Below, piece by piece: positions 1 through 64,000 of a stretch of DNA of 64,000 bases. Numbering within the stretch: position 1 is the stretch's first letter; the number at the start of each line of letters is the position of its first letter. The stretch lies in assembly GCA_034003325.1 (NCBI GenBank), contig JAVEYW010000001.1, positions 95,838 to 159,837 on the forward strand, given 5' to 3'. This stretch comes from Desulfobacterales bacterium (GTDB lineage Bacteria; Desulfobacterota; Desulfobacteria; Desulfobacterales; JAFDDL01). The notes under the pieces were generated by a model. That model searched no databases, had not been told where the DNA came from, and worked only from the letters and a program-made list of their open reading frames with translations. A program made the translations under genes and the position numbers.

Positions 1-920
1 TCCCCCTTCAATCCGCGCCAGTCCGCCAGCTGCCGATAGGCTTTTAACGGCATTAAGGCGGGAAGCGCGTATTTCCAATCTTTACTCGTGATCATTCGGC
101 GCTTTACGGCATACCTGAACATTTCGTGGGCAGCCTGAATATCCCCTTCCCACAGGCATCGATAGGTGCGTTTCAGATAAGCGCCCGCGCAATATTCACG
201 AATTCGATCAGGACCCAATGCGGTTGCAATATCCGGAAAATCCGACAAGAAGCGCTCTTTTACCAACAAATTAAAATAACCGCTACGGGCTTGATTCGAG
301 GTCACTTGCCCGTGGGAGTGGAATCGATAAAAAGCCAATACTTCAGGGACCAAACAGATGGGATTCGTGCCGGCCACTCTCAGCCAGAGGTCATAATCTA
401 CACAAGCTTGGTACGCAGTGTTAAATGCCGGTTCGGGCAGGTAATCTCTTTGGACCAACGCCGCATGTATCGGCCACAAAGCTGAAAATCGAAACAGGCT
501 GTGTAACTTTTGATCGTTTTCATAATCCGGCGGGATAAAAGGCTCCCCCGGCTTATTGCCGACGCGTTGCCAACCGCAATACGCAATGGCCGCTTTTTTC
601 TCGACTATTTCCGCCAGCATCAACTCGACAAACCGGTGGTCCCAATAGTCATCGCAATCTAAAAATGCGATATAGCGGCCAGTAGAATTGGCGATTCCCG
701 AATTTCTCGCCGATGAATGTCCTTGGTTTTTTTGGTGCACGGGTTTTATTTTCTTCCCGTACCCCGCCATAATGCCTGCCGTATTATCTGTCGAGCCGTC
801 GTTGACCACAACGATTTCAATATTCGCGTAGGATTGATGCAATACCGAATCAATGGCATCACGGAGAAAAACTTCACCGTTGAAACAGGGAATAATTACG
901 GACACCAATGGCATATCCAT
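1..920 (-). CDS. GT2 glycosyltransferase, 3' end beyond window
   Basis: Family 2 glycosyltransferase, expected to add a sugar from a nucleotide donor to a growing polysaccharide at the cytoplasmic face of the membrane. The N-terminus reads MDMPLVSVIIPCFNGE and continues with VVVNDGSTDNT and AFLDCDDYWD, which are the GT-A nucleotide-binding strand and the DxD-type metal site. About 306 codons are visible and the frame is still open at base 1, so the C-terminus is missing. The start is the ATG at 918-920; a second ATG two codons in is possible. It is the last visible gene of the minus-strand exopolysaccharide array and lies 47 bp downstream of the propeller gene. The family call is firm; donor and acceptor are unknown. 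Confidence 0.85.
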   Translation of the reverse strand, partial: MDMPLVSVIIPCFNGEVFLRDAIDSVLHQSYANIEIVVVNDGSTDNTAGIMAGYGKKIKPVHQKNQGHSSARNSGIANSTGRYIAFLDCDDYWDHRFVELMLAEIVEKKAAIAYCGWQRVGNKPGEPFIPPDYENDQKLHSLFRFSALWPIHAALVQRDYLPEPAFNTAYQACVDYDLWLRVAGTNPICLVPEVLAFYRFHSHGQVTSNQARSGYFNLLVKERFLSDFPDIATALGPDRIREYCAGAYLKRTYRCLWEGDIQAAHEMFRYAVKRRMITSKDWKYALPALMPLKAYRQLADWRGLKG

Positions 921-967
921 TCAAAAAATCCTTCGGCAAAAACACTTCATAAAAGCAAACATCGGGG

Positions 968-2350
968 TTACTTTCCTTTAATAATGCGGGATAGAACGAA
1001 GCGGCTATTCAAGCCGGTGTCTTTTTCATATACCAGCAAGCACTCGCCATTCGGACCGGATGCCAGCGCTGGATTCGCCACACTGCTTCCGGCTCGTTGT
1101 TCGCTTTTATCCAACCACAAGCTTTTGTTCATAAATTTATTCGCTGAAACATCATCGGCTGGGTTGTAATAATTGAGGAGAATGGCCGAATGGGGGGTGG
1201 GCGGATCAGCCGTACGCCACCCGAACTCCATCGACAACAACGCATATTTGCCACTCCATGCCATCGCCGCCTGAAAAGGGGAAATCTGCCCTTTTCCTAC
1301 AGCGTATCCTTTTTCAAGCGTTTCATGGGGGAAAAAAAGGTTGCCCCGCTTATCTTTTTCCGCAAAAGTGAGGCGTTGGGGCCATTTTCCCCGCACCTCA
1401 ACAAAAGAAAGGGTCGGTTCGCAGTTCCAACCGCCTATCCAATGATTGAAAGCCACGCCCCACCCCTTGACTGTGCCTATAATGCCGGGTTTATCCACAA
1501 CCCAGGAACCTTCAAACACCAGGGGACGTTCAAGCAATTTTCCGGAAGAGGGGTCAAGCGCCAGCATTGCCGCCTGGGTTTTACCAAATTTTCCGGCTTC
1601 AATCCGATAAGCGACCGCACACTCATTCCCACGGCAGGCAATGGATGGATTCCCCCTTGAATTGAGATCAGCCCACCAATACTCATCATCCCCCAGCCAT
1701 TTCCCGTTTTCGGGCAGGACTTTTTGAATGTTATCGGGTGATTCACCATCCAGAAAAATACCTTCCGGGTCGATGCAAGCGCCGGCATCGCTCACCCTTG
1801 CCCCAACCAAACTGTAAACGGGATAATTTCTGGCATCCATCCAAACAACAAAATAGTTGCCCTTGCCGTACGATACGGATGGCCGGGCCTGGTTGCCGGA
1901 TTTTGTGCTTACCGGCATCCCGTTTGTTTTTGACACAACCCCTTTCTCGTCTACAACCGCAGCATAAATGTCGTAATCCCTTCCATTTCGAAAGTCCTCC
2001 CATACAATGAGGAATCGCTTTCCGTCAAAGGAGACCGATGGGTATCCCTGGACATTCGGCGCATTACAGACAAGGATGCCATCGGGATCCAGCGATGATC
2101 CCGTGGCCGGATCAATCCGCGCGCAATAAATATCGGCAGCATCTTCAACTGGTTGCCGAGCGCCATCCCTCCAGGCCACGAGATAGACGGAAGTGCCGAA
2201 CGCCACGCACGGGTTGTTTTGGCGTATCTCGGGCGCGCGACATTCAGGCGCCGCTTTCAGGGACGGGAGAATTTCCAACGGCCCGATATGGTCTGCAACC
2301 GCATCTTGAAAAAATATGAAAATGAGTATGAGAACCAGCCAAGGATTCAT
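968..2350 (-). CDS. Secreted beta-propeller-like protein
   Basis: Predicted exported protein of 460 residues with no assigned function. The start MNPWLVLILIFIFF opens a clear signal peptide ending near DAVADH; an upstream in-frame ATG at 2437 would put 29 non-signal residues in front and run into the previous gene, so it was not chosen. The body repeats a blade-like pattern of the form P-x-V-S-(F/Y)-x-G followed by a hydrophobic strand and W-x-D-x-R (for example FLIVWEDFRNG and YFVVWMDARN), typical of a beta-propeller. It starts 4 bp after the stop of the next propeller gene, so the two are probably co-translated. A role in binding or modifying the extracellular polysaccharide is only a guess. 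Confidence 0.7.
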   Translation of the reverse strand: MNPWLVLILIFIFFQDAVADHIGPLEILPSLKAAPECRAPEIRQNNPCVAFGTSVYLVAWRDGARQPVEDAADIYCARIDPATGSSLDPDGILVCNAPNVQGYPSVSFDGKRFLIVWEDFRNGRDYDIYAAVVDEKGVVSKTNGMPVSTKSGNQARPSVSYGKGNYFVVWMDARNYPVYSLVGARVSDAGACIDPEGIFLDGESPDNIQKVLPENGKWLGDDEYWWADLNSRGNPSIACRGNECAVAYRIEAGKFGKTQAAMLALDPSSGKLLERPLVFEGSWVVDKPGIIGTVKGWGVAFNHWIGGWNCEPTLSFVEVRGKWPQRLTFAEKDKRGNLFFPHETLEKGYAVGKGQISPFQAAMAWSGKYALLSMEFGWRTADPPTPHSAILLNYYNPADDVSANKFMNKSLWLDKSEQRAGSSVANPALASGPNGECLLVYEKDTGLNSRFVLSRIIKGK

Positions 2351-2354
2351 CAGG

Positions 2355-3539
2355 CTACCGGTTTGAAAAGGTGGTTCTGACCATCCAACTGGGCCAACTA
2401 TAAGGAGAAGGTGTTGAGTACAGCCGCCCCTGGGCATCGATTGCCTTAACGGATCCGAGTTCCCAAGCTTCCTTTAGCATGGCCTTTTGCCGAACGGGTC
2501 TAAAAACACCATCTTTGTAAAGATGCCGCACCTCCCCCGCAAAGATTCTGCGGACATTAAATTCATCGCCGCCGCCGGTATAAATAACACCTGCATTCGG
2601 GGAATAAACGGCAAATACGGTGTGAAAACCGGAATCTAAAAGCCCCTTGCCATCCATTCGCTTTAATCCGCCCCCCGCATACCGCTTAATTTCTCCTGAG
2701 GTTTCATTCAGCGACCAAATTTCTTTTCCGCCATTGGGCATCCAGAAGAATATACCGTCCGTCGTCACATGGGCCCCGCCAACATGCCCTGCTCTGAATT
2801 GCTTGAGCCCGGCCGCCCGCAAATCGTCGCCGTCGGCAATCAGCATCGCCTTTTTTTCATCGACCACTATTTTCCATATCCCACCTGCCCCCGCAAAATA
2901 ACAAGCCTTGCCATCGTGGGTTACAGCAAAATTGGTGGCGCACCCCTCCTCCAAATCAGTGGCTTTAACCCAAGATGATTTCGACACAGCTTTGGTTTTA
3001 AGCGTCCCCCCACCCGAAACCGTTGTAACGTGCCAGGAACCATCGGTGTGTTTGGTCAATTTACGAAGTCTTTTATTCATCATATCAGAAACGTAAACAT
3101 TGCCGAACTGATCTGTTTTTATGTCTAAATCATTATAAGCGCGATAACCGAAGTCAAATTTTGCCTGATCGCCCGGGCCATCCCGAAAGCCTTTTTCGCC
3201 GGTGCCCGCAATGATGTAATCCGTACCTTCAGACGAAATCCAATGAACCTGGGCATTCTGCGGTTCGGCCACAAACATGCTTCCATTTGGACCCATGGCC
3301 ATTACCGCAAAGTCTCCTCGGCACGCTTCTCTGGCCGGACCGCCAAGGCCTTCGGGAACGGAAATTCTCGTATAGGCAATGTGCTCCGCATAAAGCGCGC
3401 GCCCGGTGGGTATATCCGCCAAAATTCTCGTTCGATTTTCAGCGCACACCCCTGTGGTGATTCCTGCACAGGTGATGAAAAGACCGATAAGAACAAATCC
3501 CCACGAACGAGGGCGGCTGTGACACATTGCACATGCCAT
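2355..3539 (-). CDS. Secreted NHL-type beta-propeller protein
   Basis: Exported 394-residue protein with an N-terminal hydrophobic segment (WGFVLIGLFITCAGITTGVCA) consistent with a signal peptide. The rest carries NHL-like repeats: blocks such as DIKTDQFGNVYVSDMMNKRLRKL, seen here in shortened form as D-x-x-G-N-V-Y-V-S-D, and AIDAQGRLYS, each giving a G-N-(V/L)-Y-V strand followed by a basic turn. NHL propellers bind proteins or carbohydrates, or act as lyases, so the activity cannot be named. It lies between a sulfotransferase (29 bp upstream) and the second propeller gene (4 bp downstream), all on the same strand. A second in-frame ATG four codons inside is an alternative start. Confidence 0.7.
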   Translation of the reverse strand: MACAMCHSRPRSWGFVLIGLFITCAGITTGVCAENRTRILADIPTGRALYAEHIAYTRISVPEGLGGPAREACRGDFAVMAMGPNGSMFVAEPQNAQVHWISSEGTDYIIAGTGEKGFRDGPGDQAKFDFGYRAYNDLDIKTDQFGNVYVSDMMNKRLRKLTKHTDGSWHVTTVSGGGTLKTKAVSKSSWVKATDLEEGCATNFAVTHDGKACYFAGAGGIWKIVVDEKKAMLIADGDDLRAAGLKQFRAGHVGGAHVTTDGIFFWMPNGGKEIWSLNETSGEIKRYAGGGLKRMDGKGLLDSGFHTVFAVYSPNAGVIYTGGGDEFNVRRIFAGEVRHLYKDGVFRPVRQKAMLKEAWELGSVKAIDAQGRLYSTPSPYSWPSWMVRTTFSNR

Positions 3540-3568
3540 GGCTATTTAATATCCATGCTGATACGGCA

Positions 3569-4438
3569 CTATGGGGTATCCCAGAGTGTCATCAACTTAG
3601 AATCCCCGACAATGCTGTAGATTTTTTCAATCTCTTCCCGGGCCAAATTCTCTTTCCACTTAAAAGCTGTTTTAACCGGGTCTTTCCGAATGCCCCAATA
3701 GCCATCCGTTTCCCGGTCCGTTGATTTAAGCAGAAAATCTTTTGTTTTTTCGGTGAAGTCCCAGTTCAGGAATTCAAATATTTCCTTTGATTTCTCGATG
3801 GGATCAAGGCAAAGCGCTTCATAAGTTACGAGTTTGAAATTGGGGATGGACACCCTGTCCGGCAACCCCTGTTCCTCGTGAACGGATCGCCAGATTTTCG
3901 CCCATCCCTCAACGCCTTGTTTCCCCATCCCATATTTTTTCCCCTCCACGTATGAGAGCACATTTCCGCATGGATGCCGAATGATGAATATGATTTTGGG
4001 CCGGCCCAGCGCGCTTGAAATCCAATCGATCCCCCAGTCAAATTCGACTATCTTGGAAACAAATTTTATCCCTCTGTTTTTATAAAACAGCTTGAAGAAC
4101 CGGTCACTCAGTATCAAAGGGAAAAGTTTCGTCAGGGGATATAGATTCAGGTCCATAAACAGTTTTTTAGAGGGCGTTTTATGCCCCGTGGTATGTGCGT
4201 TTTTCAACAACGCCGTGCCTTTAAACGCATCGACCAACATGGCCGAAGCTTTCTTCGTGCACCCTTCTTTTTCAATGAGTTGCTGTAAAGGGATAAAAAG
4301 GTCGCACTTCTTCAAATTGTTGGGTTCATACCGGTACATCACATGCGGGTCACTTTCTAAAATTTTCCCAAGCCATGATGTGCCGCTTCTGGCAAGACCG
4401 ATAACTAAAACGACGTCCTTAAAATTTTCGACGAACAT
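3569..4438 (-). CDS. Sulfotransferase 1
   Basis: Predicted PAPS-dependent sulfotransferase of 289 residues. The 5'-phosphosulfate-binding loop is GLARSGTSWLGKIL near residues 14-27, and the 3'-phosphate-binding segment is IIFIIRHPCGNVLSY in the middle of the protein; both are hallmarks of the carbohydrate sulfotransferase fold. No membrane segment is seen, so it probably acts in the cytoplasm, on lipid-linked saccharide or a precursor. It is one of three divergent sulfotransferases in this locus, which points to a sulfated exopolysaccharide. Neighbours are a GT4 enzyme upstream and the propeller genes downstream. The acceptor is unknown. Confidence 0.88.
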   Translation of the reverse strand: MFVENFKDVVLVIGLARSGTSWLGKILESDPHVMYRYEPNNLKKCDLFIPLQQLIEKEGCTKKASAMLVDAFKGTALLKNAHTTGHKTPSKKLFMDLNLYPLTKLFPLILSDRFFKLFYKNRGIKFVSKIVEFDWGIDWISSALGRPKIIFIIRHPCGNVLSYVEGKKYGMGKQGVEGWAKIWRSVHEEQGLPDRVSIPNFKLVTYEALCLDPIEKSKEIFEFLNWDFTEKTKDFLLKSTDRETDGYWGIRKDPVKTAFKWKENLAREEIEKIYSIVGDSKLMTLWDTP

Positions 4439-4476
4439 ATTTCCTCTTTCAATTGGTATGCGTTAACTCGCCAACT

Positions 4477-5565
4477 TCAAACTAATTCCCAAAAGATATG
4501 TTTCATCTGGGGCCAAATCTTCTCCCAGCTATGTTTGTCCGCGGTCTCTTTTCCAGATATCGAGAGCCTGTGGCACAATTCCCGATCGCCGGCCAGACGA
4601 ACCATATTCATCGCCAATGCTTGGTAATCCCCGGGGTCGACCATCAATACATCTCTTTGATCTTGCACCAGATAGGGAATACCACCTGCAGAGGTCGTCA
4701 CCACCGGCACGCCCACCGCAAAGGCTTCAAGGATAGAATTGGGATAATTATCGACTCGAGACGGATTGATAAAAATATCCGATTGCGCCAAATGCGCCGG
4801 AATCTTTGCCGGATCAATCTTCCCTAACAGCGTGACATCTTCTTCCAGTGAAAGCGCCTTAATGATATGCTCAATAGCCGTCCGCAGGCTGCCATCTCCG
4901 ATTAGGGTCAATTTGGCGCCTTGAATTTTTTCCTTGGCGAGCTTGAAGGCGCGAACTGCGGTTTCAACATCGTAATATGGTTCGAAATTACGGGTACATA
5001 TGAACCTGTCCCCTCTTCTTTGGCTCGGCTTTCGGTGCTGAAAAAGGTCGAGATCGATGATATTGGGCAACACCAAGGATCTCACTCCAAAGCGCTCGAA
5101 AACTTTTTTTAAAAAGGCACTTGGAACGGTAACAAAATCGGCCTGTTTCAACACCCATAGAAATCTCTTTCCAAAATTATGGAAAAAATCTTCGGCTTCT
5201 CCCCCCCGATAGTTGACGATCACACGATTGGACAAAATTTTCCCTATAATAACAGCGGGGATGACATTGAAGAAATAATAGAGATGTGAACATCCTAAAA
5301 TATAAATAATAGCGGTGGGCCGGCAACCGGAAATCAATCGCCAAAGAAACACGACCTCTCTTAGCAGGGTTCTTATTGCCGGAATGTTTCCAACAAACCG
5401 TTCAATCGTCTCGGTTGACCTGTTTGTGGGAATAATCGTGACGCAAACCCGTTCCTTTTCCAGCAATTTTTTTAATAAGAACGCCTGGTTTGCCATCCCG
5501 CCAAAGGGCGGTGGGATGGGCGCCACGATAACCACATTCAAAAAAGGATTGCCGCTATCATTCAT
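4477..5565 (-). CDS. GT4 glycosyltransferase
   Basis: Family 4 (GT-B fold) glycosyltransferase, 362 residues. The N-terminal Rossmann domain begins VVIVAPIPPPFGGMANQ, with the glycine-rich acceptor loop. The C-terminal donor domain shows TLIGDGSL and the terminal signature region around FINPSRVDNYPNSILEAF, with the E of the EX7E motif and the GVPVVTTSAGGIPYLV loop. The length is normal for the family. It probably extends the exopolysaccharide repeat unit. It is followed downstream by sulfotransferase 1 (38 bp) and preceded by the O-ligase-like gene (122 bp). Confidence 0.9.
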   Translation of the reverse strand: MNDSGNPFLNVVIVAPIPPPFGGMANQAFLLKKLLEKERVCVTIIPTNRSTETIERFVGNIPAIRTLLREVVFLWRLISGCRPTAIIYILGCSHLYYFFNVIPAVIIGKILSNRVIVNYRGGEAEDFFHNFGKRFLWVLKQADFVTVPSAFLKKVFERFGVRSLVLPNIIDLDLFQHRKPSQRRGDRFICTRNFEPYYDVETAVRAFKLAKEKIQGAKLTLIGDGSLRTAIEHIIKALSLEEDVTLLGKIDPAKIPAHLAQSDIFINPSRVDNYPNSILEAFAVGVPVVTTSAGGIPYLVQDQRDVLMVDPGDYQALAMNMVRLAGDRELCHRLSISGKETADKHSWEKIWPQMKHIFWELV

Positions 5566-5687
5566 TCTTGAAGTTATATGGAGCCATCAGCTCAACCGGT
5601 TCGCTTGAATCCCAAAAAATTAAACTGCCGCCAATGCGAATTTCCACGGTTCCAAAAAGTCGGTTTGGGTCGCGTGCCTGTCAGGTC

Positions 5688-6956
5688 TCAACCGGCCTGC
5701 ATGACCTCGCGGGTCATTTGGATCTCTTTTTCTTCAGCGAATTTTTCTTCTCGCTGTAAAATTTTCAGCAACACGCATATCGCATTCAGATGGTAAAACA
5801 AATCCCAATAGGCGACACCTAAAAAAGCCCCCCCGACAGCATACGCCAAAAGGGAGGTTTGAACCGAAATGGCAGCGTCGCCTATCCAACCATCCTTTCC
5901 ACTTTTGGCAGCTCTTCGGTTGACTCTCTCCAAGGCTATCATCGTCCCAAACAACAAGCTGAGCCACAGCAGCAGCGCAACATATCCATGTTCGCCCAAT
6001 ATTTCGAAATACGCACTGTGTGCATCATGCGCCAAGCCGCGAAAAGTTTCAAACCCGCCGCCGGAAAAGGGGGACATATTCGCTCTGAGGTAGGCATAGT
6101 TCCAGGCCTCGAATCGCCCTAAAACAGATGCGTCCTCGTCATAGGTTTCGATTGTTTGCATCCGGTCAAACCACTTTGTCGGCAGGTGGGTTGAGGCGAC
6201 AGGGATGGCCAATAATAATCCCGGAATCAAAACCAAAAGCCATCTCTTTCTTTTTTGCCTCAGCAGTATGGCCGATACTGTAACGGCCAAGGTTAGCAAT
6301 CCCCCCCTTGACCATGTGCAAATAACTGAAAAAACGGAAAAAATAAACATAACCGGAAACATTATGCGCAGCCATTTGCTGGTGGATATTCGCCCACACA
6401 ATAAAAATACCGGCAACATCATATTCAGGGCGAGCGCGATGTCATTGTTATCCGCATAAAAGCTATATGGCGGCCCCCATACCTTATGGGAAAAGCCTGT
6501 TCCTATAGCAAATATCCCCCCTTTAAGGCCCACTAGGCCGAAGGAAATTGCTATTACAAATAGTAGAAATTTTAGTTGTTCTTTTGTCCTTATTAAAAAG
6601 AAGGTGGGGATGATACCAATATAAATTTTCATCACCTTTTCCCACTGGCTCTGGGCAGCGAATGGATGATCCGGATTCAAATAAGTTGTTAGGGTGAAAT
6701 AGAGCATTAGTAAAATGAACAACATCGTTTCTCTGGTCAGCGGAAACGCCCTGCTTTCCTTTCGGTTAAGAAACATGCCGATTACGGTTGCGGAAAAGAC
6801 GATGAAATATATCGGCATGGTAACGGAAAATCCCCAGGCATATCGGTGCGGATTTAAATAGCCTATTACCGCCAAGGCTAGCACCCCGATCCATGGCTTA
6901 AATAAGGCGATGAAGGACGAGGATACCGTAAACAACAATACCAATAAATCACGCAC
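5688..6956 (-). CDS. O-antigen-ligase-like protein, exosortase-A type
   Basis: Polytopic membrane protein of 422 residues resembling the putative O-glycosylation ligases associated with exosortase A loci (the Wzy/WaaL superfamily). The N-terminus MRDLLVLLFTVSSSF leads into about ten hydrophobic segments. The motifs GYLNPHRYAWGF near residue 35, FYADNNDIALALN near residue 165 and the long periplasmic loop with GRFEAWNYA and GLAHDAHSAYFEILGEHG near residues 285-325 are characteristic of this subfamily. The expected role is polymerisation of repeat units or transfer of glycan to a lipid or protein acceptor in the periplasm. It is 28 bp downstream of sulfotransferase 2. Whether it is polymerase or ligase cannot be decided from sequence. 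Confidence 0.85.
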   Translation of the reverse strand: MRDLLVLLFTVSSSFIALFKPWIGVLALAVIGYLNPHRYAWGFSVTMPIYFIVFSATVIGMFLNRKESRAFPLTRETMLFILLMLYFTLTTYLNPDHPFAAQSQWEKVMKIYIGIIPTFFLIRTKEQLKFLLFVIAISFGLVGLKGGIFAIGTGFSHKVWGPPYSFYADNNDIALALNMMLPVFLLCGRISTSKWLRIMFPVMFIFSVFSVICTWSRGGLLTLAVTVSAILLRQKRKRWLLVLIPGLLLAIPVASTHLPTKWFDRMQTIETYDEDASVLGRFEAWNYAYLRANMSPFSGGGFETFRGLAHDAHSAYFEILGEHGYVALLLWLSLLFGTMIALERVNRRAAKSGKDGWIGDAAISVQTSLLAYAVGGAFLGVAYWDLFYHLNAICVLLKILQREEKFAEEKEIQMTREVMQAG

Positions 6957-6984
6957 GGTTTATTAACCCTTTCCAATACATCCG

Positions 6985-7920
6985 CTAATAACCCTTATAT
7001 CCCAATTTTCCCATCGTATCATCAAGTAATGGCAATATGTTAGATATTTGTTCGGGGTTTTCTTCCTTCCATTTATTCAAACGCGGTTTTGAAAATGCGT
7101 TCGTCGGGTTTTGCACTAGCGATGAACAGTATTTTTCAATTACTGGGGTAAACGGAATGCTCAGTTTCGAAAACACATCCCAAAATGTTTCAACAGGTCT
7201 TAAGAGAATGTCCTCATAGCTGACCTCCACCCATTTTGGTGCCGGCACCAAGGATTTTGCCCTCAAAACGGCCGTATTGGCGGCGATCCACTGTTGCGCA
7301 CATACATTTTCGATACTGTCCCTTAAATAATTTCGCCAACCCTCAAAGAGGAAAAAACACCAGGTGGTGTAATTACCCCCGTCTACGGCTACCTTTTCGG
7401 GCAAGTCCAACGCCCATTTGCCGTATTCGCCGGGTCTCGCCCAGCCATGGATAAGTGAATTCACGTTATCGGGCCCATTCCTTTTGACAAATAAAAAGGA
7501 GGCGTCCCTAAATAGGGTTTTCAGGTATGGTATACGAAAACAATTCTGATTTGCTTTATCAACGAAACGCTTTCGGCCTAACTGCGTATAAAAAAATCGC
7601 GTAACAGCATACTTATCCGCATCGGTTGCCTCTTTTGCGGTCAACTGATGGGAATTCCATCCATTCTCCGAAGCAGGATGCAATCGTTCCCATGTTTCAT
7701 GGCTTTCCCTGAAAAGAGATCTCAAATCGGCGCTCTGCGATAGCGCAAGATAGGCGGCCGTTGTACCCGCTCTGGAGCAGCCGACGATGAAAATAGGGTT
7801 CGAAAGCTTCGGGCGCCAAATTGGGTACAAGAGGCTTCGATAAAGAACGGCCATTTCTTTTCCATAGTAAACCGCGTTTTTAACGATTTTCTTCTGAAAG
7901 CTGTTGAATTGATTTATCAT
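6985..7920 (-). CDS. Sulfotransferase 2
   Basis: Sulfotransferase-family protein of 311 residues. The phosphosulfate loop is PIFIVGCSRAGTTAAYLAL at residues 42-60, and the 3'-phosphate site is the segment SFLFVKRNGPDNVNSLIHG near residue 145, with the expected Arg and Ser. It has little visible similarity to the other two sulfotransferases outside these motifs, so the three probably act on different sugars or positions. It sits between a GT2 gene (19 bp upstream) and the O-ligase-like gene (28 bp downstream). The acceptor is unknown. Confidence 0.82.
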   Translation of the reverse strand: MINQFNSFQKKIVKNAVYYGKEMAVLYRSLLYPIWRPKLSNPIFIVGCSRAGTTAAYLALSQSADLRSLFRESHETWERLHPASENGWNSHQLTAKEATDADKYAVTRFFYTQLGRKRFVDKANQNCFRIPYLKTLFRDASFLFVKRNGPDNVNSLIHGWARPGEYGKWALDLPEKVAVDGGNYTTWCFFLFEGWRNYLRDSIENVCAQQWIAANTAVLRAKSLVPAPKWVEVSYEDILLRPVETFWDVFSKLSIPFTPVIEKYCSSLVQNPTNAFSKPRLNKWKEENPEQISNILPLLDDTMGKLGYKGY

Positions 7921-7939
7921 CTGACCTTATCGGAAAAGA

Positions 7940-8875
7940 TTATTTTATATTAAGGCAACCATGTATTTCGCCGATTATTGCCCCACATCGGACAAAATAA
8001 TACCGCTTTTGATTCAATCCGGGGTTAATACAAAATAAAAACGCATTTCTAATCAGCAAGTTGAAAAGATAGGGCGGTACGCCGAACATGCAGTGCTCGA
8101 CCTGGTCCCTCCGATCCAGTTGTCGCACAACTTTGTTCCTCAGATACGCTTTTTTAAAGAGGTATGGTAATTTCAATCTGGCAAGGTCGACCATATGGTA
8201 TTGCACAATATCCGGCACATATAGCAGGCGCTGACCCGCGCGCAATCCCCTGATAATATAATCGGCATCTTCGCCGCCCCTGAGGTTGTGGCCGCTCGGC
8301 CCGAGATCCAAATTGAAAAAACCTGTTTTCTCGATAAACGAACGCCTGAGAAATAGGTTACCCGCACCGGGGATAAACCCGGTTTCATTTATTTCTTTTA
8401 TCTTATTCCCGAGGTCGAAATTGGGTATTGGGAACGGACGAATTGCATAGCCGCTCCGGTCATGGACCCATGGCGGCTCCCTTCCATCCCATTTCGGGAT
8501 TATCCTGCCGCAGAAACCGGAATAGATAGGGTAGCAAGAAAAAGCACTCATAACGGATAGAAAAAAATTGGCGGGGAAAATGTGATCATCATCCACAAAA
8601 ACCGCCAGGTCGCTATCAAATTGACTTAACGCCAAATTTAAAGCACGGGTTTTCCCCGGTACTTTTTCAACCAAGTGAAGAACCGGCGCGGGCATAACTT
8701 TGGAAAACTGCCGTATGACACCTCCTGTCCCATCGTTGCAAGCATTCTCTACAATTGTCACTATAATTTTAACATGCTTGGGGCGATCCACAGCAGATAA
8801 TGATTCCAGTGCCTCAGCCAGGCTTTCGGCACGGTTGTGCGTGCAAATAATTATATTGAGCGACTTTATTGCCAT
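7940..8875 (-). CDS. GT2 glycosyltransferase
   Basis: Family 2 glycosyltransferase, 311 residues. The N-terminal GT-A domain opens LNIIICTHNRAESL; the metal site is LAVFVDDDHIFP near residue 93, with a DDD form of the DxD motif. The segment LRGGEDADYIIRGLRAG supplies the catalytic-base region (ED). The last 60 residues are hydrophobic and amphipathic and may bind the membrane surface. It is 25 bp downstream of a GT4 gene and 19 bp upstream of sulfotransferase 2, in the same transcription unit. Sugar specificity is unknown. Confidence 0.88.
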   Translation of the reverse strand: MAIKSLNIIICTHNRAESLAEALESLSAVDRPKHVKIIVTIVENACNDGTGGVIRQFSKVMPAPVLHLVEKVPGKTRALNLALSQFDSDLAVFVDDDHIFPANFFLSVMSAFSCYPIYSGFCGRIIPKWDGREPPWVHDRSGYAIRPFPIPNFDLGNKIKEINETGFIPGAGNLFLRRSFIEKTGFFNLDLGPSGHNLRGGEDADYIIRGLRAGQRLLYVPDIVQYHMVDLARLKLPYLFKKAYLRNKVVRQLDRRDQVEHCMFGVPPYLFNLLIRNAFLFCINPGLNQKRYYFVRCGAIIGEIHGCLNIK

Positions 8876-8900
8876 AGAAATTTCTAGATTTTATTTTCGG

Positions 8901-10049
8901 CTACGAAAACAGTATGTTGTGGTAAAGCGTATCATACTTTTTGGCCAATGCCGCGATCGAATAATTTTCCTCGATCATTTTTCGCCCCGTCACACCCATC
9001 GATTTGATGTCTACTTCTGATATCCTGGAAAATATACGCTCAAGGCTTTCGGGTCTGGAGAGGTCAAAAAGATAGCCAGTCGTGCCGTCTTGTATCAGTT
9101 CATTGGCGCCGCTCACTCCGGTAACGATACACGGAACTTCCGAGGACAAGCTTTCAAGCACAACATTCGGCATGCCTTCACTTTTAGATGGAAGAATAAA
9201 AATATCCGCGGCCTGATAATAGATTTCTATGTTTTCAATAGGGTCAGCCATTTTGAGATGTTCAGGGTTATTGGATGCCAATTCTTTTAGATAGGTATAA
9301 AATTTCCCCTGATGGTCTTCCCGACTTTGAGGCCCGATAACCAACAGGAACGCGCGGCTATGAAGAGCTGCGTTGGCCACCCACTGCTCCATTAGCCAAC
9401 CAATATTTTTCCGATGGTCAAAGACCCCTACTGAAAGAGCGATCAGCCGTTCAGCGGGCAACCCAAGTACTTCTCTTAAGTGATACTTCTCGGATGGCGG
9501 AACAGGCTTGAATCGATTTGTATCAACACCGTTGGGCATATGATGAATTCGATCAGCGGGCAATCCTGATTGTTTAAATTCAGCGGCAAGATCCCGGCTG
9601 ATTGCGATATACGCATTAACCATCTTTAAGAAAAAGTACTGAATCATACCGGTTATCGAACCTTTGATGCCAAACAAATCGTTTTCTGCCAAACTGGCCT
9701 TAACAAGACTTTTCCATCCCAATATCGCAGCAATCGGCCCGACAATACTGTTAATATAATAAGCGCCATGACTATGAAACACATCAAAGTCACGGCGTCT
9801 GTTGTAAGCGAATAAAAACATGTTTTTCCATATACTGATTTCGGTATGCCGTCCCCTGCCTGGTTTTATCCGCCACACATGAAAGCCCTCTACTACTTCA
9901 TGCCGGCTTAATTCCGGCCGCCCGATTGTCAAAAATTCAATGTGGTGTCCCATTCTTTTTAACATTTTAGCAAGCGAGATTGCCTGCTTTGCGGCCCCGC
10001 TGTATTGCGGCGGGAAATGAGTACTGTACATGAGTATTCTTAACGGCAT
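8901..10049 (-). CDS. GT4 glycosyltransferase
   Basis: Family 4 glycosyltransferase, 382 residues. The start MPLRILMYSTHFPPQYSGAA shows the glycine acceptor loop of the GT-B fold. HMPNGVDTNRFKP begins the donor domain, and IFILPSKSEGMPNVVLESLS carries the EX7E signature. It begins 3 bp after the stop of the GT2 gene at 10053, so the two are likely translationally coupled. It most likely adds one sugar of the exopolysaccharide repeat unit. The family assignment is secure; linkage and donor are unknown. Confidence 0.9.
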   Translation of the reverse strand: MPLRILMYSTHFPPQYSGAAKQAISLAKMLKRMGHHIEFLTIGRPELSRHEVVEGFHVWRIKPGRGRHTEISIWKNMFLFAYNRRRDFDVFHSHGAYYINSIVGPIAAILGWKSLVKASLAENDLFGIKGSITGMIQYFFLKMVNAYIAISRDLAAEFKQSGLPADRIHHMPNGVDTNRFKPVPPSEKYHLREVLGLPAERLIALSVGVFDHRKNIGWLMEQWVANAALHSRAFLLVIGPQSREDHQGKFYTYLKELASNNPEHLKMADPIENIEIYYQAADIFILPSKSEGMPNVVLESLSSEVPCIVTGVSGANELIQDGTTGYLFDLSRPESLERIFSRISEVDIKSMGVTGRKMIEENYSIAALAKKYDTLYHNILFS

Positions 10050-10052
10050 TGA

Positions 10053-11066
10053 TCAGCTCCGAATAAACTCTTTTTCACTTTTACAACTTAACATAGAAAT
10101 CCCATGTGGTTTCCTACCCGCCAAGAAATAGTTACAAGCGAGGAAATATATCAGTCGTATCTTTTCTGGAATTCCGCTGAAATCTTTTTTAATGTAATAA
10201 AAGTACAAAATTCGCCATAATATTTTTAGTATATTTTTATGGATCCGAATATTTTTCATTGAAATTAGGTTGCCATATTCCCGTCTCGTTTTTAACAACG
10301 AGAATACGCGTGAGAAATAAAAGCACACTTCATTGTTTCTAGATAAATTATGCCGGTGCATTCGTCTATGCATTACAATATCATTGATGCACCCTATGCT
10401 GTAGAAAAGTGATATCCGTGTCCAAAGATCGTAATCCTCACCATAACGAAACCGAGGATCAAACGGATAGGTTTTTTCGAAGACCTCTTTCCTTAGCAAG
10501 GCTGTTCCCGTCAATATAAAATTTCTTTCGAGAAGCTGACAAAATGCATTTTTCAATATACCTTGATCAGTGGCATGAGGCGTTCCAAATTTTTTAAAGG
10601 CGGAAGCAAAAGAAGCGCCATCTATGTCAAAAGATCCGGAATCACCAAAAACCAGGTAAACATCAGCATGTCGACACATAAAATCCGTCAGCTTTTTTAA
10701 CGTATCAGGAAGCCAGAGATCATCCGCATCCAAGAAAGCGAGCCATTCCCCCTTCGCCTCCTTTATTCCTCTGTTTCTTGCCGCGGAAGACCCAGCATTT
10801 TTTTGATAAAAGTATCTTATCCGGCGCTGATGGATTGAATTGACCTCTCGCGCATATGCCGCAATGATATTGGCGGTCTCGTCCGTGGACCCGTCGTCAA
10901 CGATAATTACCTCATAGGCTTGAAAACTTTGAGACAACACGCTTTGCAGGGTATCCGCGACATGGTCTTCACCGTTGAATACAGGTATAATAACGCTGAC
11001 GATTGGTGCAGAATCCGTGGTATCGTCCATTGGGCCCGTCATGCGCTTGCCAGGCGTTTCATCCAT
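10053..11066 (-). CDS. GT2 glycosyltransferase
   Basis: Family 2 glycosyltransferase, 337 residues from the first ATG. The GT-A core is recognisable: VSVIIPVFNGEDHV, VIIVDDGSTDET, then AARNRGIKEAKGEWLAFLDADDLW with the DxD site. The first ATG at 11066 overlaps the deacetylase gene by 28 bp; internal ATGs at 11042 and 11030 would remove the overlap, and none has a strong Shine-Dalgarno sequence, so the start is uncertain. Residues 1-20 are not part of the conserved domain. It probably elongates the repeat unit. Confidence 0.87.
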   Translation of the reverse strand: MDETPGKRMTGPMDDTTDSAPIVSVIIPVFNGEDHVADTLQSVLSQSFQAYEVIIVDDGSTDETANIIAAYAREVNSIHQRRIRYFYQKNAGSSAARNRGIKEAKGEWLAFLDADDLWLPDTLKKLTDFMCRHADVYLVFGDSGSFDIDGASFASAFKKFGTPHATDQGILKNAFCQLLERNFILTGTALLRKEVFEKTYPFDPRFRYGEDYDLWTRISLFYSIGCINDIVMHRRMHRHNLSRNNEVCFYFSRVFSLLKTRREYGNLISMKNIRIHKNILKILWRILYFYYIKKDFSGIPEKIRLIYFLACNYFLAGRKPHGISMLSCKSEKEFIRS

Positions 11067-11866
11067 AATTGTTTTTTGATGTATAATAATATCTTAACCC
11101 AGCCGACCTCCGTGTCGGCAAACGCCAATTTGCGTGCGAATGTGGAGAGGTTGTCATGCCCGAAAATGGCGACTCTCCGAACTAAAAAGCGGTTGGTGTC
11201 GCTGCCGGCCCAGCCCGGCTTTGTGGTGCAAGCAATCTTGTAGCCAGCCTTTTTGACCGCCTTGACACAATCATCGTTCAACCGGCCAAAAGGGTAAGCA
11301 AAACTGTATACCGGCCGTGAAATAATGTTCTCCAAATCCTCCTTTGATTTGCAAATCTCCTCATTAATCTTTTCAGAATTTAATTCAGGCAGCTTCGGGT
11401 GTGACCGCGTATGTGAACCGATTTCCATATTCCCTTCAGTCATTTCAACTATCTGAGAAGCGGCAAGCATATCCCTTGCCGCTATATCATTTTCCGGCCA
11501 ACTCGATTGTTTTCCGATATCATTCGTAACGATAAACCAAGTGGCGGTTATCCCATAATCAAGCAAAACGCGGAATCCGAAATCGAAATTATTATTAAAG
11601 CCATCATCGAAAGTTATGATAACGGATTTAACTGGAAAATGCGGATGACTAAACAGGTCTTCAACCTTAAAGGAGTGCCATCCTTCATTTTTAAGAAATT
11701 GAATCTGTCTTTTAAAGCTGTCGTGAGAAACGGCCCATTTTGTTTTGATGGAAGCCCTATCCTTTTCAATTGAATGATACATTAAAACAACCGGTCCACG
11801 ACCGTTACTAATTGGAATTAAACCGGCATTCTTAAAAATTCTGCGGGAAATAGGATCGATAGCCAT
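11039..11866 (-). CDS. Polysaccharide deacetylase (CE4/NodB-like)
   Basis: NodB-homology (carbohydrate esterase 4) protein, 275 residues, expected to remove N-acetyl groups from an amino sugar. Motif 1 is ITFDDGFNNNF, with the catalytic base and metal Asp; motif 2 is GSHTRSHP, supplying the two metal-binding histidines; FAYPFGRLND is motif 3. No signal peptide is evident, so it may act in the cytoplasm or membrane-bound by other means. The gene starts 8 bp after the flippase and its 3' end overlaps the GT2 gene. It is distinct from the exosortase-type deacetylase at 24038. Confidence 0.87.
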   Translation of the reverse strand: MAIDPISRRIFKNAGLIPISNGRGPVVLMYHSIEKDRASIKTKWAVSHDSFKRQIQFLKNEGWHSFKVEDLFSHPHFPVKSVIITFDDGFNNNFDFGFRVLLDYGITATWFIVTNDIGKQSSWPENDIAARDMLAASQIVEMTEGNMEIGSHTRSHPKLPELNSEKINEEICKSKEDLENIISRPVYSFAYPFGRLNDDCVKAVKKAGYKIACTTKPGWAGSDTNRFLVRRVAIFGHDNLSTFARKLAFADTEVGWVKILLYIKKQLWMKRLASA

Positions 11867-11874
11867 TTAAAACC

Positions 11875-13389
11875 TTATGGTTTAACGTTAAATAGCTTAT
11901 AGGTCATGCGACTATAAAGTTCTATAAACATAGTTGAGCATGCCTGAAAAGCAATATTTGCCGAGAAATAACGGCCATATATTAACAGCCAGCCTAAATA
12001 AACGGAGAAAACGAAGAAAGAGATCAGCAGAAAATGCCACGGGCTTGTAGAAGGCAAAAAACCGGTTAAACCGTAACCAACCACGCCAGCTACAATGTAA
12101 GCTATCGCGCTTGCCGTAATTGCTGGCGCCAGGGTTATTACGATATCCTTGATTTTTAGTTTTAGGTGGGATCTCATCAACATTCTTTGCATTAGCACGA
12201 CGATCAATACTGCTCGGATGGCTATACCGGCGGAAATACCCGTTAAGCCCCAGCGAATAAAGATGAATACAATCAAGACCGTAGATACGGCTTTAAAAAC
12301 AACGATGGGAGTTTCTTTGATGATTAAGTTCTGCGCGGTCGCCAGCGCCCCCATGGTGGTTGAAATGACGATAAAAAACGACCCAAGCGCCATCACCTTC
12401 AATGGTACCGCAGCCGGAAGCCATTTGTCGCCATATAGCGTTGCGATAAACGCGTCGGCATTAATGGTGAATATGACCAAAAACGGAAACACCACTAGCG
12501 CCATGGCGCAAAGAATTTTATGAAACATCCGCACACTGTGGTTAATATCATGCTGAATTTTTGACAAACCGGTGAAAAATAGCTGATAAAGTCTAGAAGT
12601 AATTTCAACAACAGGCATCCGCGCCAGATTGTACGCACGATTGTATATCCCCAGACTGCCCGCCCCGAGCATGCTGCCGATCATCATGTTGTCCACCCGG
12701 TCGGCAAACAAACCGATACTATTGTTTAAGTGTATAATGAATCCAAAACGCATCAACGGTTTAACTTTTGAAAAAGCAAATGCAAGCAGTGGTTTCCACG
12801 GTGCCGAAAAAGACATAAGAATAGTTGAGAACAAAGAGGATAAAATGCCGCTTATCACAAGGCAATAGGGGCCGAAGCCAACATAGGCAAGCGCAATGCT
12901 TATCGCAATAGAAATAAAGGATACGATTATCTGAATTCTACTAATGGTTCGATAGTCCAGCTTTCGGCGAAGAATACTGCCGTTTATGGACATATAAGGC
13001 AGTATAAAAAAATTAACGCACATGCATTGTAAAATGAGAGTGAACCGGGTATCATCATAGAAATGTTGGAGAAAACCAGATGCAATAAAAATAAGCAGCG
13101 TGCAAATGACCGCCATTGCTTCCATCACCCAGAAGGCGGAGTCCCATTGATCTTTTGACACGCTTTTTGCTTGCAAAAATGCCACCGGGATGCCCAACAC
13201 GACTTGTTTTTGCATAATAGCCGAAAAAGCTGTGGCGGCATAAAATACGCCGAAATCGCTAGGTGACAGAATTCGGGCAAGAACAATACCCGCACCGAAC
13301 TGTACACAGGCTTGAATCGCACCTTGTATGTAGAGCCAAGCAGCACTACTCTGCATTTGTTTGCTCAGATTATCGCCACTTAACGCCAT
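11875..13389 (-). CDS. Polysaccharide flippase (Wzx/MOP superfamily)
   Basis: Polytopic membrane protein of 504 residues in the polysaccharide-exporter branch of the MOP superfamily, closest in character to WzxC-type proteins. The N-terminus SSAAWLYIQGAIQACVQFGAGIVLARILSPSDFGVF carries the typical first helix and the LxPxxFG signature (seen here as ARILSPSDFGVF). About 12-14 hydrophobic segments follow. It should flip lipid-linked repeat units to the periplasmic side of the inner membrane. The deacetylase gene follows 8 bp later. Confidence 0.9.
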   Translation of the reverse strand: MALSGDNLSKQMQSSAAWLYIQGAIQACVQFGAGIVLARILSPSDFGVFYAATAFSAIMQKQVVLGIPVAFLQAKSVSKDQWDSAFWVMEAMAVICTLLIFIASGFLQHFYDDTRFTLILQCMCVNFFILPYMSINGSILRRKLDYRTISRIQIIVSFISIAISIALAYVGFGPYCLVISGILSSLFSTILMSFSAPWKPLLAFAFSKVKPLMRFGFIIHLNNSIGLFADRVDNMMIGSMLGAGSLGIYNRAYNLARMPVVEITSRLYQLFFTGLSKIQHDINHSVRMFHKILCAMALVVFPFLVIFTINADAFIATLYGDKWLPAAVPLKVMALGSFFIVISTTMGALATAQNLIIKETPIVVFKAVSTVLIVFIFIRWGLTGISAGIAIRAVLIVVLMQRMLMRSHLKLKIKDIVITLAPAITASAIAYIVAGVVGYGLTGFLPSTSPWHFLLISFFVFSVYLGWLLIYGRYFSANIAFQACSTMFIELYSRMTYKLFNVKP

Positions 13390-13454
13390 AAACCTTCCTC
13401 GGAATTCAATATTGGCAACCCGCTTTCATTAACAAATAAGTAATTGTAACAACG

Positions 13455-13988
13455 TTAATGTTTTTTAACTTTTTTATTCTGTTTCATAATACTGACCGCT
13501 TTATCATAATAAAATACCGCTTGGTCTCCTTTTCCTAATTGAGTCAAAATGACGCCTTTTCGATAATATATCTCAGGTAACAGTATAAAATTAGGGCTAA
13601 CATGTTCAATCATGTAGTCCAAATTTCGCGATGCATAATCGAGAAGAAACTCCCTATCGCCAAGGCCTTGATTAACCCTGTTCATTGCATTTAAGGCATT
13701 GCAATAATGATGAATATGAATAAAGTCCTTGCCCAATTTTTTCTTCCAAAGTTCCGTCTTACGCTCTAACTCTGCTGAACGATACCCCTTTCGTTTTCGT
13801 GCCTCACAATAACCTGGTAATATTTTATATTCAAATTCTGTAATATCGGAAGGGATGTTGCCGCCAAAAGCTTTTGCGCGCTGATCGGCTTCTAACCCAT
13901 TGGCTTCGGGTATGGGTAAGCATGTCATGGATAATGCGAACACCAAGAGCAATATTATTTTGTTTTTATAAAAGAATAGTGCAAGCAT
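13455..13988 (-). CDS. Exported TPR-like protein, unknown function
   Basis: Predicted secreted protein of 177 residues. Residues 1-32 form a signal peptide with a hydrophobic core IILLLVFALSMTCLPIP. The mature part contains LPGYCEAR, a W, then FIHIHHYCNALNAMNRV, a pattern of paired cysteines and histidines I recall from TPR-containing proteins near exopolysaccharide genes. The C-terminus ILLPEIYYRKGVILTQLG ... AVFYYDKAVSI looks like one or two TPR helices pairs. Its partner and role are unknown. It stands between sulfotransferase 3 and the flippase on the same strand. Confidence 0.6.
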   Translation of the reverse strand: MLALFFYKNKIILLLVFALSMTCLPIPEANGLEADQRAKAFGGNIPSDITEFEYKILPGYCEARKRKGYRSAELERKTELWKKKLGKDFIHIHHYCNALNAMNRVNQGLGDREFLLDYASRNLDYMIEHVSPNFILLPEIYYRKGVILTQLGKGDQAVFYYDKAVSIMKQNKKVKKH

Positions 13989-14067
13989 TTACTTTCCTCC
14001 ATGCAATCGACAAAAAACGTCTTAAAGTATTTTGAAAGATTAATTTTTAGCAGTTATATCTGTTTGA

Positions 14068-14958
14068 TTACTCTATTTGCCATTCAGATTCATCTCTATA
14101 CCACGGCAAATCATATTCAAAGTAAACTTTTTTTATTTGTTCAAGCTGCTGAATGCTTAACCTGTTTTTCCATGCATATACTATTTTCTGGGTATCTCTG
14201 AATATATTATGATTGCTTTCGCTTTCGACAGGATTCATCGTGTTTTTTAAAAATTTATCGACATCATTATTCCAATCTAATTTTAGAAAGTTAAAGACCA
14301 TTTTAAACATCTCAACCGGCGCGGCACATAGTTCTTCATATTTTATAACTATATAATCAGTTGTATTTTTGATGTTCATAAATGCGGCTTTTGTTGCAGA
14401 TGCCTGCAAGACTGAAACATCAAATATATAAGTCTTATAGTCCGATTTGGCCCATAAACTTAGAAAACTAGACACGATTCCCGCTGGGTGCCTTAACAAA
14501 AGTATAATTTGAGGATCATAGTTATCAATATAATAATGACACAGCAAGGGAGTAACTTCCTTTATGAATAATCTTTTGTTGGACCTTTTTAAAAGGCTCC
14601 AGTCTGATGCGTCAGTAATTTTTTTTTCAAAGGACGGAATGCCCCTAAAAGACTTATCGAATATTTTTTCGAACACTTTTGGCGGATGGCCGCCTTTTTT
14701 GATATGGAACCTCGCTGGGGTTATTCCATACTTAAGTACCGATTGTGTGACAGGTTCATCTAAGTAGAGGAGGTCTGGGGACTGTGATATAATTTTTGCA
14801 GTCCAGGAAGAACCACTTCTCGGCATGGAAAGGAGAAGAATGGGTCTTCCCTTACAAGGTATGCGCTTCCCTATTAATTCAGATAACAAACCAAAACGGG
14901 CCCATGCGGTATTTGCTATGTATTTTGTATATTCGATCAGCTCGTGATGTGATGGCAT
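14068..14958 (-). CDS. Sulfotransferase 3
   Basis: Sulfotransferase-family protein of 296 residues. The phosphosulfate-binding loop is PILLLSMPRSGSSWTAKII at residues 38-56, and the 3'-phosphate-binding segment is IILLLRHPAGIVSSFLSL near residue 150. It resembles sulfotransferase 1 at both motifs more than it resembles sulfotransferase 2. The surrounding DNA is AT-richer than the core genes. It lies between the asparagine-synthase-like gene and the TPR-like gene. The acceptor sugar is unknown. Confidence 0.86.
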   Translation of the reverse strand: MPSHHELIEYTKYIANTAWARFGLLSELIGKRIPCKGRPILLLSMPRSGSSWTAKIISQSPDLLYLDEPVTQSVLKYGITPARFHIKKGGHPPKVFEKIFDKSFRGIPSFEKKITDASDWSLLKRSNKRLFIKEVTPLLCHYYIDNYDPQIILLLRHPAGIVSSFLSLWAKSDYKTYIFDVSVLQASATKAAFMNIKNTTDYIVIKYEELCAAPVEMFKMVFNFLKLDWNNDVDKFLKNTMNPVESESNHNIFRDTQKIVYAWKNRLSIQQLEQIKKVYFEYDLPWYRDESEWQIE

Positions 14959-15083
14959 AGTTCTTTTTGCCTTGATATGATGGAAAAGATATTATGAAAA
15001 AAAAACATCCTTCAACCGCACCTTGCTCACAGGTGCCAGATAGCTCAAGACTTTTCGTGCAACCATCTCATAGATAGGTTGCG

Positions 15084-16958
15084 TTACATGTTTTTTTCAA
15101 GCCAAGATTCCAACAATAAAAGCACCCACAGGTTGTCTCCATAATATGCGGAATCATCTGATTTGAAAGCGCGTTCGATTTCATCTAAAAATTCCATTTT
15201 TACAAACGCTCTAATTTTGGAGCTTTTCGAAAAAAGGGTGTCCCTCATCAGCTCTGCTAATTTTGGATCGGTTTTGAACCACTTGGATATGGGCATACCC
15301 ATTCCATGCTTGGATTTGCTGATAATTTCATCCGGCAGGAACCCCTTCATCGCCCTCTTAAAAATATAGCGATTTTTACCCCATTTTACTTTTAGTGTTG
15401 GTGGAATAGTAGTTGTGAAATCAACAAGATCTCTGTCCAACAGCGGATACCGTACCTGAAGTCCCGCCGCTTCTACCATCTGGGTTACCTTTCTAAGATC
15501 GTTGTCCGTGATGGTGAACTTCATATCGATATAAAGCAATCGATCCGTGTCATGGGAAGGCGCCACTCGGTTATAATGTTCCTGGGCCAGCGCCATAAAG
15601 CAATCGGGGTTGAAACCTTCCAGAAAATCCGGCCGAAAAACCGCCTCGGCACCAATTTCCTCCAGTAGATTATAGGAGAAAAATCGCCTCGGATTTCGAA
15701 GAGTTGATCTTTTCACATAATTTTTGGCTTTTTGAAAAACTCCTTTACCCGGCATTCGATTCAGAAACGGTTCCAGCAGATTCTGACGAATACTATTCGG
15801 CAGCATAAAATAGTTTTCAAATACCAAATTTTTCACATACCGTTCATTGCCGCCAAAAATTTCATCTCCACCGTCACCGCCAAGCAACATGTTTACGCCG
15901 GCTTCGCCAGCGGTCTTTGCGCAGTAGAATGCCGGCACCACGGAGGCATTGCCAAAAGGTTCATCATAAATTTGTGGCAGCTTATCCACCAAATTTATAA
16001 CGTCTTCAGGGGTAACAAGATATTCGTGTTGCTTTGCCCCAAACCGGCGAACAGCGATGCGCGCATAATCGAGCTCGTTGTATTTCGGATCATCGAACCC
16101 AATTGAAAATGTTTTAACCGGCTTTCCCGTGATTTTCGTAAAATATCCGACAACAGAACTGGAATCAGTGCCACCGGACAAGAAACAACCGGTTTTTTCT
16201 GGCTCCGAAACAAGCGCGTAACGCCTGACCGCCTCTTCAATCCGACAGGGTATTTCCCGCACCCAATGGGCTTCTCCGATGCGATTTTCCGGTTGATACC
16301 GAATGTCGTAATGGGTAAAAGGCCTTATTTCTTTTTTAAACCAACGAAGCCCCTTTCCAGGCTCCAGCTTCCGAATTGATTTATAAATCGTCACCGGGCT
16401 GCATACAGCCTGAAAAAAAAGATAGTGATAGATGGCTTCGGGGTCGATATCCCGCGATACCTCCGGCACCAGCAGCAACTGACGGATTCTGGATGCGGCA
16501 ACAAAGCAATTCAAATGCGTTGCATAAACCACCGGGCGAATACCATAGAAATCCGTGACAACCATTAACTCATTTTTTTTATTATCCCAGATAGCAAAGG
16601 CAAAGGCACCGCGAAGACGATCGATGAAGTCTATTCCGAACTTGAGATAGAGTTTCCATATCAATAGCCCTATATCCGCAAAGGGTTTTTCGGGTGTGCC
16701 GATAAGCTGCCAAAGTTCTGCTTCGTTTGTAAGATCAACGTCATACGCGACGGCACCGTTTTCATCGGTCCACAGCCCCTGTCCGGGAAACTCATTCCAC
16801 GCGGCCAAAACGACCTGAGAGTGAGAAAAACTGATTGTTTTGGCACCCGAACCGTTTAGCCTGTTTGTTATTTCCGCAAGATCTTTTGAGCTGTTTTTTA
16901 TAATTAAAAATCCGCCCATGGGAATGGAGGGTTGGGTCATCATTGTTTTAACCTTCAA
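15084..16958 (-). CDS. Asparagine-synthase-like protein lacking Cys nucleophile
   Basis: Two-domain protein of 624 residues with the layout of class B asparagine synthetases. These proteins are common in exosortase loci as amidotransferases that may amidate uronic acids. The N-terminal Ntn-type domain keeps the fold marker GAFAFAIWDNKKNEL, but the protein begins MTQPSIPMGGF with no Cys after the initiator Met, so the glutaminase nucleophile is missing. The synthetase domain is intact: FLSGGTDSSSVVGY is the PP-loop and LLGGDGGDEIFGG the second nucleotide motif. Ammonia may therefore be taken directly, or the enzyme may do other adenylate chemistry. The first ATG overlaps the acyltransferase gene by 11 bp; ATGs 5-6 codons in are alternatives. 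Confidence 0.82.
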   Translation of the reverse strand: MKVKTMMTQPSIPMGGFLIIKNSSKDLAEITNRLNGSGAKTISFSHSQVVLAAWNEFPGQGLWTDENGAVAYDVDLTNEAELWQLIGTPEKPFADIGLLIWKLYLKFGIDFIDRLRGAFAFAIWDNKKNELMVVTDFYGIRPVVYATHLNCFVAASRIRQLLLVPEVSRDIDPEAIYHYLFFQAVCSPVTIYKSIRKLEPGKGLRWFKKEIRPFTHYDIRYQPENRIGEAHWVREIPCRIEEAVRRYALVSEPEKTGCFLSGGTDSSSVVGYFTKITGKPVKTFSIGFDDPKYNELDYARIAVRRFGAKQHEYLVTPEDVINLVDKLPQIYDEPFGNASVVPAFYCAKTAGEAGVNMLLGGDGGDEIFGGNERYVKNLVFENYFMLPNSIRQNLLEPFLNRMPGKGVFQKAKNYVKRSTLRNPRRFFSYNLLEEIGAEAVFRPDFLEGFNPDCFMALAQEHYNRVAPSHDTDRLLYIDMKFTITDNDLRKVTQMVEAAGLQVRYPLLDRDLVDFTTTIPPTLKVKWGKNRYIFKRAMKGFLPDEIISKSKHGMGMPISKWFKTDPKLAELMRDTLFSKSSKIRAFVKMEFLDEIERAFKSDDSAYYGDNLWVLLLLESWLEKNM

Positions 16959-17892
16959 ATTTGGCTACAAGCGCATGGGAAACAAAGTTAACGCCCCTTG
17001 ACAAAAAAACGACTAGGGTAAGAGAGATGATAAAATCAATGATTCGTATTTGGGTCGGCGTCACGGATAAATACGAATGAAGAAGATAAATTTCAAAAAT
17101 ACAGCCGGTAAACGGGGACATTATTTGATACCATTTATCAGAAATGACTACATCGCAGGTAGAAAATATAAGTGAAACCGAAAACAAAAGAAGCAGAAAA
17201 AAATTGAGGGCGCTGAACTTAAAAAAAATGTTCAGTCCCATCATAATCAAAAAAAAAATTACTGAAAACAACCTGCCGGTTTTTGGCGGCATCTTCATCC
17301 CGTTTTTTCCCGTCAATACTCCCAGAATAAAGCCACATGCCGTGAGCCATAACGCATGCCCATAGCCATGGTAACCGTTGAGGTAATATGCCGCAAAAAC
17401 AAAAGCAATTGAAGTTATAACCATTGCTTTTTTATTGAGTTTTTCTAAAAAAGGGTAAACCAGATAAAAGAGCAGAAGCAACGTGAGAAACCACATACCT
17501 CTACCGAATGGGCTAATATTGTTTATATAAAACCAGTTTAGCAGCCCATTAAGCCCCAGGATATTGATCAGGGTATGCCACGACCATAGGCCCTGCTTGT
17601 TTTGAACCATGAAAAGCAAGAACAGCACGGCATTGATCACACAGAAACTCGCACCAAGTCTTTTAAGCTTGTTGGTCCAGAATTTTTTTATGCTGTATGC
17701 GCCTGTGTATTTTACGGAGGTAAATAAACCTGATGAAAAACTAAAAATCAGCAACCCTACCGTGACGGGTATCCACAAAATCGGTATTTCATGGAAAAAA
17801 TGCCCGCAAAAGACCATTAAAATCGAAAATAATTTTAATACGCTAAAATTACGGCTGATATTGGTATTTATGTTCAAAAAAACCTGTCTCAT
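16948..17892 (-). CDS. Membrane acyltransferase (family 3-like)
   Basis: Polytopic membrane protein of 314 residues resembling acyltransferase family 3 (the OafA/NodX type). The N-terminus LKLFSILMVFCGHFFHEIPILWIP supplies the first helix with a histidine at the position usual for the catalytic H. About ten hydrophobic segments follow, with GRGMWFLTLLLLFYLVYP in the middle. Such proteins O-acetylate or otherwise acylate exopolysaccharides from the cytoplasmic side. It is slightly short for the family. Its 3' end overlaps the asparagine-synthase-like gene. Confidence 0.72.
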   Translation of the reverse strand: MRQVFLNINTNISRNFSVLKLFSILMVFCGHFFHEIPILWIPVTVGLLIFSFSSGLFTSVKYTGAYSIKKFWTNKLKRLGASFCVINAVLFLLFMVQNKQGLWSWHTLINILGLNGLLNWFYINNISPFGRGMWFLTLLLLFYLVYPFLEKLNKKAMVITSIAFVFAAYYLNGYHGYGHALWLTACGFILGVLTGKNGMKMPPKTGRLFSVIFFLIMMGLNIFFKFSALNFFLLLLFSVSLIFSTCDVVISDKWYQIMSPFTGCIFEIYLLHSYLSVTPTQIRIIDFIISLTLVVFLSRGVNFVSHALVAKFEG

Positions 17893-17929
17893 TTTTTTAA
17901 ACGCTCATTCCAGTGAACCACTTTCAACA

Positions 17930-19279
17930 TTAAACCTTGATAATCACTCTTTCATACATTCCCGCATAAACTGCGGTCGTCGCTTCCCAAGTGTGATACC
18001 GGCGCGCCCAAGTTAAGCCGTTTTGTGCGAGTCGTTCGCGGACTTGCGAGTTTAAAAGCAGGTTGTCCAGGGCTTCGGATAGGGCTTTTTCATCGCCGGC
18101 CGGAAATAGCAGGCCGGTTTCATTGTGTTTAATTAGTTCTTTATGACCACCTACGTCGCTTGCCACCAACGCCTTGCCCATGGCCATGGCCTCCAGTGGT
18201 TTCAAGGGTGTTACCAGTTCGGTCAGTCGCATGGCGTAACGGGGGTAGGCGAGAATGTCGATCATGGCATAGACGCCGGGGACCCGTTCGTGGGGGATGC
18301 GGCCGGAGAAGATTACGCTATCGCGTAATCGCTGGGAGGCGGAAAAGCTGGGAAGCTGGGACGCTGGGACGCTGAGCGGCAAAGAGCTTGGAGCAGGGAG
18401 CTTAGAGCTTAGAGCAGGGGGCGCGAAGACGCTGGGCTGCTGGGCTGCTGGGCTGCTGGGCGGTGTGTTGAGTTGGTTGATTTGGGCTTTTAGTTCTTTT
18501 TCCATTTCACCGCCGCCGACAAGCAGTAAAACTGCGCTGGGATGCTTGGAGGCTATACGCGAGAAGGCGCTTACTAAGAGGTCGAGGCCTTCGTAACGGT
18601 AAAAAGAACCTATGAAGCCGATTACCTTTTTGCCTTCCAGGTTCCAGGCGGTTTGGTATTCCTCGTCCGGGGGGGTCGGTTTGAAATCATCCGGGTTCAC
18701 ACCGTTGAAGACCGGGGTTATTTTATCGGACGGGATGCCGCGGGCGATGAGGTCTTGTTTCAGGCCGTTGCAAAGGACGGCGATATGAGCTGCTTTTTTG
18801 CAGACATGGGTTTCAACGGCTCGGGTCAAGCGGTATTTGATTGAATTTTCCGCGTAGGTACCGTGGTCAACGGCCGCGTCTTCCCAAAAGGCTCGGATTT
18901 CGTACACGACCGGGATATTGAGGGCCTTGCCGACACTGAGCGCGGGTAGCGCGTTCAGGACCGGGGAGTGGGCGTGGATGATGTCCGGCTTTTCAAGCAC
19001 GATTACTTCCTGCAATCTTTTTTTTAAGGCGGCCATGAGCTGAAGTTCGCCCAGGATGGGCAGGCGGCTTCCACCTACGGCACCGGTGCGGTAATAATCA
19101 AAGCCGTTGATGGTTTCTTTCGAGTGGCTCTCTCCTTTCCAGCTCGCTTCGTGTTTGGGGGAGGTGAGAATGACCGGGTGGTATCCCATTTTCCGCTGCG
19201 ACCGAAAGAGGTTCTGGCTTCGAAAGGTGTAACCGCTGTGAAGCGGGAGGCTGTGGTCGAGAATGTGGAGGATTTTCAT
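17930..19279 (-). CDS. Exosortase-type GT4 with in-frame repeat insertion
   Basis: Glycosyltransferase family 4 of the type found beside exosortase A (Daro_2409-like). MKILHILDHSLPLHSGYTFR, AFWEDAAVDHGTY and FNGVNPDDFKP are characteristic, and the C-terminal domain has the EPLEAMAMGKALVASDVGGH region as LKPLEAMAMG. Residues about 270-317 (nt 18331-18471) are a Pro/Ala/Ser/Gln-rich stretch encoded by repeat DNA, placed between KAQINQL and LRDSVIFSGRIPHERV, which are adjacent in ordinary members. The frame is kept. The insertion should sit on a surface loop of the donor domain, so activity may survive. It is 42 bp downstream of the small gene at 19322. Confidence 0.88.
   Translation of the reverse strand: MKILHILDHSLPLHSGYTFRSQNLFRSQRKMGYHPVILTSPKHEASWKGESHSKETINGFDYYRTGAVGGSRLPILGELQLMAALKKRLQEVIVLEKPDIIHAHSPVLNALPALSVGKALNIPVVYEIRAFWEDAAVDHGTYAENSIKYRLTRAVETHVCKKAAHIAVLCNGLKQDLIARGIPSDKITPVFNGVNPDDFKPTPPDEEYQTAWNLEGKKVIGFIGSFYRYEGLDLLVSAFSRIASKHPSAVLLLVGGGEMEKELKAQINQLNTPPSSPAAQQPSVFAPPALSSKLPAPSSLPLSVPASQLPSFSASQRLRDSVIFSGRIPHERVPGVYAMIDILAYPRYAMRLTELVTPLKPLEAMAMGKALVASDVGGHKELIKHNETGLLFPAGDEKALSEALDNLLLNSQVRERLAQNGLTWARRYHTWEATTAVYAGMYERVIIKV
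18331..18471. repeat. GCTGGGA-type array inside GT4 coding sequence
   Basis: About 140 bp of degenerate short tandem repeats: GCTGGGAGG/GCTGGGACG units, then units of the form GAGCTTAGAGC, then CTGGGCTG units. The whole tract lies inside the GT4 gene at 17930 and reads in frame on the minus strand as a Pro/Ser/Ala-rich linker. Confidence 0.9.
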
Positions 19280-19321
19280 TTTCTTTCGCCTCGAAGAACA
19301 GCATCCTGGAACGGGTACAGC

Positions 19322-19597
19322 TTATCTGGATAAAATTTCTTTGGCATAAAGATATCTGAGTTTTAATGCTTTGGGGAAAAGCCCGCTGAGCACCTCTTCA
19401 CTGAGAACCTCCGTTTTTAATCGGTCGGCCGGGATGAGCCGGAGCAATGTATACCAGTCGCAGCCGGTCAACAATTTGCGGTAAAGTTCGTTCTTGTCGC
19501 CGGGGTGACGCTCGGCTTTACCTTCAAGCAATTGCGCCAGATATGCGGGGTCGATATGTTTGTCCCAGGTGAGAAGGGGTGAGTTCTTTGGGCTCAT
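19322..19597 (-). CDS. Small protein of unknown function
   Basis: Open frame of 91 codons between two exosortase-type glycosyltransferases, 5 bp after one and 42 bp before the other, which supports real expression as part of the operon. The protein is mixed, charged and predicted soluble, with no signal peptide, membrane segment or recognised motif; the C-terminal half (FPKALKLRYLYAKEIL) is likely helical. I do not recognise the family. The ATG at 19595-19597 follows a short tract of the CCCAAYRAA-type repeat that also encodes the end of the upstream gene. Confidence 0.55.
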   Translation of the reverse strand: MSPKNSPLLTWDKHIDPAYLAQLLEGKAERHPGDKNELYRKLLTGCDWYTLLRLIPADRLKTEVLSEEVLSGLFPKALKLRYLYAKEILSR

Positions 19598-19602
19598 GGA
19601 GT

Positions 19603-21030
19603 TTATAGGGTTTTTCGAGTTCGTTGGGTTACCGGGGCGCTCAGGGCAATTTGACCGGCGATTATCAGCCGGTTCAGTTGGTTCATGTTGGCGGTCCAGT
19701 CATAGTGTTTCATGACAAATTCCCGGGCGGCGTTGCCAAGTTGCTCCCGTTGGGCGTTGTCCTTAAAAAGCGCCTTGATCCCCTCCGCAAAGGACAGCGC
19801 CGAGTCGGCAACCACCAGGTGTTCCCCGGGGGTGGCCGAGACCCCTTGAACGGCGGCGGCGGTGGTAACAATGGGTTTGCCCATTGCCATGGCCTCAAGG
19901 ACCTTATTCTGGACGCCGCGGGCCATACGCAAGGGGATAACACAAATGTCGGCCATGGCATAATAAGGGCGGACATCGTCCACAAAGCCGGTTACGGATA
20001 TCCCGTCAGCGTCGGCCAATGCCCTTACTTGCGCTGTCGGGTTGCTGCCGACGATTAAAAATTGCAGATCGGGGTTACCCGCTCGCAACGCCGGGAAAAT
20101 TTCGCGACAAAACCAGCTGACGCCGTCGATGTTGGCTTGGTAGTCCATTGCGCCGGTGAAGAGGAGGCAGAAACGCTGGGAAGCTGGGAGGCAGAAACGC
20201 TGGGAAGCTGGAAGGCAGAAACGCTGGGAAGCTGGAAGGCAGAAACGCTGGGAAGCTGGGAGGCAGAAACGCTGGGAAGCTGGAAGGCAGAAACGCTGGG
20301 AAGCTGGGAGGCTGGGAAGCTGGGAGGCAGAAGCGCTGGGGATGAAATAGGTTGAATCTACTCCGTTTGGGATGACGGAGAGGTTTCGGGCTGTCGGGTA
20401 GAGGGTTTTAAAGAGGTCGGCTTCTTTTTGGGAAACGAAGATCGAGTGGTCGAAGGTTTGGTTAATCTTTATTTCGTAGGCAAGAAGACGATCAAATTCT
20501 GTTTTATAGATAAGGTTCATTGGGAGTTTTGATTGTTGCGCGTATTGGCGCCATTTGTCGGAGTCTAGGTCGCAGAAATCAATTAAAAGGCTGGGAGGCT
20601 GGGACGCTGGGACGCTGGGAGGCGAAACAGCCGAGAGGCATTCTTGCTTACAAGTATTTGAGTTCAGCATGTATTCGGCCATGGGGGAGGAGAAACAGAT
20701 AACGGCATCATAGGGGGTTTCTATGCACCACTGGTTGACCACCCGCTGGAGTTTTTTGCTGTAAAAATAGCCCACGGATATTGCGCCACCTTTTAGAAGA
20801 CTGAACAGCCCTTTTATTTTTGATAAAAGCTTGTTTAAGGGTTCTACGTGAATATGTCGGCAATAAGCCTCCAGATCTTTTCGATATTGCAGATCGTTTG
20901 GGTCGTCTGCGAAACAGGCCAAATCAATCTGGTGGCCCTTTGAGAGATACTTTATCTCGTTGAAGGAGCGGATTTTATCCCCTTTGTTGGGGGGATAGGG
21001 GATGCGATGGCATAAAAATAAAATGTTCAT
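19603..21030 (-). CDS. Exosortase-type GT4 (stp1-like) with two repeat insertions
   Basis: GT4 glycosyltransferase of the PEP-CTERM/EpsH1-associated sugar transferase group. The start MNILFLCHRIPYPPNKGDK, the segment LIDFCDLDSDKW and the donor-domain region ARGVQNKVLEAMAMGKPIV are typical. Two in-frame tracts of repeat DNA interrupt it: residues about 131-147 (nt 20590-20640) before LIDFCDLDSD, and residues about 231-290 (nt 20161-20340), where LPASQRFC is repeated six times between NGVDSTYF and LLFTGAMDY. Without them the protein would have the usual length of about 400. The six added cysteines are unusual for a cytoplasmic loop. The C-terminal residues QRTRKTL come from a different 9-bp repeat. 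Confidence 0.88.
   Translation of the reverse strand: MNILFLCHRIPYPPNKGDKIRSFNEIKYLSKGHQIDLACFADDPNDLQYRKDLEAYCRHIHVEPLNKLLSKIKGLFSLLKGGAISVGYFYSKKLQRVVNQWCIETPYDAVICFSSPMAEYMLNSNTCKQECLSAVSPPSVPASQPPSLLIDFCDLDSDKWRQYAQQSKLPMNLIYKTEFDRLLAYEIKINQTFDHSIFVSQKEADLFKTLYPTARNLSVIPNGVDSTYFIPSASASQLPSLPASQRFCLPASQRFCLPASQRFCLPASQRFCLPASQRFCLPASQRFCLLFTGAMDYQANIDGVSWFCREIFPALRAGNPDLQFLIVGSNPTAQVRALADADGISVTGFVDDVRPYYAMADICVIPLRMARGVQNKVLEAMAMGKPIVTTAAAVQGVSATPGEHLVVADSALSFAEGIKALFKDNAQREQLGNAAREFVMKHYDWTANMNQLNRLIIAGQIALSAPVTQRTRKTL
20161..20342. repeat. 24-bp tandem repeat (6 copies) inside GT4 gene
   Basis: Six near-identical 24-bp units of the form CAGAAACGCTGGGAAGCTGG plus four bases, followed by two GCTGGGAGG units. 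The period is eight codons, so the number of copies can change without a frameshift. The minus-strand reading gives LPASQRFC repeated. Confidence 0.95.
20588..20640. repeat. 9-bp GCTGGGAGG array inside GT4 gene
   Basis: Four 9-bp units (GCTGGGAGG, GCTGGGACG, GCTGGGACG, GCTGGGAGG) and a degenerate flank within the stp1-like gene. On the coding strand they encode a Pro/Ser/Ala/Gln run next to the conserved LIDFCDLDSD segment. Confidence 0.85.
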
Positions 21031-21037
21031 TTTATTT

Positions 21038-21080
21038 TTGCTGGGAAGCTGAGTCGCTGGAAGGCTTGGAGGCTAAAAAC
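21038..21080. repeat. Short degenerate GCTGGGA tract upstream of stp1-like gene
   Basis: About four units (GCTGGGAAG, CTGAGTCG, CTGGAAGG, CTTGGAGG) in the 79-bp gap between the four-helix-bundle gene and the GT4 gene. With the array at 21479 it flanks the four-helix-bundle gene on both sides. Confidence 0.75.
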
Positions 21081-21109
21081 AAAAGAGCACCATTGGAAAT
21101 ATCTAATTG

Positions 21110-21478
21110 TCAGCATTTATGGTTTAAAATTTTTTGGTAAAAAGCCCAAAGTCTTTGACCCAGCTTGCCATATCCTTCAACTAAATTGGAGTAAGAATCA
21201 TCGAGGACATAGCCGAGCCGATTGGCAAAATGAAGCAGATACTTCGTTTCGGCTAAAGAACCCAGGCTGATATTGATGAAATTGGCAAGTTCTTTATCCC
21301 CTCGTCTGGAATATCCTTCCACAATATTTGTTGGGATGGATAATGCAGACCTTCTCACCTGGGAAGTGAGCCCGTAACGCTCTTCCTTTGGAAAACCCTT
21401 TGAAACCAGGTAAACGTTATAGGCCAATTCATCTCCCAACTTCCAGACATCCAGCTTTTTCCATCTGTCTTCAACCAT
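21110..21478 (-). CDS. Four-helix-bundle protein (S23/IVP type)
   Basis: Small soluble protein of 122 residues of the four-helix-bundle family first noted in 23S rRNA intervening sequences. Recognisable segments are KLDVWKLGDELAYNVY, ERYGLTSQVRRSALSIPTNIVEGYSR, and ELANFINISLGSLAETKYLL. The family's function is unclear; a relative serves as accessory protein of diversity-generating retroelements, but no reverse transcriptase is present here. The ATG at 21476-21478 is preceded by GGGAGG six to seven bases upstream, and that sequence is the last unit of the neighbouring repeat array. Repeat tracts flank the gene on both sides, so gene plus arrays may have moved as one unit. Confidence 0.87.
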   Translation of the reverse strand: MVEDRWKKLDVWKLGDELAYNVYLVSKGFPKEERYGLTSQVRRSALSIPTNIVEGYSRRGDKELANFINISLGSLAETKYLLHFANRLGYVLDDSYSNLVEGYGKLGQRLWAFYQKILNHKC

Positions 21479-21605
21479 GCCCCACCTCCCAGCCTCATAG
21501 CCTCCCAGCTTCCCAGCTTCCCAGCCTCATAGCCTCCCAGCCTCCCAGCCTCCCAGCCTCCCAGCCTCATAGCTTCCCAGCCTCCCAGCCTCCCAGCCTC
21601 ACAAC
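21479..21605. repeat. CCTCCCAGC array between four-helix-bundle and vanZ-like genes
   Basis: About a dozen 9-bp units (CCTCCCAGC with CTTCCCAGC and CCTCATAGC variants). The distal end lies within the vanZ-like gene and encodes its last ten or so residues; the proximal end supplies a GGGAGG ribosome-binding sequence for the four-helix-bundle gene on the minus strand. Confidence 0.93.
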
Positions 21606-21965
21606 CCCTCCCACAACCGCACCAACAGCATTTAGCAACACATCCATTCCTCCCCCATACCTGCCGGGGACAAAAGCCTGATGGATTTCATCCAAACACC
21701 CGAACCCCGTTGAAACTAAAATTGCCAGCAGAATCGAAACCCGGGGGGATAATTTTTTCTCTCTTAGCCCTCCCACCCACAGAAACGACAACAAGGCATA
21801 TAAAGGGATGTGCAATAAGTTCTGAAGCGTCGGTTCAATATAGGGGACCCACTGAAACCCGTCAGAATCATTCATCGGAATGGATGACGAAATAAAGATC
21901 AGAACCATCAGCCCAATGGCTATAAAAATTGATTTACTGTTTTTAATGATCCCTCCAGGCTCCAC
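21567..21965 (-). CDS. VanZ-like membrane protein with repeat-encoded tail
   Basis: Protein of 132 residues resembling VanZ-family proteins, which occur in many exosortase loci. Three to four membrane segments are seen (IFIAIGLMVLIFISSSIP, LLHIPLYALLSFLWV, ILLAILVSTGFGCLDEIHQ). The conserved DEIHQAFVPGRYGGGMDVLLNAVG motif is present in the C-terminal third. The last ten residues, LGGWEAGKL and neighbours, come from the adjacent repeat array, so the native stop appears to have been replaced. The start is a GTG at 21963-21965; an ATG at 21908 is an alternative. The role in the pathway is not established. Confidence 0.8.
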   Translation of the reverse strand: MEPGGIIKNSKSIFIAIGLMVLIFISSSIPMNDSDGFQWVPYIEPTLQNLLHIPLYALLSFLWVGGLREKKLSPRVSILLAILVSTGFGCLDEIHQAFVPGRYGGGMDVLLNAVGAVVGGVVRLGGWEAGKL

Positions 21966-21984
21966 ACGCTAATGCCACCATCGT

Positions 21985-22108
21985 CCCAGCCGCCTCCCAG
22001 CCTCCCAGCTTCCCAGCCTCCCAGCCTCTTTGCCTCCCAGCTTCCCAGCCTCTTTGCTTCCCAGCCTCTTTGCCTCCCAGCCTCTTTGCTTCCCAGCCTC
22101 TTACGCCA
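21985..22108. repeat. CCTCCCAGC / CCTCTTTGC array between vanZ-like and femAB-like genes
   Basis: About thirteen 9-bp units alternating CCTCCCAGC, CTTCCCAGC and CCTCTTTGC. It fills the gap between the vanZ-like and FemAB-like genes. The last unit reaches the stop codon of the FemAB-like gene at 22101. On the transcribed (minus) strand it is G-rich. Confidence 0.92.
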
Positions 22109-23189
22109 AATACTTCGCAAGCCGGGGCCCAATGATTTTCGTAGCCCCAAGCGGCAATTTCCGCCACATTTCAATTTTTCGCTTGTATTTCGGGTTGGCG
22201 GGGCTGAGGTTCGGCATTTCCGTGGCGTTGACCAGGTGATACTGATAGGCAAGTTGCGTTGGCTCGAAACCCCAGTGGCGTTTAAAATTGAAGGAACCGG
22301 TTCCCATCTTGCTGCGCCCGTAATCGAATACTTTGTAGCCGTTCTCGCAGCCGTATTTCATGAGTTGCCAATACATGAAATCGTTGGGTGCGAATTTACG
22401 GTATTCGGGCTTGGATCCCGCCCAATACGGCACGACTTGATCTTTATAAAAGAAGGACATGACGGCGGCGATTGGGATCTTGTCCTTATCGCGAATCACA
22501 AGGATTTCCACCTTGTCGTCAAATAGGCTTACAAAATGTTCAAACAATTTTTTGGAGAAAATGGGGGTTCCCAAATGATGGTAGCTTTCAGCCATAAGTT
22601 GGTAATGTTCGTGAAGAAGGTGAGAACCGAATTCCGCTGTCAAACCATATTTTTCCCCCTGGCGAATCATTCGCCTGGCTTTTCGAGGGATGGCCGTTAA
22701 ATTTTCATCGAGATTCGGGAATATTTCTCGCCTGAAATTGTAATACAAATCTTTTGTGGCAAGCCCGTCAATGGGTGTCCTGTTACGAAGCTCCAGGTAG
22801 TCACATCCCAGTTCGGTTGCTAGGGCTTTCGCTTTTTCTAATAGCACCCCCTCCACCTCCTTTGAATCACTGAGGGGGCCTCCGATTTCGGCAAAGGGGA
22901 CGGAGATTAAAAAATCTCCGAACAAAAGACTTTTTATTCGAAAAAGAGGAAGAACGCCGATAATGGTTGCGCGTTGAGGCGGGCCACCTGTCTCGCCATA
23001 ATCCATGCCGGTGGCTACAAGATAATAGCTTTTATGTCCAAAAGTGAGCGCAACAACCTCTTTCCAAGCGGTTAAATGAAACAACGTACCGTTTGGGTGG
23101 TTTTGAACATACGCATCCCAGGCATCGCTTTCCGTTTCTTGAATGAATCTTGTTTCAATATTAGGGGTTAAAAGCATTGAACTCGCCAT
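22101..23189 (-). CDS. FemAB-like protein, PEP-CTERM associated
   Basis: GNAT-fold protein of 362 residues of the FemAB-related type found in exosortase loci. The first part reads WDAYVQNHPNGTLFHLTAWKEV, then GVLPLFRIKSLLFGDFLISVPFAEIGGPL; the second GNAT half has SYHHLGTPIFSKKLFEHF and YWQLMKYGCENGYKVFDYGRSK followed by GSFNFKRHWGFEP. These are diagnostic. FemAB proteins transfer aminoacyl groups from tRNA; the target in exosortase systems is unknown. The HepT gene stops 18 bp upstream. The C-terminus LAKYLA ends as the repeat array begins. Confidence 0.88.
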   Translation of the reverse strand: MASSMLLTPNIETRFIQETESDAWDAYVQNHPNGTLFHLTAWKEVVALTFGHKSYYLVATGMDYGETGGPPQRATIIGVLPLFRIKSLLFGDFLISVPFAEIGGPLSDSKEVEGVLLEKAKALATELGCDYLELRNRTPIDGLATKDLYYNFRREIFPNLDENLTAIPRKARRMIRQGEKYGLTAEFGSHLLHEHYQLMAESYHHLGTPIFSKKLFEHFVSLFDDKVEILVIRDKDKIPIAAVMSFFYKDQVVPYWAGSKPEYRKFAPNDFMYWQLMKYGCENGYKVFDYGRSKMGTGSFNFKRHWGFEPTQLAYQYHLVNATEMPNLSPANPKYKRKIEMWRKLPLGATKIIGPRLAKYLA

Positions 23190-23207
23190 GGCCTCATTCA
23201 GTTTGGC

Positions 23208-23630
23208 TCAGGAGTTTTTTAGCGCTTGAATGATTGCAGTTTTGTAAGTGGTAAAATCTGTCAGATTTTTTTTCAGAATGGCGACAACGATTTCTGCATC
23301 AACGTTATCATAGTGGTGCACAACGACATTTCTGAATTTGGCCATCTTTTTCATTGTTTCAAAAAGATTCTTATTGATCAGTTTGTTGTCGTAAAGAACC
23401 TCAAAGGTTTCAACATAGCTGTTTGGAATCCGGTATTTTTTATCAGAAATAATGTGGCTCGCAATATCCGCGCACGTTTCGATCATCATCTGTAATGTTC
23501 TCTCGATAATCCTTTGAATTTTCCAGTCTTTTCGGTATTGAGAGATGCTGATATATTTGAATTCTTGTATTTGCCTTAAATATTCTTCAAGTTCAGATAG
23601 TTTTCGCAGTATCAAGGTTTCATCAACCAT
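23208..23630 (-). CDS. hepT: HepT-like HEPN ribonuclease toxin
   Basis: HEPN-domain protein of 140 residues (DUF86/HepT family). The ribonuclease motif R-x4-H-x-Y is present as RNVVVHHY at residues 100-107. Partner HepT toxins cleave RNA and are neutralised by the MNT nucleotidyltransferase. The ATG overlaps the end of the mntA-like gene by 8 bp, which indicates translational coupling. The pair sits within the exosortase operon between a deacetylase and a FemAB-like gene, an unusual site for a toxin-antitoxin module. Whether it is active is not shown. Confidence 0.85.
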   Translation of the reverse strand: MVDETLILRKLSELEEYLRQIQEFKYISISQYRKDWKIQRIIERTLQMMIETCADIASHIISDKKYRIPNSYVETFEVLYDNKLINKNLFETMKKMAKFRNVVVHHYDNVDAEIVVAILKKNLTDFTTYKTAIIQALKNS

Positions 23631-24045
23631 TGAGAAACCTCCGTTTTAATATGTTCTTTTCGATGTATGAAAAGTCGAAATACTCCCTCATGGTCAAGGA
23701 TTCATAGGCATGCCGAATAAAAGGCGCTTTGTCCGTTAACAGTTTACCATGTGACAAAATTCTCATTTTCAGGGGTAACGGCGCGCAATTTAAAACAACA
23801 AGATCTATTTCATCGGTTTTGAGCGTATCGATCAGGCCGCCGAGTATTTCCAGCTTTCGTTCGGGTATATTCTTCTGAGGGGATAAAAATACCGCAATAT
23901 CAACATCGCTTAGCGGCAAAAGGCCTTTTTTTGTTAAACCTCCGAATAGATAAGAAAAACTAACAAATGGCAACGAGTTGAGATATTCCACCGCGTTGGG
24001 GATCAGCGCCATAATATTTGGGGGCAATTTTTTGTTTTTAATCAT
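23623..24045 (-). CDS. mntA: MntA-like nucleotidyltransferase antitoxin
   Basis: Minimal nucleotidyltransferase of 140 residues, partner of HepT. Known MntA antitoxins inactivate HepT by adding AMP to a tyrosine. The catalytic region reads FGGLTKKGLLPLSDVDIAVF: the two metal-binding Asp residues (47 and 49) are present with the right spacing, but the usual GS of the GSX10DXD motif is GG (residues 35-36). Loss of this Ser may reduce nucleotide binding. The start overlaps the stop of the upstream deacetylase by 8 bp (ATGATTAA), and its end overlaps hepT by 8 bp. Confidence 0.83.
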   Translation of the reverse strand: MIKNKKLPPNIMALIPNAVEYLNSLPFVSFSYLFGGLTKKGLLPLSDVDIAVFLSPQKNIPERKLEILGGLIDTLKTDEIDLVVLNCAPLPLKMRILSHGKLLTDKAPFIRHAYESLTMREYFDFSYIEKNILKRRFLNG

Positions 24046-24910
24046 GGCGTAATGGGCACAAGGTCATGTTAAGGTAATCCCGAAGGGTTATGAATTGACA
24101 ATGATTAAACGCCTTGATGAACCGGTAAAGCCTTGCGTATGTCTTTTGCAGATTCACATAATGCCGAAATTGGTAGCTACGAGGAATGCCGGTTACCCGT
24201 GGTTGATTCGGGTCAATCTCCCAGGGGTGCATGTAAAAAAGATATGCGCTCGTATTGTTGAGAATCTTTTTTACCCCCAGTTTAAACAGTGAAAACGGCA
24301 TCAATCGAAAGTACCCCCCGCCGCTCCAAGGTAAAACATGTTTGTTAAGGGTTAAGTTGCTTACCGGCAATTCGTGAAAGGAATCGGAAACAGCGTAAGC
24401 GATGCCCGTTTTTCTAAAACCTGAAAAATCAACCTTTCCATATCGACCGTGCATCCCAAAGGAATTGTAGCTGGAATCGTATTGGTATCCGCAGTCTTCA
24501 ATGATTCTCAATAAATCCATATTTATTGAGAAACTGGGTGCTCGGTAGCCGATGACCGGCGCGCCGATAAGGTCTTCGAGAAAATGCTTGCTGCCGATTA
24601 AATCCTCTTTAAATTCAGATGGCTGAATCTTTGTGCACAGTTCATGCGCAAAGCCGTGGGATGCAACTTCGTGGCCTCTGTTATGAATCTCTTTGACCAG
24701 GTGCGGTAACTGTTTTGCGATCCACCCCAGAATGAAAAAGGTGGTTTTTGGGTTTAAATCGACGGCATCGAAAAGGTCCAAAAGCCGATGGGTGTTGCGC
24801 TCCACCCGAAGTTCGCGGTCGTTCCAGGTGGCATAAGGAATGACCGACTTGAAATTCTCAACCTGAAACCAGTCTTCAACATCTATCGTCAGGAGAATTG
24901 TGTCAAACAC
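24038..24910 (-). CDS. Polysaccharide deacetylase, exosortase-locus type
   Basis: NodB-like deacetylase of 290 residues of the subfamily that accompanies exosortase A. The start ILLTIDVEDWFQVENF contains motif 1 (TIDVED). ASHGFAHELC carries the metal-binding histidines, and GYRAPSFSI is motif 3; HPWEIDPNQPR near residue 230 is characteristic of the subfamily. It should de-N-acetylate the exopolysaccharide. It begins 2 bp after the outer-membrane protein gene and its stop overlaps the mntA start. The length is typical. Confidence 0.93.
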   Translation of the reverse strand: MFDTILLTIDVEDWFQVENFKSVIPYATWNDRELRVERNTHRLLDLFDAVDLNPKTTFFILGWIAKQLPHLVKEIHNRGHEVASHGFAHELCTKIQPSEFKEDLIGSKHFLEDLIGAPVIGYRAPSFSINMDLLRIIEDCGYQYDSSYNSFGMHGRYGKVDFSGFRKTGIAYAVSDSFHELPVSNLTLNKHVLPWSGGGYFRLMPFSLFKLGVKKILNNTSAYLFYMHPWEIDPNQPRVTGIPRSYQFRHYVNLQKTYARLYRFIKAFNHCQFITLRDYLNMTLCPLRHD

Positions 24911-24912
24911 GG

Positions 24913-26424
24913 TTAAAAAATCTTCCGATACGGGCGCTCCGGCGTTACAGTCACACTGATAAATATACGATTTTCTGTATGGTTTTCATCATTAAGCGTA
25001 TAGGCGCTTCTTCCGGAATCATTTGAGTTCAAATCCCTGTAAGAATAGCCAAGGCCTAGAAACAGCCAAGGCCTTGCCGTATAGGTCAGGTCCCAGTTAA
25101 AAGAACTCTGATCATCTTCAGGTCCGCTTTTATCATTGGCATCATCGCTTTCCGAAAGCAGCATGCTGTAGGTATAATTCGCCGAAGTCGTTAACCGCCG
25201 GCTTGGAGTATAGATCAGCCCGGCACTGGTAATCAGGCGGTTATCAACGAGATCCTCATCATCATTAATGTATTCGTTTCTTCGGATCGAAGCGCTCAGC
25301 GTGCTGCTTAAATGCTTTGTCAGGCCATAGGACAAGGCACCGATTAAATCGTAGTACCTTTCAAAGCCCCGATTCTCCGATCCGAATTCGTTCCGGTCGA
25401 TGCCGCTTGATCCCGTCAAGCTAAACGTGCCTCTTGGAAACTGCCAATTTCTGGTGATATTGGCGTCACAAAAAGGCCCCTCTTCATCCTCCTCCGTTTC
25501 TAAATCCTGATAAAAATAGCCGACCCCAAGCCTGACGGATGTGTTTTTATCCGGTTGATAGGATACACCCACGGAGGGTGAATAAATTTGATAATCCGAT
25601 TCAGTTTCTACGCTATCCCCTTTATACATTCTAACTGTGTGGCCGTATGACAAATAAGCATCGAGGTGCCTGGTAAGTTTCCGGTAGAAGCTGACGTTAC
25701 TCGACACATCATCAAAATCGTCGGAATTATTAAAATCATCGGTATTCACAGAGGTATTGTTTTCATCATACATTGCCCGGGTATACTCGACACTGGCATC
25801 CATCCCATATTGCGGCGTCAGCCAGTAACTCACGCTAACGCCGGGGGTGTGTCTTTTGTAATTATTTCCGTCCTCGGATTTATCTTCCCTCAAGCCAAAA
25901 ATATAACTAAAATTAATATAATCTCTTTCACCAAATTGGTGTTGTAAATCAATACTGCTGTTATAGGTGTAATAAGGCTCGCGGGATCGCCTGAGAATGG
26001 TATCGGGCGTTATGATGATATTCTCTTCCGGAAATAGAATTTGATCTCTTTCTCTCAACGGGTCTTCAATCCGTGAAAATGTCTGGGCAATTTGGAGCCG
26101 GGTGTTTTTTGAAATATCCGCCCATCCCGTTAACCCGGCATTATGAGTCTCTGAATTATTTTCCGTTTCACTTTCGAAAATTTCGTACTCATAATCGTAG
26201 AAAACCCTCACGCTGGCATGCTTTTCCGAATACGCCATGTTAACTGAAGGGGAAATGGTCGTGACAAAGTCCGATTCCGCATTGTTTTCCGTTAAGGACG
26301 CATTGTCGGTATAAGATTCACTGATGGTCACTCTCGGGGTAATTTCCAGAACCGAGCCGATTGCCACAGAACCGATACAACAGAAAAAAACAGCAAAAAC
26401 ACATAAACAGACTCTTAATTTCAT
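24913..26424 (-). CDS. Outer-membrane beta-barrel protein, PEP-CTERM associated
   Basis: Exported protein of 503 residues of the TIGR03016-like group found in exosortase loci. The start MKLRVCLCVFAVFFCCIGSVAIG is a signal peptide and is preceded by GGAGT seven bases upstream; the ATG 13 codons earlier lacks this. The mature chain begins LEITPRVTISESYTDNASL and continues as alternating amphipathic strands (for example INFSYIFGLREDK, TSVRLGVGYFYQD, FLGLGYSYRDL), which fits a large beta-barrel. It may form part of the export pore or anchor the polymer. It is followed 2 bp later by the deacetylase gene. Confidence 0.87.
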   Translation of the reverse strand: MKLRVCLCVFAVFFCCIGSVAIGSVLEITPRVTISESYTDNASLTENNAESDFVTTISPSVNMAYSEKHASVRVFYDYEYEIFESETENNSETHNAGLTGWADISKNTRLQIAQTFSRIEDPLRERDQILFPEENIIITPDTILRRSREPYYTYNSSIDLQHQFGERDYINFSYIFGLREDKSEDGNNYKRHTPGVSVSYWLTPQYGMDASVEYTRAMYDENNTSVNTDDFNNSDDFDDVSSNVSFYRKLTRHLDAYLSYGHTVRMYKGDSVETESDYQIYSPSVGVSYQPDKNTSVRLGVGYFYQDLETEEDEEGPFCDANITRNWQFPRGTFSLTGSSGIDRNEFGSENRGFERYYDLIGALSYGLTKHLSSTLSASIRRNEYINDDEDLVDNRLITSAGLIYTPSRRLTTSANYTYSMLLSESDDANDKSGPEDDQSSFNWDLTYTARPWLFLGLGYSYRDLNSNDSGRSAYTLNDENHTENRIFISVTVTPERPYRKIF

Positions 26425-26504
26425 TGTTCTACTCCATTTGTTCATGGGGTAACAGGCCCACAAGTCAAAACAACACGCAAATTGGATTCAATGCTTTTAT
26501 TCTT

Positions 26505-26580
26505 TCCAGCCTCCCAGCCTCCCAGCCTCCCAGCCTCCCAGCCTCCCAGCTTTCCAGCCTTCCAGCTTCCGGCAAAGCCG
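26505..26580. repeat. CCTCCCAGC array with CCGGC hairpin, upstream of beta-barrel gene
   Basis: Seven to eight 9-bp units of CCTCCCAGC type run to a TTCCGGCAAAGCCGGA hairpin at 26567-26582, next to the exosortase stop. This places the hairpin and the 9-bp units in the same order as in the dispersed element at 33611 and 56319, but in opposite orientation. Confidence 0.88.
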
Positions 26581-26582
26581 GA

Positions 26583-27440
26583 TTAAGCGGTTGCCCTTCC
26601 AGCTTTTTGCAGTAACAAATGCACCAAGTACGTCAATATCAACGCCAGGAAAAAGATCACTATGCCTGACATTTCATGAAGAAACCCTTCCGCGACTTGC
26701 GCCCCGTAGTATCTGGCAAGGACAGCGGTACAAGAAAGACGAATAATATTAACCAGAATGGCAATGGGAATCGCCGAAAGGAATAAAACGATTTTTTTTA
26801 ACCTTGAGTGCTCGGAAATAAGCGCAAAGGCCGCACTGAGCGCCAACAGGGATGTAAGGGACCTTAGCCCTGAGCAGGCGTCCACCACTTCAAGGGTTGT
26901 GTTGGCCAGATGAATGATGTTTCCTTCGGCGTATACGGGAATATTAACGGCTTGAATCACTGAAACCGCCATTTTCGTCGCAAAGAGTTTTAAGGGAAAG
27001 GCAACTTTATTCCAAATGATAGCGGGCAAGGGAATCATGAACAACAAATATCCTATCGGAAAAAAAACCGCCTTGGCAAGGGACCATCCTGCCAGGAAGA
27101 TAATCGCACTCCATATCACAAAGAGCATGGAAAGGCGCATGGTAAAAAGCTCGGCCCCGAGATATGTCGCCACAAAAAACAAAAGGCTGAGAATCAGGAA
27201 AATTAATCCCGAATTGGCGGGGGAGATAGGTATCTCGGCCAATCGCTTTCGGTCCTGCCAGATAAGGTATCCGGATATGACCGGGATTAAAAAGCCATGC
27301 GAATAGTTATCATCAATCGTCCAATCTATCACCATTTTGTAAATCACATGATGGTAAAGGGCAAGGAAGCTGATACACACCAAACCAACGAATAGATATT
27401 GCTTGTAGTCTGTGGCGGTTTTTGAGTTCATTGGGTTCAT
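26583..27440 (-). CDS. xrtA: Exosortase (XrtA/EpsH-type)
   Basis: Exosortase, a polytopic cysteine transpeptidase of the inner membrane that cleaves PEP-CTERM-type sorting signals. The 285-residue protein has about eight membrane helices. The catalytic triad is visible as C189 in VVDACSGLRSL, R234 in VNIIRLSC and H255 in FLHEMSG. It lacks the C-terminal EpsI domain that is fused in some relatives; EpsI is the next gene upstream. No PEP-CTERM substrate gene is visible in this window. The first residues MNPMNS come from a CCCAAYRAA-type repeat, and starts at 27440 or 27431 are both possible. Assignment to XrtA rather than another exosortase type rests on the neighbours. Confidence 0.92.
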   Translation of the reverse strand: MNPMNSKTATDYKQYLFVGLVCISFLALYHHVIYKMVIDWTIDDNYSHGFLIPVISGYLIWQDRKRLAEIPISPANSGLIFLILSLLFFVATYLGAELFTMRLSMLFVIWSAIIFLAGWSLAKAVFFPIGYLLFMIPLPAIIWNKVAFPLKLFATKMAVSVIQAVNIPVYAEGNIIHLANTTLEVVDACSGLRSLTSLLALSAAFALISEHSRLKKIVLFLSAIPIAILVNIIRLSCTAVLARYYGAQVAEGFLHEMSGIVIFFLALILTYLVHLLLQKAGRATA

Positions 27441-27475
27441 AGGAGGTCTTTAAGGTTGTTGGGTTCTTTGGGCAA
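27441..27475. repeat. CCCAAYRAA-type 9-bp repeat at the exosortase 5' end
   Basis: Plus-strand TTGGGTTC-type units immediately upstream of the exosortase start and continuing into its first codons. Similar tracts sit at the 5' ends of the genes starting at 19597, 30144, 34753 and 35756. Confidence 0.6.
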
Positions 27476-27478
27476 TAA

Positions 27479-27585
27479 AACTGGGAAGCGGAAAAGCTGG
27501 GAAGCAGAAAAGCTGGGAAGCTGGGAGGCTGGGAGGCTGGGAGGCAGAAAAGCTGGGAGGCTGGGAGGCTGGGAGGCTAAAGGCC
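27479..27585. repeat. GCTGGGAGG array, G-rich on plus strand
   Basis: About a dozen GCTGGGAGG / AGAAAAGCTGGGA units in the gap between epsI and the exosortase gene. The array is in opposite orientation to the one at 27660-27805, 75 bp away, so the two can pair into a long hairpin. Runs of GGG at 5-nt spacing fit a G-quadruplex pattern. Confidence 0.93.
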
Positions 27586-27659
27586 TTGGCCGTTGCCAAG
27601 ATGCGCGTTTATACCACCTAACAATTGGTATCCAAAAAAAGTAATACGCTATGGAATGT

Positions 27660-27805
27660 TTCCCGGCCTCATCGCCTCCAAGCATTCCAGCTTTATAGCC
27701 TTCCAGCTTCACAGCCTCCCAGCTTCCCAGCCTCCCAGCTTCCCAGCTTTTCCGCCTCCCAGCTTTTCCGCCTCCCAGCTTTTCCGCTTCCCAGCATTTC
27801 TGCTT
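27660..27805. repeat. CCTCCCAGC array, including epsI 3' end
   Basis: About fifteen 9-bp units of CCTCCCAGC, CTTCCCAGC and CTTTTCCGC type. The part from 27693 to 27805 lies in the epsI reading frame and encodes its last 37 residues. It is the inverted partner of the array at 27479. Confidence 0.92.
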
Positions 27806-28466
27806 TTTCTCCAGGCAAATATTCCTGTAAAATCGGAATGATTTTCTCCGCAAAAGTTTTCAGATAATCGGTTGTGTAGTCCATGCCTTTGGGTCCGACA
27901 GGTGCAATTAAGCGAATAAAAGAGCCGTCTGTTCTGTTTTCAAAGATGGCATCCCAAACCAGATATATTTTTTGCCAGTATTCCGATGCAATGAATCGCC
28001 CCCGTGACTGAAACCAATACAGCACGACCTGTGTGGACGGTCCTTTTTTCAAGGTTAGTTTGATCACCTTTATGGTTTGGGGACGCTTGCCCGCCAATGC
28101 CAATTCTTCTATGGAGGTTCTGTCGATTTCCCAGCCTGAACCCGGCATACAGTTTTTGGGTGAATGAATCAGATCCCCTTCTCGTTGGCTTTGGTAATAC
28201 CCGATATATAATTGAACGAACTTGCCTTCCGCGTCCTGGTAGGAAATCAGTGTCGAATCATCCACGCCGAGGACATCGTAAACTTGTTCGTCAAAGAAAC
28301 CCTCCTGACCTTTCCACGCATCAATTTGTTTGGGGAAATCGGTTAAGGGTTTTTTGGGCGGAACCGCTTCGGTTCGGCTGAGAAAAGATAAAAACCCGAT
28401 GGTCAAAAGCATCAGCACTGAAATCAGCACGCAGCGGGTAAAGGATAATCCGTCAGGTTGTTTCAT
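27693..28466 (-). CDS. epsI: EpsI-family protein with repeat-encoded C-terminal tail
   Basis: EpsI domain protein of 257 residues, a periplasmic partner of exosortase with a single N-terminal membrane anchor (VLISVLMLLTIGFLSFLS). Typical segments are FPKQIDAWKGQEG, LYIGYYQSQREGDLIHSPKNCMPGSGW (given here only as its conserved parts YIGYYQSQREG and HSPKNCMPGSGW), and VLYWFQSRGR. The conserved domain ends near residue 220. Residues 221-257 are wholly encoded by the repeat array and read as LGSWEAGKLGG-like units. The native stop has been lost or displaced. The exosortase gene follows after 252 bp of inverted arrays. Confidence 0.9.
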   Translation of the reverse strand: MKQPDGLSFTRCVLISVLMLLTIGFLSFLSRTEAVPPKKPLTDFPKQIDAWKGQEGFFDEQVYDVLGVDDSTLISYQDAEGKFVQLYIGYYQSQREGDLIHSPKNCMPGSGWEIDRTSIEELALAGKRPQTIKVIKLTLKKGPSTQVVLYWFQSRGRFIASEYWQKIYLVWDAIFENRTDGSFIRLIAPVGPKGMDYTTDYLKTFAEKIIPILQEYLPGEKAEMLGSGKAGRRKSWEAEKLGSWEAGKLGGCEAGRL

Positions 28467-28551
28467 AAAAAGCGTCCTTATCCGGCTTCGCCAGAAGCTT
28501 GAAGGCTCTAAGGCAAAAGAGTCAGTATTATCGGTCAGCTCAAGGAACTCT

Positions 28552-30144
28552 CTATATTAGTGTTTTCACAAAGGCGATAATTTTTTCCGGTCCCTTTGAG
28601 GTTATTACGGCAAAGCAAATAAATAAGCCTATTGAAAAACATAACGAGGCGACACAAAACCCCAATTCCAGCTTTTGTTTCCGCTTATCTTTCGGCTGTA
28701 AAATTCGAGGGATCGCCGCCAGAACCGGGACATTGAGGGTTGACTCAATGTCCTCCTTATTTCTGTAAGTTGTATTTAGAAACTCAATCAGAAATATCAA
28801 CCCGCCACCCAATCCCAAGCCAGCTGCCAGGGTCATAATAAACAACCGGGGCATATTGGGGGAAATCGGCTTTTCGGGTAAACGGGCCGGGTCGATAATA
28901 CGAAACTGCTCGCCTTTTTGTTTCTTTTCCATATTGACCGATATTTCAGCCTCAAGTTTGCGTTTGAGCAGAGATTCATAGATTCCTTTAACATTTTCGT
29001 AGTCTCTTTTGATCGACAGCAACTCTTCTTCTCTTTTCGGGGTGTTTTCCACCCGTTTTTGATAATCGTCGATCTTTTGCCCTAAAACAGCTATATCCGC
29101 CTCCATAATAGCAATCTGGCGGCGGCTATCTTCAAGTTGTGATCGCTGCAAGGCCATAAAATCGACCTGGGGTATTACAATATCTTTCTCTACCGGTTCC
29201 GATTCTTTCATCTCGTTTGGTTCAGCTGCTTTTTCAGCTTCCAGCTTGCTGATCATGCCTTGAAGACGAAGCACTTCCGGATGGCGATCCTTATACCGGA
29301 TTTTTAATTGTGCCAATTGTTCTTTCAATGTGCCTATTTCACCACTGTTTTCAGTACCAAGGTCTGCTAATGACGAATCATCAAACATGGGCATGGACGA
29401 CTGCATACGCTGGGTTTCGGAAATCTGCCTTTCAGCAGTGGCCAATGAAGCCTTGGCCTCCCGAAGCGCTTTTTGCTTCTCAATCAGTTGCTCGCTGTAA
29501 CGAGTTAATACGCTTAGATTTGAAGTGAGCTGGTCCGGCAACTCTCCCATGTGCATCTGCCGATAAGCCCTCAGCCGCTGTTCACTGTCTTCAAGCCGGG
29601 CGCGCATGGTTTTCAGTTCATCCTCCAGAAACACGCTGGTTCCGACGGCCTGGGCTTCCCTGACCTTCAAGTTCTCATCGATAAAATAGGTCGCTAATGC
29701 ATTGGCAATATTTTTTACCTTTTCAGGGTCCGAATCTCTAAACGAAATGGAAAACGTGCTGGACTGCTTGACATTTACTTCAATTCGTTTTCGCACGCTA
29801 TTTATTTTGTCTTCCATAAACATATCGGAATGTTCAGGCTGAGTGAACATTTTATAAGCACCAATGATGCGTTCGATGTTGGTACGGCTCATGACCTGCT
29901 CGGAAATGGTCCGCAACCGCGCGGAAATATCCATACTTACTACCGATTGGACAAAATTCGTGGGCACCCGCTGAGGTTCAACCAATATCAAGGTGCTGGC
30001 CTCATAAATTTTCGGCATTGTAAATGCCAAATAGCTCCCAACGATAGTCGAAAGGCAAAATGGAATGATGATGAACCAGCGTCGGCGCACGATGATATTG
30101 ATAATTTCCGCAGGCCTGATCATGTTTTCCGGTGCTTTTATCAT
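28552..30144 (-). CDS. Polysaccharide chain-length determinant (Wzz/GNVR)
   Basis: Inner-membrane chain-length regulator of 530 residues of the type found in exosortase loci. There are two membrane helices, RRWFIIIPFCLSTIVGSYLAF near residue 25 (shortened: WFIIIPFCLSTIVGSY) and LFIMTLAAGLGLGGGLIFLIEFL near residue 450 (shortened: LAAGLGLGGGLIFLIEFL). A long coiled coil with many Glu/Arg/Gln lies between them. The GNVR-type region before the second helix reads FRIIDPARLPEKPISPN. No kinase domain is fused; the tyrosine kinase is a separate gene at 37526. Upstream is a 9-bp repeat that ends with AAGGAACT, a plausible Shine-Dalgarno. Confidence 0.9.
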   Translation of the reverse strand: MIKAPENMIRPAEIINIIVRRRWFIIIPFCLSTIVGSYLAFTMPKIYEASTLILVEPQRVPTNFVQSVVSMDISARLRTISEQVMSRTNIERIIGAYKMFTQPEHSDMFMEDKINSVRKRIEVNVKQSSTFSISFRDSDPEKVKNIANALATYFIDENLKVREAQAVGTSVFLEDELKTMRARLEDSEQRLRAYRQMHMGELPDQLTSNLSVLTRYSEQLIEKQKALREAKASLATAERQISETQRMQSSMPMFDDSSLADLGTENSGEIGTLKEQLAQLKIRYKDRHPEVLRLQGMISKLEAEKAAEPNEMKESEPVEKDIVIPQVDFMALQRSQLEDSRRQIAIMEADIAVLGQKIDDYQKRVENTPKREEELLSIKRDYENVKGIYESLLKRKLEAEISVNMEKKQKGEQFRIIDPARLPEKPISPNMPRLFIMTLAAGLGLGGGLIFLIEFLNTTYRNKEDIESTLNVPVLAAIPRILQPKDKRKQKLELGFCVASLCFSIGLFICFAVITSKGPEKIIAFVKTLI

Positions 30145-30145
30145 G

Positions 30146-30190
30146 GGGAGTTCCTTGGGGTTACAGGTTTGGGTTCGTTGGGTTTATTGG
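30146..30190. repeat. CCCAAYRAA-type repeat upstream of the wzz-like gene
   Basis: Read on the minus strand, the sequence carries successive CCCAATAAA, CCCAACGAA, CCCAAACCT and CCCCAAGGAA units directly before the ATG at 30144. The last unit supplies AAGGA about 8 bases from the start codon. Confidence 0.6.
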
Positions 30191-30262
30191 GCCAAACAGC
30201 TTCGCCGCTGATTTGTCTGCCGCCTGGCTGTCTTGCCGACAAGCTGCCCAGCATTCCAGCAT

Positions 30263-31426
30263 TTAAGCACGCACGCTGAAGGCCTTTCTTATGGATTCGA
30301 CGACTCGATCGGCGGTTTTACCGTCCCAAAATTCGATTGGGCCAGCCGTTGTTCGGGCACCATGTAATACATGATTCACCTGTTCCTCGATATCGTTCAG
30401 GGTACACAATCGATTGGTGCCGTTTGTAATGGTAACGGGCCGTTCGGTGTTGGGCCTTATGGTAAAACAGGGGATGCCAAGATAGCTGGTTTCTTCCTGA
30501 ACACCGCCTGAATCGGTAATAACAAACCGGCAATTGAACACCAGGCTCATAAAACGAACATAGCTCTGGGGCTCAAGCAGTTGGATTCGTGAATCATTTT
30601 CCAATAAATGCACCAGCCCGTGGGTCATAAGGCTTTTTCGGGTTCTGGGATGCACGGGGAAAGCAAGCGGCGTGTGTTCTGACATACGAACCAGCAGCCG
30701 GCAAAGAGAATTCAGGTTTTCCTTGTCATCCACATTGGAAGGCCTATGCAGGGTTACCATTCCATATTGCCCCGGTTCAAGACCGAATTCCCGATATGCC
30801 GCCGCAGCTTCAATTTTCTCTCGAAGCATCTCAAGAGAATCGATCATGATGTTGCCGACGCGAACGATTTTCTTGCTCGGAACACCTTGGTTGGTAAGGT
30901 GCGCATCTCCGTCCGGGGATGGCGTCCAGAGAATATCCGCCAACGCATCCGTTACCAGTCGGTTTATTTCCTCCGGCATGGTGCGGTCAAAGGATCTGAG
31001 GCCGGCTTCGAGATGGGCGACGATGGGGCGGGGGAAATGCCGAGGACTGAGGACTGAGGCCTGAGTGGTCGGTTGTGGATACGTTACTTTGGTGGCGGCG
31101 ATGGTACAGGCCATGGTGGAATTTACATCGCCCACGACGATGATAAGATCGGGGCGTGTTTCCAACAGGATTTTTTCGTAGGCAATCATGACTTGTCCGG
31201 TTTGTTCAGCGTGGCTGCCGCTGCCGATCCCAAGATGCAAATGGGGCTCGGGCAAGCCCAAATCCTGAAAAAACACATCGGACATGTTCAAATCGTAATG
31301 CTGGCCGGTGTGAACAATTCTGGGATCGGCCCAGTCTTCATTTTTCAGCGCATGGTAGAGCGGCGCGATTTTCATGAAATTGGGTCGCGCCGCCGCAATG
31401 AGATGGATCAAAATTTTATTATTCAT
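30263..31426 (-). CDS. wecB: UDP-N-acetylglucosamine 2-epimerase (non-hydrolysing)
   Basis: Epimerase that converts UDP-GlcNAc to UDP-ManNAc, 387 residues. The start LIHLIAAARPNFMKIAPLYHAL is the variant of the GTRPE region used in this subgroup. HTGQHYD, VVGDVNSTMA, VAHLEAGLRS and FVITDSGGVQEE are conserved functional segments. A stretch at residues about 117-130 (YPQPTTQASVLSPRHFP) lies between ATKVT and RPIVAHLEAG, which are adjacent in normal members, and is encoded by a CTGAGGACTGAGG-like duplication at 31040-31078. The frame is kept. It feeds the exopolysaccharide precursor pool. Confidence 0.92.
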   Translation of the reverse strand: MNNKILIHLIAAARPNFMKIAPLYHALKNEDWADPRIVHTGQHYDLNMSDVFFQDLGLPEPHLHLGIGSGSHAEQTGQVMIAYEKILLETRPDLIIVVGDVNSTMACTIAATKVTYPQPTTQASVLSPRHFPRPIVAHLEAGLRSFDRTMPEEINRLVTDALADILWTPSPDGDAHLTNQGVPSKKIVRVGNIMIDSLEMLREKIEAAAAYREFGLEPGQYGMVTLHRPSNVDDKENLNSLCRLLVRMSEHTPLAFPVHPRTRKSLMTHGLVHLLENDSRIQLLEPQSYVRFMSLVFNCRFVITDSGGVQEETSYLGIPCFTIRPNTERPVTITNGTNRLCTLNDIEEQVNHVLHGARTTAGPIEFWDGKTADRVVESIRKAFSVRA

Positions 31427-31477
31427 AATGTAAGAATACTTGGACGTTTAAGAGCTTGCACGCTAAGATTCGGTCGC

Positions 31478-31645
31478 TTCCCAGCTTCATTCCAGCCTCC
31501 CAGCCTCATAGCTTCCCAGCCTCATAGCCTCCCAGCCTCCCAGCCTCCCAGCCTTATAGCTTCCCAGCCTCATAGCCTCCCAGCCTCCCAGCCTCCCAGC
31601 CTCATAGCTTCCCAGCCTCATAGCCTCCCAGCCTCCCAGCCTTTA
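31478..31645. repeat. CCTCCCAGC / CCTCATAGC array between wecB and export gene
   Basis: About eighteen 9-bp units (CCTCCCAGC, CCTCATAGC, CTTCCCAGC) arranged in a higher-order pattern of roughly 63 bp, in the 216-bp gap between wecB and the export protein gene. It touches the stop codon of the export protein at 31643. Confidence 0.93.
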
Positions 31646-32254
31646 CGGGACTATAATCGTATCGTTAGCCTGTATGGGAATATTGGTGCTGATATCTTTA
31701 TTATTCGCAATATCCTTGTAATTCACTCGAATTGCTTTATATGAATCGTTTTCCTTGCGAAGAAGAAGAATCTCTTTCTTCGAGGCCCATTCGGTAAAAC
31801 CCCCTGCCAATGCAAAGGCCTGAAGCACCGTCAAGTCCTTTTCCAATGGGTATTCACCCGTTTGAGCCACCTCGCCCAGAATATAGAATTTCTGACTTCC
31901 GGAAGCCTTCAGGGTAATCGTGACAAAAGGGGATTCGACAAATTCGCCTAATTTTTTCTGGATGATCTGCTTAAGCTGGAAGGTCGTTAATCCTGCCGCA
32001 TCAACATCATCTAAGAGCGGAAAAGTGATTCTTCCATCCAACCGAACCTTGACCTCTCTGGACAACTCGGGTTCTTTCCATATAAAAACCTCTAACACGT
32101 CCGCAATCCCGATTTTATACCCAAGAGGATCTGCTACGAGTGCTTCCTCTTTATTGGTAGAAGGGTTTATTTCTTCAGCCAATCCGACTGAATGGAACAA
32201 CGTTACAATGATAAAAATCACAAACCATCCCCGAATCGAACATTTTTTTCTCAT
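31643..32254 (-). CDS. Polysaccharide export protein (Wza-like)
   Basis: Outer-membrane polysaccharide export protein of 203 residues of the short exosortase-associated type. A signal peptide (GWFVIFIIVTLFHSVGLAEE) is present, but it has no Cys at the cleavage point, so it does not look like a lipoprotein. The poly_export domain runs YKIGIADVLEVFIWKEPELS ... VKVRLDGRITFPLLDDV, followed by one SLBB domain with FYILGEVAQTGEYPLEKDLTVLQA (shortened: ILGEVAQTGEYPLEK). It should form the exit channel with the beta-barrel protein. It is 44 bp downstream of ugd. Confidence 0.9.
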   Translation of the reverse strand: MRKKCSIRGWFVIFIIVTLFHSVGLAEEINPSTNKEEALVADPLGYKIGIADVLEVFIWKEPELSREVKVRLDGRITFPLLDDVDAAGLTTFQLKQIIQKKLGEFVESPFVTITLKASGSQKFYILGEVAQTGEYPLEKDLTVLQAFALAGGFTEWASKKEILLLRKENDSYKAIRVNYKDIANNKDISTNIPIQANDTIIVP

Positions 32255-32298
32255 GACTTATTACCTCGATTGGTTAAATTGTGAGCGATATAAAGAGA

Positions 32299-33594
32299 CT
32301 ATCGGCCGATTCCCATATAAATAAAGCCGTGTTCCCGCATTTCCTTCGGGTCATATATATTTCGCCCGTCGATAATGATGGGGTTTTTCAAAAGCACTTT
32401 CACTGCCCGCATATCAAGATTTCTGAATTCATCCCATTCCGTCGCGATGATGAGGGCATCGCAATCCCTGATCGTCTCATATGGATTTTTGAAGTAGTTG
32501 ACATCGGCAAGGACTTTCCCGGCGGTTTCCATTGCCACCGGGTCATACGCATGAATATTGGCGCCCATGTGCTGAAGCGTCTGTATGATATTGATCGCCG
32601 GAGCCTCGCGGATATCATCGGTTTTGGGTTTGAAGGACAACCCCCATATGGCGACATGGCTGCCGTTAATAGCCAACACCTTTTCAAGCTTTTCCACCGC
32701 AAGAAATTTTTGCTTTTCATTGATCCGGTCAACTGCTTCGAATAAGTCCGCTTCACACCCATATTCTTTTAACGTAGCAACCAGGGCTTTTACATCTTTT
32801 GGAAAGCAACTGCCGCCATAGCCCAAACCGGCATGCAAAAATCTTGAACCGATGCGACCATCCAGGCCGATTCCCCTGGCCACTGATTGAATATCCGCTC
32901 CCGCTGCCTCACACAGAAGGGCCAACTGATTCATAAAGCTGATACGGGTCGCCAACATGGCGTTCGCAGCGTATTTTATGATTTCAGCGCTTTTTATGTC
33001 CGTCACCATGATCGGACGCCCCGTTCTGACCACAGACCGATAAAGGGAGGTCATGATTTCCTCGGCCTTTTTCGTATCCGTTCCGATGATGATACGATCC
33101 GGATTTTCAAAATCCTTTACCGCAGCGCCTTCGCGCAAGAACTCGGGGTTTGACACCACATCAAACGCGATGTCCACGGCTTGATTCTGTTTGATGATCT
33201 GTCTTACAAGTTCCGCCGTCCCCACCGGCACTGTGCTCTTATTGACGATTACTTTATAATCTTTCATATGGCGGCCGATGGCCGCTGCTGTTTCCTCAAC
33301 CGCGGATAAATCCGCAGCCCGGTTGGGACTTGACGGCGTGCCGACACAGATTAAAATAATCTCGGCGGCATCGATCGCGTGCATGGCGTCCGTGGTAAAC
33401 TTGATGCGCCCGGCATCTATATTGCGCTGGAAAATTTCTCCCAAACCGGGCTCGTAAATCGGCAGTTCTCCCTTTTCCAATATAGCGATTTTTTCATGGT
33501 CCACATCCAGGCAGGTGACATCATTGCCAAGATTTGCAAACCCAATGCCTGTTACCAAACCAACATAGCCGGTACCGACGACGGTTAATCTCAT
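32299..33594 (-). CDS. ugd: UDP-glucose 6-dehydrogenase
   Basis: NAD-dependent dehydrogenase of 431 residues that oxidises UDP-glucose to UDP-glucuronate. The N-terminal Rossmann motif is VVGTGYVGLVTGIGFA; ICVGTPSS and the catalytic-Cys segment GLGYGGSCFPKDV are present. The C-terminal domain contains WGLSFKPKTDDIREAP. The full length matches the family. Together with the 4-epimerase at 33728 it supplies UDP-glucuronate and UDP-galacturonate, so the polymer is probably acidic. GDP-mannose or UDP-ManNAc dehydrogenase are alternatives within the family but fit less well. Confidence 0.92.
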   Translation of the reverse strand: MRLTVVGTGYVGLVTGIGFANLGNDVTCLDVDHEKIAILEKGELPIYEPGLGEIFQRNIDAGRIKFTTDAMHAIDAAEIILICVGTPSSPNRAADLSAVEETAAAIGRHMKDYKVIVNKSTVPVGTAELVRQIIKQNQAVDIAFDVVSNPEFLREGAAVKDFENPDRIIIGTDTKKAEEIMTSLYRSVVRTGRPIMVTDIKSAEIIKYAANAMLATRISFMNQLALLCEAAGADIQSVARGIGLDGRIGSRFLHAGLGYGGSCFPKDVKALVATLKEYGCEADLFEAVDRINEKQKFLAVEKLEKVLAINGSHVAIWGLSFKPKTDDIREAPAINIIQTLQHMGANIHAYDPVAMETAGKVLADVNYFKNPYETIRDCDALIIATEWDEFRNLDMRAVKVLLKNPIIIDGRNIYDPKEMREHGFIYMGIGR

Positions 33595-33610
33595 GAAAGT
33601 AAGATCCTAA

Positions 33611-33722
33611 CCCGGCAAAGCCGGAAGCTTGGACGCTGAGATGCTGGGATGCATGGAAGCCATCCTTCACCTTCAGCGAATATACACACAAAAGCGTGCA
33701 TGTTTCTGATAGCGGGGTTAAT
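33611..33722. repeat. Composite dispersed element, copy A
   Basis: It begins with the hairpin CCGGCAAAGCCGG, followed by degenerate GCTGGGA units, a conserved segment CCATCCTTCACCTTCAGCG, and a second hairpin region CACAAAAGCGTGCATG. It closely matches copy B at 56319-56433 along its full length and lies between the 4-epimerase gene and ugd. Confidence 0.85.
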
Positions 33723-33727
33723 CGGGT

Positions 33728-34753
33728 TCAAGAAACACCATAGTAGTTTTTATACCAGGCAATGAACTTCCCGATCCCCTCTTCGATCGGAGTCGCCGGC
33801 TTAAACCCCACATCCGCCATCAGGTCATCCACATTCGCATAAGTCGCCGGCACATCCCCGGGCTGTAAGGGCAATAATTCTTTTTGCGCTTTTTTGCCGA
33901 TGACGGTTTCAATCGTTTCTATGAATTGATTCAATTCCACGGGTTGATTGTTGCCGATGTTATAGATTTTATACGGGGCGTAGGAGGTGCCGGGGTCCGG
34001 ATGCTCACCGGACCATGCAAGGTTCGGCTCGGGCAGGCGCGCCATTATCCGGACAACGCCTTCAACAATATCATCCACATAAGTAAAATCCCGTCTCATT
34101 CGCCCATAATTAAAAACCTTGATCGGCTCACCCGCAAAGATCGCTTTCGTAAAAAGGAAAAGAGCCATATCCGGTCGCCCCCATGGACCGTAAACGGTAA
34201 AAAACCGTAACCCGGTGCAGGGAAGATGATAAAGATGGCTATAGGTGTGCGCCATGAGTTCGTTTGCCTTTTTGGTGGCCGCATAGAGGGATACCGGATG
34301 ATCCACATTATCGTGAACGGAAAAGGGCATATTGGTATTGGCCCCATACACTGAGCTGGAAGAGGCAAACACCAGATGCTTTACGCCATAGTGCCGGCAG
34401 CATTCCAGAATGTTGACAAACCCGACAATGTTGGCATCCACATACGCTTGAGGGTTCGTAAGGGAATAGCGAACACCGGCCTGAGCCGCCAGATTGACAA
34501 CCACATCGAAACCGTTTTCTTTAAAGAATGCCTCCAATCGTTTTTTGTCTTCCAGGTCAGCCTTTATGAAGGAAAAGTTATCTTGCGATTCAAGACGCGC
34601 CAGTCGATCGTTTTTAAGTTGAATATCATAATACGGGTTCAGGTTATCCATACCGGTGACACGCACCCCTTGCCGGAGCAGACTTTCACAAAGATGATAA
34701 CCGATAAAACCGGCCGCGCCGGTGATAAAGACGTTATTAAACTTAAAGTTCAT
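33728..34753 (-). CDS. UDP-glucuronate 4-epimerase-like SDR
   Basis: Extended short-chain dehydrogenase of 341 residues, closest in motif content to UDP-glucuronate 4-epimerases (CapI/GAE type). The NAD loop is [14 protein letters not shown]; the catalytic triad region is SSSSVYGAN plus YAATKKANE (YxxxK). The segment [17 protein letters not shown] and [20 protein letters not shown] are typical of the glucuronate enzymes. It would give UDP-galacturonate from the ugd product. The ATG at 34753 is preceded by AAGGAACCCG within a CCCAAYRAA-type repeat. Confidence 0.9.
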
Positions 34754-34785
34754 TCGGGTTCCTTGGGTTTGTTGGGTTTGATATC
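34754..34785. repeat. CCCAAYRAA-type repeat upstream of 4-epimerase
   Basis: Read on the minus strand: CAAACCCAA, CAAACCCAA and GGAACCCGA just before the ATG. It provides the only SD-like sequence (AAGGAA) for the gene. Confidence 0.55.
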
Positions 34786-34802
34786 CCCATTCGAATCAGA
34801 TT

Positions 34803-35756
34803 TCAGCTCACGGCACTTTTTTGGTACCACCCATACGTCAGCGCGAGGCCGTCTTCAAACACATAATCCGGAGAAAATCCGAGACTTTCTTTTGCCGACG
34901 CAATATTCGCCAGAGAATGCCGAATATCTCCGGGCCGGGGCGACTGGTGAATGGCGTCAATTTGAACGTTCTCCAGCCTGCAAATGCTGTCCCACAGATG
35001 GTTGACGGTGACGGCATGACCCGTACCAATGTTAAATACGCTTCCGCTTACCCCCGGAGTCGTAGCAGCTAGTATATTTGCTTTCACGACATCTTGGACA
35101 AAAATAAAATCTCTTGATTGATCACCGTCACCATAAATGACGGGCTGCTTTTTTTCAGCGACCCGCGTCAGAAAGATTGAAATAACGCCTGAGTATGGTG
35201 AGGACGGGTCTTGCCGCGGGCCATAGACATTGAAATAACGAAGGCAGACCGTCTCAACGCCGTAAAGTTCATGATAAAGTCGAGCGTAATACTCCCCCCC
35301 CATTTTCTGAACCGCATAAGGGCTCATGGGCTTAAGCGGCATGGCTTCGGTTTTCGGCAACGTGGGCTCATCCCCGTATACCGCGCAGGAGCTGGCAAGG
35401 ACGATTCGCCTGCTGCCGTTTTTACGAGCGGCCTCCAGCACCGTCAGCGTACCGATGTCGTTGACCATCGCCGATTCCACCGGCATTTGAACCGTTTGGG
35501 GGACGGACACCACCGCGGCTTGATGAAATATGACATCGCATCCCTTGCCGGCTGCCTTAACCGCTTTTGAATCCCGAATATCCCCCTCGATAAAGGTGAT
35601 CTTATCTTTCACACGCGCCAGATTCGACAGGTGCCCCGTACTCAGATTGTCCAATACGGTCACACCCCAGCCTCTTGCCACCAACGCATCCGCAAGGTTC
35701 GATCCGATAAAGCCGGCGCCACCGGTTATAAGGGCTTTTGAGTTCATTGGGTTCAT
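34803..35756 (-). CDS. NAD-dependent sugar epimerase (WbpP/TviC-like)
   Basis: Extended SDR epimerase of 317 residues resembling UDP-GlcNAc(A) 4-epimerases. The NAD loop is ALITGGAGFIGSNLAD, the active site SSCAVYGDEPTLPKTE and SPYAVQKMGGE (YxxxK), with YFNVYGPRQDPSS downstream. A longer frame to 35822 exists, but the extra 22 residues are not conserved. The chosen start begins MNPMNSKALITGG; the first six residues are encoded by a CCCAAYRAA-type repeat, so the ATG at 35747 (MNSKAL) is equally plausible. It supplies a second epimerised precursor for the polymer. Confidence 0.88.
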   Translation of the reverse strand: MNPMNSKALITGGAGFIGSNLADALVARGWGVTVLDNLSTGHLSNLARVKDKITFIEGDIRDSKAVKAAGKGCDVIFHQAAVVSVPQTVQMPVESAMVNDIGTLTVLEAARKNGSRRIVLASSCAVYGDEPTLPKTEAMPLKPMSPYAVQKMGGEYYARLYHELYGVETVCLRYFNVYGPRQDPSSPYSGVISIFLTRVAEKKQPVIYGDGDQSRDFIFVQDVVKANILAATTPGVSGSVFNIGTGHAVTVNHLWDSICRLENVQIDAIHQSPRPGDIRHSLANIASAKESLGFSPDYVFEDGLALTYGWYQKSAVS

Positions 35757-35880
35757 CGGGACACCGTTGGGTTGGGTGAATATAGCTCCGCCTGGTCGAT
35801 TCCAGAGGGCATTCCAATTCAACTTGTTGAATATACAGAAATTACTATCAATAAAAGCCGGCTGTTTCGTTGTTCAGCTC

Positions 35881-36000
35881 TAATCTGGAGAAGCCGGAAG
35901 CTGGGCGGCTTGGCAGCTGGGAAACTGGTCCGCCTGGCGACCTACGCCCCTCCTGATGATGCCGTTTTTCGTGCATGTTTCAGATAGAGAGTCTAAGGCA
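35881..36000. repeat. Composite dispersed element, degenerate copy D
   Basis: It contains GAAGCCGGAAGCTGGGCGG and further GCTGGGA-like units, then ends with TTTTTCGTGCATGTTTCAGATAG, matching the right end of copies A-C (shown here as CGTGCATGTTTCAGATAG). The middle has diverged. It lies between the epimerase and the initiating sugar transferase genes. Confidence 0.65.
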
Positions 36001-36042
36001 TCAGTCCTCATTTCCTTGATCTTAGGACCCCGACAAACGCGC

Positions 36043-37458
36043 CTACCTCGCCCCTTTGCCGAAAAGCACGGTCTTTATCGTTTTCAAAACAATCATAATA
36101 TCCATAAAAACGGACATATTTTTAATGTAAAACAAATCATAGTTCAGCTTTTCGATGGCGTCTTCTATGGAAGCACCGTATCCATAGCTGACCTGGGCCC
36201 ATCCCGTGACACCCGGTTTGACTGAAAACCGCTCCCCATAATAGGGAATACTGTCTTCGAGTTTTTTAATGAAAAATTCCCGCTCCGGCCTGGGCCCCAC
36301 AAAACTCATCTCACCGACAAGCACATTCCAGAGCTGAGGAAGCTCATCGATTCGCCATTTACGAATAAAACGGCCGACCCGGGTAACGCGATCATCTTCC
36401 GACTGCGCCCACACCGGTCCGCTTAGTTTTTCCGCATCCGCCACCATGGATCGGAATTTGTGCACCATATAAGGTTTTCGGTTTCTTCCGATTCTTTCTT
36501 GAGAAAAAAATACCGGCCCCCTGGAATCAATTTTTATCAGCAAGGTCACAATTAAAATCACCGGCAAACACGGAATGAGAAGGGTCAGAGAAAACAAAAT
36601 ATCCGTTATTCGCTTAAACGTCCGACGCCCCCAGCTTTTTTTGAATCCGTCCGAAAAAATCAGCCAGGTCGGGTTAATTTGCTCCACAATAAGCTTTCCG
36701 GTCAGCATTTCGTAGAACGAGTTCCCCTCAATTACTTCTATTCCATTCACCCGGCATTTAAGCAGTTCTCGGGTCGGAAAAGAGCCCCGCCTTTCCTGAA
36801 GTGCGACCACAATTTTTTGAATTCCGAGTTCCTTGGCCAGTTCGCTCAGGCCATCATAGTCATCCTTTACCATCAGGCCGGGGGGAATTGCCTGGTGGCT
36901 TTCCATATCCCGATGACGCCCCCTGACGACAGCGCCCACCTTGTAGCCGCAATCTTTTTTTGCTTCGATTTCATAGATAATGTTGACGCCAAGTTCACTG
37001 CATCCCAGAAGGATGATCTTTTGATCGAGCATGCCGCGGTTAAGCATCAGGGTATAGCAAAACCGCCAGAAGACCACTAGAAAAAGAGCAAAAACGACAC
37101 TGACGGCAAATATGCCTTTGCCGATGATGGCGGTCGGCAACACCAAATAGATGAGCGCGAGAAATATTGATGCCGCCCCCAACGCCTGCAGCAGTCGTAT
37201 GCCAAGCTCGGAAAAACTGTCTATAACCGTCAAATCGTAAAGATCATTGTAGAAAAGGCAAATCTGACATATGATTGCAATCAACAACGCCTTCAAACAA
37301 ACCCACATCGTCAATTCACTTGAATCCGGCAAGGGCATGATTCGGGCGGCCAGCAAGACCGACCCGTATATCATAATAAACTCCCCGAAAATGAAAAATA
37401 TGTTTCTGATGGGGTAGTATTGTTTGAACAATCTGAGCATCATAACGGTTGATTTCAT
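36043..37458 (-). CDS. Initiating sugar transferase, exosortase type (EpsB-like)
   Basis: Polyisoprenyl-phosphate sugar-1-phosphate transferase of 471 residues. The N-terminal half has four to five membrane helices and a nucleotide-binding-like domain (KIILLGCSELGVNIIYE). The C-terminal catalytic domain starts RITDILFSLTLLIP and contains FFSQERIGRNRKPYMVHKFRSM (shortened: QERIGRNRKPYMVHKFRSM), WRIDELPQLWNVL and SFVGPRPEREFF, all diagnostic. It should transfer the first sugar phosphate to undecaprenyl phosphate. The ending IEKLNYDLFYIKNMS is typical of the group associated with exosortase A. Confidence 0.93.
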   Translation of the reverse strand: MKSTVMMLRLFKQYYPIRNIFFIFGEFIMIYGSVLLAARIMPLPDSSELTMWVCLKALLIAIICQICLFYNDLYDLTVIDSFSELGIRLLQALGAASIFLALIYLVLPTAIIGKGIFAVSVVFALFLVVFWRFCYTLMLNRGMLDQKIILLGCSELGVNIIYEIEAKKDCGYKVGAVVRGRHRDMESHQAIPPGLMVKDDYDGLSELAKELGIQKIVVALQERRGSFPTRELLKCRVNGIEVIEGNSFYEMLTGKLIVEQINPTWLIFSDGFKKSWGRRTFKRITDILFSLTLLIPCLPVILIVTLLIKIDSRGPVFFSQERIGRNRKPYMVHKFRSMVADAEKLSGPVWAQSEDDRVTRVGRFIRKWRIDELPQLWNVLVGEMSFVGPRPEREFFIKKLEDSIPYYGERFSVKPGVTGWAQVSYGYGASIEDAIEKLNYDLFYIKNMSVFMDIMIVLKTIKTVLFGKGAR

Positions 37459-37525
37459 GCAATAATTTTAAATGGTCGAACGCCTTCAATCAAACTTCAG
37501 TATTCAACATTAAAAATTTTTGATT

Positions 37526-38386
37526 TTAACGAATCCCATAGGTGCCGTAAGACCCGTACTTTCCGTATTTTCCATATCCATAGTATCTTGAACCCCGGAA
37601 ATCGAACCGGTTCATCACAACGCCGAGAATCTTTTCCTTTCCGAGCGAATTCACGAGATCCTCTACCAATCCCCGGGGTGTTTTTCCCGAATTGACAACC
37701 AGAACAATACCGTCAATCTGGCGGGCGAGCGCTGCGGTTTCAGCGGTATAATTGGGCGGCGGGGAATCAATGATAATGTATCGGTCCGCATAGCGGTGTT
37801 TGACCTCTTCAACCAGCTCCGCCATGGATTCCGATGAAAGCAGCTCCGAGGGATTGTGCGGCGGGGTGCCGCCGGGCAACAGACTCAGTTTTGCAATTTG
37901 AGTCTTCAGGATGACGGATGAAAGCGGTATTTTCCCGGAAAGATATTCACTCAGCCCGGGCACACTGTCGAAGCCGAAACGTCGATGCAGGCATGGCAGG
38001 CGAATATCGCAATCCATCAGCAATACGTGTTCTTCAATATTTTGCGCAATGCTGATCGCCAAATTCGCGGATACAAACGATTTGCCTTCACCGGGAACGG
38101 CACTGGTCACCAATATGGTTTTAGGAGGAACCCCGGAAACCGGAAACAAGAGATTGGTGCGCAATATTTTAAACTGTTCGGCTTCAAAAGATTGCGGATC
38201 ATTCAGCACCACCAGGTTCGCATCAATATGATTTTGCTTATATAAAGGCTTTCCCAAATCGATGGGCGCGTCCCCGGCGCTCGGCCGCGGCGCAACAACC
38301 GGCCTTGCTTCCGGAGGCCCCGGCCCTTCAGTTATAATAACCGCTTCCTTGTTGGATTTACTCAACGCATCAAATACTTTTCCCAT
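37526..38386 (-). CDS. Tyrosine autokinase, exosortase-locus type
   Basis: Bacterial tyrosine kinase (BY-kinase) of 286 residues without a fused Wzz domain. Walker A is SAVPGEGKSFVSANLA, Walker A' LLMDCDIRLP and Walker B YIIIDSPPP. The last 25 residues hold a tyrosine cluster (YYGYGKYGKYGSYGTYG), the autophosphorylation tail that regulates chain length with the Wzz-like protein. GGGGAG lies 6 bases before the ATG. The separate kinase and Wzz arrangement is standard in exosortase loci. It is 94 bp downstream of the regulator gene. Confidence 0.93.
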   Translation of the reverse strand: MGKVFDALSKSNKEAVIITEGPGPPEARPVVAPRPSAGDAPIDLGKPLYKQNHIDANLVVLNDPQSFEAEQFKILRTNLLFPVSGVPPKTILVTSAVPGEGKSFVSANLAISIAQNIEEHVLLMDCDIRLPCLHRRFGFDSVPGLSEYLSGKIPLSSVILKTQIAKLSLLPGGTPPHNPSELLSSESMAELVEEVKHRYADRYIIIDSPPPNYTAETAALARQIDGIVLVVNSGKTPRGLVEDLVNSLGKEKILGVVMNRFDFRGSRYYGYGKYGKYGSYGTYGIR

Positions 38387-38428
38387 AAAGGCTCCCCTAA
38401 ATATGCATGCATAACCACATCCCTAACC

Positions 38429-38468
38429 GCTCCAATCTCTATGCTCTATGCTCTCCGCTCTAAGCTCC
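38429..38468. repeat. Short ATGCTCT-type repeat before kinase gene
   Basis: Units of about 9 bp (CTCTATGCT, CTCTATGCT, CTCCGCTCT, AAGCTCC) in the gap between the regulator and kinase genes. The same unit type (GAGCTTAGAGC) occurs inside the array at 18386-18420. Confidence 0.55.
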
Positions 38469-38480
38469 CTACTCACCACC

Positions 38481-39908
38481 TCAAACCGTCAAATCATAAC
38501 ATTTCATTTTATTAAGAAGGGACTTATAGCTAATATTCAGCAATCCGGCCGCTTTTTTCCGGTTCCAGCGCGTTTGATCGAGGGCTTGTTTCATCGCTCG
38601 TTTTTCCGCTCGCATAATAAACTCTCTGCAAATTTCTTTTAATGAAATTTGCGTTAAGTCCTTCATGTAGGATCTTAATTCCGTCGTATCGAAACGCCGC
38701 GGAACCCCTTCGTTTCGCCCGGCAGTGCAAAACGGTTGTTTGCCGCCCTGAATACATCGGCAAAGAGATTCGATAAAACCGCCCTCATCCCCGACGATGA
38801 CGGAACGTTTTACCACGGTCTCAATCTCCCGTACATTTCCGGGCCAGTCATATTCAGCATAAAGCGCCCGTGCTTTTCGGGGGACCTCATAGTGCCCTTT
38901 GCCGATTTCCCGGCAATATTTATCGGTAAAAAAATCAACCAGGACCGGTATGTCTCCGCGTCGTTCACGAAGCGGCGGAATTTCGATCATAAATACATTC
39001 AACCGGTAAAAAAGATCCTTTCGAAATCGACCCGTTTCTGTAAGGCTAATCAGATCATCACTGGTTGAAGCAATGATTCGCATCGTTGCGGGAGGTAACA
39101 GGCGGCTGGTCAACTCCCCTTCCAACGCCTCAAACAGGCGAAGCAAGGCGCCCTGAAGATCAGCGGCCAGTTGGCCGATCTCATCAAAAAATATGGTTCT
39201 TCCGGTATATACCTCGGCCTGCCCGGCCCCAACCTTCTCATCAAACGCCGATCGGATTTCAAACCATTTCAAAAGATCGTTCTGGAAAATATCCTGAGTG
39301 ACCGCTCCGCTGTCAACCTTTATAAACTCATCCTCGCTCCGGTTAGACCAGAAATGAACCGCGCGCGCAACCAAATCCTTTCCCGAGCCCCGCTCGCCCT
39401 GAATAAGAAGGGCCTCACCCGAACGGGCGATCTCGAAAATAGACTTTTTTATTTTAACAATGTCAGGGTCACTGCCGATAATCATCGGCCAATGCCAAGC
39501 GCCTTGAGGATCAGGGGCTTCTCTTTCAAGATGCTTAAAATTTTCAACCGCATCTTTAATGTCTTCGGCGGTCGCTGCAGGGGAAAGGCCCCTTGTGTTT
39601 TCAAAACCGTTGACACTGATCAGTGTCAAAATTTCAGCCTCCCCTGTTAACACCAGCACCGGAAGTTTAAAATCCATCAGCTTCACAGCGTACAGGAGCC
39701 GCGTTGTTCTCTCAGTATTCAAATGCCCTATAATAAACACACGGGGCTTTAGCAGCGCTAAATTATCCAAACATATGGTTTCTTTTTCAAAACATACCCC
39801 CGTATCCCCCCATCCCGTAACGAGCGACCGAAGATAATTCCGCCGCGCGTCATTGGGCTCTAACACTACAATTGTATGCGGTTTTATCGTTGGTTTCATT
39901 TTAATCAA
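38481..39908 (-). CDS. PrsR-like sigma54 activator with degenerate motifs
   Basis: Regulator of 475 residues: receiver-like domain (1-120), AAA+ domain (about 140-375) and a Fis-type HTH (KKAAGLLNISYKSLLNKMK). It occupies the place of the PEP-CTERM response regulator PrsR. Walker A (GERGSGKDLVARA) and Walker B (TIFFDEIG) are present. The phospho-acceptor Asp is missing: the expected strand reads PRVFIIGHLN. The sigma54-contacting GAFTGA loop reads RSAFDEK. Both changes suggest it no longer works as a phosphorylated sigma54 activator. It is the first gene of the long minus-strand array and may bind DNA or partner with an intact activator. Confidence 0.85.
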   Translation of the reverse strand: MIKMKPTIKPHTIVVLEPNDARRNYLRSLVTGWGDTGVCFEKETICLDNLALLKPRVFIIGHLNTERTTRLLYAVKLMDFKLPVLVLTGEAEILTLISVNGFENTRGLSPAATAEDIKDAVENFKHLEREAPDPQGAWHWPMIIGSDPDIVKIKKSIFEIARSGEALLIQGERGSGKDLVARAVHFWSNRSEDEFIKVDSGAVTQDIFQNDLLKWFEIRSAFDEKVGAGQAEVYTGRTIFFDEIGQLAADLQGALLRLFEALEGELTSRLLPPATMRIIASTSDDLISLTETGRFRKDLFYRLNVFMIEIPPLRERRGDIPVLVDFFTDKYCREIGKGHYEVPRKARALYAEYDWPGNVREIETVVKRSVIVGDEGGFIESLCRCIQGGKQPFCTAGRNEGVPRRFDTTELRSYMKDLTQISLKEICREFIMRAEKRAMKQALDQTRWNRKKAAGLLNISYKSLLNKMKCYDLTV

Positions 39909-40341
39909 CTAGGCGGTAGCAAGTAACAGCTTCATTTATGATCAACCGAAAAGGATACCCTGCATTCGAATGCAAACTGCATGCCGCCTTGTCGAACGAA
40001 GATCGGCACGACTGTTCAGGAATAACCCATCCGAATAGGGCTTTTGCTATTTTTTTAACATAAATTCATACAATTAATTCGATCTCCATCTGGGATTGTT
40101 TTCCATACAGGATCATTTTGTGGGTAAATAAATTCCTATTCCCACTGGGGCGTATATGGTAATCTTTTTCACACACCTGTGGCATTTTATTACATTTATT
40201 GGCAAGCCGGTGACACAATTTGTCATCCGTTGCAAAAAACCCCCGAATGCGAAATCAGGCGGATGGCAAATGGAAAAGGGTCTCCGCGTGCCAAAGCACT
40301 CGAAAACCCTCTGCAGGCGTCTCGATTAGGTAAGCGCCGCC
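39909..40341. other. 433-bp non-coding region upstream of the exopolysaccharide operon
   Basis: No gene is visible between the end of pyrG and the start of the PrsR-like gene. The promoter of the exopolysaccharide array should lie here. No convincing sigma70 or sigma54 (TGGCAC-N5-TTGC) match was found. The most distinct feature is the palindrome TGCATTCGAATGCA at 39961-39974. Confidence 0.6.
39961..39974. promoter_or_regulatory. Perfect 14-bp palindrome, possible operator
   Basis: TGCATTCGAATGCA is a perfect palindrome 53 bp upstream of the PrsR-like start codon. Position and symmetry suit a dimeric regulator. No known operator consensus was matched with confidence. Confidence 0.35.
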
Positions 40342-42039
<1,698 letters not shown>

Positions 42040-42122
42040 TTATTGATATCGCTTTTTAACATCCTCAATTGTTTTTTGAATCTCGTTTAAGGGCGACCGG
42101 CGGGTCGCCCCAACTCGCGCAA

Positions 42123-43664
<1,542 letters not shown>

Positions 43665-43726
43665 AGTCGGTGCTTCGTCCTCTTGACAAACGGTTAATGC
43701 ATGTTACTAACCCCTATCAGGCGCCC

Positions 43727-43755
43727 TTGTCAAGACACGCAATGGGGTATATATA
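43727..43755 (+). promoter_or_regulatory. Putative sigma70 promoter for the winged-helix gene
   Basis: TTGTCA (43727-43732) and TATATA (43750-43755) are separated by 17 bp, upstream of the gene at 43857. The match to the -35/-10 consensus is 5/6 and 4/6. It lies just right of the MITE-like element. Confidence 0.4.
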
Positions 43756-43856
43756 TGCCGAAATCAACCGGTTAAAAGGCCACTGCATGGGACGATACAT
43801 TTTTTTATCCCGCCGGCGCTCGGGGAAAAAAACAACCCGAAATGGAATTATTAAGC

Positions 43857-44282
43857 ATGCAACACAACGAAATTATTGGAAATATATATGCCAGTGCCCA
43901 TCTGGTCGTCTCAGCAGCCAGAGTGCTCGAATATCAGCAGGGAGTACCACCGTCCGTTGAGCAGGTCTGTGAGATGCTGCGCTTCACCCCGGAGCAGGGG
44001 TACCTGGTTTGCCGAAGAATGAAGGCGCTGGGCATTATTGACATTGTTGAAGGCGCTTTCGGAACGCGCATCTATATTGGTGATCACTTAAAAATCGAAG
44101 CGATACCAAAGGGGAAAAAGGAAAGCGATCTAGCCAAAGATCTGGCGGCCTTTCAAACTTCCAGAAAAGGCATCTTTGAAAAAGTCGAATCCTTCAAAAC
44201 CCAGCAAGAGGAAAAGAAAAAAAGCCTTTTCGCGGATCTTGAAAAACAATTAAAGGAAAACCTGGAAAAGAAAAAAAGATAG
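43857..44282 (+). CDS. Winged-helix plus coiled-coil protein, unknown function
   Basis: Soluble protein of 141 residues. Residues about 28-75 resemble a winged-helix DNA-binding domain (SVEQVCEMLRFTPEQGYLVCRRMKALGII, shortened here to SVEQVCEMLRF and YLVCRRMKALGIIDIV). The C-terminal 60 residues are rich in Lys and Glu and look like a coiled coil (KSLFADLEKQLKENLEKKKR). A start five codons earlier at 43842 is also open. I recognise the general type only; no target is known. It converges on the U32 gene, with 16 bp between the stops. Confidence 0.65.
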   Translation: MQHNEIIGNIYASAHLVVSAARVLEYQQGVPPSVEQVCEMLRFTPEQGYLVCRRMKALGIIDIVEGAFGTRIYIGDHLKIEAIPKGKKESDLAKDLAAFQTSRKGIFEKVESFKTQQEEKKKSLFADLEKQLKENLEKKKR

Positions 44283-44298
44283 AATGGCCTTACGGGAC

Positions 44299-46284
44299 TC
44301 ATTGCAGCCCCACCTCCCAGTTCCACAGACCGGGCCGCTGCTTGAGAGATATGCCCGTTGGCACCGGTTCCTGCAAATGAACGAACATCTCGAAACCCGC
44401 CTGTTTGAGCCGGCCCTTCTTTTCGCTCAAATCGATTTTCCAGTTGGGAAACACCCAGTTGTCCGGCCCGTGGCGTTGAACCCAGGCCTGCTCGCCCTTC
44501 GGGCTGACATAAGCGCTGCCATAGTGAAACGCATTGGAAACGCCTCTGGAAACACACAGCGGCCAATGCCCGGATATAACCATACCGATGGAAAGAGAAC
44601 TGTGTTCCGGAAGCAGCAACAGCTCTTTTTCACCCAGCTCCGGGGTCACCAGGACACCGGAAAACCCCATTGACCTTAAAAGATCGATTCCCGGCGGATT
44701 GGATACGTTGCAAAAGGGGCCGGCCCAAAAATCGTATTGAGCGGCCGGGCTGAAAAACGCGATCTGCCAGGGCGCATTCAGTACAAAATGACGAGCGCCA
44801 TCGCGAATCACCCGGTCGATCAATTGAATGAGCGCCTCTTCATGGGCAGGCCACACCACCGGCGGCAACCACCAGAACACATCGACTCTTTGATCTTTTC
44901 GAACCGCCTCAATCGCCTCAGCAGACAACCATGCCCCGATCAGGGTATTCACCGGGGCCGGGCCGGGCTGCCGAAAAACCATCATCTCTCTTACTTCGTG
45001 TCGTTTTCTTCGTCGTTCGGCGGATGAAAACCGTTTTTCAGGCAAATCGATCGGCAATGCCACCGGCGGTAGTTCGCTTTCCAGCGCCTTGATCTTTTCC
45101 GCCAAAGCGTGTTCCAGCCGATCCACGAGGAACACCGGCGTTCCGGTTTCCGGCCCCTTTCCGGGTGCGACTTTCAGATAATAACGACCCCGTTTGGGAA
45201 CGGATTGTTTCACCTTATGGAGACTATGCCACGGATCATCCTCATACCCCGTTCGCAGCAGATCCCCTGCAAAAAGGGGTTCCCGGGGAATGATATACGG
45301 GCTATTGCGAGGCCCCTGGCATTTTCCGATCAGCATGCCGGACCCGGTCTGTTTATCGGCGTCCACCGGACTCTGCGGCCGCTGCGGCAAAAAATTATAG
45401 TGCGTGCCCGGCCGGCCCAGGGCTTGGTCCAGCAATTCCAGGGCCGCTTTTCTGGCCTGCGGATTCTGCCCCTCATCGCGAATCATCCGGTAAGCCTGAA
45501 CCGTATAATAAACATAGTGGGGACCCTTGCGTCGGCCTTCAATTTTCCAGGCATGAAGTTGCGGAATCGACAAGAGCACCTTGCCAAGCACATCGAGACT
45601 CAGATCCTGGCAGGAAAAATAACGGCCGGACTGCTGCCCCCCTGCCACTGTGTAGCGTCTTCGGCAGGGCTGCACGCAGCGGCCGCGAAGCCCGCTCTTC
45701 CCCCCCATATAACTGCTCCAGTAGCATCGGCCGGAAACACCGAAACAAAGCGCCCCGTGGACAAAAAGCTCCAGCCCGAGTCCGTCCGGGCAGGCTGCCG
45801 CCATGGCTTTTATTTCATCGATGTTGAGTTCACGCGGCAACACGACCCGGTCCACACCGAGTTGCCGGTGAACCATCGCCAGTGCACGGCCGAAGCTGAC
45901 ATTGGCCAGTGTGGACAGGTGCAACTGCCCCTTAAACCCCGCCTGACGGGCCAGCGGCACAAACGCCAGATCCTGAATAATCAACGCATCCGGCCGCACA
46001 TGGTGACTTAAACGCGCCACCAGATTACCGGCTGCCGCTATTTCCGTGGGGCGCAGCATGCTGTTGAGGGTGACATGGACCTTTACCCCGTTATCACGGG
46101 CCAGCCCCGCCAGCGCCGCCAGTTCTTCCAGCGTGAAATTGACCGCTCCCATGCGGGCGCTCAGCTCTTTGAGGCCGCAATAAACGGCATCCGCGCCGGC
46201 TGCAATGGCCGCCAGAAAGGCCGGTCTGTTGCCCGCCGGCGCCAGAATCAGGGGGACAGCCGGTTGAATCTGATGTTGCGCCAT
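44299..46284 (-). CDS. U32 family protein (YegQ/RlhA-like)
   Basis: U32 protein of 661 residues. The family includes RlhA (23S rRNA C2501 hydroxylation), TrhP (tRNA) and UbiU/UbiV, all oxygen-independent hydroxylases, although annotated as peptidases. The N-terminus LILAPAGNRPAFLAAIAAGADAVYCGL is typical. The four-cysteine cluster region is visible as ALCFGVSGRCYWSSYMGG ... GLRGRCVQPCRRRY. KIEGRRKGPHYVYYTVQAYR continues the U32 domain, and the second half is the C-terminal extension common in Desulfobacterota. The start at 46284 lacks a strong Shine-Dalgarno. The exact substrate is not known. Confidence 0.87.
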   Translation of the reverse strand: MAQHQIQPAVPLILAPAGNRPAFLAAIAAGADAVYCGLKELSARMGAVNFTLEELAALAGLARDNGVKVHVTLNSMLRPTEIAAAGNLVARLSHHVRPDALIIQDLAFVPLARQAGFKGQLHLSTLANVSFGRALAMVHRQLGVDRVVLPRELNIDEIKAMAAACPDGLGLELFVHGALCFGVSGRCYWSSYMGGKSGLRGRCVQPCRRRYTVAGGQQSGRYFSCQDLSLDVLGKVLLSIPQLHAWKIEGRRKGPHYVYYTVQAYRMIRDEGQNPQARKAALELLDQALGRPGTHYNFLPQRPQSPVDADKQTGSGMLIGKCQGPRNSPYIIPREPLFAGDLLRTGYEDDPWHSLHKVKQSVPKRGRYYLKVAPGKGPETGTPVFLVDRLEHALAEKIKALESELPPVALPIDLPEKRFSSAERRRKRHEVREMMVFRQPGPAPVNTLIGAWLSAEAIEAVRKDQRVDVFWWLPPVVWPAHEEALIQLIDRVIRDGARHFVLNAPWQIAFFSPAAQYDFWAGPFCNVSNPPGIDLLRSMGFSGVLVTPELGEKELLLLPEHSSLSIGMVISGHWPLCVSRGVSNAFHYGSAYVSPKGEQAWVQRHGPDNWVFPNWKIDLSEKKGRLKQAGFEMFVHLQEPVPTGISLKQRPGLWNWEVGLQ

Positions 46285-46399
46285 GATTTTTATTCTGTGT
46301 TCTCTTCTTTTTGGGTGAAAAAGACAAAATTATTTTGAATACCCTGCCGCCGATTTCGAATCAATTCCCGGGACCGAACCGCCCACTGTGATTTTGTCA

Positions 46400-46411
46400 T
46401 GATATAAATCA
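46400..46411. promoter_or_regulatory. Weak FNR/CRP-like half-palindrome
   Basis: TGAT-ATAA-ATCA lies about 120 bp upstream of the U32 start codon. The inner symmetry matches the FNR box, but the outer bases (A and C) do not. It is listed only because oxygen-linked control would suit a U32 protein. Confidence 0.22.
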
Positions 46412-46455
46412 CATTAAAATTCTATTTGTTATGGACAATCCCGGCTTTACCCCCC

Positions 46456-46562
46456 TGCCCCGAGGGGGCTCTGTCAACTAGCCCAGGGTTGCGGCAAAGC
46501 CGCTACCCTGGGGAAACGATGAACCAACCAATTAACCATCAACCCCAACGGGGGTTGTGTCA
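46456..46562. repeat. Left REP-like module flanking the RAYT
   Basis: About 105 bp containing three hairpins: CCCC..GAGGGG (46456-46469), CCCAGGGTTGCGGC...GCCGCTACCCTGGG (46482-46511) and AACCCCAACGGGGGTT (46541-46556). It matches the right module (47033-47140) in inverted orientation across most of its length. Confidence 0.85.
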
Positions 46563-47015
46563 GTCCCAGATAAACCGTTCATCCCATTGCAAACCGTTTT
46601 TACGGAGAAGTGCGCCATATTCCTCCTGAAATGTTCGCTTTTTATGATGTTCCCGCTGGTTGGATATGTATGCGCGTGTAGGGTCCATGGCTGATGGGCT
46701 GACTGAAAACGCGCCATATCCTCCCTGCCACGCGAAATCCGCCAATGCTGGCTCTCTTTGTTTAATCCAGATGCTTGACACCCGTTTGATTTCTTTTACC
46801 CAATCGGCTTGTGAAAGGGTTCTGGCCAACCGGCACAAGAGATGTACATGATCTTCCGTGCCCCCCACGATAACCGGTGGACTATCCAGTTCCTTCGAAA
46901 TCCCACCCAAATACGCATGCATTTCCTTCCGCACTTGCGCATTCCGCAAGAACGGCTCGCGGCCTTTCGTTGAAAACACCAAATGAATATGAACGGCGGA
47001 CAACAACTGCGGCAT
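46560..47015 (-). CDS. REP-associated tyrosine transposase (RAYT)
   Basis: Single-domain Y1-type HUH transposase of 151 residues, related to IS200 TnpA and linked to spread of REP sequences. The HUH motif is EDHVHLL, after the first strand HIHLVFSTKGREP. The catalytic tyrosine is in RAYISNQREHHKKRTFQEEY (Y of AYISNQ). The start MPQLLSAVHIH is the family start; a longer frame from 47060 would read through the REP module. It is flanked by inverted copies of an about 105-bp palindromic module, the usual arrangement for RAYT genes. Confidence 0.9.
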   Translation of the reverse strand: MPQLLSAVHIHLVFSTKGREPFLRNAQVRKEMHAYLGGISKELDSPPVIVGGTEDHVHLLCRLARTLSQADWVKEIKRVSSIWIKQREPALADFAWQGGYGAFSVSPSAMDPTRAYISNQREHHKKRTFQEEYGALLRKNGLQWDERFIWD

Positions 47016-47032
47016 ATCAACGTCCTTCCACC

Positions 47033-47140
47033 GACACAACCCCGTTGGGGTTGTTGACAAACCGGTTCATATCTCGTTTCCCAGGGTAGCGGCTTCGCCG
47101 CAACCCTGGGCTATGTTACATAGCCCCGTTGGGGCATGAG
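47033..47140. repeat. Right REP-like module flanking the RAYT
   Basis: Inverted copy of the left module with hairpins AACCCCGTTGGGGTT (47039-47053), CCCAGGGTAGCGGC...GCCGCAACCCTGGG (47080-47110) and CCCCGTTGGGG (47124-47134). Confidence 0.85.
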
Positions 47141-47221
47141 GCCCTGTTCATCGTCCCGGCCGGGTTACAGGCCTATCCGTCGTTGAATTCAGCGTACGAT
47201 TTATTTCTCCACGCGCCCGGC

Positions 47222-47250
47222 TCGACAAGGCTGTTATAGACCATTATATT
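47222..47250 (+). promoter_or_regulatory. Putative sigma70 promoter of cooC
   Basis: TCGACA (47222-47227), a 17-bp spacer and TATATT (47245-47250), each 5/6 to consensus. The leader of about 87 nt holds the hairpin GTGCTATGGTAGCAC (47290-47304). Confidence 0.55.
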
Positions 47251-47343
47251 TTCCAATACCATAACCAATGTTTTACGGAAACCAAACCTGTGCTATGGTA
47301 GCACGGCGGTTTCGCCCATATTCTTTAGCGAAAGGGAATTTAA

Positions 47344-48099
47344 ATGAAAATAGCCATCAGCGGAAAAGGCGGCGTCGGGAAAACGACGTTTTCCTCCTTA
47401 CTCATACGAACCCTCGATGAGGCGGGCAAACATGTGCTGGCGATCGATGCGGACCCGGACGCCAATCTGGCCGCGGCCGTAGGCATCAAAAATGCCGAGG
47501 CCATCACCCCCATATCCGAAATGAAAGAGCTTATTTATGAGCGAACCGAGGCGCAACCCGGCAGCATCGGCGGGTTTTTCAAATTAAACCCCAAGGTGGA
47601 CGATTTGCCGGATGCCCTGTCCGCACGGCTCGGTAACATTAAATTGATGCGGCTGGGCGGCGTTAAAAAAGGCGGCACGGGCTGTATCTGCCCGGAAAGC
47701 ACCTTGCTTAAAATGTTGGTAACGCATGTGGTGCTATCCCGGGATGAAGTCGTTATCATGGACATGGAAGCCGGCATCGAGCATCTCGGGCGGGGAACAG
47801 CCCGGGCCGTCGATAAGTTGCTGGTCGTGGTGGAACCCGGTCGCAGAAGCATTGAAACCGCAGGACATATTCGCCATCTGGCCGATGATATCGGCCTGAA
47901 AAATATCGCTTTGATCGGCAATAAAATTCGAAATGCAAGCGATGAGGCCTTTTTGCGGGCAGGCTTGCCGGATTTTGAATTTTTGGCCTTTCTTCCGTAT
48001 GATGATGCGCTGATCGAGGCAGATGTGAAAGGGATTTCACCGTTTGACGTGGACTCAACGGCAAAAATGCGCGTGAAAGAGATCATTGCCAAATTATAA
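47344..48099 (+). CDS. cooC: CooC-like nickel-insertion ATPase
   Basis: MinD/ParA-type ATPase of 251 residues related to CooC/AcsF, which inserts nickel into carbon monoxide dehydrogenase. The deviant Walker A is ISGKGGVGKTTFSS, the switch region VLAIDADPDANLA, and a Cys pair appears in GTGCICPES, which matches the CxC metal site of CooC. The middle segment VIMDMEAGIEHLGRGTA is diagnostic. No CO dehydrogenase gene is visible in this window. The leader carries a promoter match and GAAAGGGA before the ATG. Its end overlaps the helicase gene by 14 bp. Confidence 0.88.
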   Translation: MKIAISGKGGVGKTTFSSLLIRTLDEAGKHVLAIDADPDANLAAAVGIKNAEAITPISEMKELIYERTEAQPGSIGGFFKLNPKVDDLPDALSARLGNIKLMRLGGVKKGGTGCICPESTLLKMLVTHVVLSRDEVVIMDMEAGIEHLGRGTARAVDKLLVVVEPGRRSIETAGHIRHLADDIGLKNIALIGNKIRNASDEAFLRAGLPDFEFLAFLPYDDALIEADVKGISPFDVDSTAKMRVKEIIAKL

Positions 48100-50248
48100 A
48101 TCGCACGAAAACAGGCCGCCGAGGGTGCGAAGTGGCATCAAGAAGCGCGATCCGCGCCGCCACCGTTATCGAAACGAACCACCGGACACACCCGCGCCTC
48201 ACCCCTTAAAGCCGGCAGCGGATGCCGGTCTGAAAAAGGTGTTCGCTGAGATCGGCACACCGGAACAACGGCCGTTTCAACCCGATCCATTTCAACTCGC
48301 GGCCCTGGCCGCAATCGAGCGTTCCGATTGCCTGGTTTCTGTGCCCACGGGAGCCGGGAAAACCTGGATCGCTCAAAAAGCCATGGAGCGGATTCACAAG
48401 ATCGGCGGTCAATCCTGGTACGCCTCGCCGCTCAAAGCACTCAGCAACTCAAAATATGCTGAATTCAGCCGGATTTTCGGCTCCGAAAATGTCGGCATTC
48501 TCACCGGGGATCGAAAAGAAAACCCGGGCGCTCCCATGATTGTCGGCACAACGGAAATTCTGAGAAATCAGCTTTACGATGCCATGAGCCAGGGTGCCAC
48601 CCTGAGTACGGATCTGGTAATTCTCGATGAAGCCCATTTTCTGGGCGATCAAGAGCGCGGTGTCGTCTGGGAAGAGGTGATGATCTATCTTCCGCAAAGA
48701 ATCTCGCTGCTAATGCTCTCGGCCACCATCGGAAATGCGGATCAGATTGCCGGCTGGCTGCAATCGATCCGGAAAAAACCGTGTGAAATCGTTCAGTCAA
48801 ACGACCGGCCGGTTCCGCTGTATCCGCTGTTTTTCCACCCTTCCGGTGAGCTGTTGCCCTTTTTCGGTCAAAGCGCCAAGGGAAAAAAACAGCGGCTTCA
48901 TAAAAAGGTTCGGGAATATTTAACGGAAAAACCCCGGCCGCAGCTATCCCCTCGCGGCAAACTGCCGCCGTTTGGCGCCATGCTTCGGGTGTTGCGCAAA
49001 TATAACCTGCTGCCGGCAATTTTTTTTCTCAAATCCCGGGCGGACTGCGATGCGGCGCTTGAAAAATGCCTGGAAAATCCGCTTCCCGAACCGGAACGCA
49101 AATTCGCCATCAGCGATGTGATCGAGCAGTTTGCCGCCCAAAGCCCCCGCATCGCGCACCACCGCCAGCGAAGCCATCTGGAAAACCTGGCCGTGGGGGC
49201 GCATCATGCCGGTCAGTTGCCCATCTGGAAAATTCTCGTTGAAAATCTCATGACACAAGGGTTGCTCGATGCGGTCTTTGCCACCTCGACGGTGGCGGCC
49301 GGAATGAACTTTCCGGCCCGAACGGTTGTTTTTTTTAATACGGACCGGTTTAACGGCAAGGAGTTCATGCCGCTGAGCGCCACGGAGTTTCATCAAATGA
49401 CCGGGCGGGCGGGCAGGCGCGGCATCGATCACATCGGGTTCGCCCTGGCGGCACCGAGCAAATTTCTGGACATTCCCCTCACCGCCGATCTGCTGGCCTC
49501 GCCGCCGTCCGATGTGGACAGCCAGATTCGGATTAACTTCTCCATGACGCTGAACCTTCTGCTTTCCCACACGCCTGAAGAAATTCGGAACCTGTTGACC
49601 CGCTCCTTTGCCGATTATCAAAGCCGCCGAAGAAAGGCACGGTTTTCGCCAACCGCGGACAGCACGGAAAACCTTCTGTGGCAGGATTTTCTTCGCCACC
49701 TGAGTTTGTTGTCGGACAAGGGCTATGTCACGGAAAACGGCATGCTGACCGAGGACGGAATCTGGGCGTCCCAACTGCGGGTCGATCAGCCATTGTTGAT
49801 TGCCGAGGGCCTTCAACTGGGCCTGTTGCCCGCATCTGATCCTGCCCTGCTGGCGGGGCTCATCGCGGCGTTGGTGTATGACCGGGAAACCGAGGATCGA
49901 ATGATTCGCCCGCTTTTGCCCAAAAAGCTGATTAGCGCGTTTCTGTCGGTCAAGCGGGGGCTTACGCCGCTGGCTGCGGAAATGACGGCACTCGGATTTT
50001 CAGTCCGCCCGTTGCTGATCAAACCGGCAGCGGCGGTGTATGCCTGGGCTCGTCATTACCCATGGGACAAACTGGCGCCAACCGCGGAAATGGAGGAAGG
50101 GGACCTGGCCATGCTGATTCTAAGAACCGCAGACCATTTGCGCCACATTCGAACCCTGACGCAAGCCTTTCCGGAAACCGCACAAGCCGCTGCGGAAGCG
50201 GTGACGCTTCTATTAAAAGAACCGGTTTTGACGGACGATGTTAGATAG
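48086..50248 (+). CDS. Ski2-like DEAD/DEAH-box helicase
   Basis: Superfamily 2 RNA/DNA helicase of 720 residues. Motif I is VPTGAGKTWIAQKA, motif II ILDEAHFLGD, motif III MLSATIGN, motif IV region AVFATSTVAAGMNFPART and motif VI QMTGRAGRRGIDH; VGAHHAGQLP is typical of Ski2/Mtr4-type enzymes. The N-terminal 45 residues are basic and low complexity. The C-terminal 200 residues are helical without a recognised domain. The start codon lies inside cooC, so translation may be coupled. It may act in RNA turnover; that is inferred from the family. Confidence 0.88.
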   Translation: MPNYKSHENRPPRVRSGIKKRDPRRHRYRNEPPDTPAPHPLKPAADAGLKKVFAEIGTPEQRPFQPDPFQLAALAAIERSDCLVSVPTGAGKTWIAQKAMERIHKIGGQSWYASPLKALSNSKYAEFSRIFGSENVGILTGDRKENPGAPMIVGTTEILRNQLYDAMSQGATLSTDLVILDEAHFLGDQERGVVWEEVMIYLPQRISLLMLSATIGNADQIAGWLQSIRKKPCEIVQSNDRPVPLYPLFFHPSGELLPFFGQSAKGKKQRLHKKVREYLTEKPRPQLSPRGKLPPFGAMLRVLRKYNLLPAIFFLKSRADCDAALEKCLENPLPEPERKFAISDVIEQFAAQSPRIAHHRQRSHLENLAVGAHHAGQLPIWKILVENLMTQGLLDAVFATSTVAAGMNFPARTVVFFNTDRFNGKEFMPLSATEFHQMTGRAGRRGIDHIGFALAAPSKFLDIPLTADLLASPPSDVDSQIRINFSMTLNLLLSHTPEEIRNLLTRSFADYQSRRRKARFSPTADSTENLLWQDFLRHLSLLSDKGYVTENGMLTEDGIWASQLRVDQPLLIAEGLQLGLLPASDPALLAGLIAALVYDRETEDRMIRPLLPKKLISAFLSVKRGLTPLAAEMTALGFSVRPLLIKPAAAVYAWARHYPWDKLAPTAEMEEGDLAMLILRTADHLRHIRTLTQAFPETAQAAAEAVTLLLKEPVLTDDVR

Positions 50249-50266
50249 GCTGACATTTGGCGTATT

Positions 50267-51379
50267 CTAGTATTGCCCTTGTTTTTTTAATTCCTCGTAC
50301 AACGCTTTCCCCTCGCTAAACGCTTTATACACGACCGATGAGGTGATTGTGGCGGCGGAAACGGCATCCACAGCCGGGTCAAACACAAACAGGTCGGAAA
50401 TGTTCTTTCCGACAAACCGACCGCGAAGCTTGTTCGTGTCTTTTTCCGTAAACGGCTGATTTCCGTATTTGGTCAATTGGATGGGTACGAAATCCACAAT
50501 TTTTCCATCACTCTGAAAAATATAAAAAAACTGTGCATCATGACAGGCATCGCAGGGCAAAAATCGATAAACCGGCTTGATAAACAACCGAACCGGCTTG
50601 CCGTCTTTTTTCCCGTTGCTGATATAAATGGCACCTCCGTCCTCTAACGCAACGCTCTTGATCTCATCGAAAGCGACACCTGTTTTAAAGATAGCCATTA
50701 CCATCAGTTCCATCATCTTTTGTTCGGAAAAAAGGGGGGTGGGCTCCGTCTTGGCTATTGAGTCAATCCCGGTGCTTTTGATAAATGCGGACGGCTCTGT
50801 TTTCAACAAGGGGAGAACTTCGTCAAACAGCAACTTGGCCTGCGCTTGAAAGCCCAAATGGGATCCGACCACTACGGCAGTTTTTGCGTCTCGGTTTCGC
50901 CTCACATAAATACTCAGTGGCGTGCCGCTTCTTCCGGTCGCGTCCCAAACCATATAATTTGGATCTCCGACAAGGGGAAACGGCACCTTAAAACGTTTTT
51001 TAAATACGGCTATCTCCTTATCGGTGTTTCCCACTGCAACGGCCAGTATTCTAATTTTTGAGCGAACCTGCTGATCCGCATCTATCAGTGCAAATAGCTC
51101 ATTGAGAACAGGCGCCTGCTTTTTACAGCTGGCACAATGAACGTTCATGATCTCCACCAACACCAAATCCGCCTGAATATCGTTGACCGTAAAATACTGA
51201 CCTTTTGCAATACCCAGATAGGCCCGGTCGTTCTCTTCGAATAACGGCGATAGGGAAATATCGGGAAAAAATTCTCCAACCGCCAAGGGATGCCCCGGCG
51301 CAGTCATCGAACCCAAGGCTGAATTAAAGTTGCTTATCCATAAAATGGATAGGCATAAAAACAAAATTTTTCTTTTCAT
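50267..51379 (-). CDS. Exported thioredoxin-like / FMN-bind-like fusion protein
   Basis: Secreted protein of 370 residues. The signal peptide is ILFLCLSILWISNFNSALG. An AhpC/TlpA-like redoxin domain follows, with the active-site pair in MNVHCASCKKQAP near residue 80. The C-terminal domain reads AVDAVSAATITSSVVYKAF, a variant of the S(G/A)ATxTS flavin-attachment motif of FMN-binding domains, and a CDACH motif (FLPCDACHDAQ) could bind a haem. It may pass electrons to or mature the cytochromes encoded next door. The combination is unusual; function is an inference. Confidence 0.7.
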   Translation of the reverse strand: MKRKILFLCLSILWISNFNSALGSMTAPGHPLAVGEFFPDISLSPLFEENDRAYLGIAKGQYFTVNDIQADLVLVEIMNVHCASCKKQAPVLNELFALIDADQQVRSKIRILAVAVGNTDKEIAVFKKRFKVPFPLVGDPNYMVWDATGRSGTPLSIYVRRNRDAKTAVVVGSHLGFQAQAKLLFDEVLPLLKTEPSAFIKSTGIDSIAKTEPTPLFSEQKMMELMVMAIFKTGVAFDEIKSVALEDGGAIYISNGKKDGKPVRLFIKPVYRFLPCDACHDAQFFYIFQSDGKIVDFVPIQLTKYGNQPFTEKDTNKLRGRFVGKNISDLFVFDPAVDAVSAATITSSVVYKAFSEGKALYEELKKQGQY

Positions 51380-51453
51380 ATTAAATTCATTGATTTATTT
51401 TGTTTAATACCTGAGAGAAAATAACCTCAACACGCTTACGCCATGCCCTCCCT

Positions 51454-51491
51454 AAAAAAGCCCGCTTGATGGTAACCGACAGCAAGCGGGC
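51454..51491 (-). terminator. Rho-independent terminator of the cytochrome operon
   Basis: On the minus strand, a perfect stem GCCCGCTTG/CAAGCGGGC (51460-51468 with 51483-51491) is followed by six T residues. It starts 29 bp after the octahaem cytochrome stop, so it should end the nrfH-like/octahaem transcript. Confidence 0.85.
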
Positions 51492-51519
51492 CATTTCATG
51501 AGGTGTAGCATGTTATATT

Positions 51520-52926
51520 CTACTGCTGGTTAGCCGGAAAAAGCATGGCCGGCTTGGTCGTCTTTCCGGTGGCATTGGGGAAATCTTCCGCCTTGTATGC
51601 CTTTTGGTTGTGTTTGATCAGCTCGTTTGCTTCTTCCATAAACCCGACATACCGTTTTTTACATTCATAAAAGCCGTGCCACCAGGCATAATCCGGCGCC
51701 ATCATGGCCGCGCCGAACCGGGCGCGACGGCCCTCATGATGCCAAAGCTCATAAAATTCAACTTCGAGCGCCTCGTCAAACATGCGCGTGTTATCCAGCA
51801 GCCCTTTTTCGTTGAGCGCGTCAAATATCTGTTTGGCCGGCTTGTAGTAAATCTCGTTATATTCCGAAATCGTTTTATCCAGTTGCACATAATGCGCATC
51901 CACCCAGGTTTTGCCGTGGCATTGCATGCAGACTTCCTTCATTTTATCGCGCTCCACCTGCCAATTGGTTTTGGCCGGAAAGGGCTTGAATTCTTCCGGC
52001 CGAATGGTCAGGGGCGCCTGAGTTTCCCAGGAAAGCCGCTCGGTCACGTCATGAGACGTCAACACCGTACCCGCGCCCGACATATGGCAGGAAGCACAGG
52101 TGGGGCCTCTGAAATCCACCCCGGGCGTCCAGGTGCCGGCTGCGGCGGTCCAGTTATAGTCATCCCCATGGGCCGTGTAGATATCGCCGTGCTTTGATTC
52201 CATGAATATTTCTATCTGCGGGTGATCCGGCCCCAGGTGACACTGCCCGCAGGCTTCGGGCTTTCGAGCTTCCATCACTGAAAACATGTGCCGGGTGTGG
52301 CAACTTGTGCAAGATCCCTTGCTGCCGTCCATATTGATTCGTCCCACCCCCACATTGGGCCATGTTTCCGGATCAAGCATCCCGTCTTTCATGCTCAAAA
52401 TGGTGCCATGACAGTGATAGCACCCGGATGCCCGCTCAAAATCACTGTTCATTCCCTGGTTCAGCCATGGATCGATTTTCCAGATGATCTCCATGGTGTT
52501 GGCATGTTTGCTTCGGGCATATTGGGCGGCTTCATCCGGATGGCACCGGGAGCAGTCCTTCGGTGTCACCACGGCGGTCACCGGCACCTTGTACTCGGCG
52601 GTACCGTAAGGCGCGTCCGCCCGTTCGTATTGCTTATAATGGGAAACGCTGACATCCTTGTCAAAGGACTCAGCCATATGGCAATCCAGGCAAGTCACAT
52701 TGGCATTGGCATGACGGCTCTTGGCCCAGTCCGAAAACAGCCCCGGGTGTTCCTGGCGATGGCAAGCGATGCAGGCCATGGCCTCCTTGGGCATGCTTCG
52801 CTCGATTCGAAACGCTTTTTCTTTCGGCAAATTCTCCGCCAACGCTTCATTCGAGAACAGGGAAACTGCCGCATAAATGCCAAACACGACGCTGATTATC
52901 ATCGCCCTTACAATCCAACGGTTCAT
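51520..52926 (-). CDS. Octahaem cytochrome c, hydroxylamine oxidoreductase-like
   Basis: Exported multihaem cytochrome of 468 residues with eight CxxCH sites (CIACH, CLDCH, CSRCH, CYHCH, CTSCH, CGQCH, CASCH, CMQCH). The C-terminal block ELWHHEGRRARFGAAMM-APDYAWWHGF is typical of hydroxylamine oxidoreductase (HAO) relatives. In strict anaerobes such proteins probably reduce nitrite or hydroxylamine rather than oxidise it. The start MNRWIVRAMIISV has AGAAGGG upstream and gives a clean signal peptide; earlier ATGs at 52935 and 52962 are less likely. It is preceded by its likely membrane electron donor at 53021. Whether the cross-linking Tyr of true HAO is present (candidate Y in PDYAWWHG) needs alignment. 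Confidence 0.88.
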   Translation of the reverse strand: MNRWIVRAMIISVVFGIYAAVSLFSNEALAENLPKEKAFRIERSMPKEAMACIACHRQEHPGLFSDWAKSRHANANVTCLDCHMAESFDKDVSVSHYKQYERADAPYGTAEYKVPVTAVVTPKDCSRCHPDEAAQYARSKHANTMEIIWKIDPWLNQGMNSDFERASGCYHCHGTILSMKDGMLDPETWPNVGVGRINMDGSKGSCTSCHTRHMFSVMEARKPEACGQCHLGPDHPQIEIFMESKHGDIYTAHGDDYNWTAAAGTWTPGVDFRGPTCASCHMSGAGTVLTSHDVTERLSWETQAPLTIRPEEFKPFPAKTNWQVERDKMKEVCMQCHGKTWVDAHYVQLDKTISEYNEIYYKPAKQIFDALNEKGLLDNTRMFDEALEVEFYELWHHEGRRARFGAAMMAPDYAWWHGFYECKKRYVGFMEEANELIKHNQKAYKAEDFPNATGKTTKPAMLFPANQQ

Positions 52927-53020
52927 TTTTTCCATTCCCTTCTTCGATATGGTAAGCATCAAAAAAACCCTGATTTCACGGGTAACCCGACCTAACCCGA
53001 TTTTCTATTTTATCGGCGGA

Positions 53021-53572
53021 TCAAAGCCGCTGCGCCCGGTAACTGTTCCAGTATTGCTTATACCGGTATGTGGGACTTTCATTATGTACAAGGTCTCGAT
53101 GACAATCGACACATTTCTTCTCATACCCGGGCCGGGGGTACAACACAGTCTTATGGGCCAGCATCGCCCCCCGACGGTTCGGAATATATAATATGTTCCG
53201 GTGACATTTCAGGCATTGATCATTTTTCAGGCTCGCATAGGCCGCCTGCCGGTTCTTATCATGGTCGTATTGATCCTGCAAAAAATGCACGGCGACATCT
53301 TTAATACCATGAATCGTCTTGCTGAAAAAAAAGTTGATGGTATCGTGAGGCACGGGCAGGTGGCAATCCATGCAATCCGCGACAAATCCCTGTGCATTGT
53401 TGACATGGGTAGAAGTTTTCCAGGTATTATAAGCAAACTCAATCTCATGGCATGACGCGCAAAACTGCGGGGTAGACGTACGCACCATCGTATAATAGGT
53501 CATACTGAAAATCGGGAAAGCAATGAGAATACCAATACCGATAAGCAAAACGGACTTCAGGCTTCTTTTCAT
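53021..53572 (-). CDS. NapC/NirT/NrfH-type tetrahaem cytochrome c
   Basis: Membrane-anchored tetrahaem cytochrome of 183 residues. One N-terminal helix (SVLLIGIGILIAFPIFSMTYY) is followed by four haem sites: CASCH, CMDCH, CLKCH and CVDCH. The family takes electrons from menaquinol and passes them to a periplasmic reductase. With the octahaem gene 94 bp downstream it matches the HaoC/HaoA pair known from Campylobacterota and Desulfobacterota. An FNR-type palindrome and a -10 element lie upstream. Confidence 0.92.
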   Translation of the reverse strand: MKRSLKSVLLIGIGILIAFPIFSMTYYTMVRTSTPQFCASCHEIEFAYNTWKTSTHVNNAQGFVADCMDCHLPVPHDTINFFFSKTIHGIKDVAVHFLQDQYDHDKNRQAAYASLKNDQCLKCHRNILYIPNRRGAMLAHKTVLYPRPGYEKKCVDCHRDLVHNESPTYRYKQYWNSYRAQRL

Positions 53573-53652
53573 TTGTCTTTATCCGTGCCGTGCTGATGGG
53601 GGTTAGAAAAAATACGTCGGGAAATGGTTCCCGTGTTTCAGGCCTTACTGAC

Positions 53653-53695
53653 GATACTACTTAATATGACACACCAAATTGATGTAAATCAATTT
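53653..53695 (-). promoter_or_regulatory. FNR/CRP-type operator and promoter of the cytochrome operon
   Basis: A perfect palindrome AAATTGAT-GTAA-ATCAATTT (53676-53695) contains the full TTGAT-N4-ATCAA consensus. On the minus strand a TAGTAT -10 element follows at 53658-53653. This puts the operator centre near -40 of the implied start, the position for a class II activator. Members of this family (FNR, HcpR and others) share similar sites, so the regulator is not defined. Confidence 0.72.
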
Positions 53696-53746
53696 TTTTT
53701 CTCGCACCGAAAATAAATTGCCTGTAATTTCCTTCTCATTCGTGCT

Positions 53747-53775
53747 TTGACAATAGGCAGGTTTCACCTTAAATT
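53747..53775 (+). promoter_or_regulatory. Putative sigma70 promoter of cysE
   Basis: TTGACA (53747-53752), 17-bp spacer and TAAATT (53770-53775). It directs transcription to the right and is divergent from the cytochrome promoter. The leader contains composite element copy C. Confidence 0.55.
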
Positions 53776-53842
53776 GGACCCATAGGATAAAAAAATCGCA
53801 TCAATAAACCCCATAAGGATGAACCGCATGGAAGCGCCGCCT

Positions 53843-53969
53843 AATCCGGCAAAGCCGGATGCTGGGAGGCTGGGAGGTTGGGATGTCGGAAAATCTAAAA
53901 GGGCCATCTTCCTCCTACGGTAACAATACACGCAAAAGCGTGCATGTTTCCGAAAAAGAGCCTAAAGCC
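53843..53969. repeat. Composite dispersed element, copy C, overlapping cysE 5' end
   Basis: It starts with ATCCGGCAAAGCCGGAT, continues with three GCTGGGAGG units and ends with CACGCAAAAGCGTGCATGTTT (shown as CACGCAAAAGCGTGCATG). The central CCATCTTCCTCCTACGG part is diverged from copies A and B. The ATG of cysE lies inside it. Confidence 0.8.
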
Positions 53970-54899
53970 ACTCGGGAAGCTTGCAAAGCAGAACTCGGAA
54001 CCGTGACCAAATACCGGGAGCAGCTTCCGGCCATAGCAGACAAACTCATAGAGAGTTGCAATGACAATGAGTGTTATGTTCATGTGGATTATGAACCCAT
54101 TCCCTCCCGGGGGTCCGTCATTGAAATTATCGACCGGTTCAGGGAGATTATTTTCCCGGGCTATTTTTCCCGTGGCAAACTTGATCCGGTAAATCTTAAA
54201 TACGTTATGGGGCAGGCAGCCACCGCGCTTTACGATTTACTGGTGGAGCAAATCTGCAACAGCATTCGTCATGATTGCTTTCGCTATGATACTGCCTGCA
54301 GGGATTGCGGCGAAGAAAGCCACCGCATCGCCCTGGAAATGCTGGCCTCGGTACCGGATTTGAGAAAAACCTTATCCAAAGACGTCCGCGCCACTTTCGA
54401 AGGGGATCCGGCCGCGAAAAGTTACGATGAAATCATTTTCAGTTATCCGGGATTATATGCGCAGACCGTTTACCGCATCGCGCATCGGCTGCTGGAACTG
54501 AATGTGCCCGTATTGCCGAGAATCATGACCGAATACGCGCACAGCCATACCGGCATCGACATTCACCCGGGCGCCACTATCGGCGAACATTTCGTCATTG
54601 ATCACGGAACAGGGATAGTCATCGGCGAAACAACGGATATCGGCGATCATGTCCGCATATACCAAGGAGTGACGCTCGGCGCGCTGTCCCTGCCGCCCGA
54701 TGCGGGAAAGCGCTATCGGGGGAAAAAACGCCATCCGACCATTGAAAATGAGGTGATCATCTACTCGGGCGCAACGATTTTAGGCGGCGATACCGTTATC
54801 GGCGCTCGCTCCGTTATCGGCGGCAATGTGTGGTTGACCGAATCGGTGCCCCCCGATACGAAGGTTATTATGGAATCACCGAAACTGATATACAAATAG
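53883..54899 (+). CDS. cysE: Serine O-acetyltransferase
   Basis: Serine acetyltransferase of 338 residues from the ATG at 53883, making O-acetylserine for cysteine synthesis. The left-handed beta-helix is clear: [47 protein letters not shown]. The helical N-terminal part includes the conserved [19 protein letters not shown] and [14 protein letters not shown], typical of the EpsC-like group. The first 29 codons lie in a dispersed repeat, and the repeat provides GGGAGG five bases before the ATG. An ATG 8 codons earlier (53859) also lies within repeat units. The native start may once have been further downstream. cysK follows after 199 bp. Confidence 0.93.
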
Positions 54900-55098
54900 G
54901 GCTGAGAGCGAAGTTTTAAGGGTTATGATTTCACAATTTCGATACCGTATCCATGAAACCGTGCACTAAGGGACACCGAATTTTTTGGTATACCGTTTAT
55001 GTGTTGCGTATTTTCGATTGACTGTCGGAATTGTAGGGGTTGCGGGTAATAGTCCACGTTAAGTATGTTGGCATTTTCTGATTTCCTAAGGAGTCGCG

Positions 55099-56025
55099 AT
55101 GAAGATATTTCCCGATGTCGGCGCCACCATCGGCGCAACGCCTCTGGTCCGTCTCAACCGAATCGCGCAAGGCATAGAGGCCGAACTATTTGCCAAGCTG
55201 GAATTTTTCAACCCGCTGGGAAGCGTCAAAGACCGCATTGCAATGGCAATGATTGAAGACGCAGAAGCGCAGGGGAAGATTTCCCCGGAAACCCTGATTG
55301 TCGAACCCACCAGCGGCAACACGGGGATTGCCCTGGCTTTCGTTTGTGCAGCCCGGGGATACCGCCTTTGTCTGACCATGCCTGAAACCATGAGTATCGA
55401 ACGCCGTCACCTGTTGAGGCATTTGGGCGCAGAACTCATTCTGACACCGGGTGCGCTCGGCATCAAAGGCGCTATCGAAAAAGCCAACAGCCTGGCGGCA
55501 AATCAGTCGAATTCCTTTATGCCCGATCAATTTAAAAACCCGGCCAACCCCGAAATTCACAGAAAGACAACAGCGGAGGAAATCTGGCGGGACACCGGCG
55601 GCGACATTGACATTCTCGTCGCGGGCATCGGCACGGGCGGCACCATTACCGGCGTGGGGCAGGTGATTAAACAACGAAATCCAAATTTTAAGGTCATCGC
55701 GGTGGAGCCGGCTGATTCACCGGTGCTCTCCGGTGGCAAGCCCGGCCCGCATAAAATTCAGGGCATCGGTGCGGGGTTTATTCCCGATGTGCTGGATCGA
55801 AGTATTATGGATGATATTGTCGCGGTCACCAACGAAGATGCATTTGAAACCGCCCGGGCGCTTGCCCGTATGGAGGGAATCCTGTGCGGCATCTCGTCGG
55901 GGGCTGCGGTTTGGGCCGCCATGACGGTAGCCCGCAAAAAAGAATTCAAGGGCAAACGAATCGTCGCCATTATCCCCAGCACGGGCGAACGCTACATCAG
56001 CACGGATCTTTTCAAAAAAGACTAA
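55099..56025 (+). CDS. cysK: Cysteine synthase A
   Basis: PLP-dependent O-acetylserine sulfhydrylase of 308 residues. The PLP lysine is in [13 protein letters not shown], the substrate loop is [11 protein letters not shown] and the phosphate-binding loop [22 protein letters not shown] and [15 protein letters not shown] complete the family pattern. AAGGAG lies six bases before the ATG. It works with cysE directly upstream and may form the cysteine synthase complex. Confidence 0.97.
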
Positions 56026-56065
56026 CCGCGCCAATCGCGCATTTCCAAAGAACAGGAGGTGACAC

Positions 56066-56314
56066 ATGTTTGATAAAAAAGAACTTTGCAATAAAATAAT
56101 TGAGATATATCCGGATATCGGAGCATGCGGCATTGATGTGACGGTGGACTATGACGAAAAAGAAAAGGCCTACGTGGTCCATCTAGAAAAAGACGGTCGC
56201 CGGCTCAAAACATACCTTCAAGACGGAGATGCGGAAAATTGTATATCCGGAAAGCAATGCGTTAGTTTGGGCATTGAAATCGCACAATTAAGGGACAATG
56301 TTCAAAAACTATGA
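56066..56314 (+). CDS. Small conserved protein, unknown function
   Basis: Protein of 82 residues, 40 bp downstream of cysK, with AGGAGGTG 5-6 bases before the ATG. The sequence ACGIDVTVDYDEKEKAYVVHL, then LKTYLQDGDAENCISGKQCVSLGIEIAQL (given in part as ENCISGKQCVSLGIEIAQL), has conserved Cys residues and looks like a small alpha/beta domain. I recall similar proteins from Desulfobacterota, without a function. It may use cysteine or act in sulfur metabolism because of its position, but this is only a hint. Confidence 0.7.
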   Translation: MFDKKELCNKIIEIYPDIGACGIDVTVDYDEKEKAYVVHLEKDGRRLKTYLQDGDAENCISGKQCVSLGIEIAQLRDNVQKL

Positions 56315-56318
56315 CCTC

Positions 56319-56433
56319 ATCCGGCAAAGCCGGATGCTGGAAGGCTGGGATGCTGGGAGGCATAAAAGCCATCTTTCACTTTCAGCGCATATACATGCAA
56401 AAGCGTGCATGTTTATAGTAAAGGGTCTAATCC
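56319..56433. repeat. Composite dispersed element, copy B
   Basis: Structure: ATCCGGCAAAGCCGGAT hairpin, three GCTGGGA-type units, CCATCTTTCACTTTCAGCG, and CATGCAAAAGCGTGCATG hairpin. It lies between the small conserved gene and fumC and is the best match to copy A. Confidence 0.87.
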
Positions 56434-56481
56434 GGGGGTTGGAAACAGCCCCCGAAAACTTAAATCACATGCGCTACCACG

Positions 56482-57864
56482 ATGAAGCCTGAAAACCCAA
56501 CCAGAGACGAGACAGACGCTCTCGGCAGCGTTCGTGTGCCGCAACATGTTTACTACGGCGCACAGACACAACGTGCAGCGGACAATTTCCCCATCAGCGG
56601 TCTGGTCTTCCCGAAGTCGTTCATTCACGCGCTATCGTTGCTGAAAAAATGCGCGGCCGAAACAAACCGGGAACTCGGACTGCTGTCACCTGAACTTGCG
56701 GCGGCTATCGTTACCGCCGCAAATGAGGTGATGGCTGGAAAAATGGCGGATCAATTTATCGTGGATGTTTTTCAAACCGGGTCCGGCACATCCACCAATA
56801 TGAATATGAATGAAGTTCTGGCGTCCCGTGCCAATGAAATTCTCACCGGGAAAAAGGGCGGGAAAGTACCCGTTCACCCGAATGATCACGTCAATCAGAG
56901 CCAATCGAGCAATGACGTGATACCATCGGTTATTCATATGGCCACCCTGGACCAGATCAAAAACAGGTTAACCCCTGCACTGCAGGGTCTTTTCTCAGCC
57001 CTGTCCGCAAAGGCGGCGGAATTTGAAGGCATCCAAAAAATCGGTCGTACCCACCTTCAGGATGCCGTGCCCATCAGCCTTGGAGACGAGTTTTCCGGAT
57101 ATGCGGCACAAATTCAACGCGGTCTTGATCGCCTTGCCGCCGTGGAAGGCAGGCTCTCGGAACTCACGCTCGGGGGAACCGCCGTCGGTACCGGCCTCAA
57201 TGCCCCGCCGCTATTCGCAGACAAGGCCATTGCGCGCATCGCTTCAGAAACCGGAATTTCTTTTCGTAAAACCGGCAACCATTTTCAGGCACAGGCTACT
57301 CAGGATACAGCGGTGGAAACCAGTGCTATTCTGCGAACCATTGCCACCAGCCTTTTTAAAATTGCAAATGATATCAGGTGGCTTTCGTCCGGTCCCCGTT
57401 GCGGCATCGGAGAGCTGACCCTTCCCGCCATGCAGCCGGGCTCCTCCATCATGCCGGGGAAAATCAACCCGGTCATTCCCGAAGCGGTCATGCAGGTGGC
57501 AATGCAGATCTGCGGCAATGACACAACGATTATGATGGCGGGACAATCCGGCAATTTCGAACTGAATACGGCCTTGCCTGTCATTGCATACAACTTGCTG
57601 CAATCCATAGAACTGCTTTCCACCGCATCCACCGTTTTCAACCATAAATGTGTTCAGGGTATCGACGCCAACCGGGCGGCCTGCAAGGCATATCTTGATA
57701 AAAGTTTAGCCCTGGCGACAGTGCTGGTTCCCCACATCGGCTATGACCGAGCAGCGCAACTTGCTAAAATCGCTTATGAAAAAGGGGAAAAAATTCCGGA
57801 AACGGCAAGAAGGGAAAAAGTGCTGCCTGATAATATACTGAATATGCTGTTTGAATCAAAATAG
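56482..57864 (+). CDS. fumC: Fumarate hydratase class II
   Basis: Fumarase of 460 residues of the fumarase/aspartase superfamily, interconverting fumarate and malate. The N-terminal VPQHVYYGAQTQRAADNFPISG, the middle TGSGTSTNMNMNEV and NQSQSSNDVIPS, and the catalytic loop signature GSSIMPGKINPVIPE are present. The full length is normal. The upstream gap holds composite element copy B. Aspartase is an alternative in the superfamily, but the motifs favour fumarase C. Confidence 0.95.
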   Translation: MKPENPTRDETDALGSVRVPQHVYYGAQTQRAADNFPISGLVFPKSFIHALSLLKKCAAETNRELGLLSPELAAAIVTAANEVMAGKMADQFIVDVFQTGSGTSTNMNMNEVLASRANEILTGKKGGKVPVHPNDHVNQSQSSNDVIPSVIHMATLDQIKNRLTPALQGLFSALSAKAAEFEGIQKIGRTHLQDAVPISLGDEFSGYAAQIQRGLDRLAAVEGRLSELTLGGTAVGTGLNAPPLFADKAIARIASETGISFRKTGNHFQAQATQDTAVETSAILRTIATSLFKIANDIRWLSSGPRCGIGELTLPAMQPGSSIMPGKINPVIPEAVMQVAMQICGNDTTIMMAGQSGNFELNTALPVIAYNLLQSIELLSTASTVFNHKCVQGIDANRAACKAYLDKSLALATVLVPHIGYDRAAQLAKIAYEKGEKIPETARREKVLPDNILNMLFESK

Positions 57865-57889
57865 AATGGGCAAGATTATTTGATTAATT

Positions 57890-58132
57890 TCATTCCTCTT
57901 TTTGGGGGTGATGAATAAAAGGCCTGCTTTCAAACCGGGGTTTTCGCCGGTCAAATCCTCTTCGGCGGTCGTTATTCGACCTTCTTTCAGGCAAATATCC
58001 ACTATAAGAAAACTGGCGTCTGTCCAATCCGGATCGCCTTCCCCCGTTATCTCTGAGTCTGATGGCGTCCATCAAATCATCCATCGATTCCCCCATAACA
58101 TTCGCACCCCTCGGTGTCGGTGTCTGTTTCAT
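57890..58132 (-). CDS. Small Arg/Asp-rich protein, unknown function
   Basis: Protein of 80 residues with an unusual basic repeat: GGRRSGLDRRQFSY, LPERRSNNDRRRGFDRR. The RRSGxDRR-type motif is one I have seen in short proteins of Desulfobacterota and beside PilZ-like proteins, but I know of no function. It converges on fumC, with 25 bp between stops. Membrane segments and signal peptide are absent. Confidence 0.6.
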   Translation of the reverse strand: MKQTPTPRGANVMGESMDDLMDAIRLRDNGGRRSGLDRRQFSYSGYLPERRSNNDRRRGFDRRKPRFESRPFIHHPQKEE

Positions 58133-58989
58133 AAACCATATTCTTTTCTCAGCGCTGATCTAGCCCCGAAAACCTATGATCCGTCATAAAAAGGACCTAA
58201 AATTTTATGCCGTATCCGGGTTATGTTTCTAACGCGATCATGTTGACGGCAACACGCCTCGCTTCGGTCTAATGCCGGCAATTTGTCTAACGGTTGAACC
58301 ATACAATACAAAATTTTAAAAAAGCCATGACTCCTTTCGGAAGCAATAAAGCAAATGACGGGCATCTGCTATGCCATGGCCAACGCAACAATATTTGAAT
58401 TTCATATATGCAAATATCGTACACAAAGCTGTTCGTTTTTTGTTTATTTTTTATTACAACGGGTTAAAAAAACCCGCCGATCCGCGTCGTGCCAAATAAG
58501 ACATCAATTACCTAATTATTATGGCATATATTACCCACTGTCTGTGGTCTAAAGTAGCCAAATCAGGCACAAAAACAAGAAGGCGCAGTTAAGTTCGCCC
58601 GGTATCACCGGCTTTGCCCGCTTCGACAAAAGACTCGAGACGAGTAATCAAGTTAAAAGTATAACTTACACCAACAGAAAGCTATTATTATAAAATTCTT
58701 TATGCGAGTAAATCCTGTTCCAGTTTCTCCGGTAAAATATCGAACGCTGAAATTGACGCGCGTTAAGCTTTGCCGATATGGCACCGGTCTATTTTACCAA
58801 GGCCCAAATTCACTTTTACTATTCAACATCAGACGGCCGCAAAGGGTTTCTCCTTGACTCCGAGGGGTGATTTTCATATGGTGTCAAGCAGAATCGTTCG
58901 TTGGCGGAGCGGTTTTATTTCCATCATCCCGATGCATTATATGCTGTTCAATCGTTTCAACTTCTAACACCAACAAGTTTTTCGATCCT
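58133..58989. other. 857-bp region without a recognised gene
   Basis: The stretch is AT-rich in its first half. It has a short hairpin CGGGTTAAAAAAACCCG near 58460 without a clear T tract on either strand. A reading frame at 58776 runs 31 codons and stops; a longer frame entering the importer gene from 58867 lacks coding character. No RNA gene was identified. A promoter for the importer operon should be in the last 200 bp. Confidence 0.5.
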
Positions 58990-61092
58990 ATGGGCACCAG
59001 AAAACTTCTTATTTTGCTCCCGGTCGTCACCCTCATCGTACTGCTTCAGTCTTATTTTTGGGTGCCGACCTACGAAGCGCAAACCAAGGGAAACCCGCAT
59101 CGGCTTGATGATTATATTACCGGATCCATAGGAGATGCCGGCATGCTCAATCCGATTTTATCCTCGGATTCGGCCAGCAGTGAAATCGAGGCACTGGTGT
59201 TCGAGGGATTAATCGACAGGGATGAGCAGTTGCGCTATCGGGGACGCCTTGCCAAAGATTGGCAAATTTATGAGGAAGCCTATTTTTATATCAACGAAAC
59301 CGCCCTCATTCCGGGATTCGCCCGGGCAGCCAGTGCCGAGGCGGTGGCGGCGTTTTTGAAGGAAACCCTCCCCAAGGCTTGGCCTCATGTAACCGAAGTA
59401 TCGCTGCTACCGCCGGAACGCTTTGACATCGAGAAAAACGGTTCCGATAACGCCCTTCCCGCTGAAGCAAAGAAAATCACCGTTTCCATTTCGGCACCGG
59501 CCCGCATCAAGCTGACCCTTTCCCGGGTCGACCCGGAACTTTTTGAAAACCTCGGCACATTTCTCGGCCCGAATTATTTTAAGGCCTTTCCGTCCGAAAA
59601 ATATGTAAGCTTTCCCTCCCCGGTTTCCGATGCCACCTCTCTTGCCGCTGCGCTTCTACCGTCAACCGAGCACAATCCGATCCTTCTGTTTCATCTGCGG
59701 CCGAATGTCACCTTTCACGACGGGCATGGGGTGGATGCAAGGGATGTCCAATTCACCTATGAAGCGATCGTTAATCCCCGAAACCTCTCCCCCAGAATTC
59801 CGGATTATGAACCGGTCAAAGCCGTGCAGGTGGTAGACCCGCTGACGGTCAAAATCATTTATAAACGGCTTTACTCTCCTGCCATTTCAAGCTGGGCCAT
59901 GGGGATTTTACCGGAGCACCTGCTTAACGATCAGGCGTTAAAAAAAGAAGCCGGCCGCCTGGGAAAAGATCCGTCCGATTTTTCCATGAGAAACAGCGGG
60001 GTTAACCAGCACCCGGTGGGGTGCGGTCCGTTCAGATTTCGGGAATGGCGTTCCGATCAGCACATCGTACTCGACCGGTTTGATGACTACTGGGAAGGCG
60101 CCCCCCACTACAAGCGGTATATTTTTCGCATCATTCCCGATGTCCTCACGCAGGAAATGGAGTTTTACGCAGGAACAGTCGATAATTACGGGGTTCAACC
60201 CCATCAGGTGGCGCGCCTGGTCAAGGACACGAGATTTCAAAATTTTTCGGGCGTCTCCTTTGGTTATTCCTACATCGGCTACAACATGCGGCGTGAGCCC
60301 TTTAACGATCCCAGAGTCCGCCGGGCGCTGGGAATGGCCATCGATACGAATAAAATCATTCGGTATGTGCTTGACGGGCAGGCGGAGCCCATCACCGGCC
60401 CTTTTGTCAAACAAACGGACTATTATAATCATGAGGTGCCGCCGCTTGCCTACGACCCCGAGGGCGCCCTGGCCCTGCTGGCATCCGCGGGCTGGAAAAA
60501 AAACAGCCGGGGCATTCTTGAAAAAAACGGCAAGCCTTTCCAGTTCACCCTGATCACGAATAACGGAAACGATCAGCGCCGTGCCATTTTGGCCATTGCG
60601 CAGGATGCCTGGAAACGGATCGGCATTGATGTGCGCACGGATTTATTGGAATGGTCGGTGTTTATTCAAAAACGGGTTAATCAGCTCGATTTTGACGCGC
60701 TGATTCTGGGCTGGCAGATGGGCATCGACCCGGATCTTTACCAACTCTGGCATTCAAGTCAGACAAACCCTTACCAACTCAATTTTGTAAGCTTTAAAAA
60801 CCCCGAGGCCGACGATCTGATCATTAAAATCAGGCAGGAATACAACCATGAACGCCAGGTCGCTTATTGCCGTCGCCTGCACCGGATTATCGCCGACGCC
60901 CAGCCCTATACCTTTCTCTATGTGGGCAAATGGACGGCGGTATTGGACAAGCGCATTGTGATCAAGGAAACCGGCCCGGACGGCCATTCACGGTATAAAA
61001 AGATTACCCCGACGAAAACCGGAAATTTCAACTTCCATTTCAACCGATGGATCAAGCTCAGTGAACCGCCGGTATTTGCGGCGGGAGGCTAA
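58990..61092 (+). CDS. ABC importer substrate-binding protein (peptide/nickel class)
   Basis: Family 5 solute-binding protein of 700 residues. A single N-terminal hydrophobic segment (LLILLPVVTLIVLLQSYFW) without a lipobox suggests a membrane anchor. The start MGTRKLLIL fits; a longer frame from 58867 lacks a signal-like beginning. Conserved segments include LNPILSSDSASSEIEALVFEGL, LRPNVTFHDGHGVDARDVQFTYEA (shortened: FHDGHGVDARDVQFTYEA) and YNMRREPFNDPRVRRALGMAID. About 130 extra residues (roughly 90-230) lie between DWQIYEE and FHLRPNVTF, where usual members have a short link. It starts an operon with two permeases and an ATPase. Confidence 0.9.
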   Translation: MGTRKLLILLPVVTLIVLLQSYFWVPTYEAQTKGNPHRLDDYITGSIGDAGMLNPILSSDSASSEIEALVFEGLIDRDEQLRYRGRLAKDWQIYEEAYFYINETALIPGFARAASAEAVAAFLKETLPKAWPHVTEVSLLPPERFDIEKNGSDNALPAEAKKITVSISAPARIKLTLSRVDPELFENLGTFLGPNYFKAFPSEKYVSFPSPVSDATSLAAALLPSTEHNPILLFHLRPNVTFHDGHGVDARDVQFTYEAIVNPRNLSPRIPDYEPVKAVQVVDPLTVKIIYKRLYSPAISSWAMGILPEHLLNDQALKKEAGRLGKDPSDFSMRNSGVNQHPVGCGPFRFREWRSDQHIVLDRFDDYWEGAPHYKRYIFRIIPDVLTQEMEFYAGTVDNYGVQPHQVARLVKDTRFQNFSGVSFGYSYIGYNMRREPFNDPRVRRALGMAIDTNKIIRYVLDGQAEPITGPFVKQTDYYNHEVPPLAYDPEGALALLASAGWKKNSRGILEKNGKPFQFTLITNNGNDQRRAILAIAQDAWKRIGIDVRTDLLEWSVFIQKRVNQLDFDALILGWQMGIDPDLYQLWHSSQTNPYQLNFVSFKNPEADDLIIKIRQEYNHERQVAYCRRLHRIIADAQPYTFLYVGKWTAVLDKRIVIKETGPDGHSRYKKITPTKTGNFNFHFNRWIKLSEPPVFAAGG

Positions 61093-61118
61093 CCGTAAAA
61101 ATTCAAGGATATACGCCC

Positions 61119-62081
61119 ATGCTTTCATTTATCGGCCGCAGCCTGACCCAGAAACTTGTAACGCTTTTTTTTGTTTCCATTGTCTCGTTTCTGATCATTC
61201 ATTTGGCCCCCGGAAAACCGAGTCAGGTGGATCCGCTGAATCCCAAGTTCACGCCTGAAGTGGTCGAGCGGTTTCGCAAGGCCTTTCATCTGGATAAACC
61301 CCTGCATGTGCAATACTGGTATTTTTACAGAAACCTCTTTACCGGAAACACCCTTTCCTGGAAGGATAACCAACCGGTCTTAAAAAAAATATGGGAACGG
61401 TTTATCAACAGCCTGCCGCTGTTTATCGTGGGCACCATTTTAACCTGGACCTTGTCGTTCCCGGTAGGAATCCGTTCGGCCATTCGCCGTGGCGGCGTGT
61501 TTGATCGAAGCGCCACCTTTATCGCCTACCTTCTCATTTCCATTCCTGGCTTTTATTTCGCCTATATTTTAATCATCTTTGTGGTAAAATGGTTTCATGT
61601 GCCGGTGATCGGCATGGAAACCTTCGGCATGGCCGACGCCCCACCACTCGTCATGGTCATGGACCGGATTTGGCATCTGGTGATTCCTTCGGTGCTGGGC
61701 GCCACCGGCGGAATCGCATTTTTATCCCGATACGTGCGAAGCCAGATGCTGGAAGTGCAAAGCCAGGATTACGTCCGAACCGCCCGCGCCAAGGGCTTGC
61801 CCGCGGAAATGGTGTATTATAAGCATGCCCTGAGAAATGCGCTGCTTCCGTTTGTCACCATGTTCGGCCTGATCCTGCCGGGGCTGATCGGCGGATCGGT
61901 CATCATCGAGTCGATTTTCTCGTGGCCCGGCATGGGCCGCATGGCGTATGAGGCCATTCTTGCCAGGGATTATCCGGTGATTTTAACCGTCAACTTTGTT
62001 TCGGCCATTCTGGTATTGATGGGAACCCTTCTATCAGATCTCTTATACACGATCGTTGATCCAAGGATACGCCTGTCATGA
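61119..62081 (+). CDS. ABC importer permease (DppB/OppB-like)
   Basis: Inner-membrane permease of 320 residues with six helices. The N-terminal FVSIVSFLIIHLAPGKP is typical of DppB/OppB. The EAA loop is VRTARAKGLPAEMVYYKHALRNALLPFVT (shortened: RTARAKGLPAEMVYYKHALRN), which contacts the ATPase. It begins 26 bp after the binding-protein gene, and its stop overlaps the next gene by 4 bp (ATGA). Confidence 0.93.
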   Translation: MLSFIGRSLTQKLVTLFFVSIVSFLIIHLAPGKPSQVDPLNPKFTPEVVERFRKAFHLDKPLHVQYWYFYRNLFTGNTLSWKDNQPVLKKIWERFINSLPLFIVGTILTWTLSFPVGIRSAIRRGGVFDRSATFIAYLLISIPGFYFAYILIIFVVKWFHVPVIGMETFGMADAPPLVMVMDRIWHLVIPSVLGATGGIAFLSRYVRSQMLEVQSQDYVRTARAKGLPAEMVYYKHALRNALLPFVTMFGLILPGLIGGSVIIESIFSWPGMGRMAYEAILARDYPVILTVNFVSAILVLMGTLLSDLLYTIVDPRIRLS

Positions 62082-63241
62082 TGAATACGAACACGGCACT
62101 CCCGCTTTCGCCACCGCTTGAAGCGCCGGCAGCACCGAAACAAACCCCGTTTCAGGCGGTTTGGCGGCTGTTTCGAAAAAACCGCATGGCCGGTATCGGG
62201 CTCGTCATTTTCATCGCTTTTTTTGGTATAGCGCTCTTGGGGCTGGCACTGACCTCCGGGCAAGCACCCGCCCTTGATCCCTCCCTCATTCGGTTGCAGG
62301 AAAAACTTCGGCCGCCGCTGTCCAAGGCGACCCTGGAAACCTTGCGCCCCGAGGAAGTCCCGCCTTTTGAGTATTATTTCTTCGGCACGGATGATTTGGG
62401 ACGGGATGTCTTTGCCCGCATGCTTCAGGGGGCCTGGGTCTCCCTGACCGTGGGGTTCGTGGCGGTGGGCATTTCGGTGTTGATCGGCATTTTCCTGGGC
62501 GGCATCGCGGGGTATTACGGGCAGCAGTCCATCACGATTCACCACCTTCTCCTCTCTATTTTCCTTTTGACCGGGCTGGGACTATCCATCGCAACACTGC
62601 CGTTTCAAGCTGCCGGCGCCTTTTTGGGATGCGCCTTGCTTTTATTCATCCGATATCGGCATTCTCATTCGAAAAAGAGGCCTTCCCGATTTCAAAGCTT
62701 CCTCGCCAGCCCCACCATGACCATCGATACCTTCATCATGCGACTGGTGGACATCATGCTGTGCTTCCCCAGCTTTTTTCTGATACTGACCGTGGTCGCC
62801 CTGTTGCCGGCCAGCATTTATAACATCATGATCATTATCGGGTTGACCAGTTGGATGGGCACGACCCGATTCGTCCGGGCGGAATTTCTTTCTTTGCGGG
62901 AACTGGATTTTGTCTCAGCGGCCCGGGCGCTCGGCGTCGGAAATTTTCGGATTATTTTTCGGCACATCATGCCCAACGCCATCGCGCCGGTTCTGGTCTC
63001 AGCCACCATCGGCATCGCCGGTGCCATTCTGACCGAAGCGGGGTTAAGTTTTTTGGGATTTGGGGTCCCGCCGCCTCACGCCACCTGGGGAAATATTCTT
63101 TCGGACGGCAAGCGCTTTATTTTTGACGCCCCCTGGTTGACCTTCATTCCGGGCACGGCCATTCTCGTGGTGGTTCTGGCGTTTAATCTCTTTGGTGAAG
63201 GACTGCGCGATGCGCTGAATCCAAGGCTTCGGGAACGATAA
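62078..63241 (+). CDS. ABC importer permease (DppC/OppC-like) with extra segment
   Basis: Second permease, 387 residues, about 80 longer than usual DppC proteins. The N-terminal FRKNRMAGIGLVIFIAFF and FGTDDLGRDVFARMLQGAWVSL (shortened: GTDDLGRDVFARMLQGA) are typical, and the EAA loop is SAARALGVGNFRIIFRHIMPN. Between GIAGYYGQ and IDTFIMRLVDIMLCFP, normally adjacent, there are about 65 extra residues that seem to form two more hydrophobic helices (LLSIFLLTGLGLSIATLPF and AAGAFLGCALLLFIRY). The gene overlaps the first permease by 4 bp. Confidence 0.9.
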   Translation: MMNTNTALPLSPPLEAPAAPKQTPFQAVWRLFRKNRMAGIGLVIFIAFFGIALLGLALTSGQAPALDPSLIRLQEKLRPPLSKATLETLRPEEVPPFEYYFFGTDDLGRDVFARMLQGAWVSLTVGFVAVGISVLIGIFLGGIAGYYGQQSITIHHLLLSIFLLTGLGLSIATLPFQAAGAFLGCALLLFIRYRHSHSKKRPSRFQSFLASPTMTIDTFIMRLVDIMLCFPSFFLILTVVALLPASIYNIMIIIGLTSWMGTTRFVRAEFLSLRELDFVSAARALGVGNFRIIFRHIMPNAIAPVLVSATIGIAGAILTEAGLSFLGFGVPPPHATWGNILSDGKRFIFDAPWLTFIPGTAILVVVLAFNLFGEGLRDALNPRLRER

Positions 63242-63256
63242 CCATTGAAAGCGATC

Positions 63257-64000
63257 ATGGCAAAAACCATTCGGCAAGATTCATCGGCACCCAACGCGCC
63301 GCTGTTGCGCGTTGAGGCGTTAAAGGTCTTCTTTCACGGGGATCAGCATATCGCAAAAGCCGTGGATGGGGTCAGTTTCGAGGTGCGAAAAAAAGAAACC
63401 GTGTGCCTGGTGGGCGAATCGGGTTGCGGCAAAAGTGTTTCGGCATTGAGCATTTTAGGCCTGGTGCCGACGCCGCCCGGGGAAATCGCTGAAGGTGCCA
63501 TTCAGTTCAACGGAATGGCACTACTCAACTGTTCCGAAGAAACGCTGCAAAGAATACGTGGCGACCAGATTGCCATGATTTTTCAGGAGCCGCTAAGTTC
63601 TCTAAACCCGGTCTTTACCATCGGTGCCCAGATTCAGGAAGCCATCGATATTCATCAGGCACCCGGACCAAAGGCATCCCTTGCCAAAACCATCGCGCTG
63701 CTGACCGATGTCGGCATTGCCTCGCCGGCGGAGAGAGTAAACGATTACCCGCACCAGCTCAGCGGCGGGCAGCGTCAACGGGTTATGATTGCCATGGCGC
63801 TGGCCTGCGATCCAGCGCTGATTATCGCGGACGAGCCCACAACCGCCCTGGATGTGACGGTTCAAGCGCAAATTCTCGCCCTGCTGCAAAAAATTAAAAA
63901 AGAACGCGGCATGTCGATTCTTTATATCACGCATGATCTGGGTGTCGTGGGCGACATTGCGGACCGGGTCTATGTCATGTACAGCGGCGTGATCGTGGAA
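63257..64000 (+). CDS. ABC importer ATPase (DppD/OppD-like), 3' end beyond window
   Basis: ATP-binding subunit. Walker A is LVGESGCGKSVSALS, the Q-loop IAMIFQEPLSSLNPVFT, the signature HQLSGGQRQRVMIAMAL, Walker B LIIADEPTTALDVT and the H-loop YITHDLGVV. All are intact. The start is the ATG at 63257, 15 bp after the permease. The frame is open to the last base, so the C-terminal oligopeptide domain lies beyond the window. It energises the importer encoded just upstream. Confidence 0.94.
   Translation, partial: MAKTIRQDSSAPNAPLLRVEALKVFFHGDQHIAKAVDGVSFEVRKKETVCLVGESGCGKSVSALSILGLVPTPPGEIAEGAIQFNGMALLNCSEETLQRIRGDQIAMIFQEPLSSLNPVFTIGAQIQEAIDIHQAPGPKASLAKTIALLTDVGIASPAERVNDYPHQLSGGQRQRVMIAMALACDPALIIADEPTTALDVTVQAQILALLQKIKKERGMSILYITHDLGVVGDIADRVYVMYSGVIVE

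Follow-up and report, generated by a model that had tools for sequence, protein, structure and literature searches.

An exosortase-A exopolysaccharide cluster with four predicted PAPS-dependent sulfotransferases in a Desulfobacterales bacterium

Our analysis of a 64-kb stretch of a Desulfobacterales genome (the window) suggests that an exosortase-A (XrtA)/PEP-CTERM cluster of the Wzx/Wzy type has recruited four PAPS-dependent sulfotransferases, which probably sulfate its glycan. The evidence is drawn from sequence, and consists of protein families, motifs, gene clustering, supply genes and the recurrence of sulfotransferases in other XrtA loci. Sulfated bacterial polymers such as synechan and that of Pontiella are already known, and they are rarely documented among bacteria other than cyanobacteria. 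The sulfotransferase-bearing XrtA cluster offers a concrete candidate pathway that can be deleted, as well as a search key.

Results

The genome encodes four PF13469 sulfotransferases, all over the curated cut-off and all within ~15.5 kb; the chance of such clustering in 4.62 Mb is ~4e-8, and no further PF13469 or PF00685 gene is present elsewhere in the genome. ST1, ST2 and ST3 lie in the window (Table 1), and the preliminary description of this DNA correctly reported that these three retain the PAPS-binding motifs. It overlooked ST0, located just left of the window. Loops of the type that we take to be the 5′-PSB (RSGTS in ST1, RAGTT in ST2, RSGSS in ST3) are paired in all four proteins with an R-x7-S segment, presumably the 3′-PB (RHPCGNVLS, RNGPDNVNS and RHPAGIVSS, respectively). 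A regular expression for this pair, written after inspection of the four proteins and failing on two of four sulfotransferases of other genomes, matched none of the 287 other ORFs of ≥200 aa. By family and motifs, ST0–ST3 are genuine PF13469 sulfotransferases, predicted to be PAPS-dependent. Their pairwise identity of ~20–23% rules out recent duplication or tandem copies.

When ST1, ST2 and ST3 were searched singly against the PDB with phmmer, no match was obtained, and profiles alone succeeded. The profile made from the genome's own four proteins detected solved PAPS enzymes, namely tyrosylprotein sulfotransferase (8.2e-14), CurM (2.1e-12) and SULTs; its nearest solved relatives are tyrosylprotein sulfotransferases, not carbohydrate ones. 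AlphaFold models of ST2 and ST3, for which the sole alignment was that of the three window sulfotransferases, were poor (pLDDT 45.9 and 47.6), and our conclusions do not depend on them. The low-confidence ST2 model (pLDDT 46) gave 41 structure matches at E ≤ 0.001, all of them sulfotransferase entries, with tyrosylprotein sulfotransferases closest and heparan NDST and 3-OST structures also included. The poor ST3 model gave no match at this threshold and no sulfotransferase among the matches listed. NCBIfam contained no matching model for ST1, ST2 or ST3, a viral scan gave no match, and a plasmid search returned four records for ST2, one for ST3 and none for ST1, all with <30% identity.

The surrounding genes indicate that the locus is an XrtA/PEP-CTERM exopolysaccharide cluster, a feature that the preliminary description had overlooked. 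Seven models, which we regard as XrtA-cluster markers from their NCBIfam names, matched over cut-off (TIGR03097, TIGR04063, TIGR03087, TIGR03019, TIGR03006, TIGR03007 and TIGR03013). The TIGR03097 model carries the name “putative O-glycosylation ligase”. The sulfotransferases are found together with Wzx, glycosyltransferases and export proteins, as in clusters of the synechan kind, and same-strand gaps are tight: 28 bp between the ligase and ST2, 19 bp between ST2 and GT2, and 38 bp between ST1 and GT4. The previously reported ugd, likely UDP-glucuronate 4-epimerase, two deacetylases and amidotransferase are all present; the positions given there, 3569–14958, take in one deacetylase (11039–11866), and the other four genes lie beyond them. 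The UDP-glucuronate 4-epimerase assignment draws on the enzyme identity of 6zl6.

Table 1. Cluster genes in the window, with positions, strand and supporting matches.
Feature	Position (strand)	Evidence
ST1, sulfotransferase	3569..4438 (-)	PF13469 Sulfotransfer_3, 7.6e-13
GT4 glycosyltransferase	4477..5565 (-)	family match
XrtA-associated O-antigen-ligase-like protein	5688..6956 (-)	TIGR03097, 365 bits vs cut-off 188
ST2, sulfotransferase	6985..7920 (-)	PF13469, 3e-19
GT2 glycosyltransferase paired with ST2	7940..8875 (-)	pair conserved in G302/G326
GT4 glycosyltransferase	8901..10049 (-)	family match
GT2 glycosyltransferase	10053..11066 (-)	family match
Polysaccharide deacetylase	11039..11866 (-)	PF01522; TFDDG and SHTRSH read in sequence
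Wzx-type flippase	11875..13389 (-)	PF13440
TPR-containing putative secreted protein	13455..13988 (-)	
ST3, sulfotransferase	14068..14958 (-)	PF13469, 2.8e-12; PF00685, 9e-9
Asparagine-synthase-like amidotransferase	15084..16958 (-)	nearest TIGR03108, 316 bits, below cut-off 817
Acyltransferase 3	16948..17892 (-)	PF01757
XrtA-system glycosyltransferase	17930..19279 (-)	TIGR04063, 558 bits, over cut-off
XrtA-system glycosyltransferase	19603..21030 (-)	TIGR03087, 455 bits, over cut-off
FemAB-family XrtA-associated protein	22101..23189 (-)	TIGR03019, 390 bits, over cut-off
XrtA-system polysaccharide deacetylase	24038..24910 (-)	TIGR03006, 297.5 bits vs cut-off 276.2
Exosortase	26583..27440 (-)	XrtA model, 209 bits vs cut-off 208
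EpsI-family exosortase partner	27693..28466 (-)	
XrtA-system chain-length determinant	28552..30144 (-)	TIGR03007
UDP-GlcNAc 2-epimerase (wecB)	30263..31426 (-)	
Outer-membrane polysaccharide export protein	31643..32254 (-)	TIGR03027-like, below cut-off
ugd, UDP-glucose 6-dehydrogenase-type nucleotide-sugar dehydrogenase	32299..33594 (-)	TIGR03026, 475 bits
NDP-sugar epimerase, probably UDP-glucuronate 4-epimerase	33728..34753 (-)	5u4q, 459 bits; 6zl6, 163 bits
Second NDP-sugar C4-epimerase, TviC/WbpP-like	34803..35822 (-)	
XrtA-system priming glycosyltransferase	36043..37458 (-)	TIGR03013, 478 bits, over cut-off
XrtA-associated tyrosine autokinase-like protein	37526..38386 (-)	below TIGR03018 cut-off

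Sulfotransferases recur in three of the four other XrtA-ligase loci of the same phylum that score over cut-off; the count is five genes where 0.12 would be expected (P = 2e-7). Orthologues of ST2 (38–41% identity) lie beside the same GT2 in the XrtA loci of G302 and G326; since these belong to one genus, the ST2–GT2 pair counts as one independent recurrence. For ST0, ST1 and ST3, the loci retrieved contained no close relative. No Pfam-supported sulfotransferase was present in the DNA read of the fourth phylum locus (G166), nor in that of L076 and L077, XrtA loci outside the phylum; a candidate in L077 had no Pfam match. A contig search with the XrtA ligase returned three loci, none with a Pfam-supported sulfotransferase, L075 being just 6 kb long. 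Two genomes of the same order (G006 and G018) gave weaker, below-cut-off XrtA ligase matches.

As to the supply of PAPS, the absence of an APS kinase gene from the genome had been named as grounds for refuting the earlier prediction; one is present on another contig as an ATP sulfurylase–APS kinase fusion, adjoining a gene of the Inositol_P family (CysQ-like). The genome also carries a separate, second ATP sulfurylase and dsrA (610 bits), in agreement with the earlier proposal that the need for PAPS is distinct from that for respiratory APS. APS kinase is not special to this genome; because 116 of the 146 genomes of the order have one, its presence alone is weak evidence. Within the order it is commoner in genomes with sulfotransferases (51/53 versus 32/43 well-assembled genomes; Fisher p = 0.0024), and at six places in five relatives a stand-alone APS kinase has a sulfotransferase no more than ~5 kb away.

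Discussion

We infer the substrate, timing and regiochemistry of sulfation, as well as the polymer chemistry, as follows. The ATP sulfurylase–APS kinase fusion would make PAPS and, judging from the families, the CysQ-like phosphatase would remove the product PAP. In the cytoplasm, as the glycosyltransferases assemble the lipid-linked repeat unit, the sulfotransferases would add sulfate to its sugars, and the conserved pairing suggests that ST2 modifies what its neighbor GT2 has made. The sulfated unit would then be flipped by Wzx, polymerized and exported, and the product may be transferred to PEP-CTERM proteins. With UDP-glucuronate/galacturonate supplied, the glycan would probably be acidic as well as sulfated. 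The amidotransferase, if it amidates uronates, would lower this acidity, not raise it.

The preliminary description predicted a sulfated, acidic polymer resembling a glycosaminoglycan. The sulfotransferases in a polysaccharide cluster and the UDP-uronate supply favor the sulfated and acidic parts of this prediction; we regard the likeness to a glycosaminoglycan as conjectural. In its strict form, the chain would consist of hexosamine and uronate, would undergo N-deacetylation and N/O-sulfation in the manner of heparan sulfate, and would be trimmed by a heparinase-II-like enzyme; we consider this possible but doubtful. It is a narrower form of the preferred reading, and our confidence in the two overlaps. 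A heparinase-II-like protein in the cluster (129 bits over residues 36–647) keeps the aligned Tyr and His; however, it has Asn at the residue aligned to His202, and heparinase-II-type lyases include alginate lyases (3a0o, 55 bits). The genes ugd, uronate epimerase, wecB and two deacetylases fit precursors of hexosamine and uronic acid, and the weak ST2 model also matches the heparan enzymes. In contrast, the TIGR03006 deacetylase and the TIGR03108-like amidotransferase, formerly read as signs of a glycosaminoglycan, are standard equipment of XrtA/PEP-CTERM clusters and provide no evidence for such a chain.

Instead of a free polysaccharide, the enzymes could modify proteins, for instance on tyrosine, or a glycan attached to PEP-CTERM proteins, for instance that of a sulfated glycoprotein. 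The solved structures closest to them and the presence of an exosortase and the ligase named for O-glycosylation agree with this, but the tyrosylprotein enzyme may merely be the solved representative nearest PF13469, and polyketide, SULT and heparan sulfate enzymes come next in the same match lists. The ST2–GT2 pairing in two other loci also argues against it, and a rough pattern detected no PEP-CTERM-like C terminus in the stretches read; we regard the proposal as quite unlikely. Very improbable, in our judgment, is that the four enzymes serve to produce a small sulfated molecule or lipid, their genes having entered the cluster through an accident of horizontal transfer. PF13469 enzymes have diverse substrates, and G+C is lower at 4–16 kb (0.41–0.455 versus a window mean of 0.486). 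Nevertheless, the spacing with glycosyltransferase genes is tight and co-directional, sulfotransferases recur in other XrtA loci, and the cluster genes scanned gave no family match to a small-molecule synthase. We favor sulfation of the XrtA-cluster glycan.

The preferred reading has parallels in known systems. The synechan (Xss) cluster of Synechocystis PCC 6803 is likewise of the Wzx/Wzy type and combines several glycosyltransferases with at least two sulfotransferases (XssA and XssE); its authors also sought sulfotransferases by Pfam PF00685/PF03567/PF13469 (PMC8205485). That system is cyanobacterial, has other regulators, and its main text mentions no exosortase; synechan contains neutral sugars and sulfate, whereas the cluster here has ugd and a uronate epimerase. 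XrtA/PEP-CTERM clusters of the floc formers Zoogloea and Aquincola (PMC9850573, PMC9012009) would, judging by the NCBIfam names of the models, have the same kind of parts but, unlike the present one, no link to sulfotransferases that we found in print; our literature search found no paper joining the two. Pontiella, an anaerobe of the Kiritimatiellae, has PF13469 sulfotransferases and a sulfated glycosaminoglycan-like exopolymer in which sulfate was measured (PMC7356697). Just one of its three putative glycosaminoglycan sulfotransferases lies in its putative exopolysaccharide cluster, for which the text available mentions no XrtA parts. Pontiella speaks against the 2021 statement that, among bacteria, sulfated polysaccharides are known only from cyanobacteria (PMC8205485).

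A dsrA-bearing cell that would reduce sulfur compounds and also spend ATP on PAPS for decoration raises a physiological question open to testing. More speculatively, a lineage of XrtA/PEP-CTERM systems in this phylum may make heparin-like polymers that are sulfated and contain uronate, or else PEP-CTERM proteoglycans, using dedicated sulfotransferases, PAPS supplied separately from sulfate respiration and, in this cluster, a heparinase-II-like lyase of its own. We think this rather unlikely; if true, the sulfated glycosaminoglycan-like material found in microbial granules would have a genetic source in clusters of this kind. The lyase, which was beyond the view of the preliminary description, is the one feature pointing to a heparin- or uronan-like chain.

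The exopolysaccharide cluster and its sulfotransferases

Judged by its marker genes, the locus is an exosortase-A (XrtA)/PEP-CTERM exopolysaccharide cluster. The XrtA-associated ligase model TIGR03097 scored 365 bits, over its cut-off, and TIGR04063, TIGR03087, TIGR03019, TIGR03006, TIGR03007 and TIGR03013 also exceeded their NCBIfam cut-offs. The exosortase XrtA model barely passed (209 versus a cut-off of 208 bits), the amidotransferase fell below that of TIGR03108 (316 versus 817 bits), and the TIGR03027, TIGR03018 and TIGR03016 matches were all below cut-off. The annotated genes from about 1 to 39.9 kb of the window lie throughout on the minus strand, the sulfotransferases being separated from their neighbours by short gaps (ligase-ST2, 28 bp; ST2-GT2, 19 bp; ST1-GT4, 38 bp), and the cluster continues leftward with more glycosyltransferases and a second asparagine-synthase-like protein. 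The preliminary description correctly recognized a polysaccharide cluster with sulfotransferases and missed its XrtA identity.

The three ORFs it named as sulfotransferases (ST1-ST3) are borne out by PF13469 and by PAPS-type motifs in each: a 5'-PSB-like loop (RSGTS, RAGTT and RSGSS, respectively) and a 3'-PB-like R-x7-S. The count was understated, as there is a fourth gene, ST0, just left of the window. Across the whole genome, PF13469 matched five places, corresponding to these four genes, and PF00685 matched one gene, already among them. The four span approximately 15.5 kb of the 4.62-Mb draft genome; the chance of such clustering under random placement is (15.5/4624)^3, or ~4e-8. Where BLAST alignments cover most of the length, their pairwise identity is only ~20-23%, which marks them as old, separate enzymes.

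Features of the cluster and related genes (window positions unless prefixed; L008, stretch left of the window; L009, stretch on another contig; C1, contig coordinates)
Feature	Position	Strand	Evidence or remark
ST0 sulfotransferase	L008:18532-19416		PF13469 match at C1:95169-95789, just left of window
ST1 sulfotransferase	3569-4438	-	PF13469, 7.6e-13, over Pfam cut-off
ST2 sulfotransferase	6985-7920	-	PF13469, 3e-19, over Pfam cut-off
ST3 sulfotransferase	14068-14958	-	PF13469, 2.8e-12, over Pfam cut-off
GT2	7940-8875
Heparinase-II-like protein, 764 aa	L008:13789-16083		heparinase II (2fuq), 129 bits over residues 36-647
Inositol_P-family gene	L009:7245-8072
Exosortase and EpsI	26583-28466		separate genes
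HepT/MntA type VII toxin-antitoxin pair	23208-24045		over NCBIfam cut-offs
23S rRNA intervening-sequence-type protein	21110-21478
VanZ-family protein	21567-21965
Two proteins directly downstream of ST1	968-2437; 2355-3539		secreted-looking by eye; no Pfam match at 0.001
Caspase-like Peptidase_C14 ORF	L008:10348-10890		left part of cluster, outside window
935-aa protein adjoining Peptidase_C14 ORF	L008:10924-13731		no Pfam match
8-bp unit arrays (span 18431-31642)	18431; 20163-20340; 20588; 21481-21600; 21992-22102; 26506-26570; 27481-27578; 27687-27805; 31476-31642; L008:8419-8523

Sulfate activation

The genome encodes dsrA (610 bits), a separate ATP sulfurylase frame (434 aa) and a 584-aa fusion protein joining PUA_2, ATP-sulfurylase and APS kinase; the APS kinase on which the preliminary description had made its proposal depend was thus looked for and found, and the genome can, as predicted from this fusion, make PAPS. 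The gene that comes next downstream, in the same orientation, is of the Inositol_P family and may have a CysQ-type role. APS kinase presence is by itself weak evidence, since the order has one in 116 of its 146 genomes (E <= 1e-15); PF13469 occurs in 72 of the 146 (E <= 1e-8). In order genomes >= 90% complete and <= 5% contaminated, APS kinase was present in 51/53 with a sulfotransferase versus 32/43 without (Fisher p = 0.0024), and in all order genomes in 64/72 versus 52/74 (p = 0.0073), both being hand counts that ignore kinship. Cases picked by eye have a sulfotransferase and a stand-alone APS kinase ~5 kb or less apart in G018, G060 (twice), G085, G027 and G017.

Recurrence in other XrtA loci

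TIGR03097 exceeded its cut-off in 5 of 395 phylum genomes, the present one included. Among 40 sampled order genomes, again counting the present one, it did so only here, with weaker matches in G006 (161 bits) and G018 (148 bits). The other four over-cut-off loci were surveyed over as much as 20 kb to either side (24.7 kb in total for the G302 contig), by profile first and Pfam confirmation second. Confirmed sulfotransferases numbered two in G326, one in G302 and two in G361, and none was found in G166 within this range. These five compare with 0.12 expected from the PF13469 genes of the four genomes (P = 2e-7), a test that would also respond to general sulfotransferase enrichment in any polysaccharide locus. 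At below-cut-off loci, within the ~4 kb examined, sulfotransferase matches occurred in two of four (G405 and G217, the latter split over two broken frames); G336 and G418 had none. APS kinase was found in five of six compared genomes searched, G217 giving none.

ST2 shares 38-41% identity with sulfotransferases of the G302 and G326 loci (227 and 224 bits; next-best relative, 88 bits). In both genomes this ST2 counterpart directly follows a GT2 orthologue (37-39%), in the gene order of the window. Because G302 and G326 belong to the same genus, the pair is one independent recurrence.

Product and acceptor

We consider it fairly probable that the sulfotransferases of the cluster sulfate the glycan that it makes; most simply, they would do so in the cytoplasm, the site of PAPS, with lipid-linked intermediates as substrates. 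The alternative acceptor, a PEP-CTERM protein or tyrosine, is retained because tyrosylprotein sulfotransferases (8.2e-14) are the solved structures closest to a profile of the four enzymes; CurM and SULTs come next. Uronates probably make the polymer acidic: ugd scored 475 bits against TIGR03026, and the best solved relatives of the epimerase are 5u4q (459 bits), deposited as a dTDP-glucose 4,6-dehydratase, and 6zl6 (163 bits), which we take to be a UDP-glucuronate 4-epimerase. In its core (a sulfated, probably acidic polymer and available PAPS) the earlier proposal holds up; the likeness to a glycosaminoglycan is possible and unproven. The heparinase-II-like protein, which scored 55 bits against an oligo-alginate lyase, keeps the equivalents of heparinase II Tyr257 and His406 and has Asn at that of His202, assuming the roles of these residues and a numbering offset of 25.

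Sulfated bacterial exopolysaccharides as such are not new, being described for synechan (PMC8205485), Pontiella (PMC7356697) and granular sludge. The main text on synechan (PMC8205485) is without exosortase, and an Acetobacteraceae paper mentions sulfotransferase and exosortase in unrelated places. For sulfotransferases within XrtA clusters, a full-text search, with subscription journals mostly outside it, found no report. Full-text searches judged by titles likewise gave nothing relevant for sulfotransferase with Desulfobacter exopolysaccharide, or for sulfated polysaccharide with sulfotransferase and PAPS in sulfate-reducing bacteria.

Other features of the locus

The exosortase and EpsI both score well on the two halves of the fused XrtD/XrtW models. 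The HepT/MntA pair lies inside the exopolysaccharide cluster, flanked by the XrtA deacetylase and FemAB genes, and the intervening-sequence-type and VanZ-family proteins are also encoded within it.

An 8-bp unit (CCCAGCCT and its variants) is repeated in arrays between and within XrtA cluster genes; none of these arrays was found in the window from 40 to 64 kb. Some fall inside coding sequence, in the L008 asparagine-synthase-like protein and in two XrtA glycosyltransferases, where they contribute in-frame peptides (LPASQRFC, for example). Gain or loss of a single unit by slippage would put translation out of frame, 8 not being divisible by 3, so the XrtA cluster may be phase-variable.
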